Positions 1-30,817 of a stretch of DNA of 30,817 nucleotides are shown here, in pieces. Every line of letters starts with the position of its first letter. The stretch's first letter is position 1. Source of the DNA: a virus; IMG/VR virus record IMGVR_UViG_3300028025_004499, positions 1 through 30,817 of that record; one strand, 5' to 3'. Made by a program: the position numbers and the translations under genes. The notes beneath the pieces are model-generated. The model searched no databases and had not been told where the DNA came from. It saw only the letters and a list, made by a program, of their open reading frames with translations.

Positions 1-162
1 TCCCCCCCCCCCCCATTTTACACATTTTCACTTTTTCTACTTTCACTTTCTCTCTACAAAACATGGGGGGCCTTTTCTACAAGTACTCTATATACAACAG
101 TGCGGAAATTTTCTCTTACATTTACGGCTTATATAGATATATTATAATATACATAATTTCAT
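1..162. other. Non-coding leader with poly-C and pyrimidine-rich tract
   Basis: No convincing gene lies here. Bases 2-14 are 13 consecutive C, and there is no G at all before base 65. Bases 15-60 are T/C rich. Six G follow at 65-70 and could pair with part of the C run across a loop of about 50 bases. The rest is very AT rich and runs into the first gene. It may be a transcription start or leader region, a slippage-prone tract, or an assembly boundary; the sequence does not decide between these. Confidence 0.5.
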
Positions 163-185
163 ATGGCCCTACTATACAAAAATAA
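63..185 (+). other. Possible 40-codon reading frame that starts with a tag-like peptide (relic?)
   Basis: An ATG at 63 opens a 40-codon frame whose first residues are MGGLFYKYS. This closely resembles the GG-x-LLYKY peptide carried by many proteins downstream. The remainder is low-complexity, rich in Ile and Tyr, and encoded by AT-rich DNA. It overlaps the start of the next gene in another frame. It is most likely a tag left behind when its gene body was lost, or chance. I do not claim it is expressed. Confidence 0.2.
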
Positions 186-1044
186 AAGTATTATAAAATA
201 CAAGGAAGGGGATGTTTTAGACCCCCCTAAAAAAGGTATGAGTTCTTCTAATGAGCCTACTTTACAAGATTACTTAAAAGTATATAATTCTGCTATAGAG
301 TTAGAGAATAATTTGAAAAAATATCCTAATTATAAACTTATAGATCAAAAGGAATTAGGTAACAATGATAGCTGGAAAGACCGTTTATATGAAGCTAGAT
401 TGTCGTATGATGATTGGCATAATCCTAAATCTAAACTTCTTAAACAATATTTAAGTAGTCCTGGTATGCCTAAGCATCGAAAAAACCATATACCAAAAAA
501 TATGAACGATTATAATCCTGAGTTTTATTACAAACAGGATAGTCCTAATACTTTTTATCAAAGGGAATTATCTTCAGGTTATTTGAATAAAGATTTTCCT
601 ATGGCTTATTATGATACTCGCATCAGGCCTACTTCACTGTTTAGATATCAAGGTGATTTAGGACCTAACAATATAAAGGACGGAGTAGAACTTTTTAAAT
701 ATAATCCCACAATAGTAAAAGAGCAAGCTTTAAAAATATTTCCTGGGGCTGAAAAAGAATTTGAAAAAATAGACAGTCTTTATACTACCCCAATTGCATC
801 TACAGAATCTAAACCTGTGGTTAATACTACAACTAATACTATTCCTACAGTTAAACCTAGTAGTACGCCGGTAGGGTGGCAACCTTTCTCTGTTAATGGT
901 AGAGTTTTAGATCCTGAAATCTACGGTTATGGGGAGTCTGTAAATAACAGGCCTTTAGAATTAGCACAATTTGCTAGTTCTTATTTAAAAAAAGATATAA
1001 TGGATCAGTATAAAAAATCTGGAAAATATCCTTGGCAAAAATAA
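163..1044 (+). CDS. Tagged accessory protein with C-terminal 'LDPxIYGYGES' domain
   Basis: The 293-residue product begins MALLYKNKSIIKYKEGD, a variant of the short basic tag shared across this cluster. The middle (about residues 30-200) is charged, rich in Tyr, Asn and Pro, and matches no family I recognise. A Ser/Thr/Pro linker at about 210-235 leads to a C-terminal domain (about 236-293) with PVGWxPxSxNG, LDPEIYGYGES, AQF and YPW. The same C-terminal domain ends the gene at 2851-3456, so the two share a module on different bodies. No signal peptide or membrane segment is visible. It is the first of a tight same-strand run; the next gene starts seven bases on. Function unknown; probably virion cargo, by analogy with its tagged neighbours. 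Confidence 0.8.
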   Translation: MALLYKNKSIIKYKEGDVLDPPKKGMSSSNEPTLQDYLKVYNSAIELENNLKKYPNYKLIDQKELGNNDSWKDRLYEARLSYDDWHNPKSKLLKQYLSSPGMPKHRKNHIPKNMNDYNPEFYYKQDSPNTFYQRELSSGYLNKDFPMAYYDTRIRPTSLFRYQGDLGPNNIKDGVELFKYNPTIVKEQALKIFPGAEKEFEKIDSLYTTPIASTESKPVVNTTTNTIPTVKPSSTPVGWQPFSVNGRVLDPEIYGYGESVNNRPLELAQFASSYLKKDIMDQYKKSGKYPWQK

Positions 1045-1050
1045 AATATT

Positions 1051-1947
1051 ATGAGTTTATTACGTAAATATCAAAAAGGAGATAGCAAATTAAGTTTTCC
1101 TATCGGCCCAAGAAAAAGTAAATTTATACTAAATAACAAAATTGTAGATGCTGATTTACTAGAAAAAGAAAATGTAGGAGATAAGACAGTAGAAAGCCAA
1201 TTAAAGACTTTTGATGCTTATAAAAAATCTCTTGATTATATGAGAGATTGGCAAAATTCTCCTAAATATAAAGAAATGTTGATGAATTCTTCAATAAATA
1301 AAGATATGTATAATTATACATCTAAAATGAGAAATGAGAATTTAAAAACCGTACCAATGTTAAGAATTGCCACTAGCCAAGAAGATGAAGATTCACGCAC
1401 AGGTGGTTCTTTAATGCCATACACTGGTCAAATAACAATTTTTCCTTATGGTTTAGGTAAAGAATCTGCAGTAGGACATGAAATGTCACATGCTACTGAT
1501 AGACCAGTCCCTGGAAAAATTTATAATGGAAACTGGGTAATCCCAAAAAAAGACGTAAAATATATTAATGAGCACAAAGGAAAAAATAATACAGACAATC
1601 AAAATTATAAAGACAATCCTGACGCTTTTTTAGACCCTGAGCATTATAAAGAACATTATATAGATTATGTAGGAGAACCTACAGAAACTAGAGCTAGGCT
1701 TAATGAAATTAGAAAATTTTCTAAAAATAATAATTTATATGATCCTTTTAAAGAGGGTGTTTCACCAGAATTATATCATGAAAAATTAAAAAACGCAGAA
1801 TTTCCTGATAATCCTATGGAAGATTTAAAAAGCTTATATACAGACGAAGAAATTATATATATGCTTAACCACATTTCAAAAAATGATAAAAAAATTAATA
1901 GCAATGTGCAGGCCTCAAAAAAAGGAGGTTTATTATATAAACCTTAA
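1051..1947 (+). CDS. Tagged HExxH zinc metallopeptidase
   Basis: The 298-residue protein has a shared tag at each end: N-terminal MSLLRKYQKGD and C-terminal KKGGLLYKP. The zinc-peptidase motif HEMSH lies at residues 143-147 (His143, Glu144, His147). The likely third ligand is Glu212, in GEPTETRARL, about 65 residues downstream. This spacing and the 'PxExxAR' context recur in the gene at 5423, so the two appear to be related peptidases. There is no secretion signal. Expected chemistry is peptide-bond hydrolysis with one zinc ion; the substrate is unknown. It could act on host proteins, peptidoglycan cross-bridges or phage precursors. Start and stop abut the neighbouring genes closely, which supports co-transcription. 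Confidence 0.85.
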   Translation: MSLLRKYQKGDSKLSFPIGPRKSKFILNNKIVDADLLEKENVGDKTVESQLKTFDAYKKSLDYMRDWQNSPKYKEMLMNSSINKDMYNYTSKMRNENLKTVPMLRIATSQEDEDSRTGGSLMPYTGQITIFPYGLGKESAVGHEMSHATDRPVPGKIYNGNWVIPKKDVKYINEHKGKNNTDNQNYKDNPDAFLDPEHYKEHYIDYVGEPTETRARLNEIRKFSKNNNLYDPFKEGVSPELYHEKLKNAEFPDNPMEDLKSLYTDEEIIYMLNHISKNDKKINSNVQASKKGGLLYKP

Positions 1948-1958
1948 AATTAAATAAT

Positions 1959-2849
1959 ATGGCATTATTGTATAAATATCAAAAAGGGGATAAATTAACT
2001 GTTAATGAAAAGAGATATAATGAGTTATACAAACCTTTAATTAGCCATATTGAAGAAAGTTTAACTGAGAATATGCCTCTTAGCACCTTGAGTGTTTTAG
2101 AAAGTGTTTTTAACGGCGGAGAAGATAATGAAAAAGGAACAAGAAATATACCGCCTGTAACTCCTACCTTGAAGGAAATGCAAAAAAAATTTCTGGGTTT
2201 ACGTCCTACAGAAATTAAAAAGCTTTTAGAAACTGACTGGAGAAATTTAACTTTACCTGAAGTTCTGGCAAAAACACCAAAAAATATTTCTTATAGAGAA
2301 ATGTTTAAGTATAGTAATCATATAAAAGATCTTAGAGATAAAGGTTATACTTTTGAAAAGGGTGGAAGTTTGTTACATAAATATCAAAAAGGAGAAACTT
2401 TTAAACAGCCAACTGTGTACGTATCTGATAAAGTAGAGCGTAGCTATTACCATCCTGTAGAAAAGACTATGCACCTTTCTCCTAAAGACGCTAAAGATAA
2501 AGAAATTTTAGCTCATGAATATATACATTATTTACAAAATATAAGTGGAGATATGCACGCGCCTGTAAATGGACCTGTAAAAGTTCCTACTATACCTATG
2601 ACTGATGAAGCTAGTGCTTACTATTATAATCGTAAAAATTTAGAGGCTCAAGATCGTATAGATTATATTAAAGGTATAAAGGAATTTAGATTTGTGCCTG
2701 ATGATGTTATTTATGATAAAGAAGTAGATAATATGATGTATTATGAGCCTAGTACGATTGAAGGGAGTGCTTATAAGTGGCAAAAAAATGTAGCTGATAA
2801 ACATCCAGGCTTTCAAGACTTTTATAATAATTTTATAAAACGTAAATAG
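1959..2849 (+). CDS. Two-module tagged protein with HExxH peptidase domain
   Basis: This 296-residue product looks like two tagged proteins joined end to end. It starts MALLYKYQKGD, followed by an unrecognised charged segment (about 12-130). A second complete tag, KGGSLLHKYQKGE, sits at residues 134-146. Behind it is a zinc-peptidase domain with HEYIH at 186-190 and a candidate third ligand Glu in STIEGSAYKW near the C-terminus. The internal tag sits exactly at the module boundary, which suggests either gene fusion or a linker that is cut. No signal peptide is present. The next gene begins one base after the stop codon. Peptidase assignment is from motif only; the substrate is unknown. Confidence 0.85.
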   Translation: MALLYKYQKGDKLTVNEKRYNELYKPLISHIEESLTENMPLSTLSVLESVFNGGEDNEKGTRNIPPVTPTLKEMQKKFLGLRPTEIKKLLETDWRNLTLPEVLAKTPKNISYREMFKYSNHIKDLRDKGYTFEKGGSLLHKYQKGETFKQPTVYVSDKVERSYYHPVEKTMHLSPKDAKDKEILAHEYIHYLQNISGDMHAPVNGPVKVPTIPMTDEASAYYYNRKNLEAQDRIDYIKGIKEFRFVPDDVIYDKEVDNMMYYEPSTIEGSAYKWQKNVADKHPGFQDFYNNFIKRK

Positions 2850-2850
2850 T

Positions 2851-3456
2851 ATGTTGCTATATAAATATCAAAAAGGAAATACATTAAAAATTTCTGATCC
2901 AAAGGAATTTGCTTATAGAAATAAAATGTATAACGACAGTTTAAACTTATACAAAGAAAGTGAAAAAGCAAGAGATGAACAATTTGAAAAATATAACGTG
3001 CAGTTTACAGATTTTAATAAAAAAGATGCAGCTCAAGCATTAAATGTACTTATTAAAAATAAAAAAGCTACTAAGTTAGAAAAAAATTCAAATATTAAAC
3101 CTATTGGAACAAGCAAAGATTTTAAAAATACTTTACTTATCTATAAAAAACCCACTCAACCGGTAGCTTTAAAAAAAGCAAAACCTAAAAAAGAAGAAAT
3201 TGTAGAAACAGAAACTATAATAGAAACTCCTACAGTAGAAGTTGCAAAAGTAAAAAGTAAACCTATTACTTCTTACCCAGTAGGTTACGCTCCTTACTCC
3301 CACAATGGAAACATTTTAGACCCTAAAATTTATGGTTATGGAGAAAGCACTAGCGGAAATCCTATACAAATTGCGCAATTCATAGACTCTTATGGGTTAA
3401 AGCAAAAAATGAGAGAATATTCTAAAGATAATTCTTATCCTTGGCTAACTAAATAA
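2851..3456 (+). CDS. Tagged accessory protein sharing the C-terminal domain of the first gene
   Basis: The 201-residue product begins MLLYKYQKGNTL. A charged helical segment (about 15-95) and a Lys/Pro/Thr/Val linker (about 100-140) follow. The C-terminal domain (about 143-201) contains PVGYAPYSHNG, LDPKIYGYGES, AQF and YPWL, closely matching residues 236-293 of the gene at 163-1044. The two bodies differ, so this C-terminal domain is mobile in its own right. No catalytic motif is seen. The ATG of the next gene shares the final A of this gene's stop codon. Function unknown. Confidence 0.8.
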   Translation: MLLYKYQKGNTLKISDPKEFAYRNKMYNDSLNLYKESEKARDEQFEKYNVQFTDFNKKDAAQALNVLIKNKKATKLEKNSNIKPIGTSKDFKNTLLIYKKPTQPVALKKAKPKKEEIVETETIIETPTVEVAKVKSKPITSYPVGYAPYSHNGNILDPKIYGYGESTSGNPIQIAQFIDSYGLKQKMREYSKDNSYPWLTK

Positions 3457-3710
3457 TGTGTACTATATATTGCATATCTTCAGTAACTACTGGATTTTTC
3501 TACCTTAATGTAGCAGAAAATTATGAAGCTTGTGTAAGTATGCACAATAAAATGCTTATTATGCAAAAACACCCCATAAAAAATTTACAAAAAATTTATA
3601 ACACACATGGGCCCGATGATATATATTATACCCCTATGGAAGATATAAATTGTAAAAATAAAGATCAAATAGTATTAGCTTACAGGGCTGCTATGACCGC
3701 TAGAAATTAA
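3456..3710 (+). CDS. Small protein resembling a degenerate GIY-YIG fold
   Basis: The 84-residue product has no tag. Its layout follows the start of GIY-YIG nuclease domains: TIY at residues 3-5 where GIY is expected, then YLN at 16-18 where YIG is expected. The stretch HPIKNLQKIYNTHGPDD (about residues 39-55) resembles the 'HPNxKLQxAxNKYGxDxF' segment of that family. The catalytic Arg after YIG and the terminal Glu are not where they should be. If the relationship is real, this is a non-cleaving, possibly DNA-binding descendant. The start overlaps the preceding stop by one base. The match is a visual one and needs a profile search. Confidence 0.65.
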   Translation: MCTIYCISSVTTGFFYLNVAENYEACVSMHNKMLIMQKHPIKNLQKIYNTHGPDDIYYTPMEDINCKNKDQIVLAYRAAMTARN

Positions 3711-3761
3711 CATTTACTTTTAAAAATTTATTATTAATTTTATACAATAAATATACAAAAT

Positions 3762-4169
3762 ATGGAAATGGAAACTTATTACGGGGTTGACTTGGTGTCT
3801 GCTGTACCTATGACAAAAAAAGAATACATTCTTAGTAAAGACTTAAAATTTAATGATAACGAAGACCAAGAAGGAATGGCAATTTCTACTGATCAAACTG
3901 GCCAAACAAAAATTTTTTGGACTCCCCTTACACAATTTAATAAAAATTGCGTAAAAGAAATTATTCCTAAATTACCAAAAAGTAAATTAATTGATTATCA
4001 GCAAAGAGTAGTAGATGAGTACTCTGAATTAATGGTAAAGATTGATAAGCTTAAAACTTTTTTAGATTCTAAACCAGAAAATGTTGAAGATCTAGAGCTT
4101 TTAAATTTGCAACTTACAGCTATGAAAACCTATGCTAGTATTTTAGCACATAGAATAAATAAATTTTAA
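3762..4169 (+). CDS. Small conserved phage protein (helical C-terminus)
   Basis: The 135-residue product has an N-terminal part with a 'FWTPLTQFNKN' strand/helix, similar to the 'SWSPKEVF' region often found in small phage proteins. Its C-terminal half, about residues 83-135, is amphipathic helical: 'ELMVKIDKLKTFLDS' then 'LLNLQLTAMKTYASILAHRI'. Helices of this type recur in small phage proteins of unknown role. It carries no tag and no catalytic motif. It follows a 51-base AT-rich gap and is the last gene before the terminator at 4191-4215. Family resemblance is from memory and the function is unknown. Confidence 0.75.
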   Translation: MEMETYYGVDLVSAVPMTKKEYILSKDLKFNDNEDQEGMAISTDQTGQTKIFWTPLTQFNKNCVKEIIPKLPKSKLIDYQQRVVDEYSELMVKIDKLKTFLDSKPENVEDLELLNLQLTAMKTYASILAHRINKF

Positions 4170-4190
4170 GATATATACCCGACAAGGTAG

Positions 4191-4215
4191 GCCCGCAGAG
4201 ATGTGGGCTTTTTTA
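4191..4215 (+). terminator. Rho-independent terminator
   Basis: Stem GCCCGCA (4191-4197) pairs with TGTGGGC (4202-4208), with one wobble pair and loop GAGA, and is followed by a T run. It ends the first tagged-gene unit, after the stop at 4169. The genes from 4279 on therefore probably have their own promoter in the AT-rich stretch 4216-4278. Confidence 0.85.
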
Positions 4216-4278
4216 TTTTTACTTTTTTCTTACAATATATATTGGTATATTATTTTATAAAATATAAAATCTATTGGT

Positions 4279-4437
4279 ATGTTACTATATGATAAAAAAT
4301 CATTAAAAAATAAATCTGTTAAAAAAGCAGCAGATATAAAAGAGCCTGTTTATACAGACACTTATTCTGATCGTTTGGCAAAATTAGCAGCTCACAAACC
4401 TGGACGTAAAGGTTTAGAAGATTACTTAAAAAAATAA
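4279..4437 (+). CDS. Short tagged protein, 52 residues
   Basis: A short gene that starts MLLYDKKSLKNK, a tag variant, and continues as a basic, Lys/Ala-rich peptide ending GRKGLEDYLKK. It is the first gene after the terminator and ends three bases before the next start codon. The tag, the tight spacing and the lack of any other frame in this interval support it as real. No domain is recognised. The C-terminal 'YSDRLAKLAAHKPGRKGLEDYL' region is probably helical. Confidence 0.6.
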   Translation: MLLYDKKSLKNKSVKKAADIKEPVYTDTYSDRLAKLAAHKPGRKGLEDYLKK

Positions 4438-4440
4438 ATT

Positions 4441-4959
4441 ATGCAAGTAAGTAGTAGAAGCTTTGAAAATTACAAAAAAGGCGGTGTTATAGAAGGTAGT
4501 ATAGTAGGAAAACCTGAGCTTACAGGAAACGCTGGTTTAAGATTAACATTTAAAACTGGTGGAATTTTATTGTATAAAAAATCTCCTGTAAATTATTTTG
4601 ACGATGGGGGAATGATGGATGGAAATCCACCAAAGAAAAAATATCCATCTAGAACACAAGTAGCCGCGGTTAATAATCTTAAAATTTCTAATAAACAGTT
4701 GAATTCAAATGATGCAAAATCAAATACAGATTTTAACTCTTATGCAAGATTTATTGATGAGTATGATGATGGCACGCCAAATGATACTTCATATACATAT
4801 ATTACACCAACAGAGAATGTATTTTTTTCTACCGCAATTAACCCTGAAACAAATCAAAAATTTGGGCAAATTCAATCAAATAATAAATTTTCAAGTTTGA
4901 GCCCAGAACAACGTAAGCATTATCAAGCTAAAATTATGCAACAATTAGGAAATAAATGA
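4441..4959 (+). CDS. Tagged protein of unknown function
   Basis: The 172-residue product has the tag inside rather than at the start: KTGGILLYKKSP at residues 38-49. A weaker KKGGVIEG lies near residue 12. The N-terminal 37 residues could be a small module placed before the tag. The rest is polar and low in hydrophobics, including a DDGGMMDG stretch and a region rich in Asn, Asp and Thr, so it may be partly disordered. No enzyme motif is visible. The stop overlaps the next start as ATGA (4956-4959), a typical translational coupling. Function unknown. Confidence 0.7.
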   Translation: MQVSSRSFENYKKGGVIEGSIVGKPELTGNAGLRLTFKTGGILLYKKSPVNYFDDGGMMDGNPPKKKYPSRTQVAAVNNLKISNKQLNSNDAKSNTDFNSYARFIDEYDDGTPNDTSYTYITPTENVFFSTAINPETNQKFGQIQSNNKFSSLSPEQRKHYQAKIMQQLGNK

Positions 4960-5408
4960 ATTCAAGAGTAGCTTTAAATAAATTACGTAAAGACTTAGGA
5001 GATTATTCCTATACTACTTATAATGTAGATCGTTCTCGTAAAGCTAAAAAAGGCGGAGTTTTATTATACAAAAAAGGCAGTGCACTTAAATCTAGAATAA
5101 AATGCCACAATCCTAAATGTAATCATAGTTGGGGTAGAGAAGAAGGCGGAGATGATATGTATATTTGTCATGAATGTGGTACTGATAATGCAGAATTTTA
5201 TAAAAAAGGAGGTATGTTATTATATAAAAAAGGTGGATCTATTCACATAGCTGAAAATAAAAAAGGGACTTTTACTGCGGCAGCAACTAAGCATGGTAAA
5301 AGTGTTCAAGCTTTTGCAAAACAAGTTTTAGCTAATAAAGAAAATTATAGTCCAGCTATGGTTAAAAAGGCTAATTTTGCCCGCAATGCTAGTAAGTGGA
5401 AACATTAA
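4956..5408 (+). CDS. Modular tagged protein: zinc ribbon plus 'FARNAxKW' module
   Basis: The 150-residue product is a string of small modules separated by tags. Residues 1-30 are basic. The first tag, KKGGVLLYKKGS, is at 31-42. A zinc ribbon follows with Cys50, Cys55, Cys71 and Cys74 (CxxxxC and CxxCG) and an internal HSW. The second tag, KKGGMLLYKKGGS, is at 83-95. The last module (about 96-150) has KGTFTAAA, SVQAFA, VLANKENYSP and ANFARNASKW, a motif I recall as a stand-alone small phage protein. The second tag contains an internal Met (residue 87), as if a gene start had been fused in frame. This is the clearest case of the tag marking domain borders. Confidence 0.85.
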   Translation: MNSRVALNKLRKDLGDYSYTTYNVDRSRKAKKGGVLLYKKGSALKSRIKCHNPKCNHSWGREEGGDDMYICHECGTDNAEFYKKGGMLLYKKGGSIHIAENKKGTFTAAATKHGKSVQAFAKQVLANKENYSPAMVKKANFARNASKWKH

Positions 5409-5422
5409 AAAATTAAAAAAAG

Positions 5423-6631
5423 ATGATACTATATAAAGATGGAGAAGTTCTTTCTACAACAAAATCTGAAAATGGTACAATTACCAATTTAGTAAAAACT
5501 AAAAGCGGCGAGCATAAACTACAGGTTAAAACTAAAGATGGTAAATATTACGAAAAAGATTTAGCTGACTGGGAAGCAGATAAATATAAATTAGGTAAGC
5601 AAAAAGATATTTCTTTAAACCCAAAAAAATGGGGCTTAAATGATTATTCAGATTATTCTTCCTATAATTCAGCTTTTAGAAACGCTAGGGAAAGTAAAGA
5701 AAAAGAATTTACTTATAAAGACGAGAGATATAATACAAACCTTATACCTAAAAAAGATTCTGATTTATATTGGGAAAGTAAAAAGTTTTTAAAAAATTAT
5801 TATGAAACTCAGCCGTACGCAGTTTCTTCGGCTATTAACGGCACAAGCCCATTTACAGCTAGAGAAGAATTTTTAAAGAAAAAATATGGTTATTCATTTT
5901 TAGCTGCTTATGACAAAAGAAGTAAGTTTAAAATTGATTCACCTGAGTGGAATAAATTATCTAAAGTTTTAAGCGCTATAGGAGAAGAAGAAGATTTAAT
6001 TTTAAAAGGAAATCACAAAGAATATAATGATTTTTATGATGGTTTAAAAAAGCAAGATAAACAAAAACAAGTAAAAGAAAGATTAAAATCACTTGACAAA
6101 CCTTCATACTTTTCTGTAACAAGCGCAAAACCATTAGACATGTTAGAAGAAGGTTACTGGGATGGTGGAAAAAATAAAACTTTTATGTACACTAAAGGAG
6201 AACCTTCTAAATTAAATACTACTTTTGTCCATGAACTGTCTCATAAAGGCGACGATATAATAGATGTAGTTTTGTCTACTCCTGATATAAATGTAAAAGC
6301 TTTAAATGAATCTCCCTTTGGTGATAATATAAGCCAAAGTGGTTTCAATTATCTTTCAGACCCTTCTGAAATAGAAGCTAGAAAATTATCTACTTTATTT
6401 TTCCTGAAAAAACATAAACTTCCTTGGGAAGCCGGCAAAATATCACCTCAAGTTTTAGACAAACTTTACGATTATCATTTTGATGATAAATTACCGTCTG
6501 ATATTGATCAACTTTTAGAATTATATGGAGCACAGCCAGAAGATTTATTAAATTATTTAAACGGTAATTACGATAAATATAAATATAAGCATAAATATAA
6601 AAAAGGCGGATTGCTATTAAAATACAGATAA
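5423..6631 (+). CDS. Tagged HExxH zinc metallopeptidase (C-terminal tag)
   Basis: The 402-residue product begins MILYKDGEVL and ends KKGGLLLKYR, so tag-like sequences bracket the protein. HELSH is at residues 270-274. A likely third zinc ligand, Glu316, lies in YLSDPSEIEAR, about 45 residues downstream; this context closely parallels the peptidase at 1051. The N-terminal 60 residues contain beta-rich repeats around VKTKSGEHK and VKTKDGKYY, and the middle is charged and helical. A C-terminal helical region precedes the tag. No signal peptide or membrane span is seen. Expected to be a zinc-dependent peptidase with unknown substrate. The next gene starts two bases after its stop codon. Confidence 0.85.
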   Translation: MILYKDGEVLSTTKSENGTITNLVKTKSGEHKLQVKTKDGKYYEKDLADWEADKYKLGKQKDISLNPKKWGLNDYSDYSSYNSAFRNARESKEKEFTYKDERYNTNLIPKKDSDLYWESKKFLKNYYETQPYAVSSAINGTSPFTAREEFLKKKYGYSFLAAYDKRSKFKIDSPEWNKLSKVLSAIGEEEDLILKGNHKEYNDFYDGLKKQDKQKQVKERLKSLDKPSYFSVTSAKPLDMLEEGYWDGGKNKTFMYTKGEPSKLNTTFVHELSHKGDDIIDVVLSTPDINVKALNESPFGDNISQSGFNYLSDPSEIEARKLSTLFFLKKHKLPWEAGKISPQVLDKLYDYHFDDKLPSDIDQLLELYGAQPEDLLNYLNGNYDKYKYKHKYKKGGLLLKYR

Positions 6632-6632
6632 T

Positions 6633-6827
6633 ATGAATATAGAGGATTTACATGAGATGGAAGATTCTTTTGAATCTTACGATGATAATAAACAAATACA
6701 GATTAAAAAATCTGTTGAAAGTGTAGAAGAAGAAGAAAAAATTTTTACTGGTACAACTCCTGCTAGACGTAGAATAGTAGAATCAGATAACAGTGTAGAT
6801 AATCGTTGGAATAAATTTAAATTTTAA
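6633..6827 (+). CDS. Small acidic protein
   Basis: The 64-residue product is highly acidic in its first two thirds (runs of Glu and Asp, including VEEEEK). It then has a short basic stretch, TPARRR, and ends NRWNKFKF. It has no tag and no recognised domain. It sits two bases after the peptidase gene and five before the transglycosylase gene, so it is probably co-translated with them. An adaptor or inhibitor role for a neighbouring enzyme is possible, but nothing in the sequence proves it. Confidence 0.6.
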   Translation: MNIEDLHEMEDSFESYDDNKQIQIKKSVESVEEEEKIFTGTTPARRRIVESDNSVDNRWNKFKF

Positions 6828-6831
6828 AAAT

Positions 6832-7452
6832 ATGATTTTACTTAAATATCAACCGCAACCATTATTTGATTTTGAATCAGACCCAGAACCAGTGCCAAAA
6901 AAACCAGCTGCAACAAAAGAAGTAAAAACTTCAAAAATTCCAACAGATATATTTTTAAGACAATTATATTCTGAATCAGGTTTAGGTGAAGGTGCTTTAT
7001 ATAAACAACAATTATTAAGTAGGTCAGCAAATTCTCCTTTAGCAGTAGGCCCAGCCCAAATACAAAAAGTAGCTTTAGACGAATATAATAAAAAATACAA
7101 TAAAAAATATAATTTAGAAGACAGATTAAAACCAGAAGTTGCCGCAGAAATTCAGTCAGGTTATATGAAAGATTTATATAATAAAGATTTTATAAATAAA
7201 CCTAATCAGCTAGAAAAAGTAAGAATTGCAAAAACATTATTAGCTTATAATAGAGGGCCAGGTGCAGCAAAAACTATTTTAACTGATTTAAAAAATAAAG
7301 GTTACGATATTTACAATTCACTGGATTGGGTTGATAAAATACCAAATGCTGAGGGTAAAAAATATGTTACTAATATAATTAAGGGTTTTAGCCCAGAAGA
7401 TGAAACAAAATATCAAAAATTAATAAAAAATACTACTTTTAAATACGATTAG
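6832..7452 (+). CDS. Tagged lytic transglycosylase / lysozyme-like protein
   Basis: The 206-residue product begins MILLKYQPQP, a tag variant, then a Pro/Glu/Lys linker up to about residue 38. The body has the goose-lysozyme/SLT layout. Catalytic Glu48 lies in LYSESGLGEG, followed by AVGPAQIQK (the 'GxxQ' segment), then LLAYNRGPGA and a C-terminal YVTNIIKGF. This predicts cleavage of the glycan backbone of peptidoglycan. No holin or signal peptide accompanies it, which argues for a virion-borne wall-opening enzyme rather than a secreted endolysin. That location is inferred; the fold assignment is strong. It is followed after one base by the next gene. Confidence 0.88.
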   Translation: MILLKYQPQPLFDFESDPEPVPKKPAATKEVKTSKIPTDIFLRQLYSESGLGEGALYKQQLLSRSANSPLAVGPAQIQKVALDEYNKKYNKKYNLEDRLKPEVAAEIQSGYMKDLYNKDFINKPNQLEKVRIAKTLLAYNRGPGAAKTILTDLKNKGYDIYNSLDWVDKIPNAEGKKYVTNIIKGFSPEDETKYQKLIKNTTFKYD

Positions 7453-7453
7453 T

Positions 7454-9304
7454 ATGATTTTACGTAAGTACCAAAAAGGAGAAAATAAATTTGAATTACC
7501 TGTAGATCGCACTAAAAGCGAAACTACAAAAGTAATGACTGGTCCTGCCCAAAATTTAAAAAATAAAGAACAATTATTTAAATCTTTAAAAGATCAAGCA
7601 TTATTGCAAGCAGACAAACAACTTAAAAAAGGCGCCATAAATATTAAAGAGCATAAGCAAATAAAAGAAGAAATAAAAAATTCAACTAATTCTCTAGACT
7701 TAGAAAAGAAATTTGAAAAGGTTCAAGAAAAATTGTTACGTGCTACAAAAACACCAGTATTAAAAAATGCTCCTTTAACTCAAAATAAAGAATTTAATAA
7801 AGAGTTTTTTGAAAAAGCTGAAGATAAAGACAGAAATTATATAAGCCAAGATTTATTACCAAATTTAGGCAGAGTTATTACATCTCTAGCAACTAAAGGT
7901 AATCTTAGTAATGTACCTAAAAATTATGAACTGTATAAAAGATATGGAATAAATATGCCTGCTTCAGGAGGTTATGGTGATTTAGTTATGACTGAAAATG
8001 GAGGAGATCAAGTAATAGAATCTTTTAACCCTTTTAGATCTGCTCAGGATTTAGAATATAATATACAAGATAAAGATTACGGCAAAGCTATTGTAAATGC
8101 TGTAGGTACTTTACCTCTATTTAAATTAACTAAACCTGCCGCTAAATTATTACTTAAAGCAGGAGAAACATTAAGAACCGCTCAACCTATATCAACATTA
8201 GGCTTAACTACAAGACTTGCAACAAATGCCAACGCTGTAAATCGCTTTGTAAACTTAACTGGTGCTGGTATTAAAGGCGCAGGTTACGGTATAAAATATG
8301 GCGCAGATAATGTTTTAGATTTAGGTGGTTTTGGAGGTAGTAATAAATTAATACCTTTAAAATTAAAAGTAAATAAAGGCAAAAAAGAAATTACAAATAT
8401 TAATGCTAGTCAATCTATTATAAAAGATTTAAAAGAATTAGAAAATTTACCAGAAGATCATCCTATATTTAACAGCTGGACTGGCACTAAAAAAGATTTT
8501 ATTGAGCACCAAAATAAAATTGTTGATATAAAAAGTAAAGATTATGTATTAGATAAATTAAACAACAAATTAAGAGAATATTCGCAAGATTTAGGCAATT
8601 ATCCTGCTTTAGAAAAAGATATAACCCAAGAAAAATTTGTTATTGAAGGCAGAAAAAACGCAGTTGATTTTATTGAAAGTGAGCATTTTTTAAAGAATAT
8701 AAAGGCTGCACATCCAGAATTAACTGATAAAGATATAATTGCAATACAAAAAAACACTAAAAGAAGAATGTTAAGCTCTCCATTAGATATAAAAATGAGA
8801 GACAAAAGTTCTCTTGCAAGCTGGAATAGTGGTCAATATAATTATGATAAAAACACATTAGATTTTAGATACGTAGACCCATATATGAATCAAGATCCTA
8901 GATTTTTAGAAGATATAGCAACTCACGAGTTTGGACATAATCAAACCAGCAACCAAAATGTTTATGGTGTAAATATAAAACCTCAAGGCTGGCATAATGC
9001 TTTGTCAAAAGATAAAATGGAACTAATTAAACCTGAAGCAGAATTATATTTAGGTAAATTAGAAGAGCAACGGCAACGAGCTTTAGGAGCTTATACTATT
9101 GCTAAAAAACATAATTTATTAGAAAATGGCGTATTTACAGAAAATACATTAAATAAATTAAATGAACATAAATATGCTCCAGATGTGTCGTCTATTCTTG
9201 ATGATTACACAAGGCCTTCTGCTTTAAATTATTTAAATAAATTTTATAATATAGCTATTCCAATTACCGCAACATCGTCATTATTATATAATAACAAAAA
9301 ATAA
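7454..9304 (+). CDS. Large tagged HExxH metallopeptidase
   Basis: The 616-residue product begins MILRKYQKGEN and ends SLLYNNKK, a tag-like tail. Residues 15-120 are Lys/Glu-rich and helical. About 130-300 is rich in Ala, Gly and Leu, with weakly hydrophobic stretches (around 'AIVNAVGTLPLFKL' and 'NLTGAGIKGAGYGI') that could touch membranes. The zinc site HEFGH is at 491-495. Downstream, PEAELYLGKLEEQ and a 'KKHNLLENGVFTENTLNKL' segment align in pattern with the same regions of the peptidases at 5423 and 1051, suggesting one family. No cleavable signal is present. It is the longest member of the tagged set and probably combines delivery, membrane contact and peptidase functions; the middle part is speculative. 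Confidence 0.82.
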   Translation: MILRKYQKGENKFELPVDRTKSETTKVMTGPAQNLKNKEQLFKSLKDQALLQADKQLKKGAINIKEHKQIKEEIKNSTNSLDLEKKFEKVQEKLLRATKTPVLKNAPLTQNKEFNKEFFEKAEDKDRNYISQDLLPNLGRVITSLATKGNLSNVPKNYELYKRYGINMPASGGYGDLVMTENGGDQVIESFNPFRSAQDLEYNIQDKDYGKAIVNAVGTLPLFKLTKPAAKLLLKAGETLRTAQPISTLGLTTRLATNANAVNRFVNLTGAGIKGAGYGIKYGADNVLDLGGFGGSNKLIPLKLKVNKGKKEITNINASQSIIKDLKELENLPEDHPIFNSWTGTKKDFIEHQNKIVDIKSKDYVLDKLNNKLREYSQDLGNYPALEKDITQEKFVIEGRKNAVDFIESEHFLKNIKAAHPELTDKDIIAIQKNTKRRMLSSPLDIKMRDKSSLASWNSGQYNYDKNTLDFRYVDPYMNQDPRFLEDIATHEFGHNQTSNQNVYGVNIKPQGWHNALSKDKMELIKPEAELYLGKLEEQRQRALGAYTIAKKHNLLENGVFTENTLNKLNEHKYAPDVSSILDDYTRPSALNYLNKFYNIAIPITATSSLLYNNKK

Positions 9305-9309
9305 TATTT

Positions 9310-9948
9310 ATGCTGCTTAAAAAATACCCTAATAAAGTTATTAAAACATTAGTAAAAGTTATTGACTTAAATTTTGAAATAGATCTTAAGGTAGGTAACA
9401 GCAAAATCACTAAAATAAAAGATAAAGCTACTATAGCTATGTCTACTAATAGTGCAGGAGTATATACTATAGGTAAAGATATAGAAAAATATTGTGGTAT
9501 ACCTGAAGAGGAAGTAAAAAGAGATGTTGCTGCTGGTAAAGATAGGCCTGAAGATGCTATTATATACGGCTTAACTAACATTATGAATGGAGGTAAAGAT
9601 ATTTACTTATGGGTCAATGGTACACGTTTACAAGGTATGAGTAAAAAAGTAGGTACTTGGCCAGCAATTATAGAAATATTATCACACGAAAGTACGCATT
9701 TAGCAAAATTAATTTTAACTAGAGCTATTGCAAAACAAAAAGGAATAGATGTTGATGGGCCTAAATGGATCACTTATGATTACGGAGCTGGAGAATATAA
9801 TTGGCCTACTAATGGAGATATAAATGACGGCAATCCACTTATACAAATTGATGATGAAACATTTGCTACTGTAGTAGGATACATCAATCAACAGATTATT
9901 ACACAATTTTTAGATATGGCTAAAGAGTTTTTGCCTGAGCTACAGTAG
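9310..9948 (+). CDS. Tagged small HExxH zinc peptidase
   Basis: The 212-residue product begins MLLKKYPNK, a diverged tag. The zinc motif HESTH lies at residues 126-130, and Glu183 in DDETFATVVGYI is the likely third ligand. The pattern 'HExxH ... DxExxAxxxGY' fits a family of small phage-encoded zinc peptidases; it differs from the 'PxExxAR' type at 1051 and 5423. The N-terminal 100 residues are beta-rich with no signal peptide. It is the last gene of the tagged cluster, followed by a gap with a candidate promoter. Substrate unknown. Confidence 0.82.
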   Translation: MLLKKYPNKVIKTLVKVIDLNFEIDLKVGNSKITKIKDKATIAMSTNSAGVYTIGKDIEKYCGIPEEEVKRDVAAGKDRPEDAIIYGLTNIMNGGKDIYLWVNGTRLQGMSKKVGTWPAIIEILSHESTHLAKLILTRAIAKQKGIDVDGPKWITYDYGAGEYNWPTNGDINDGNPLIQIDDETFATVVGYINQQIITQFLDMAKEFLPELQ

Positions 9949-9974
9949 TTCTTGGCAGTTTCAAAAATTTACCT

Positions 9975-9985
9975 TATATTACTGC
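9975..9985 (+). promoter_or_regulatory. Candidate promoter element
   Basis: TTATATTACTGC, followed 21 bases after the start of its GC by the ATG at 10005. The same layout, an AT-rich TA element ending in GC and then an A-rich leader like AAAATAAG, precedes the genes at 13207, 18405 and 21147. It is a weaker fit to the Bacteroidota -7 box (TAnnTTTG) than the other three. Confidence 0.3.
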
Positions 9986-10004
9986 AAATTTAAAATAAGA
10001 TAAT

Positions 10005-10253
10005 ATGTCAAATTTCGTTTATTTTCATGCAGGTGATATTGTAACCTTGAAACAAAAATTACCTAACAAGCCAATTATGTTGGTAGTACGTGTTCCTAAA
10101 GTTAAACCTATTAACGTAGAAGGAGAAAAAAAGCCACTGTCAATGTTATTAGGAGTAACTTGTTGCTGGTTTACAAAAGATGGTTTATACCAAGAAAAAA
10201 CTTTCAATACTAAAGATTTAGAAATAATTCCAGGTCATTTATTAAAAGATTAA
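10005..10253 (+). CDS. Small beta-barrel-like conserved phage protein
   Basis: The 82-residue product has the order 'HAGDIVTLKQ', then 'GVTCCWFTKDGLYQEKTF', then 'DLEIIPG'. This resembles small YodC/DUF2158-like proteins, which have GDxVxLK, CxWF and a closing strand. That family has no settled biochemical role. It has no tag and no membrane segment. It opens the packaging unit, and the next gene starts four bases after its stop, so it probably travels with packaging functions. The similarity is by eye. Confidence 0.7.
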   Translation: MSNFVYFHAGDIVTLKQKLPNKPIMLVVRVPKVKPINVEGEKKPLSMLLGVTCCWFTKDGLYQEKTFNTKDLEIIPGHLLKD

Positions 10254-10257
10254 TATT

Positions 10258-10860
10258 ATGCTAAAATTTCAAGTATACAATAATAAAGTATGCATTGATC
10301 CTAGCATAATTCTACTAGAAGAATTTTCTAATATCCTTGCATATGCAAAAAAGAAAAAAGACGAAGACCTCGGAAATCGCATGCTATTATATGTTTTCTT
10401 TTGTTGTGACCTTACAGAAGATAATTTCATGCGAGATATTGACTACAGGCTTAAACCTGAGCAGGCTATGTCTAGAGCTTTTCTTAATAAGATAACAAAG
10501 TTTGACAAAGAACAATCTGAGCTTATAGATGCTGCAATTGATGCTTATAATTTTTTTAATGAAACCTCTGCTGAAAGAGCTGTTTTAGCTATAGATAAAA
10601 AAATTGATGAAGCTAGGACAGTATTAGAAAGCACAGAAATTGAAATTGTAAGAAATCAAAAAGATAACGGCGAAGTATCTTTTGCATCTAATGAAACTAT
10701 ACTTTCTAAATTAGCAACTAATATAGGTGCGTTAATGACGTTAAAATTAAACGTTATGAATGCTGCTAAAAAAATGGAAAATACTGGTCGTGTACGTGGT
10801 GGTAAAGGATCTTCATTATTAGAACGTGGCGGATTAATACAAAAAATAGACGATGAGTAG
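10258..10860 (+). CDS. Helical protein upstream of TerL; candidate small terminase
   Basis: The 200-residue product is almost entirely alpha-helical by composition, with a basic patch KKKKDEDLGNR near residue 32 and heptad-like segments at about 75-125 and 145-175. The C-terminus is RVRGGKGSSLLERGGLIQKIDDE-like, glycine- and charge-rich. Its stop overlaps the TerL start by eight bases, the usual place for a small terminase subunit. TerS proteins are poorly conserved, and no helix-turn-helix is obvious, so this is inferred from position and helicity only. It could instead be another head or packaging accessory. Confidence 0.55.
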   Translation: MLKFQVYNNKVCIDPSIILLEEFSNILAYAKKKKDEDLGNRMLLYVFFCCDLTEDNFMRDIDYRLKPEQAMSRAFLNKITKFDKEQSELIDAAIDAYNFFNETSAERAVLAIDKKIDEARTVLESTEIEIVRNQKDNGEVSFASNETILSKLATNIGALMTLKLNVMNAAKKMENTGRVRGGKGSSLLERGGLIQKIDDE

Positions 10861-13147
10861 TATTTCAAGTAAGCCAAAAAATAAAATGAAAAAAGTTAAC
10901 ACTGCTAAAATACCAACTTTAGCAAGTGCTAAAAATGAATATAATCCTTTTTCATTAAACTTTTTAAAAACTGACGAACAAAACAGAATATGGAATGGTG
11001 AATTTGAAGTTACAGATGCGCCTAAAAAATTGCATGGAGTTGTTACGGGTGAAGAAGAAATTAAACTTACAGATTATCTTGTATATAGGCCTTTACCAAA
11101 AGAACTTATAGCTTGGCGAGAAATACCAAATTATCATCCTGATAGTTTAGACATGGAAGAATGGTATAATCCTCTTATTAATTTTTGCTATAAAGGAGTT
11201 TGGGTAGATGGTGAATATTATAATCCTTTCTTTGTTTATTGGCTAAATATATTTGTATTTCCAGTACCTATATATGACGATGAAGGTAAACCTACAGAAG
11301 ATTTTACTACTTCACACCCTCAATATTGTAATATAGATAGATATTTTTTTGATTATTCTTGGAAAGCTTACTTAAATAATAAGGATGTTTCTATAATGGG
11401 TGGTCGTGGTGTAGGTAAATCTTATATGATTAATAATGTAATGGATAGAGAATTCAGGTTATTTCCTGGTAGCCATACATTAATTTCATCTACAAATGAA
11501 GTAACTACTGATGAGGCTTGGCGTAAAATAGAAGAAGGTTTAGGCGCTATTGAAAGATTACATAGAGCTTTAAAATTAAAACTTATTGATGATTCTGCTG
11601 AAGTAAAATATTCAGGAGAAACAGTAGATTTACCAGATGGAACTAAAGAAGAGCGTGGACATTTATCTAAATTTGAAAAAATTGTATATGGTAAAAATGC
11701 AGGTAAAACAAGGGGTAAACGTCCTAGTAAACAATTAGTAGAAGAGTTTGCAGCATTTCCTCCTTCACACCAAAAAGGTTCACTAGGCGCTTGTAAAAGA
11801 GAAAGTCGTGGTTCTTGGTATGTAATGGGTAGTATTAAAAAATGTCAAGTGTACTATTCAGGTACAGGTGGTACTGTAGAAAATGACGAAGCAGAAGGTA
11901 TATTTTGTAACCCAGATGCTCACGAAATTTTACCTACTTACGATTTTGGTATAGCTTCAGGTTTCTTTTGCCCTACACATATTAAACGTGCAGGTACTTG
12001 GGAAGTAACAGGCTGCCCAGACGTATCTTTAGCTACAGGCGAAGTAATGCAAGAGCGTGAAGCTGCTAAAGCTGATCCTACTGTTTACTTAGGTTTATTG
12101 CAAGAATACCCTATGACTATAAAAGAAGTATTTATACGTAAAGGTAGTAATATATTTGATCAAGATAAAATAGCTACACAACGTATAAACCTTCAAATGA
12201 ATCCTAATATACCTAAACCAGAAAAAGGTTTTTTAAAGTGGGCACGAGCTGAAAACGGTAAAATTATAGGTGTAGAATGGGACCCTAGTCCTTTAGGAGA
12301 TATAGAAATATTAGAGCATCCTCATTGGCTAACAGAACATGCTTTGGAAAATGAAAGACAACCGTTACCTAATTTATACGTAGGCGGAGCCGATAGTATT
12401 GACCAAGGTACAGGAGATTCTTCACACGCAGTAAATAACAAAAAAGGTTCTGAGTTAGCAATACTTATAAAGAAACGTATATTAGAAAAAGGATATTTTA
12501 GAACTACTTCTAATTTATACGTAGCTAAATACAAGAAAAGATCTGTAGATGTTAGAACAGACTGGGATAACGCTTTAAAATTAGCTTATTATTATAATGC
12601 TGAAGTAAATATAGAATACACTAAAATTGGTATAGTTGGTCATTTCCGTGACAACGGCTTTTATCATTTACTTAAAAAAAGACCTACTATAAATTTACAA
12701 AATGCAGACCCTAATAAACAAACACAATTAATAGGTACAACTGCAGCTGGTCCTATAATAGATCATCAAGATCAACGTATAAAGTCTTACATAGATGATT
12801 TTTATGATACTATATATTTTGCAGATTTATTAGAGCATTTACAGGATTATAACAGAGAAGACAGAACTAAATTCGACTTAGTTATTGCTATGGGTTTATG
12901 TGAATTATCTGATGAAGATCTCATGGGTAAAAGTGCAAAACCTAAAGAAGCAGCAACAGAACAATTTCAATTATTTGGTTACTATACTGATCCTGCAACT
13001 GGACATAAAAAATATGGTGTTATTCCGTCAAAATCATCTGCTCAACAAGAATTAGACAAATCTATAGCTAAATCATTTTTAGAACATGGAGGAGTACGTT
13101 GGATAGATATGAGTGATCCAAAAAATCCTCAATATATATATGATTAA
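10853..13147 (+). CDS. terL: Terminase large subunit (packaging ATPase and nuclease)
   Basis: The 764-residue protein carries the two TerL domains. Walker A is GGRGVGKS at residues 183-190. The Walker B-like strand ends LVEEF, with Glu297 and Glu298. The C-terminal RNase H-fold nuclease begins with Asp514 in GGADSIDQG, with Asp517 close by. Late acidic residues, in 'YIDDFYDT' and 'RTKFDLVIAM', complete the pattern. It powers genome translocation through the portal and cuts the concatemer. The N-terminal 130 residues are an extension, with aromatic segments typical of TerL proteins from crAss-like phages. It overlaps the upstream helical gene, and the portal follows after one gene. Confidence 0.95.
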   Translation: MSSISSKPKNKMKKVNTAKIPTLASAKNEYNPFSLNFLKTDEQNRIWNGEFEVTDAPKKLHGVVTGEEEIKLTDYLVYRPLPKELIAWREIPNYHPDSLDMEEWYNPLINFCYKGVWVDGEYYNPFFVYWLNIFVFPVPIYDDEGKPTEDFTTSHPQYCNIDRYFFDYSWKAYLNNKDVSIMGGRGVGKSYMINNVMDREFRLFPGSHTLISSTNEVTTDEAWRKIEEGLGAIERLHRALKLKLIDDSAEVKYSGETVDLPDGTKEERGHLSKFEKIVYGKNAGKTRGKRPSKQLVEEFAAFPPSHQKGSLGACKRESRGSWYVMGSIKKCQVYYSGTGGTVENDEAEGIFCNPDAHEILPTYDFGIASGFFCPTHIKRAGTWEVTGCPDVSLATGEVMQEREAAKADPTVYLGLLQEYPMTIKEVFIRKGSNIFDQDKIATQRINLQMNPNIPKPEKGFLKWARAENGKIIGVEWDPSPLGDIEILEHPHWLTEHALENERQPLPNLYVGGADSIDQGTGDSSHAVNNKKGSELAILIKKRILEKGYFRTTSNLYVAKYKKRSVDVRTDWDNALKLAYYYNAEVNIEYTKIGIVGHFRDNGFYHLLKKRPTINLQNADPNKQTQLIGTTAAGPIIDHQDQRIKSYIDDFYDTIYFADLLEHLQDYNREDRTKFDLVIAMGLCELSDEDLMGKSAKPKEAATEQFQLFGYYTDPATGHKKYGVIPSKSSAQQELDKSIAKSFLEHGGVRWIDMSDPKNPQYIYD

Positions 13148-13175
13148 ATATACCCTTGATTATATAATCAATTTT

Positions 13176-13187
13176 TATAATATTAGC
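13176..13187 (+). promoter_or_regulatory. Candidate late promoter element
   Basis: TATAATATTAGC, with the ATG of the co-chaperonin gene 21 bases after the start of its GC. It matches in form the elements before 10005, 18405 and 21147. It resembles the Bacteroidota -7 box with one extra spacer base. No clear -33 box is seen. Confidence 0.35.
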
Positions 13188-13206
13188 AGTAAAATAAATA
13201 TTTAAT

Positions 13207-13806
13207 ATGAAAATAAGTAAAGGAAATATTTCCCCTAAAAATTATTATGTTTTAGCGGAAGTTACTGAATTAGAAGCGGTAAAAAATAATATTTATCAAG
13301 GAAACCAACAACTAGCTACCAAAACTAATATTGAATATTACTATGGTAAAGCTTTAAAGTTAGGCCCTACAGCGCTAGACAAAGAGCAATGTCCTGAGCT
13401 AAAAGAAAACGATAATATTATATTTTCACAATTTGCAGGTTTTGCAACAGCTACACAAGATAGTTTTTGTAAAGCAATACGAGGCTCAGATATCGTAGCA
13501 ATAGTAACTTCTAATTTTGATAACATGACAGAGAAAACAATAAAACCAACAGGAGAAAGAATTTTAGTAAAAATAATTGGGGAAAATTTAATTCAAGGTG
13601 GAATTTATGATGACACTGCAAATGACCCTAGAGAAACAGTTACACAAAAAGGAGAAGTAATTAGTTGCGCAAAAAATGCAGACAAATATCCTAAAGGAAC
13701 TATTGTAGCGTTTGAACCTTATTGTGGTAATTTAATTGTTAATGAAAACAATTTAAAATTAAAGACTGTGCATAGTTTTGATATTTTATATACTATAGAA
13801 AAATAA
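13207..13806 (+). CDS. Tandem GroES/Cpn10-like co-chaperonin
   Basis: The 199-residue protein is two Cpn10-like barrels in a row. The first (about residues 10-103) shows YGKALKLGP, then ELKENDNIIFSQFAG, then RGSDIVAIV; these match the GKVxxVGPG, VxxGDxVxFxxYxG and RDSDILAIV stations of GroES. The second (about 113-199) has PTGERILVKIIG, a mobile-loop-like QGGIYDD with GGI at 131-133, then KGEVISCA, KGTIVAFEPYCG and DILYTIE. The usual length is about 95 residues, so this is a duplication or fusion. The likely role is to cap host GroEL and help fold a capsid protein, as T4 gp31 does. It sits directly before the portal, with a one-base overlap. Confidence 0.85.
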   Translation: MKISKGNISPKNYYVLAEVTELEAVKNNIYQGNQQLATKTNIEYYYGKALKLGPTALDKEQCPELKENDNIIFSQFAGFATATQDSFCKAIRGSDIVAIVTSNFDNMTEKTIKPTGERILVKIIGENLIQGGIYDDTANDPRETVTQKGEVISCAKNADKYPKGTIVAFEPYCGNLIVNENNLKLKTVHSFDILYTIEK

Positions 13807-16175
13807 TGAGTAGTTTAGGTCGGTATTATAATGTTGAAGATACTGCGGTATCGGAAGAAGAAAAATCAGGATTTAATTATTTAAGTCATACAATTGATTT
13901 TTATATTGCGGCCATGGTTCGTGAAAAAGACCATATTAAAAGCGCTCGTAATTTATATGACGGCGTTAGAAACAAAGATGAATTTCGTTATTTAGAAGAG
14001 ACTTTTGGAATAGAAACTCCTTTAGCTGTAAAAATGACACCGCTTATTAAAACAAGAATTGATGTTTTAGTAGGTATGTTTTTAGATGAAGAGTATCATT
14101 ATCATGTTTCTATGAGTGATGCTAACACAGTGACTAAAATCGAGGAAGAGAAAAGGAAAGAATTTTCTATGCGTATGCAAGAAAAGCTAACTAAATTTAC
14201 TGCTGACACGGTTAATCTTGTTAAACAAAATAAACCAGTAGACCCAGAAAATCTTTTAGAAGCAGACTTTGTAAAAACTTTATCAGAATCTTTAAATAAG
14301 TCTTTTATTTCTCAATTTGAAATAACTATACAATCTTTAGTTAAATTTTTTGAGCAAGATACTACTATAAATATTCGCCAAAAAGCTAAACAATTTTTAA
14401 TTGATTATTTAGTAACTGGTGAAGCTTACTATCGTACTTATTTAGACTATGAAGGAGGTGATCCTAAATTAGAAATTTGTAAACCTGAAAATGTATTTTT
14501 CAGTAAAAATACTGCCTATCAGTTTTTATCTGAAGGTAATGATCCTCATGTAATGGCAGTAGTTCACAGAACTTATATGAAACGTAACGAAATATTAAAT
14601 CGTTGGGGGCATGTAATGACTGATGAACAAAAAAATGCTTTATACGGTATGGCTCGTAGTACTGCTGTAAATCGTATACGTGACCCTAGACAACTAGACC
14701 ACATGTACAACTTACAAGATGCAGTTTACGATCAGCACACTAATAGTACTTGGGATACTTTACCAGTTTACCATGTGGAATGGTTAGCTAATAATGAAGT
14801 AAAAATTGATAAAGAAGAACAAGTTAAATTAGAAGTTGTAGACCATATTTCTAGATCTAAATATTGGAAAGATAGTTTAGTTCCAGATTCTTACTTAGGA
14901 GTAGGTGCTGGTAATGGAGAAGTTAATGACACTGTTTATCGTTTAGACAGATACGAAGGTATTAGAATAGGTTGGGATATTTACTTAAACTTAGGTAAAA
15001 GTAAACATATGCCTAGAAGTATAGCTGCTCCTTATAAAACTACATTATCATATAATGGTTGTGTATACAATGATAGGAATTCTAAGCCTTATTCTTTAGC
15101 TTTATCTTTAAAAAATATACAAGATTCTTACGATATTATAACTTTTTTCAGAGATAATCTTATAGCTAACTCTGGTGTAGATGGTTCTCGTATTAACTTA
15201 GCTGCTATACCAAAAGTATTAGGCCAGGACTTTATGGAACGTATGCTTAAATTTATAGCATTCCGTAAACAAGGGTTAGAGTTGTACGATCCTACAGAAG
15301 AAGGCGCAAATTTATTTCAACATTATGGAGAGTTTAGAGGTTCTTTAGATGGTAACGTTATACAATCTTTAAATTTAGTATTAGAATCTTTGCAAGCTCA
15401 AGCAGATATGGTTACTGGCGTAAATCGTTATATGTATCAAGCAGCTGAACAAAGAGATGCTGTAACTAATGTTAAAACCGGTATAAAACAAACATCTTTA
15501 ATAATTAAAGATATGTTTGAATCTATATTTGACTCTAGAAAAAATATGCTTATTGATTTAGTTAATTTAGCAAAAATTTCTTATAGAGACGGTAAACGCG
15601 GATCTTATATATTAGGACACAAAACAGTATTATTTAACGCTCAACCTGAACATTTTAGATTTAGTGATTATAATATTTATGTGGTAAATAGCAGCAAAGA
15701 AACTTTAAAATTAGAAAAATTAAATGCTATTGCTCCTCAACTTGTAGGTAAAGGTTCTATAGAAGATGAAACATTAGTAAAAATCTTAATGACTGAATCT
15801 ACTACAGAAGTAGTACAATTAGTAGAAGACAGCTTACTTAAAAAGAAAGAAGAAAACAACGCTATCAAACAACTTCAACAACAATTGCAACAGCTTACAG
15901 AACAAGCAAAACAATTGGAACAGCAATTACAAAAAACAACGCAAGAAAAAGAAGCTTTAGAAAAAGTAGACAGAGAATACAAAAACAAAGAGCTAGAAAT
16001 GCGTTATGCTAGAGAAGATAAACGTATTGAAATTGCGCAAGAAGAACTTGATTTGACAGAAAGAATTGCAGAAGAAGAAGCTGCAAAAGATAATAAAATA
16101 GTGCAACTAGAAAGAGAGCAATTATATGCAGAGCAATCTCAAGGCCAAGCTAGAGAAATAAGAAATGATATATGA
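13806..16175 (+). CDS. Portal protein
   Basis: The 789-residue protein is the head-vertex ring through which DNA enters and leaves. Support is its place after TerL, its length, and the typical portal sequence course. An N-terminal helical domain leads into TPLIKTRIDVLVG, a clip/stem region follows around 'YLVTGEAYYRTYLDYEGGD', and the long-helix segment contains 'LNLVLESLQAQADMVTGVNRYMYQ'. From about residue 678 the chain is a Gln/Glu/Lys-rich coiled coil (around KQLQQQLQQLTEQ) reaching almost to the end, longer than in many portals and likely the barrel or an internal tail. It overlaps the next small gene as ATGA. Confidence 0.9.
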   Translation: MSSLGRYYNVEDTAVSEEEKSGFNYLSHTIDFYIAAMVREKDHIKSARNLYDGVRNKDEFRYLEETFGIETPLAVKMTPLIKTRIDVLVGMFLDEEYHYHVSMSDANTVTKIEEEKRKEFSMRMQEKLTKFTADTVNLVKQNKPVDPENLLEADFVKTLSESLNKSFISQFEITIQSLVKFFEQDTTINIRQKAKQFLIDYLVTGEAYYRTYLDYEGGDPKLEICKPENVFFSKNTAYQFLSEGNDPHVMAVVHRTYMKRNEILNRWGHVMTDEQKNALYGMARSTAVNRIRDPRQLDHMYNLQDAVYDQHTNSTWDTLPVYHVEWLANNEVKIDKEEQVKLEVVDHISRSKYWKDSLVPDSYLGVGAGNGEVNDTVYRLDRYEGIRIGWDIYLNLGKSKHMPRSIAAPYKTTLSYNGCVYNDRNSKPYSLALSLKNIQDSYDIITFFRDNLIANSGVDGSRINLAAIPKVLGQDFMERMLKFIAFRKQGLELYDPTEEGANLFQHYGEFRGSLDGNVIQSLNLVLESLQAQADMVTGVNRYMYQAAEQRDAVTNVKTGIKQTSLIIKDMFESIFDSRKNMLIDLVNLAKISYRDGKRGSYILGHKTVLFNAQPEHFRFSDYNIYVVNSSKETLKLEKLNAIAPQLVGKGSIEDETLVKILMTESTTEVVQLVEDSLLKKKEENNAIKQLQQQLQQLTEQAKQLEQQLQKTTQEKEALEKVDREYKNKELEMRYAREDKRIEIAQEELDLTERIAEEEAAKDNKIVQLEREQLYAEQSQGQAREIRNDI

Positions 16176-16309
16176 AAAAATATAAAATATGGTTAGACAG
16201 TAAAACTTTAGTATTGGTAAATGAATATCAATTATTTAAAGATAGATGGATAACATATTTTGGTGGAATAGAGAATGTAAAAGATTTTATTAAAAATTAT
16301 AAAGAATAA
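16172..16309 (+). CDS. Small 45-residue protein
   Basis: A short gene translationally coupled to the portal: its ATG overlaps the portal TGA as ATGA. It runs MKKYKIWLDSKTLVLVNEY through DRWITYFGG to KNYKE, alternating strands and a short helix, in an arrangement similar to small single-domain phage proteins. Its stop lies two bases before the next start. The fit between neighbours and lack of any alternative frame support it. Function unknown. Confidence 0.65.
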   Translation: MKKYKIWLDSKTLVLVNEYQLFKDRWITYFGGIENVKDFIKNYKE

Positions 16310-16311
16310 TT

Positions 16312-17385
16312 ATGGATGTTAGATTAGTTGAATCAATGGCTACAAGTGGTGGGTTAAAGGAGCCAGTTTTTCGTTTAGATCCCACGTTAGAGCATGTAAG
16401 TTTAGCTTGGTCAGCTGAAGATGAATCTTTAGTATTATTAGATTATAATTTAGATTACGCTTCTTTACCTGAACAACTATATCAAAATAATGGTATATAT
16501 AAAAAGACATTTTTAACATATAATGGCAAAGACTGTGAAACAGGAAAAATGTTAGAAACTGTGCTTATTGAATCTAGCCCGGAAGAAGATGCTAATTTTT
16601 TACCAGGTTTTACAAATTCTAATCAATGGATTTATAAACCAGGTTCGTTTAATTACCATCCTAATATATTAAATTTAACAAATATTGCAGACTATGCGAC
16701 TATGCCTTACGATTATAGTCAAGGCTTTACAGTAGTTAAACAATTTTTAACTTCTGGTGGAAGTATAGTTCCAAATTCACAATCTCCTTTTACAGCTTTT
16801 TATAGAGCCCCAACTTTAACTTCTTTTTTACCGTCTAATGTAGAAAATAATAAAATTTACACAGATGGTTGGTACACTAGTTACGTTATTGCTTGCAAAA
16901 CTTATACTTCAATAGGAAGTACAGTAGCTACAGGAGATATTATTTATTACCCACCACAAAGAAAGTTTTATAAAAATTTAACTGGTATTAAAGGCCCAGA
17001 ACTTACAGATCCTTTAAATCCTACATTAACTATTTTAGAAGCAGCTAATTGGTCAGTAGATGTTAAATTTACAGACTGGGTTGAATTTTTAAGAGCCAAT
17101 AGTCAAGGATCTAGTGTAGGTGAAAAAGTTTATTATTTAGAAACACAACATTTAGTTACAGTGGAATTAAACGCTGCTATTTTAAAAGAATTAAAATGCC
17201 AGTGCAGTTGCTGTGACAAACCTGATTTTAATACGTCTAATATATTGTTATACATGAAACTAATGCAAAAAAGATTAGGTTCTTATGTATTATTTAATGA
17301 AGAAAACTTTCATGAAGCTCAATGTGTGATAGAAAGTTCTAGAAAGATATGTGAAACTTCTTTATGTAATCAAAAATGTTGTTAA
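16312..17385 (+). CDS. Cysteine-cluster structural or assembly protein, unknown
   Basis: The 357-residue product is mainly beta-rich up to about residue 290, with YNGKD, TSGGS and WYTSYV segments. It then has a Cys-dense C-terminal helical part: Cys296, 298, 300 and 301 in CQCSCCDKPDF, and Cys338, 347, 352, 356 and 357 at the very end. Nine Cys within about 60 residues could bind zinc or form disulfides. Similar C-rich tails occur in small proteins next to phage head genes, but I cannot name the family. It lies between the portal and the scaffold and overlaps the next gene by ten bases. Confidence 0.8.
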   Translation: MDVRLVESMATSGGLKEPVFRLDPTLEHVSLAWSAEDESLVLLDYNLDYASLPEQLYQNNGIYKKTFLTYNGKDCETGKMLETVLIESSPEEDANFLPGFTNSNQWIYKPGSFNYHPNILNLTNIADYATMPYDYSQGFTVVKQFLTSGGSIVPNSQSPFTAFYRAPTLTSFLPSNVENNKIYTDGWYTSYVIACKTYTSIGSTVATGDIIYYPPQRKFYKNLTGIKGPELTDPLNPTLTILEAANWSVDVKFTDWVEFLRANSQGSSVGEKVYYLETQHLVTVELNAAILKELKCQCSCCDKPDFNTSNILLYMKLMQKRLGSYVLFNEENFHEAQCVIESSRKICETSLCNQKCC

Positions 17386-17897
17386 GATTTACCAATGATT
17401 TTTTAAGCACTATTTCTCAAGGTGTATCTTTATTAGCAGACATACAATTAAGTCTGGCTAAATCAGAGCCTTATTTAGGTAGTTCTAGAGAATTAGACAG
17501 AGCTTATGCTCAAAGTGTTGTCATTGCAGGTTTAATAGATTATTTGTCAAATACAGATAATTCTAATCCTGCAGAAGATGAAGCTTTATTAATGTGTTTG
17601 CGTTCTGCTATAAATAAAAATATTTGTAGAAGGCCTAGAAATGGTGTAACAGATTGGGCAAATTATCACAGTTTACCAGCAGGTCAAACCACTATAATAA
17701 AACCAACTGTAGATCCTAAAACACCACCTACACCTCCAGTAGTGCCAGAATTACCACCAGTAAATAATCCTACAGGCGAAGTACCAACAGTATTAAATAC
17801 TACTGATACTACTACAACTACAGAGGTAGAAACAACAATAGAATCTGAAACTACTGTCGAAGATTCTAATTGGGATTATTTTTATAATAGGTCTTAA
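17376..17897 (+). CDS. Helical protein with Pro/Thr-rich tail
   Basis: The 173-residue product has a helical first part (about 1-85: SQGVSLLADIQLSLAKSEP, then LDRAYAQSVVIAGLIDYL). A proline-rich linker (about 108-135, PPTPPVVPELPPV) and a Thr/Glu tail ending NWDYFYNRS follow. It may be a virion component with an exposed flexible tail. The start overlaps the preceding gene. No family recognised. Confidence 0.75.
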   Translation: MLLRFTNDFLSTISQGVSLLADIQLSLAKSEPYLGSSRELDRAYAQSVVIAGLIDYLSNTDNSNPAEDEALLMCLRSAINKNICRRPRNGVTDWANYHSLPAGQTTIIKPTVDPKTPPTPPVVPELPPVNNPTGEVPTVLNTTDTTTTTEVETTIESETTVEDSNWDYFYNRS

Positions 17898-17926
17898 AAT
17901 TTATATCACTTAAAAAAAATTATATT

Positions 17927-18352
17927 ATGTCAAAAAATAACTTATTTCAAGCAAACACTAGTATACTAGGGCAATTTTTTTCAAATGAAAAAGCTGCTCA
18001 AGAAAATTCTCCTATAGTAAGAGAAATCAGAATAGACGGCGGTGATAATATTACACCTAATTTTTTAAATGCTCATGCGTTTGTTAATTATGTTGCACCA
18101 GCAGGAAATACTGCGACAGTAAAATTCTTTATACCTCAAAAAATGGTTAATAGAAGTTTATTTAATTTAACATTAGATAACAGTAATAATACAGCTGCTA
18201 AAATATTTAATTTTAGTACTGATTATGTATTTTTAGATGAGCCTACAGGAACAAGTATTATTACAGTTGCGGGGGGTAAAGTTCAAAAATGGTTTGGTGC
18301 TATAGTTGAGAATAAACTATATTTGAGAACACAAAGCAATAGTACTAATTAA
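17927..18352 (+). CDS. Small beta-rich protein, possible head decoration protein
   Basis: The 141-residue product is mostly predicted strands: IVREIRIDGGDNI, HAFVNYVAP, ATVKFFIPQ, SLFNLTLDN and a closing WFGAIVENKLYLRTQ. It has no signal, tag or catalytic motif. Small beta-sandwich proteins just upstream of scaffold and capsid genes are often capsid decoration or assembly factors. That is by position only. Confidence 0.7.
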   Translation: MSKNNLFQANTSILGQFFSNEKAAQENSPIVREIRIDGGDNITPNFLNAHAFVNYVAPAGNTATVKFFIPQKMVNRSLFNLTLDNSNNTAAKIFNFSTDYVFLDEPTGTSIITVAGGKVQKWFGAIVENKLYLRTQSNSTN

Positions 18353-18368
18353 TTTAAAAATTATTTTT

Positions 18369-18378
18369 TAATATTTGC
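18369..18378 (+). promoter_or_regulatory. Candidate late promoter element
   Basis: TAATATTTGC, in a T-rich context and followed by AAAAATAAG, with the ATG of the scaffold gene 28 bases after the start of its GC. It is close to the Bacteroidota -7 consensus TAnnTTTG with one added spacer base. The longer leader sets it apart from the elements at 13176 and 21115. Confidence 0.4.
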
Positions 18379-18404
18379 AAATAATAATTTAAAAATAAGT
18401 TAAT

Positions 18405-19520
18405 ATGTCAGAAGAAGTAAGAAGTCTAGACGATCTACATGAAGATTTAGACCCAACACCAGTGGATCCAATTCCATCCGATCCTAACGATCCTAACCCA
18501 CCAGCTGATCCTGCTCCCGCAGACCCAGCACCAATTGACCCACCTGCAGATGGTGATCCAGCGCCTAGACCTAATTTAAATGATTACGTACCTACAGAAG
18601 ATGCTCCAGCAATAGAGCAATTTTTATCTCAATACGGAGTATTAGGAGGTATGATTCAATTTGAAGATGGAGAAGCTAAACATTTTGATGAATTATCTGA
18701 AGTAGAAAAATTTAATGTCCTTAGAGACTTATCTGTTACTACTGCTCCAGATATTGCAGAACAATATGGCTTAGATGATGCTGAAATTGATTTAATAAAC
18801 TGGGTTAGAGAGCAAAACAAACCTATTCAAGAATCTATTGAAGAATTAGCGCAAGCAAGAGCTGCTCAATTGTTAGCTTTAAATAACGCAAATTCTACAG
18901 ATTTTACTTCTATGGATGATGATGCTATTACTATGCGTTGGTTGAAAGGAAATGATCCTGAAGCAACTGAAGAGCAATTAGCAGAAGAATTATCTAAACA
19001 AAAAGAAAGTAAATTATATTCTAAAAATGCTGCAAGCCTTAGACAACAATTTGTTAATGAGCAACAAACATTAGCAAGTCAACAACAAGCTCGTGAGCAA
19101 GAAGCATACTTTGCAGAATTAGAACAAGAACGTTCTGAAATTGCTACAGCAATTAGCGGTATTAAAGATATTGCAGGTTTTGAAATTTCTGATGAAGATA
19201 AAAATGTTATTTTACATGACTTGTTAGAAGTTAATGAGCATGGAGATTCTTTATTTATGGAAGAAGTTTTTTCAGATCCAAATCGTTTATTTAAAGCTGC
19301 TTGGTTGTATAAAAATTCTGAAAATATTTTTAATCAGTTAGAAAAGTATTATAAAAATGAAATTGCAAAAGCTTATCAATCTGGTAAGACTAGCACTTTA
19401 AATGGATTCTCTTCCAACCCAGTAGGAGGAGTAAGATCTTCACAAGATGCTAAAGGCAATGATGATTCTTCTTTGAGAAAATCAAAGATTATAGACGTTG
19501 ATGATTTACACAACGACTAA
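18405..19520 (+). CDS. Scaffold-like protein (acidic, coiled coil)
   Basis: The 371-residue product sits directly upstream of the capsid gene. Residues 1-60 are acidic and proline/aspartate-rich with short repeats of the type DPxPxDP, likely disordered. The middle and C-terminus are Glu/Gln/Ala-rich helices (for example ATEEQLAEELSKQKES, and ARAAQLLALNNA), and a basic tail, SSLRKSKIIDVDDLHND, ends the protein. Acidic disordered head, long helices, and position before the major capsid protein fit an internal scaffolding protein that is removed after shell assembly. Scaffolds do not conserve sequence, so this is a context call. Confidence 0.7.
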   Translation: MSEEVRSLDDLHEDLDPTPVDPIPSDPNDPNPPADPAPADPAPIDPPADGDPAPRPNLNDYVPTEDAPAIEQFLSQYGVLGGMIQFEDGEAKHFDELSEVEKFNVLRDLSVTTAPDIAEQYGLDDAEIDLINWVREQNKPIQESIEELAQARAAQLLALNNANSTDFTSMDDDAITMRWLKGNDPEATEEQLAEELSKQKESKLYSKNAASLRQQFVNEQQTLASQQQAREQEAYFAELEQERSEIATAISGIKDIAGFEISDEDKNVILHDLLEVNEHGDSLFMEEVFSDPNRLFKAAWLYKNSENIFNQLEKYYKNEIAKAYQSGKTSTLNGFSSNPVGGVRSSQDAKGNDDSSLRKSKIIDVDDLHND

Positions 19521-19531
19521 TTTTTTAAATG

Positions 19532-19626
19532 TACCCTGGTATATTAAAAATGTTTTTTCTATATCGGGGTATTGAAATTTTTAATTAATAACAAGGGAGG
19601 CACTACCTTCCATAAAACAAAAGCAA
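19532..19626 (+). promoter_or_regulatory. Structured leader of the capsid gene
   Basis: TACCCTGGTATATTAAAAAT (19532-19551) recurs almost unchanged before the gene at 22914. GGGGTA at 19566-19571 is complementary to the TACCC. Then GGGAGG (19595-19600) pairs with CCTTCC (19606-19611) around the loop CACTA, forming a small hairpin fifteen bases upstream of the start. An A-rich stretch (AAAACAAAAGCA) precedes the ATG. This probably holds a strong promoter and a leader that tunes capsid translation. Confidence 0.45.
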
Positions 19627-21039
19627 ATGAAAATTGTAGACAGAGCAACGGTCGTTCAGCATTTAGGGGACACTAAGACTGTGCAAAATTTTGGTACTTT
19701 GTTGGGGACAAAACCTCACAAACTAGGTACTGTAGTGACAATGTATAAAAACTTGGCATTGTCAACTTTAACAGATGCGTTGAAAAACGTATATTATAAC
19801 CCTAAAAAAGATAGCAACTCTTTTGTTCCTATTAACTCTATGGTTATTGAGTGGACTATTGATGTTAACTTCATCAAAAAAGTAAAAATCGTAGGTAATA
19901 TCACAGGTAATGGTTCTAACAAAAATGTAGAATCTATCATTTTGGCTGAGCGTTACTATGATAAAAACGATACTTTTACTTTGGAAAACAAACAACAATT
20001 ATTTGTTGTAGCTCCACCAAAAAAATTAGCTCAAAATCGTTGGGAATACAAAGTAGTTTTAGTAGGTAACGACTTCACTAAAGCTATCAATACTACTTAC
20101 GCTGCAGCTGGTAAAGATACACGTTACCGTTCTAACTATCACCCAGAATTGTCTGAAAGAGGTTACTCTAAATTCATTTCTAACACTGAAACTCACCGTA
20201 ACTACTTGTCACGTCAAAGAGCTTCTGTGTCTTGGTCATCTGACTTTGCATTGCATGAAGAAGTTTACTTACAAATGGGTAAAAACGAAAAAGATGCAAA
20301 CGCATATTTCAAAATGAACAAGAAAGAAAAAGAATGTTTAGATACTTTCTTAATTTCTCGTGAGCAAAACTGTCTTTTCTCTGAAACTAACTACGATGTT
20401 AATGGTCGTTGTTTAGACCAAGATGATCACGGACGTGACATTCCTATGGGAGATGGTGTTGTTGCACAAATCGAAAGATACTGTGACAAATTTGCTTACT
20501 CTTTGTTAACTTTAGATGTATTTGATGATGTACTTTCTGCAATGAGAGAGAAATCAGAAACTCCTACAGGTAACATCTACGCAGTAGTTTGTAACGAGCG
20601 TTTCTACGACCAAGTAGGTAAATTGATGCGTAATGACTTGAAATACTTATCTCCAGCAAATGCTGCTTATTTTTATTCTAAAGCTGCAAATGGTAAAGTA
20701 AGTTTAGGTGCTGAATTTGATAGCTATACTTTCCAAGGTAATACTATTACTTTCATGCCAGATAGGGTTCTTTCTCAAGAATATCCTGAAGGTGGATACG
20801 GTATCTTCTTAGATACAGGTGCTGACCTTTCTTCTGGTCGTCCTAACGTATCTATGTTTACTTTACAAGGTTCAGAAATGATTTCTGGTACTTTAGTAGG
20901 TATGGGTGGAGTATCTGGTACTGCTTCAGGTGAAATTGCTACTTCAGTAGCTGGTTCTGAATACCACTTGTTAGGTTACTCAGGAGTTGTAGTTTTCAAC
21001 CCTTACAGATCATTTATTATCCAAGAATCTCTTGTTTAA
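19627..21039 (+). CDS. Major capsid protein
   Basis: The 470-residue product is the shell subunit. Evidence: position after the scaffold-like gene, size typical of crAss-like capsid proteins, a single-gene unit bounded by a structured leader and a terminator, and markedly different codon use from its neighbours. It uses many C-ending codons (AAC, TAC, TTC, ATC), as for a protein made in very large amounts. The start MKIVDRATVVQHLGDTKTVQ leads through a long middle domain ('FDDVLSAMREKS', 'CNERFYDQVG', 'FQGNTITFMPD') to a C-terminus 'GYSGVVVFNPYRSFI'. No obvious cleavage motif is visible at the N-terminus. An HK97 fold is assumed from the family, not seen directly. Confidence 0.88.
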   Translation: MKIVDRATVVQHLGDTKTVQNFGTLLGTKPHKLGTVVTMYKNLALSTLTDALKNVYYNPKKDSNSFVPINSMVIEWTIDVNFIKKVKIVGNITGNGSNKNVESIILAERYYDKNDTFTLENKQQLFVVAPPKKLAQNRWEYKVVLVGNDFTKAINTTYAAAGKDTRYRSNYHPELSERGYSKFISNTETHRNYLSRQRASVSWSSDFALHEEVYLQMGKNEKDANAYFKMNKKEKECLDTFLISREQNCLFSETNYDVNGRCLDQDDHGRDIPMGDGVVAQIERYCDKFAYSLLTLDVFDDVLSAMREKSETPTGNIYAVVCNERFYDQVGKLMRNDLKYLSPANAAYFYSKAANGKVSLGAEFDSYTFQGNTITFMPDRVLSQEYPEGGYGIFLDTGADLSSGRPNVSMFTLQGSEMISGTLVGMGGVSGTASGEIATSVAGSEYHLLGYSGVVVFNPYRSFIIQESLV

Positions 21040-21060
21040 TAATATCATAATTCTAAAAAG

Positions 21061-21088
21061 AGCATCGGTAACCGCCGGTGCTTTTTTT
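21061..21088 (+). terminator. Rho-independent terminator after the capsid gene
   Basis: Stem AGCATCGG (21061-21068) pairs with CCGGTGCT (21075-21082), with one G-T pair and the loop TAACCG, followed by seven T in all. It isolates the capsid gene from the following unit. Confidence 0.9.
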
Positions 21089-21114
21089 ATAACCTGAAAA
21101 ATAAAAGAATATTT

Positions 21115-21126
21115 TATAAAATTTGC
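21115..21126 (+). promoter_or_regulatory. Candidate late promoter element
   Basis: TATAAAATTTGC, then AAAAATAAG, with the ATG of the 292-residue gene 22 bases after the start of its GC. It lies directly after a strong terminator, so a promoter is needed here. It is the best-supported of the four similar elements. Confidence 0.5.
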
Positions 21127-21146
21127 CAATATAAAAATAAGTAAAT

Positions 21147-22025
21147 ATGGAAACAACAATTGAACAATTAGAAAATGGTACAGTAACTGATAGAGTTATT
21201 GAAATTAAATCTATCTACAAAAGTACTAAACAAACAGTGCAACCAGCATTTGACACAAAAATTAAATGGTGGGCAGGTGTAGAAAGACTTTCTGAAGAAC
21301 AAAAGAAAGAAAAAGATTATTACGTAGTAGTAGGTGAAACAACTTCTGATAGAGTGCACCTTAATACAAAAATTACTTTAAAAGACGGATTGATTTTTGA
21401 TTTAAATAATGCTGTGGATAAAGTTAATTGGGATTGGGTAAAACATTGCCCACAAGTAGCAATGTCATTTGCAGAGGCTCAAGCTTCTAAAGCATTATTT
21501 TATGTGCATATTGAAGGTAGAGAATCTGAAATGAGAACTCGTACTGTTGAAAAAAGACATGAAGCAGTTGCATTAGTTTTAAACGATCCAGCAACTAACT
21601 ATGTAAACAGAGCATTGCTTTTAAACATGGATATGGAGGGAGAACAACCGTCTGTTATCAAAGATTTCTTATTGGAAACAGCAGAAAAAAGCCCAGAAAA
21701 AATATTTAGAATTTACAGAGATAAAGCTATGAAAATACATTTATTGTATTTAAAAGCTAAAAAAATGTACCTTGTAAAAGTAGACCCTAGAGATAACGTA
21801 GTTACTTATGGCTCTACAATTTTAGGAATCTCTGATGATTCTGCTATTGCTTATTTACAAAGTAATGAAGATATACTTATGCTTTTAGAAAGAGATGTAA
21901 ATCCTGATTATTTTGCTTCTAAAGGAATGGAAGTACCTGCATCTACTCAAGTAGAAGAAAAAGTTCTTACACCTTTAGAAAAAGCGCAAGCTGCAAAAAG
22001 ATTAAAAGAAGAATCTAAAAATTAA
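21147..22025 (+). CDS. Virion or head-assembly protein, unknown
   Basis: The 292-residue product begins METTIEQLENG and has a beta-rich first third (WWAGVERLSEEQ, YYVVVGETTSDRVHL) with Trp-rich segments. A long helical portion follows (about 100-200: AEAQASKALFYVH, EKRHEAVALVL), then a C-terminal Lys/Glu/Ala tail. It is expressed separately from the capsid gene. Its place between the capsid gene and the ring-type genes suggests a capsid-binding or connector component. I do not recognise the family. Confidence 0.75.
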   Translation: METTIEQLENGTVTDRVIEIKSIYKSTKQTVQPAFDTKIKWWAGVERLSEEQKKEKDYYVVVGETTSDRVHLNTKITLKDGLIFDLNNAVDKVNWDWVKHCPQVAMSFAEAQASKALFYVHIEGRESEMRTRTVEKRHEAVALVLNDPATNYVNRALLLNMDMEGEQPSVIKDFLLETAEKSPEKIFRIYRDKAMKIHLLYLKAKKMYLVKVDPRDNVVTYGSTILGISDDSAIAYLQSNEDILMLLERDVNPDYFASKGMEVPASTQVEEKVLTPLEKAQAAKRLKEESKN

Positions 22026-22030
22026 TTAAT

Positions 22031-22798
22031 ATGACTGCAAAAGGAGCTTATGAAGCTATTTTAATTGAGTTAAGGAAAGCAAAAGCTCCTTCGCTTCATT
22101 TAGAGGATTATTTATATTTCATTAATAAAGCTGTACAAGAGTATATAAATGAGAGATACAATAAATTTCAAGTGTCGCAGCAAGTCACAGATGATTTATC
22201 TTTTTTAATTACATCAGATACTTTTATACCATTTGTAGGAAACCCAAATACTATAGGCTCTTATCTTAGTGATACTACAAAAGGAGTAAATATTAAAGTA
22301 GGTAAGAAATATGATTCTTCCTTTATAAGCTTTGATGCCCCGTTTAATTATTGGCATATGGCAGGTTCACATGTAACCGCTTATACAAAATTAGCACATA
22401 AATGCCATCCAGCAGGCTCAGAATTTTATTTACCTTCTAAAAAACTATCTTCTCAAACAGCCAATGGTATAATTTCTAACTCTTATTTAAAACCTAGCGG
22501 AGATAGAGTTTATCACGATTTTAATGATTCTACTAGCAATGTACCAAGATTAACATATTATTTTGGAGACAGTAGAAAATATGGTATTAAAGAGATAGTA
22601 ATAGATTATTTAAAGAAGCCTAAAGTAATTTTACTTACAAAAACAGAAGCAGATTTTATAGGGGACAATTCTGGTAATTTAGAATTTCCAGAATATGTAT
22701 GCAATGAAGTCGTAAAGAGAGCAGTAAAATTAATAATGGAGAATGCTTCAGACCCAAGATTACAAACTAATATACCTATAAATCAAACTATTGTGTAA
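22031..22798 (+). CDS. Putative neck/ring (connector) protein
   Basis: The 255-residue product opens MTAKGAYEAILIELRKAKAPSL, then 'LEDYLYFINKAVQEYINERYN' and 'QQVTDDLSFLI'. This pattern, helix, 'xLxLEDYxYxINKAxQxYxNxRYN', then 'TDDL', is familiar from a crAss-like structural protein that forms a ring below the portal. The rest is beta-rich with a C-terminal helical 'VCNEVVKRAVKLIMENASDPRLQ'. It likely joins portal and tail. The ring number cannot be settled without a structural or profile search. Confidence 0.65.
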   Translation: MTAKGAYEAILIELRKAKAPSLHLEDYLYFINKAVQEYINERYNKFQVSQQVTDDLSFLITSDTFIPFVGNPNTIGSYLSDTTKGVNIKVGKKYDSSFISFDAPFNYWHMAGSHVTAYTKLAHKCHPAGSEFYLPSKKLSSQTANGIISNSYLKPSGDRVYHDFNDSTSNVPRLTYYFGDSRKYGIKEIVIDYLKKPKVILLTKTEADFIGDNSGNLEFPEYVCNEVVKRAVKLIMENASDPRLQTNIPINQTIV

Positions 22799-22913
22799 TA
22801 CCCTGGGATTTAAAAATTATATTAGTATCATCACAACGTTTTGGGGATACCAGCTCCATTTATTATAAACCGTACGGCTACACTGGTATAAGCTTTACAC
22901 AAATTTTAAAAAA
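22799..22913 (+). promoter_or_regulatory. Structured leader before the 343-residue protein
   Basis: Begins with TACCCTGGGATTTAAAAATT (22799-22818), nearly the same as the element before the capsid gene. Further on, ATACCAG (22847-22853) pairs with CTGGTAT (22883-22889), forming a hairpin whose loop contains the palindrome CCGTACGG (22870-22877). The leader is longer than any other in this half of the window and probably controls expression of the abundant product downstream. Confidence 0.45.
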
Positions 22914-23945
22914 ATGTTTACATTATCAGACAAACAGAGGGTCTTAAACCAACCTTCAAGCGTAAGAGCCTTTACCCCAACGGGTACAGAGGTAACTGTA
23001 GCTGCTAGTATTGCGGCAACAGACAAATTTTTAATAGAAGGCTTTGGTCATTTTGACATTGCTGCTATTACTGACATTCAATGTCGTAGAGCTCGTGCTG
23101 CTGTTGCAGAAGTAGAAGATTTTGCTGTAGTTGCTCCTGCAGGTATTGCTGTAGGTGATGTTATTGAGGTAGTTATTGCTATGGATACTGCTCGCTACGA
23201 TTCTACTTTATTTGTACAAGATAGATTAGGTGGAGTTAAACCTATGGTATTTACAACAGCTCCTTTAACTGCAATTACTGCTGCTGCTATTGCTACAGCT
23301 ATTGCTGCTGGATTTACAGCTTATGTAAATACTTTTCCTAAAGGTGTTTTTCAATTAGCAGTTACTAACCCATCTGCTGGTGTAGTAAGAACTACTATTG
23401 CTACAGGTTATGAAGCTATTAGTGTAAGATCTTTTTCTATTCGTAGAAACAACCAAGGTATTGGTCTTCAACCTTTTTCTGTATTAGCTGCTACTCTTGT
23501 AACTGCTGGTTTTCAAGGTGAAGGAGTAGGTAAATTCTTAGAGGAATCTATCCGTATGAATACGCCTATTACGTCTAACGTATATGGAGTTGATAACTCA
23601 GAAACTCAAGTAGATATTCGTGGTCTTTACACTGCTGTATATTTTACAGTGCAGGCTAACTACGAAGAAAATCTTTCTACTGTGGCTGCTGATGTTAAAC
23701 CTTTAAGCGCTACTCATGACTTCGTAGTTTTCTTAAATGAGGCTACTTGTTTAGGGTTGAATAGTGCAATTAACAAATTGGCTAGAATTGCTTTTTTGAA
23801 AGTTGGTACTAATGGTATGACTTCTGCAGTTGTAGCTGCAAATGCTTTAACTCTTGCACTTGAAAAATCTGAAGTATTAATTAAAGCTGATGGATCTTCT
23901 ACAAACGTAGTATCTGGTACTGCTGCTTCTTTTATTGGAGTATAA
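22914..23945 (+). CDS. Abundant Ala/Val-rich virion protein (head or tail component)
   Basis: The 343-residue product is strongly Ala-, Val- and Thr-rich, with strand-rich repeats such as VTVAASIAATDKFL and APLTAITAAAIATAIAAGF. Codon use is skewed in the same direction as the capsid gene. It forms its own transcription unit with the special leader upstream and a terminator at 23965-23994. High copy number is therefore likely. Candidate roles are capsid auxiliary protein, head fibre or tail shell protein; the sequence does not separate these. No signal, tag or catalytic motif is seen. Confidence 0.75.
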   Translation: MFTLSDKQRVLNQPSSVRAFTPTGTEVTVAASIAATDKFLIEGFGHFDIAAITDIQCRRARAAVAEVEDFAVVAPAGIAVGDVIEVVIAMDTARYDSTLFVQDRLGGVKPMVFTTAPLTAITAAAIATAIAAGFTAYVNTFPKGVFQLAVTNPSAGVVRTTIATGYEAISVRSFSIRRNNQGIGLQPFSVLAATLVTAGFQGEGVGKFLEESIRMNTPITSNVYGVDNSETQVDIRGLYTAVYFTVQANYEENLSTVAADVKPLSATHDFVVFLNEATCLGLNSAINKLARIAFLKVGTNGMTSAVVAANALTLALEKSEVLIKADGSSTNVVSGTAASFIGV

Positions 23946-23964
23946 AAATTAATATAATAATTTT

Positions 23965-23994
23965 AAACCCTGCCCAACCCGGCGGGGTTTTTTT
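23965..23994 (+). terminator. Rho-independent terminator
   Basis: Stem AAACCCTGCC (23965-23974) pairs with GGCGGGGTTT (23981-23990), with one T-G pair and the loop CAACCC, followed by a T run. It closes the unit of the 343-residue protein. Confidence 0.92.
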
Positions 23995-24049
23995 ATTTAC
24001 TGATACTTTAAAATTTTTTATATATATTTCATAATCTAAAGATGTAAGA

Positions 24050-24748
24050 ATGACAGCAAATGAATTAGCTTCTGCAATTAAAAACCGTATATATGATGGT
24101 TTATCAGGTATTATATCTGATCAATCTATCAGCACAGACCAATTGTTTGATGAAATAGATTTAGTTAGAGCAGATTTTGTAAATAAATATGCAATGGGCT
24201 CTAAATTAAATACAAAATATTTATTGCAAAGTTTAGATAATTTAGAAATTAAATGTACAAGTTTAGCTTATACAGACGCTTGCGATGCGTTTAGATTTTC
24301 TAATGATGCTGTTCCAGCTTTAGAAGTACCAGCTTTATTAGCTACTCCTGATGATTCTGCCATAGAATATTTAGGACTTACTAACAAACAAGAAAAATTT
24401 GCAGTGTATTATTCTACTTCTGATATTATTAATCATAAAGTAAGAATTAGAACTGCTAAAAAACCTTTTGCTTGGGTAGACACTACTTTAAATACAAACG
24501 GTATGAATACTATATATTTCTTTAATATGGGTAGTCATAATCCTTTAAAATATGTTTCTTTAAGAGCTATTTTTAATCATCCTTCTGCTGTAATGTTATA
24601 CGATACAGGTTATGAAGATAGAGAATACGCTGCACCTGCGCATATGCAAATGGCTATACTTGACACAGTAACAGAAAAATATATACGTTACTACCGTCAA
24701 ATGCATACTGTACCACAACCTAATACTCAAACTGATAATATCCAATAA
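24050..24748 (+). CDS. Putative neck/ring-type structural protein
   Basis: The 232-residue product starts MTANELASAIKNRIYDGLSG, a helical start like that of other connector proteins here, followed by QLFDEIDLVRADFVNKYAMG. The middle and end are beta-rich, with 'KFAVYYSTSDIINHKVRIR' and 'HNPLKYVSLRAIFNHPSAVML'. It sits among tail-neck genes and is followed after two bases by the ferritin gene. It is likely a ring or adaptor below the portal. Its family is not recognised with confidence. Confidence 0.65.
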   Translation: MTANELASAIKNRIYDGLSGIISDQSISTDQLFDEIDLVRADFVNKYAMGSKLNTKYLLQSLDNLEIKCTSLAYTDACDAFRFSNDAVPALEVPALLATPDDSAIEYLGLTNKQEKFAVYYSTSDIINHKVRIRTAKKPFAWVDTTLNTNGMNTIYFFNMGSHNPLKYVSLRAIFNHPSAVMLYDTGYEDREYAAPAHMQMAILDTVTEKYIRYYRQMHTVPQPNTQTDNIQ

Positions 24749-24750
24749 TA

Positions 24751-25296
24751 ATGGCTTTAGAAAAAATAGTAAATAACAGTGAAAATAATGCTATAAAAAA
24801 TAAATTAATACATGAAGAGTGTATTGAGTTATTAAACTTTCGTATAACAGAAGAAGATAAATCTGCTAGATTATATCACAACATGTATATGTTTTTAGAA
24901 AATAAAGGCTATACAGGTGCTGGAGCATTATGGCATAAATACGGACACGAAGAAGAAGTACACTCTGATTGGGCTAGAAATTATTTATTAGATCTTGGTA
25001 TACAGCCTGAGTTAAGAACATTACCAGCTATTATGCCAAAAGAATACGCAAGTTTTCCAGAAGTAATACGCTTATCTTATGACCATGAAGTAGAAATTAC
25101 TAATCAATGTAAAGAGCTTGCTAGTGGTGCAATGAAACATGGAGACCATATGTTGTATCAATTAGCTTTAAAATTTTTAGCTGAACAAATAGAAGAAGTT
25201 GGTAAAATGCAAACTTGGTTAGATAAATTACAAGCTTTTGGCGAGGGCCCAGAAGCATTGAGATTTTTAGATAATGAAATGGGTAGCTTAGCATGA
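24751..25296 (+). CDS. Ferritin (iron-storage type, complete di-iron site)
   Basis: The 181-residue product aligns by eye along its length with bacterial ferritin such as E. coli FtnA. Ligands are all present: Glu35 and Tyr42 on helix A, Glu68 and His71 in HEEEVHSDW, Glu113 in YDHEVEITN, and Gln146, Glu148 and Glu149 in AEQIEEVGK. The C-terminus FLDNEMGSLA matches the closing 'FIDKELS' of ferritins. It is expected to oxidise Fe(II) and store iron inside a protein cage. Its place inside the structural operon, between two neck-type genes, is unusual. It overlaps the next gene as ATGA. There is no signal peptide or virion tag. Confidence 0.92.
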   Translation: MALEKIVNNSENNAIKNKLIHEECIELLNFRITEEDKSARLYHNMYMFLENKGYTGAGALWHKYGHEEEVHSDWARNYLLDLGIQPELRTLPAIMPKEYASFPEVIRLSYDHEVEITNQCKELASGAMKHGDHMLYQLALKFLAEQIEEVGKMQTWLDKLQAFGEGPEALRFLDNEMGSLA

Positions 25297-25547
25297 TTTT
25301 AATATACAAAAAAGGAGGGTCTTTAAAATCTAATATGTCTTGCGGTGAGGTAAAATCTTCCCCTAACAAGCATAAAAAGATTATGAAGCTATACTGTATA
25401 GGAGGCAAGAAAAAGCTAGTGCACGCAGGTGATGATCGTTATGTAAATAATGTAGATTCTAAACGTAAGGCTTTTAAAGCTAGACATAAATGCAGCACAG
25501 CAAAACCAGGCACAGCTAGGCATTTAGCTTGTACAGAATTATGGTAA
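25293..25547 (+). CDS. Tagged small basic protein
   Basis: The 84-residue product starts MILIYKKGGSLKSN, the same peptide as the tags of the left cluster. It is followed by MSCGEVK, where Met15 looks like the original family start. The body has a basic 'RKAFKARHKCSTAKPG' segment and Trp at the very end; small basic proteins with 'MSCG ... KRKSFKARH ... W' are known from other phages, in my recollection without the tag. It has four Cys that might bind metal. It is coupled to the ferritin gene (ATGA overlap). Because the tag is simply added in front, this gene is good evidence for a portable peptide. Confidence 0.8.
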   Translation: MILIYKKGGSLKSNMSCGEVKSSPNKHKKIMKLYCIGGKKKLVHAGDDRYVNNVDSKRKAFKARHKCSTAKPGTARHLACTELW

Positions 25548-25564
25548 AATAAAATAAATATATT

Positions 25565-26311
25565 ATGGCTCAAGAACAAACAACAACACCTTTTTATGAT
25601 TTTATGTATCCTAAATTTCTTTTGAAAGATCTTTATGATATAGATATACATGAAGATGATTATTTAGAAAGAGCTTATAATGTTTACAGAGCTATAGGTA
25701 ATATTGCTACTGCTATACAAGAATACCATTTTACTATTGATAATAGTTTAAAAATTGAATTACCGTGCAATTGTGAATTTATAGAATCAGTTTCTACTGA
25801 TGAAAACTTATTAATGCGACAAGAAGACCTTGTAGTTTACTCTACAAATGCTTATGTATCTCCTAATGCATTTTTAGCAGATATTATTTCTAACGAATCT
25901 TTACGTAGGATTTACGTGCCTCAAGCAAGTACATTGCATCCATCTGGTATATTTTTACCATATACTTTAGAAAAAAGAACTTTGCATTTTGGTGAAGAAC
26001 AAGCAGGAACAAAAGCTCACATTATATACCGAGGTATTTTAGTAGATGAACAAAATAACCCTGTATTACATAGAAAAGAAGCTGAAGCTATAGCAGCACA
26101 ATTAGCATTTTTACATACTCAAAAACAAGTATTTATGCGTGACCCTGCAGCTTCAAATATATTAGGCTACATTAAACCAGAAGCAGCTAGGCTTATGGCA
26201 GCAGCTAAAATACCAGAGTACATTACTCAAAATCAATGGAATAGAATACTTAGTGCTAAAACTAGACACGACAGAAAAGTTTACAACGCTAGTTATAAAG
26301 CTTTACAATAA
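25565..26311 (+). CDS. Putative neck/ring structural protein
   Basis: The 248-residue product has a structured N-terminal part (FYDFMYPKFLLKDLYDIDIHEDDY), a beta-rich middle (LKIELPCNCEFIESVST, TLHFGEEQAGTKAHIIYRG) and a strongly helical end (KEAEAIAAQLAFLHTQ and YITQNQWNRILSAKTRHDRK). This layout, strands then a helical bundle, fits a portal-adjacent ring in crAss-like virions. It ends just before the start of the next gene. The role is inferred from position. Confidence 0.65.
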   Translation: MAQEQTTTPFYDFMYPKFLLKDLYDIDIHEDDYLERAYNVYRAIGNIATAIQEYHFTIDNSLKIELPCNCEFIESVSTDENLLMRQEDLVVYSTNAYVSPNAFLADIISNESLRRIYVPQASTLHPSGIFLPYTLEKRTLHFGEEQAGTKAHIIYRGILVDEQNNPVLHRKEAEAIAAQLAFLHTQKQVFMRDPAASNILGYIKPEAARLMAAAKIPEYITQNQWNRILSAKTRHDRKVYNASYKALQ

Positions 26312-26312
26312 T

Positions 26313-27062
26313 ATGTTTGGAACAAGCAGCCGGCCTTATTATGACACATCTCTAATGTTATCTTTAAAAGATGTTGTTCCTAATGACAAAGCATATGCCA
26401 AAAAGTATTTAATAAAATCAGAGATAGCCCCTAAAGGTAAATTAAGAGATTTATACCATACACAATGCAATTCTTCTTTAGTAAGAAAAATTTTTAATTA
26501 TACTTTAAAAATAATCTTATGGGAAATTGCTGCTGGTAAGTGTAGTTTTACATGGCCTAATAATAGCGCTTCTAAAATTTACATGGGTTGGTTAGACGAT
26601 AAAATTGTGCAACAAAAAGCAAAATTAGATAAAATACCATATATAGACTTAATACAAACTGATTATAAAATACCTTATATTACATTTGAATTTTCCAGAT
26701 CTGAAAAGAAAGTACCATTAAAAATATATGTTAATAAAGAAATGTATAAAGCTGCCATTTTACACGCTAATACAGGACAAAAATTTTCTCAGAGACCTAG
26801 AACTATAAATTATTTTTTACCATATATTTATGACGAATTTGCTTATATTAAACAAGAATCTTTAAAAGCTTTAATTTTAGATTGTTTTAGTAAAGTTTTA
26901 TGGTGTTTAAAACAAGGTGAAGAAATAAGAATTTTAGATTCTGAAGGCGAAATTAGATTTTTTAGGCCTTTAGGTAGAATACATGATAAAGTAATGTCTA
27001 ACGTTGTAAAAAAACGTATAGAAAAAGAGCATAGAGAAAAACATGAAAAATTCTTCGTATAA
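26313..27062 (+). CDS. Putative tail or neck structural protein
   Basis: I chose the ATG at 26313 (MFGTSSRPYYD, 249 residues) over an in-frame ATG at 26253, because the upstream one would overlap the previous gene by 59 bases and adds an unrelated 20-residue stretch. The product is basic and mixed: 'NDKAYAKKYLIKSEIAPKG', 'FNYTLKIILWEIAAGKCSF', and a C-terminal helix 'KRIEKEHREKHEKFFV'. It overlaps the muzzle gene by 20 bases. Position suggests a ring or adaptor that meets the muzzle. No family is recognised. Confidence 0.65.
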   Translation: MFGTSSRPYYDTSLMLSLKDVVPNDKAYAKKYLIKSEIAPKGKLRDLYHTQCNSSLVRKIFNYTLKIILWEIAAGKCSFTWPNNSASKIYMGWLDDKIVQQKAKLDKIPYIDLIQTDYKIPYITFEFSRSEKKVPLKIYVNKEMYKAAILHANTGQKFSQRPRTINYFLPYIYDEFAYIKQESLKALILDCFSKVLWCLKQGEEIRILDSEGEIRFFRPLGRIHDKVMSNVVKKRIEKEHREKHEKFFV

Positions 27063-30000
27063 CATATTTTCAGAATTAAATTCTGATGCGCATCCTTTAA
27101 ATGCAAAAACAACCATGATGGTTAATGCTATAAATGCAGCATTAACTACAGAAGGTCAAAATCAATTGATTTTGCAAAATATGAAAGGAAATGAAAGTTT
27201 TGCAGCTTTAAAAAATGGTTATAGGCCTATGGGAGTTGCAGTATTTAACAATATTGCATATATTTTATCTGCTTTATTTGATACTGATGGTAAATTTATA
27301 TCCGCAGAATTAGGAACTTTTCCTAGCCCAAATTGGTCTAAATTAAATTCTTGGATGTTTGATCCAAATTCTGGCAAAGTAATACCAAAATATTCAGAAG
27401 TAGAAATGAGGCCAGTTTATTCCGCATTAAAAAACTTTTTGCCTGGTTTTAATTTATCGCCGTTAACATTAGATAATGATAGAGCTTATAGATATGATTT
27501 TAATACAAGTCAATTTAATTTATTAGCAGATAGAATGGTTGAAATAGAATTGCAACCTTCTTACGATGATTCAATAAATATAATTATTACTGATAATTAC
27601 AACCCTATAAGATTAATCAATAGTAGATTTATAATAAAACCTGGAGCGACTACAGCATCTTTAGCTGATAGGAGACAAGACAAAGATACTAATACTTACT
27701 CAGAAGAAAGATTTAATTCTACAATATTAATTAAATCATCAGATAAAATACTAGATCTTCAATTTGACGGTGTAATACCAGGAGGGCAACACACAGGAGG
27801 AGGTTATAGATTTTTCTTTCGTTACATGGATAGCGACGGAACTTTAACTGATATTATAGAAGAGTCTAGATTTGTAGCAATTGGTTATGATAACTACGGA
27901 GCTAATGCATCAGAAAATACAGGGAAAGCAGTAAAATTTACATTAAAAAATTTAGATAAAAAATTCTCTGCTGTAAAAGTTTATTTTGCAAGAGGAAATA
28001 ACGCAACTAGTGTTATTACAACTGTTTATGAAATAGTGAACATTTATGATATAATAAATGACACTATGACTATCACTATATTTGGAAATGAAGATGTTAT
28101 AGATTATAACGCAGATAAATTAAACCTTAGCTACAGTAGTATAAATACTGTGCGTACTATGACGCAGTATGATGACAGGTTACTACTTGGTAATTTAACT
28201 TCTACCGCAAAAAATTACGATGTTTTAAAAAATGTTTCTCAAAGAATTGAAATTTATACAACACCTATAAGCTTAGATATAGAAAAATACGACAGTTCTA
28301 CACATAGATTTGTAGGAACTTCTGAAAAAGACAATGCTACTAATAAATTAAACTATGCTGGTTATGCAAACCCTGACAATATATATAATAGTTTAGGTGT
28401 TTGGGCAGGAGAAACTTATGAAGTAGCTATAGTTTATATAATGAAAGATTACACGCTTAGCCCTGCTATACCAGTTAGAGGCGGCGACAATTATGACGGT
28501 AGTTTTAGTTACACTACTTCAAGTAATAATAACTTTGGAGAAGATGGATTTATACCAAATTCTTCTGAAAATAATTTAGGTGTATATAGAACTCCTAAAA
28601 CTAGAAAATTATTTAATATAGACCCTAGTGGTATAATAAAATCTGAAATATTTTATTTAAGTTTAGATTTTAATTACATAGATTATGGTGATAGGACTTA
28701 TTTACAAGATAACACACTAGGTTATTTTATAACTAGAAGAGAGAGAAAAAAAGATTGTATTGTGCAAGGTATGATCACCAACACTACAAGAATTCCAGTA
28801 GCGCAAAAAATTGCAACAACTGGTAAGTATTTTGTAAATACGCCTAAATCAGAATGGGATGAAGAAAAAGAAAAAATACATATACAAGATTTAGATAAAG
28901 AAAGTGGTAGTTATTTACCAGGAAAAAATTATCCATTTAAAATTATACCTGCCCCAGGTAGAATTATTGAAACACATTTAGACAGCGAAAGAGGTTATAG
29001 TGAGACAGATATAAGTAGATTTAAATCTATATCTTGTCAAGGTGTAACAGTACCTAATGTAAATTCTGCATATGCTGCAGCTGCTATAGATGGAAAATAC
29101 CCAGATACTTATTGGGCTTTTTATGCCGCTGATCAATTAACTAACAGCCCTGTATTAGCTAATATTTTTAATGGTTCTCAAAAAGGGGTTTTTGTTGATC
29201 CTAATGCTTTAAAAGCTTACACAAATATAAGTATAGGGGCAAAACAAGCTTTAAAAACAGCTAGTATACAGCCTTATACTTATCCAGGTAGCACACAACC
29301 AGGAGGCATTTGGACAATAGAACCTTGGGCAGGAGCTGTATTACAAATATCGTTTGCTTCTGCAACTGCAGATACACAAACTTTTAACTATGATCAATCT
29401 GTAACAGCAGCTAGTTTTATTCTTGGTAATGACGCAGGTAATTTTACTGGTACATTTACTATAAATAGCACAGGAGTAATAATAAGTTCTACTGTAAGTG
29501 CATCTGGTTTTTCAGAAAATAGTCCTTTTAGATGTCAATTAAGTGGAAGTTGTCCTTATATAACACCGGGAGCTAATGGTAATATTGGAAGAGTAGAATT
29601 AAATTTTTCTAATAATGGCGGAGATATAGTTTTAGGAGATACTTATATTATTCCTTTTGGTCCTACTGTGGATGATGAATACGATAAATTTAGTGTAAGG
29701 CAAGACTTTATTGTCAGTAATGTTTCTTTTGCTAATAGCCCTGTGCCTCAAGATGCCCCTCAACAACCTATAAAATTATTGGCTATAAAAGATAATTACA
29801 CTTTTAGCCCTTATTTAAACCTTGGTAAGGAAGCTAGTGCTTATTTTAAATACATTGGTTACGGTATAGATGCTTATTCAGATAATCAATTTAGTGCTTT
29901 AGAAGATAGAAATTTATACTATGTTGCTACAAATAATGCTAGTTGGACGGGAGATATACCTACAACTGACGACCCCAATGTTAGTACTCAATGCCAAGCC

Positions 30001-30817
30001 CTTTTTACAGGTATAACACAATTTAGTGAATATATAGGTTTAAAAATAGCAAATGGAAATTTAGTGTCAGATCAAAGTTTTTTTAATTCTTTACAAAATG
30101 AATCAATATTAGTAAATAATTATTCTCTTAAACAATTTAAAAATACAGCGGGTGGATTAGCTGAATATAAAAAAAGATTGGAAGATGATGGTTTTAATTT
30201 AGGTATGATTGCTAATATTTATGATTCTATTAGCGGCCCCTTAACAACTGCAAATTGGCAACAGAAATATAGCTCTTCTAATGCTAGTAGTACTGAACCA
30301 TATTTTGCTATTACAAAAAGATTTACATGGGATTCAAACTTTTTACAAGGAAGCACTATGAATCTTTTAGATTGTGCTGGAGGAGATTGTTATATAAATT
30401 ATTCTTTTAAACGAATAATGTTGCAAAGAGGTATACCTGGTATAGATACTGCAACTGACATGAAAGCTTATAATAATTTTAATCAAGCAGTAGGGCTTAT
30501 GCCTAAAGGTTTTGTTATGCCTATTTTAACTGAAAATAATTATAATGCCTCTTTAAGAACTGAAGATAATACTCAGCCAAAAGATATTATTTTATACTCT
30601 CAAGCTAGAAGCTTTTATCCAGTAAGATCTGAGGATGATTTAAGAGATACTACTCAAAAAGAATCTGCTAATTATAATTTTGGTTATAATGACAATGTAC
30701 ATGATAAAATATTTTTAGCTTTAAATAATAGAGCCCCATCATTTAATACTAACTTTAGTAATAGAGTAATGGTGTCATCACCTAGTGTTTCTGGTTCTTT
30801 TACAAATGGATATATAG
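27043..30817 (+). CDS. Muzzle / tail stabilisation protein, partial (runs off the window)
   Basis: The frame from 27043 stays open to the window edge: 1258 codons and no stop. The N-terminus carries the crAss-like stabilisation-protein pattern: DAHPLNAKT, then LILQNMKGNE, then GYRPMGVAVFNNIAYI and ELGTFPSPNW, and about 100 residues later LQPSYDD and PIRLINSRF. In crAss-like virions this protein forms the tail muzzle that seals the exit channel. The middle is beta-rich with a probable inserted beta-sandwich (residues about 765-880, rich in Thr/Ser, with Cys-containing FRCQLSGSCPY). The C-terminal end and full length cannot be known here. It overlaps the preceding gene by 20 bases. Confidence 0.88.
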   Translation, partial: MKNSSYNIFSELNSDAHPLNAKTTMMVNAINAALTTEGQNQLILQNMKGNESFAALKNGYRPMGVAVFNNIAYILSALFDTDGKFISAELGTFPSPNWSKLNSWMFDPNSGKVIPKYSEVEMRPVYSALKNFLPGFNLSPLTLDNDRAYRYDFNTSQFNLLADRMVEIELQPSYDDSINIIITDNYNPIRLINSRFIIKPGATTASLADRRQDKDTNTYSEERFNSTILIKSSDKILDLQFDGVIPGGQHTGGGYRFFFRYMDSDGTLTDIIEESRFVAIGYDNYGANASENTGKAVKFTLKNLDKKFSAVKVYFARGNNATSVITTVYEIVNIYDIINDTMTITIFGNEDVIDYNADKLNLSYSSINTVRTMTQYDDRLLLGNLTSTAKNYDVLKNVSQRIEIYTTPISLDIEKYDSSTHRFVGTSEKDNATNKLNYAGYANPDNIYNSLGVWAGETYEVAIVYIMKDYTLSPAIPVRGGDNYDGSFSYTTSSNNNFGEDGFIPNSSENNLGVYRTPKTRKLFNIDPSGIIKSEIFYLSLDFNYIDYGDRTYLQDNTLGYFITRRERKKDCIVQGMITNTTRIPVAQKIATTGKYFVNTPKSEWDEEKEKIHIQDLDKESGSYLPGKNYPFKIIPAPGRIIETHLDSERGYSETDISRFKSISCQGVTVPNVNSAYAAAAIDGKYPDTYWAFYAADQLTNSPVLANIFNGSQKGVFVDPNALKAYTNISIGAKQALKTASIQPYTYPGSTQPGGIWTIEPWAGAVLQISFASATADTQTFNYDQSVTAASFILGNDAGNFTGTFTINSTGVIISSTVSASGFSENSPFRCQLSGSCPYITPGANGNIGRVELNFSNNGGDIVLGDTYIIPFGPTVDDEYDKFSVRQDFIVSNVSFANSPVPQDAPQQPIKLLAIKDNYTFSPYLNLGKEASAYFKYIGYGIDAYSDNQFSALEDRNLYYVATNNASWTGDIPTTDDPNVSTQCQALFTGITQFSEYIGLKIANGNLVSDQSFFNSLQNESILVNNYSLKQFKNTAGGLAEYKKRLEDDGFNLGMIANIYDSISGPLTTANWQQKYSSSNASSTEPYFAITKRFTWDSNFLQGSTMNLLDCAGGDCYINYSFKRIMLQRGIPGIDTATDMKAYNNFNQAVGLMPKGFVMPILTENNYNASLRTEDNTQPKDIILYSQARSFYPVRSEDDLRDTTQKESANYNFGYNDNVHDKIFLALNNRAPSFNTNFSNRVMVSSPSVSGSFTNGYI

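Follow-up and report, generated by a model that had tools for sequence, protein, structure and literature searches.

In the human gut, crassviruses are the most abundant viruses. The window analysed here (the whole stretch of 30,817 nucleotides, a 30.8 kb record that is a fragment of a virus) begins with genes whose products open with variants of one short basic peptide, and the question it raises is what such a common peptide, hereafter the tag, does on enzymes of different kinds. The original prediction regarded it as an address or a processing signal and knew of no description of it; none was found in open-access papers.

The window and its tagged genes

The window carries a crassvirus-type late block, including the major capsid protein, portal and TerL by which a crassvirus-type phage is recognised, and by homology it is a crassvirus-type late operon:

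10853-13147, TerL (phrog_6681 match, 4e-45)
13207, GroES-like protein
13806, portal (phrog_6547 match, 1e-51)
19627, crassvirus major capsid protein (PF23898, E 2.8e-18)
24751, ferritin-like protein
from 27043, muzzle-like protein, assigned from its place and similarity (the window ends inside the gene)

Named Crassvirales are distant, with 21-27% identity overall and 22-27% for TerL. Related contigs (G001-G010) were collected through TerL, MT835470 is a deep relative of the window, and genes were called as the longest ORF. A further crassvirus link is found at 3762-4169, where the C-terminal half of the product matches the crAss001_48 family (PF21825, 1.4e-17).

The tagged genes and associated features are as follows, with a slash after the GG of internal tags:

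163..1044, + strand, tagged protein MALLYKNKS... with a weak tag and a C-terminal domain common to 2851-3456
1051..1947, + strand, HExxH (zincin-like) protein with N-tag MSLLRKYQKG and C-tag KKGGLLYKP
1959..2849, + strand, two fused tagged units, with N-tag MALLYKYQKG and internal EKGG/SLLHKYQKG followed by a HExxH unit
2851..3456, + strand, tagged protein MLLYKYQKG, with a C-terminal domain paralogous to 163-1044
4279..4437, + strand, 52-aa protein with the weak variant MLLYDKKS (the G002 homologue begins MLLYSKKP)
4441..4959, + strand, protein with internal KTGG/ILLYKK
4956..5408, + strand, zinc-ribbon-like unit (assigned by reading cysteines) between two tags (KKGGVLLYKKG and KKGGMLLYKKGG), then a C1-type 58-aa module
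5235..5408, + strand, this 58-aa module, GGSIHIAENKKGTFTAAATKHGKSV...NFARNASKWKH, a predicted three-helix unit
5423..6631, + strand, HExxH protein with weak N-tag MILYKDG and clear C-tag KKGGLLLKYR
6633..6827, + strand, small, mostly acidic protein near the tagged genes, conserved in relatives, whose start, MNIEDLH, is the peptide at the termini of the scaffold-position protein
6832..7452, + strand, SLT transglycosylase (PF01464) with N-tag MILLKYQ
7454..9304, + strand, 616-aa HExxH protein with N-tag MILRKYQKG
9310..9948, + strand, HExxH protein with N-tag MLLKKYPNK
25293..25547, + strand, 84-aa Cys-rich protein in the structural block with the tag variant MILIYKKGGS

Each of the window's five HExxH proteins bears a tag, and the five lack detectable overall similarity to one another. 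None has a Pfam metallopeptidase match, so the description "zincin-like" rests on the HExxH motif and on a match of 1051-1947 to phi14:2 g070, which is weak (27% over 157 aa, E 8e-9) and starts away from the tag; g070 is listed in its record as a virion protein detected by MS/MS. The claim that the tagged bodies are unrelated was slightly overstated, since the products of 163-1044 and 2851-3456 share the C-terminal domain VGxxPxSxNGxxLDPxIYGYGES (53% over 59 aa); their middle parts are unrelated. The relatives add a tagged M23 peptidase (PF01551) and two glucosaminidases (PF01832), one of them weak. The 9310-9948 protein has a 61% identical homologue in G001, whose internal Met starts MILRKK, while no relatives of 5423 were found among viral contigs, and tblastn of 163, 1051, 7454 and two tagged proteins of other contigs against phage records returned no match. 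The Cys-rich protein at 25293-25547 shares 62% identity with a tag-less protein of Flavobacterium Elemovirus phages, encoded beside GroEL/GroES, and has matches in Roseobacter phages as well.

A second terminal peptide, LDDLHxD, occurs at both ends of the scaffold-position protein (18405-19520), upstream of the capsid gene, and is conserved in five of the related contigs (G002, G003, G004, G009 and G010). Through this peptide, the small 6633-6827 protein could be tied to the capsid in the manner of the scaffold.

Position of the tag and gene splits

The tag was searched with a PSSM trained on contigs G002 and G003 only, using the 99.5% shuffle threshold as the cut-off. In the window, 7 of 33 N-termini exceeded this threshold against ~0.2 expected. 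These seven (163, weak at 8.3; 1051, 1959, 2851, 6832, 7454 and 9310) all lie between 163 and 9948, upstream of the terminase gene. The nine starts originally listed and 25293 are all present as ORFs, and seven of these ten bear the tag by this independent PSSM; however, 4279 (MLLYDKKS), 5423 (MILYKDGE) and 25293 (MILIYKKGG) are looser variants that fall below the threshold. The internal copies originally listed were recovered by the same PSSM in 1959 (residue 138), 4441 (residue 43) and 4956 (residues 36 and 88), whereas of the listed C-terminal copies those of 1051 and 5423 are clear and that of 7454 (SSLLYNNKK) is doubtful. The full form of the tag can be written as [K/R]-x-G-G / x-L-L-Y-K-Y-Q-K-G.

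At the DNA level, five copies of the core YTNNNNAARTAYCARAARGG are present, and 100 shuffles produced none. Leu is nevertheless encoded among the copies by TTA, CTA, TTG, CTT and CTG, and Gly by GGA, GGG, GGC and GGT; that codons differ between copies while the residues are kept points to selection on the peptide rather than on the DNA. GG pairs alone are not enriched over the glycine content, so the signal lies in the full peptide and its position.

The relatives point to a preference for late genes, for which the early/late division was set by us from gene content and strand. In G002, which belonged to the PSSM training set, the strong tags all lie at 49.7-60.8 kb, just before TerL, and the ~49 kb of other genes are without a clear tag, apart from one borderline PSSM match. 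With [KR]x(0-2)QxG, a looser form chosen after some of the proteins had been seen, N-terminal matches were found in 5/21 late vs 0/87 other genes of G002, and in 13/98 late vs 2/105 other genes (p=0.0018) of G009 and MT835470, both outside the PSSM training. Variants in relatives include MGVLKKYQKGGE, MLDYLKKYQTGGS and MSQAIRKYQTGGK. In the relatives, the tag is all but restricted to late genes.

The tag, for which the original prediction had proposed a profile search of crAss-like genomes, marks N-termini, C-termini and domain borders. Whole Crassvirales genomes show no N-terminal enrichment. An exact ATG-anchored scan of viral contigs gave in-frame matches only in the window's lineage and in L025, a scan for KKGGxLLYK gave matches mostly in other frames, and per-genome counts of the C-tag regular expression were barely above shuffled expectation. 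Among the matches listed for KKYQxGG in other viral contigs, 21 are N-terminal against 6.9 expected (p=1.2e-5).

Three pairs of fused and split genes locate the tag at borders between units. The 1959 product from residue 137 (EKGG/SLLHKYQKG) corresponds to a whole G002 gene at 49669; the 4441 product from residue 42 (KTGG/ILLYKK) corresponds to a whole G003 gene at 15409, starting MIIYKK; and the product of G009 50626 from residue 538 (RNGG/VLLKYQQGG) matches that of a G002 gene at 50834 from its start. The homology begins at the tag in all three, and the separate units each keep the peptide. Because the fused partners are separate in another genome and the split falls on the tag, the tag is read as a unit-border peptide. 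Across these predicted late proteins, the comparison shows the tag at N-termini, C-termini and domain junctions, with genes split or fused exactly there.

Relationship to C1 and other known systems

C1 (gp45 of crAss001; PDB 7qog and others) is the nearest known protein. It is located inside crAss001 virions, as established by cryo-EM and mass spectrometry, with ordered segments in the tail barrel (residues 214-245) and on the portal (residues 425-552) (PMC10172136). The comparison with C1 comprises one module and short degenerate peptides partly chosen by eye. The module, which among the window's tagged proteins occurs in 4956-5408 only, is 84% identical there to one inside the C1-position protein of cr128_1; it is also present in the C1-position proteins of Rudgehvirus and cr85, and it was recognised by eye in crAss001 gp45. 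AlphaFold models the module as three helices and the tag as disordered (pLDDT ~41), and a PDB fold search of the module gave no significant match. A scan found 221 viral loci with the module, and in most of those read a GG precedes it. It also occurs on three contigs of ~410 kb (L128, L131 and L133), probably from very large phages.

The peptides of the C1 proteins are of a similar kind. In cr128, the N-terminus reads MNKRYQTG and the C-terminus SKGGYLTIKKKK; Rudgehvirus has an internal KKYQDGG; in crAss001 the C-terminal peptide is AKGGKVRTKKKKGLTYG, with gp45 ending in KGGKVRTKKKKGLTYG. At C1 C-termini the peptide takes the form KGGYLTIKKK. GG pairs of gp45 at 209 and 427 are near the starts of the ordered segments 214-245 and 425-552, and further GG pairs lie at 263, 332 and 373. 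Similar C-termini were seen in L082, L087, L099, L101, L109 and L140. By homology, one tagged protein and the C1-position proteins have a near-identical module in common, and peptides of this kind are found on C1 proteins.

C1 and the window proteins are alike in the type of the 58-aa module, in basic/GG border peptides, both terminal and internal, and in being products of late genes; C1 is a proven virion component. The two differ in that C1 is one large protein in crAss001, whereas the window has many separate small genes with the specific LLYKYQKGG form. In cr128_1 and Rudgehvirus, the module protein is encoded directly behind the stabilization (muzzle) protein, like crAss001 gp45; in contrast, the window's tagged genes precede TerL rather than following the muzzle gene.

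Short cargo peptides are also known from other systems. The T4 capsid-targeting sequence is a short N-terminal peptide on unrelated internal proteins and is cleaved by the prohead protease at an [LI]xE-type motif. The likeness of the tag to this sequence, put forward in the original prediction, is one of analogy: the motif is different, there is no sequence similarity, T4 is not known to have C-terminal or internal copies, and no [LI]xE-type motif was seen on reading the shared tag residues. Encapsulin cargo-loading peptides are short terminal peptides that bring unrelated enzymes into an HK97-fold shell; they are usually C-terminal, differ in sequence and are not known to serve phage ejection cargo. 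Polyvalent proteins of phages and conjugative elements also resemble the tagged set, in that their enzyme units, with zincin-type domains to which the HExxH proteins may correspond, are proposed to be packaged and injected, and the available portion of their description does not mention a common short peptide (PMC5512222). There, many domains share one polypeptide, whereas the window units are mostly encoded one per gene and have a short peptide in common.

Competing readings of the tag

We place a probability of roughly 55% on the tagged proteins being a virion cargo set of the crassvirus, with the tag as its unit-border peptide. From the module and peptides of C1 we infer that virions package the tagged proteins and eject them as cargo; the HExxH enzymes, the cell-wall hydrolases and the helical module would travel in the capsid or tail barrel and leave together with C1. 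More weakly, the tag may be a loading or tethering element: as a flexible basic peptide, it would dock or load each unit onto the portal, the tail lumen, C1 or the packaged DNA, and the units would be kept extended for ejection while tethered by it. The address idea of the original prediction thereby gains indirect support from the module in C1-position proteins, the C1 peptides and the confinement to late genes. The portal, major capsid and muzzle-like proteins, which are the virion proteins recognised in the window, carry no tag.

Several other explanations have to be weighed against virion cargo. A passive linker, in which Gly/Lys spacers let the units unfold and thread the tail without specific recognition, agrees with the predicted disorder and with tags at unit borders, yet nothing requires a hinge to be placed at the extreme N- or C-terminus, and composition falls far short of explaining the specific order LLYKYQKG; we consider it unlikely. 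Somewhat less likely still is a processing site, the alternative already raised in the original prediction, at which a phage protease would cut after GG, remove the C-terminal GGxLLYK tails and free the enzymes, as happens to polyproteins that are cut at GG. The fused forms fit this, as a cut after GG in ...xGG/xLLYK would leave nearly the N-terminus of the stand-alone genes, and the five HExxH proteins in the tagged set could be the proteases; zincin processing of polyvalent proteins is proposed by Iyer et al. (PMC5512222). However, units encoded on their own still begin with the peptide, although nothing has to be cut there, no candidate protease besides the HExxH units was found, and the modelled gp45 segment 425-552 spans the GG pairs at 427, 434 and 447 (PMC10172136). 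Nor were ThiF and JAB found in G002, G009 (these two may be fragments) or MT835470. Three Steigviridae (crAss001, cr85 and cr128; the L060, L064 and L068 genomes) carry ThiF (E1-like) and JAB-like genes together, and these were not found in phi14:2 either; considered as GG-cutting machinery, the pair was set aside, being not found in the window's lineage.

A set of lysis or host-directed enzymes that stays in the cell, with the tag directing it to the membrane or a host partner, would suit the SLT, M23 and glucosaminidase domains, which endolysins often have as well. That C1-position proteins bear the module and peptides of this kind speaks against it, as does the lack of any signal-peptide-like hydrophobic stretch by eye in the tagged proteins, and we rate it as improbable as processing. 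Most improbable is a repeat kept as a recombination seed that promotes the shuffling of units rather than protein function: unit borders do coincide with tags, but the copies use different codons for conserved residues, and the DNA identity is short.

Among these, virion cargo remains our preferred reading, and the tag is probably a sign, perhaps an address label, of such cargo. We propose more tentatively, and with some doubt, that a portable [K/R]xGG-xLLYKYQKGG on either end serves as a sequence-specific virion-loading code across crAss-like and related phages. If that were true, cargo genes could be split, fused and exchanged freely, and any taggable unit would be packed and ejected with C1. 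With a tag that marks crassvirus cargo, sequence alone would suffice to recognise such cargo, and the tag would single out a group of probably injected enzymes of unassigned function.

Follow-up and report, generated by a model that had tools for sequence, protein, structure and literature searches.

The virus record analysed here (the window, which is the entire record of 30,817 bases) encodes a ferritin of the FtnA type between two tail-ring genes of a crAss-like phage. The gene belongs to a clade that is old and phage-only among the cellular ferritins sampled, and in a second crAss-like lineage the ferritin is exchanged for a Dps-like protein with which it has an N-terminal peptide in common, a swap and a common peptide that are new here. 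Until now, ferritin and Dps genes in phages have for the most part been taken for stray acquisitions from the host. The old phage-only clade, together with the exchange behind a shared peptide, points to one selected function that is served by two cages.

The ferritin gene and its neighbors

The features of the window that bear on the ferritin are the following:
10853..13147, + strand: terminase large subunit (match to phrog_6681)
13806..16175, + strand: portal protein (phrog_6547), which puts the ferritin within the virion gene module
19627..21039, + strand: major capsid protein (Crass_capsid, PF23898; E 2.8e-18)
24050..24748, + strand: tail ring protein 2 family (CrAss_Ring_2, PF25702), ending 2 bp 5' of the ferritin
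24751..25296, + strand: phage ferritin (FtnA type), ATG start, 181 aa, recognized by profile, alignment, and model
24751..24804, + strand: N-terminal extension of the ferritin (MALEKIVNN..., residues 1-18), a candidate docking peptide that is not present in E. coli FtnA
25293..25547, + strand: basic protein of 84 aa, with the tag in its start MILIYKKGGS; its start codon and the ferritin stop overlap by 4 bp (ATGA)
25565..26311, + strand: tail ring protein 1 family (CrAss_Ring_1, PF24228), on the opposite side of the ferritin slot

The original prediction, made from the sequence of the window, described a ferritin with a full set of di-iron residues and a typical ferritin end, encoded between neck-type genes of a crAss-like phage and coupled to a tagged basic protein, and this description holds throughout. 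Membership in the crAss-like phages follows from the capsid (PF23898), portal (phrog_6547), terminase (phrog_6681), and ring (PF25702 family) genes. The neck-type neighbors are the ring protein 2 and ring protein 1 families; PF25702 is matched by 17 of the 21 members of the family of 24050-24748, and PF24228 by 7 of 20 family members, with no match for the window's own copy at 25565-26311. The coupling is the ATGA overlap with the 84-aa gene.

The ferritin itself matches the Pfam Ferritin profile (PF00210) over residues 25-161, scoring 69.4 bits (cut-off 24.5; E 3.9e-19), and its top sequence match in the PDB is E. coli FtnA (9bye; E 1.1e-20), which aligns over its whole length. In this alignment, E35, Y42, E68, H71, E113, Q146, and E149 correspond to FtnA E17, Y24, E50, H53, E94, Q127, and E130, and the third iron site is completed by E67, E145, and E148. 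Over 40 viral ferritins, nine of these ten catalytic positions are invariant and E67 is found in 39, with D in the remaining one. The AlphaFold2 model (pLDDT 90, with low confidence at residues 1-13) places helices at residues 22-51, 55-81, 102-129, 133-163, and 167-180, the last being the C-terminal fifth helix that forms the typical end. The ferritins of V. cholerae and E. coli are the top structural matches (Z ~25, rmsd ~1 A over 162 residues, helix E included; for V. cholerae 3qz3, Z 25 and rmsd 0.9 A). Profile, ferroxidase ligands, and a four-helix bundle with a fifth helix all agree with the FtnA type. Bacterioferritins have a His as second-site ligand where FtnA has E130; all 40 viral sequences have Glu here (E149 in the window), so the protein is not a bacterioferritin, and the intrasubunit FtnA center and the fifth helix set it apart from Dps.

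Purifying selection acts on the ferritin gene, whose dN/dS (0.06-0.13) matches the low values of the capsid and ring genes. A chance open reading frame is excluded, and a degenerate gene or pseudogene was rejected on the basis of the dN/dS values and the intact catalytic residues. The protein very probably has a genuine ferroxidase function.

The tag carried by the 84-aa protein recurs in the window, where it is found on eleven otherwise different proteins encoded within 163-9948 and at 25293-25547. It takes two forms, an N-terminal M.LLYKYQKG (nine occurrences versus 0.31 in shuffled sequences) and GG.LLYKK in an internal or C-terminal position (six versus 0.09), and the tagged proteins include one SLT transglycosylase (PF01464) and five HExxH proteins. 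The tag is possibly a signal for virion cargo. The 84-aa protein has matches in 8 loci and is missing from several ferritin-positive relatives. In one locus, an apparently broken remnant of it (L003:10541-10840) is followed by an inserted ORF for a glucosaminidase-like protein of 358 aa (start MILKKY).

Distribution and history of the viral ferritins

Ferritins had been expected to be rare in such operons. This is correct for known phages, since none of 50,697 annotated phage records contains a member of the viral ferritin family, but not for uncultured phages, where up to 105 stretches encode ferritin relatives (a figure reached in one of the scans of 2.9 million viral contigs). The annotated collection yields weak matches of 25-29% identity, and those placed in the tree fall with cellular ferritins. 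The 40 distinct viral ferritins form a single clade (support 100/100), which a very long branch separates from the sampled cellular ferritins, a set consisting of Bacillota, proteobacterial, Bacteroides-type, and archaeal ferritins, and the closest cellular ferritin has ~33% identity. A collection of genomes from 85,000 species gave one match; because that scan used phage-specific patterns, it did not sample all cellular ferritins in the collection. The match lies on a 5.5-kb contig (L057) in a Tissierellales bin, where the viral-type ferritin stands beside glycosyltransferase-like ORFs, and the contig looks phage-derived.

Ferritins are common among bacteria, which would fit a recently captured host gene carried as passing cargo. 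However, the single viral clade with full support, its distance from the sampled cellular ferritins with a best identity of about 33%, the spread of the family over three lineages, and the purifying selection on the gene make recent capture highly improbable, and it was rejected. The case considered beforehand as fatal to a phage role, namely absence of the gene from related phages combined with a recent host origin, is thus not what the tree and the relatives display.

Relatives with and without ferritin were collected using the window's major capsid protein as the query, and the ferritin was found in the same slot in related phages, as the original prediction had proposed to check. In the window's lineage (lineage 1; capsid protein ~470 aa), the ring 2 and ring 1 genes flank the ferritin in eight distinct loci, some of which have extra small genes in the gap, and in most other loci with both ring genes these abut at 2-14 bp. 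The lineage 1 tree (capsid, ring, and one neighboring protein) requires three state changes, and one gain and two losses suffice to explain the history of the ferritin in this lineage.

Other genes also occupy the slot or lie next to ring 2. A non-ferritin helical protein lies between ring 2 and ring 1 in two loci (L209:8736-9290 and L210:8751-9230); its starts, MSVDKVL and MSYEEVL, resemble the ferritin start MALEKVL and its GY...W spacing looks alike, but a profile comparison with the ferritins was not significant and a scan found no further relatives of it. At L020:8445-9236, directly 5' of ring protein 2, there is an inserted ORF that by eye looks like a GIY-YIG homing endonuclease. Three relatives of the window that lack the ferritin encode a Dps-like protein directly 5' of ring protein 2 (L078:16121-16609, L079:16398-16913, and L081:11246-11734); this protein ends in a GGG-ILYKK...CGGGK-type tail that resembles the window's tag (the GG-I/L-LYK kind).

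A third lineage (L012/L229, L232, and L234) has ferritin and Dps-like genes together in the head gene region, flanked by portal-side genes and by scaffold/capsid genes. A few records have the ferritin near lysis genes or elsewhere. These sites indicate that the ferritin is not bound to the ring genes. At L229:5701-5964, a GroES-like protein of 87 aa (by eye) is encoded directly after the ferritin and 5' of the scaffold gene.

Exchange with a Dps-like protein and a common N-terminal peptide

In lineage 2, a second and abundant crAss-like lineage (capsid protein ~540 aa), the ferritin lies 3' of a ring 3/4 family protein of 232-237 aa in at least 53 of 79 loci from the last scan. Six members of this preceding family match ring 3/4; homology of the protein to either of the lineage 1 ring proteins (ring 2 and ring 1) was rejected, as there was no signal. 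When loci were collected with the ring 3/4 protein rather than the ferritin as the query, the slot 3' of it contained a Dps-like gene in 64 of 80 lineage 2 loci, ferritin in 7, and nothing in 9, a ratio that is indicative only, since the loci are the closest ones to a single query and some of the phages are nearly identical. The slot is likewise empty at the homologous ring 3/4 protein of Cellulophaga phi17:2, csAssE-Sib, and Leptolyngbya Lbo-JY46, which means that particle assembly in general does not require the slot gene.

The Dps-like slot protein (~150-172 aa) agrees with Dps in profile, di-metal ligands, and fold. It matches the Dps-type family phrog_858 (E 1.8e-16 to 5.8e-21), and DUF5856 (PF19174) is above its cut-off in all five proteins tested, with PF00210 weak. 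Four residues in the pattern H..H..D..E (H70, H82, D97, and E101) are invariant in 35 sequences and align with Dps H51, H63, D78, and E82 (E. coli numbering), in an alignment to PDB Dps chains that rests on weak E-values (8e-4 to 1). Dps and related miniferritins make up nearly all of the top structural matches of the model (Z up to 15.6, with an rmsd of 2.2 over 126 residues), at a pLDDT of 75 and with Z values not far above those common for helical bundles. When profiles of the Dps-like family and of the viral ferritins were compared directly, there was no significant match.

The two lineage 2 proteins begin alike. Ferritin starts such as MEQKPRMLKRPEV and Dps-like starts such as MEKPRMLKRNPE have ME.KPRMLKR in common, and the strict motif, within the first 16 residues, is found in 59 of 1,555 distinct ORFs, all of them slot proteins (57 recognized by script and two that are Dps-like slot proteins by position and sequence). 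Looser forms (..KRP) occur in most of the remaining lineage 2 ferritins. In the Dps-like family, LKR is present in 64 of 64 slot proteins (100% conservation); conservation averages 43% over the 33 residues that follow and 79% in the folded part, so that its sequence reads as a conserved peptide on a loose linker. The lineage 2 genes are near-identical in DNA over the first ~30 bases, which could partly reflect recent recombination.

Ferritin and Dps-like genes are adjacent in 11 records, and the peptide differs among lineages. The adjacent pair in L260 starts MQKIVRPTVFNTK and MQKIPRPSVLSAK (common peptide MQKI.RP), and that in L234 starts MALDINKINF and MALDINKSLV (common peptide MALDINK). 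Mean similarity of the N-terminal peptides is ~22 within lineages and 11-12 between lineages. The pairing of ferritin and Dps-like peptides from the same genome was reached in 8 of 720 permutations of genomes that are not independent of one another, and the match is strong in just two of the six two-gene genomes tested. The N-terminus of ferritin cages is at the outer surface, where such a peptide would be free to dock.

Possible roles and known systems

From the family, its ligands, the selection on the gene, the clade, the slot, the Dps-like swap, and the shared peptide, we infer cage assembly, catalysis, late expression, a docking partner, and a benefit to the phage. The FtnA-type cage would oxidize Fe(II) and store Fe(III); it would be made late, alongside the tail-ring proteins, in a line of phages that has long kept the gene. 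Sequestering iron and consuming oxidants would protect phage DNA and assembling particles, and related phages would obtain the same chemistry from a Dps-like miniferritin encoded at the matching slot, or from both proteins. The lineage-specific N-terminal peptide, outside the cage, would dock to a phage-encoded assembly or virion partner. The shared peptide and the ferritin/Dps-like swap favor such a combination of iron and peroxide chemistry with docking, and a late-made, active ferroxidase cage that is docked by its N-terminal tail and detoxifies iron and peroxide is the best reading, with about an even chance of being correct; the docking of the cage to a phage partner, taken by itself, has a similar chance. 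The probabilities attached to this and the following readings do not sum to one, since the readings overlap.

The same chemistry could be provided by a soluble ferritin that acts unattached in the infected cell, as antioxidant or as iron store, with its place in the late operon reflecting expression timing only and the peptide not binding the virion. Invariant catalytic ligands, isolates that do without the ferritin, its different positions among lineages, and its loss while neighboring genes stay are all consistent with such a soluble auxiliary, which is nevertheless rather unlikely because it leaves unexplained why, among all ORFs of those loci, two cage proteins alone have one lineage-specific peptide. 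Cages that coat phage DNA through a DNA-binding tail, like that of E. coli Dps, would account for the basic tails of lineage 2 (mean charge ~+2 over the first 14 residues). Lineage 1 tails, including the window's, average -0.5, however, and lineage 3 ferritins +1, and the peptide is conserved in sequence rather than merely basic (LKR 100%, following linker 43%), which makes DNA binding improbable.

A virion component or cargo, with the cage in the capsid or tail barrel or on the neck and traveling with the particle, is a tentative alternative that the original prediction had named in part, beside protection from oxidative damage, and that includes a Ferrojan-horse role in which particle iron aids entry. 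It would fit the position among ring genes, the docking-type peptide common to both cages, and the Dps-like proteins of L078, L079, and L081, whose tag is of the same kind as that on putative lytic enzymes; moreover, crassvirus particles store cargo in the capsid and tail (PMC10172136), and for a Vi01-like phage, mass spectrometry is reported to have revealed a ferritin-like protein encoded in a tail operon (PMC10892097). On the other hand, a 24-mer with a width of ~12 nm would be too large to go through the tail in folded form, and the Vi01-like phages showed no dependence on TonB or FeoB (PMC10892097). The presence of the ferritin in the virion is regarded as possible but somewhat doubtful. 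With similar reserve, it is suggested that interchangeable FtnA and Dps cages may be loaded onto or into crAss-like virions via lineage-specific N-terminal docking peptides, as a counterpart of cargo loading in encapsulins. If cages are loaded in this way, the particle would have its own iron and peroxide chemistry; docking of the peptide to the virion would mean that particles bear their own iron-oxidizing machinery. The question of iron in phage particles would then be open to a direct test, and there would be a parallel with encapsulin nanocompartments, in which the shell has the HK97 fold of phage capsids.

Returning to the docked, late-made cage, its nearest cellular counterpart is FtnA (E. 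coli 1eum/9bye, V. cholerae 3qz3), with which the phage ferritins share the five-helix fold and all ferroxidase and third-site ligands. They differ from FtnA in sequence (33% identity), in having 14-48 extra N-terminal residues, in forming a phage-only clade, and in being sited among virion genes. The Dps, DUF5856 (PF19174), and phrog_858 proteins resemble them in the matching lineage 2 slot, the N-terminal peptide, the superfamily, and the chemistry. Among open-licence papers, there was none on DUF5856 and none with the phrase 'phage-encoded ferritin', and papers that pair ferritin with crAss-like phages are, in the portions of their text available, patient studies or concern another phage group. 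Earlier phage cases include the ferritin-superfamily gene gp217 of Sajous1, a Vi01-like phage (PMC10892097), where the ferritin-like tail-operon protein seen by mass spectrometry came with no evidence for iron-based entry, as well as Dps and Mn-catalase in Gratiaviridae and Dps in Lactobacillus phages (PMC8008677). Compared by description, these are likewise ferritin-type genes of phages, one of them beside a tail gene, with no reported tie to crAss-like ring genes, a ferritin/Dps swap, or a shared peptide. In manner of working, the closest likeness is to the cargo ferritins of encapsulins, which combine a ferritin-like protein, a short targeting peptide, and an HK97-fold shell (PMC6668986 and PMC11202242); in the phages, by contrast, the setting is a full phage rather than a nanocompartment, and the peptide is N-terminal with a putative docking role.
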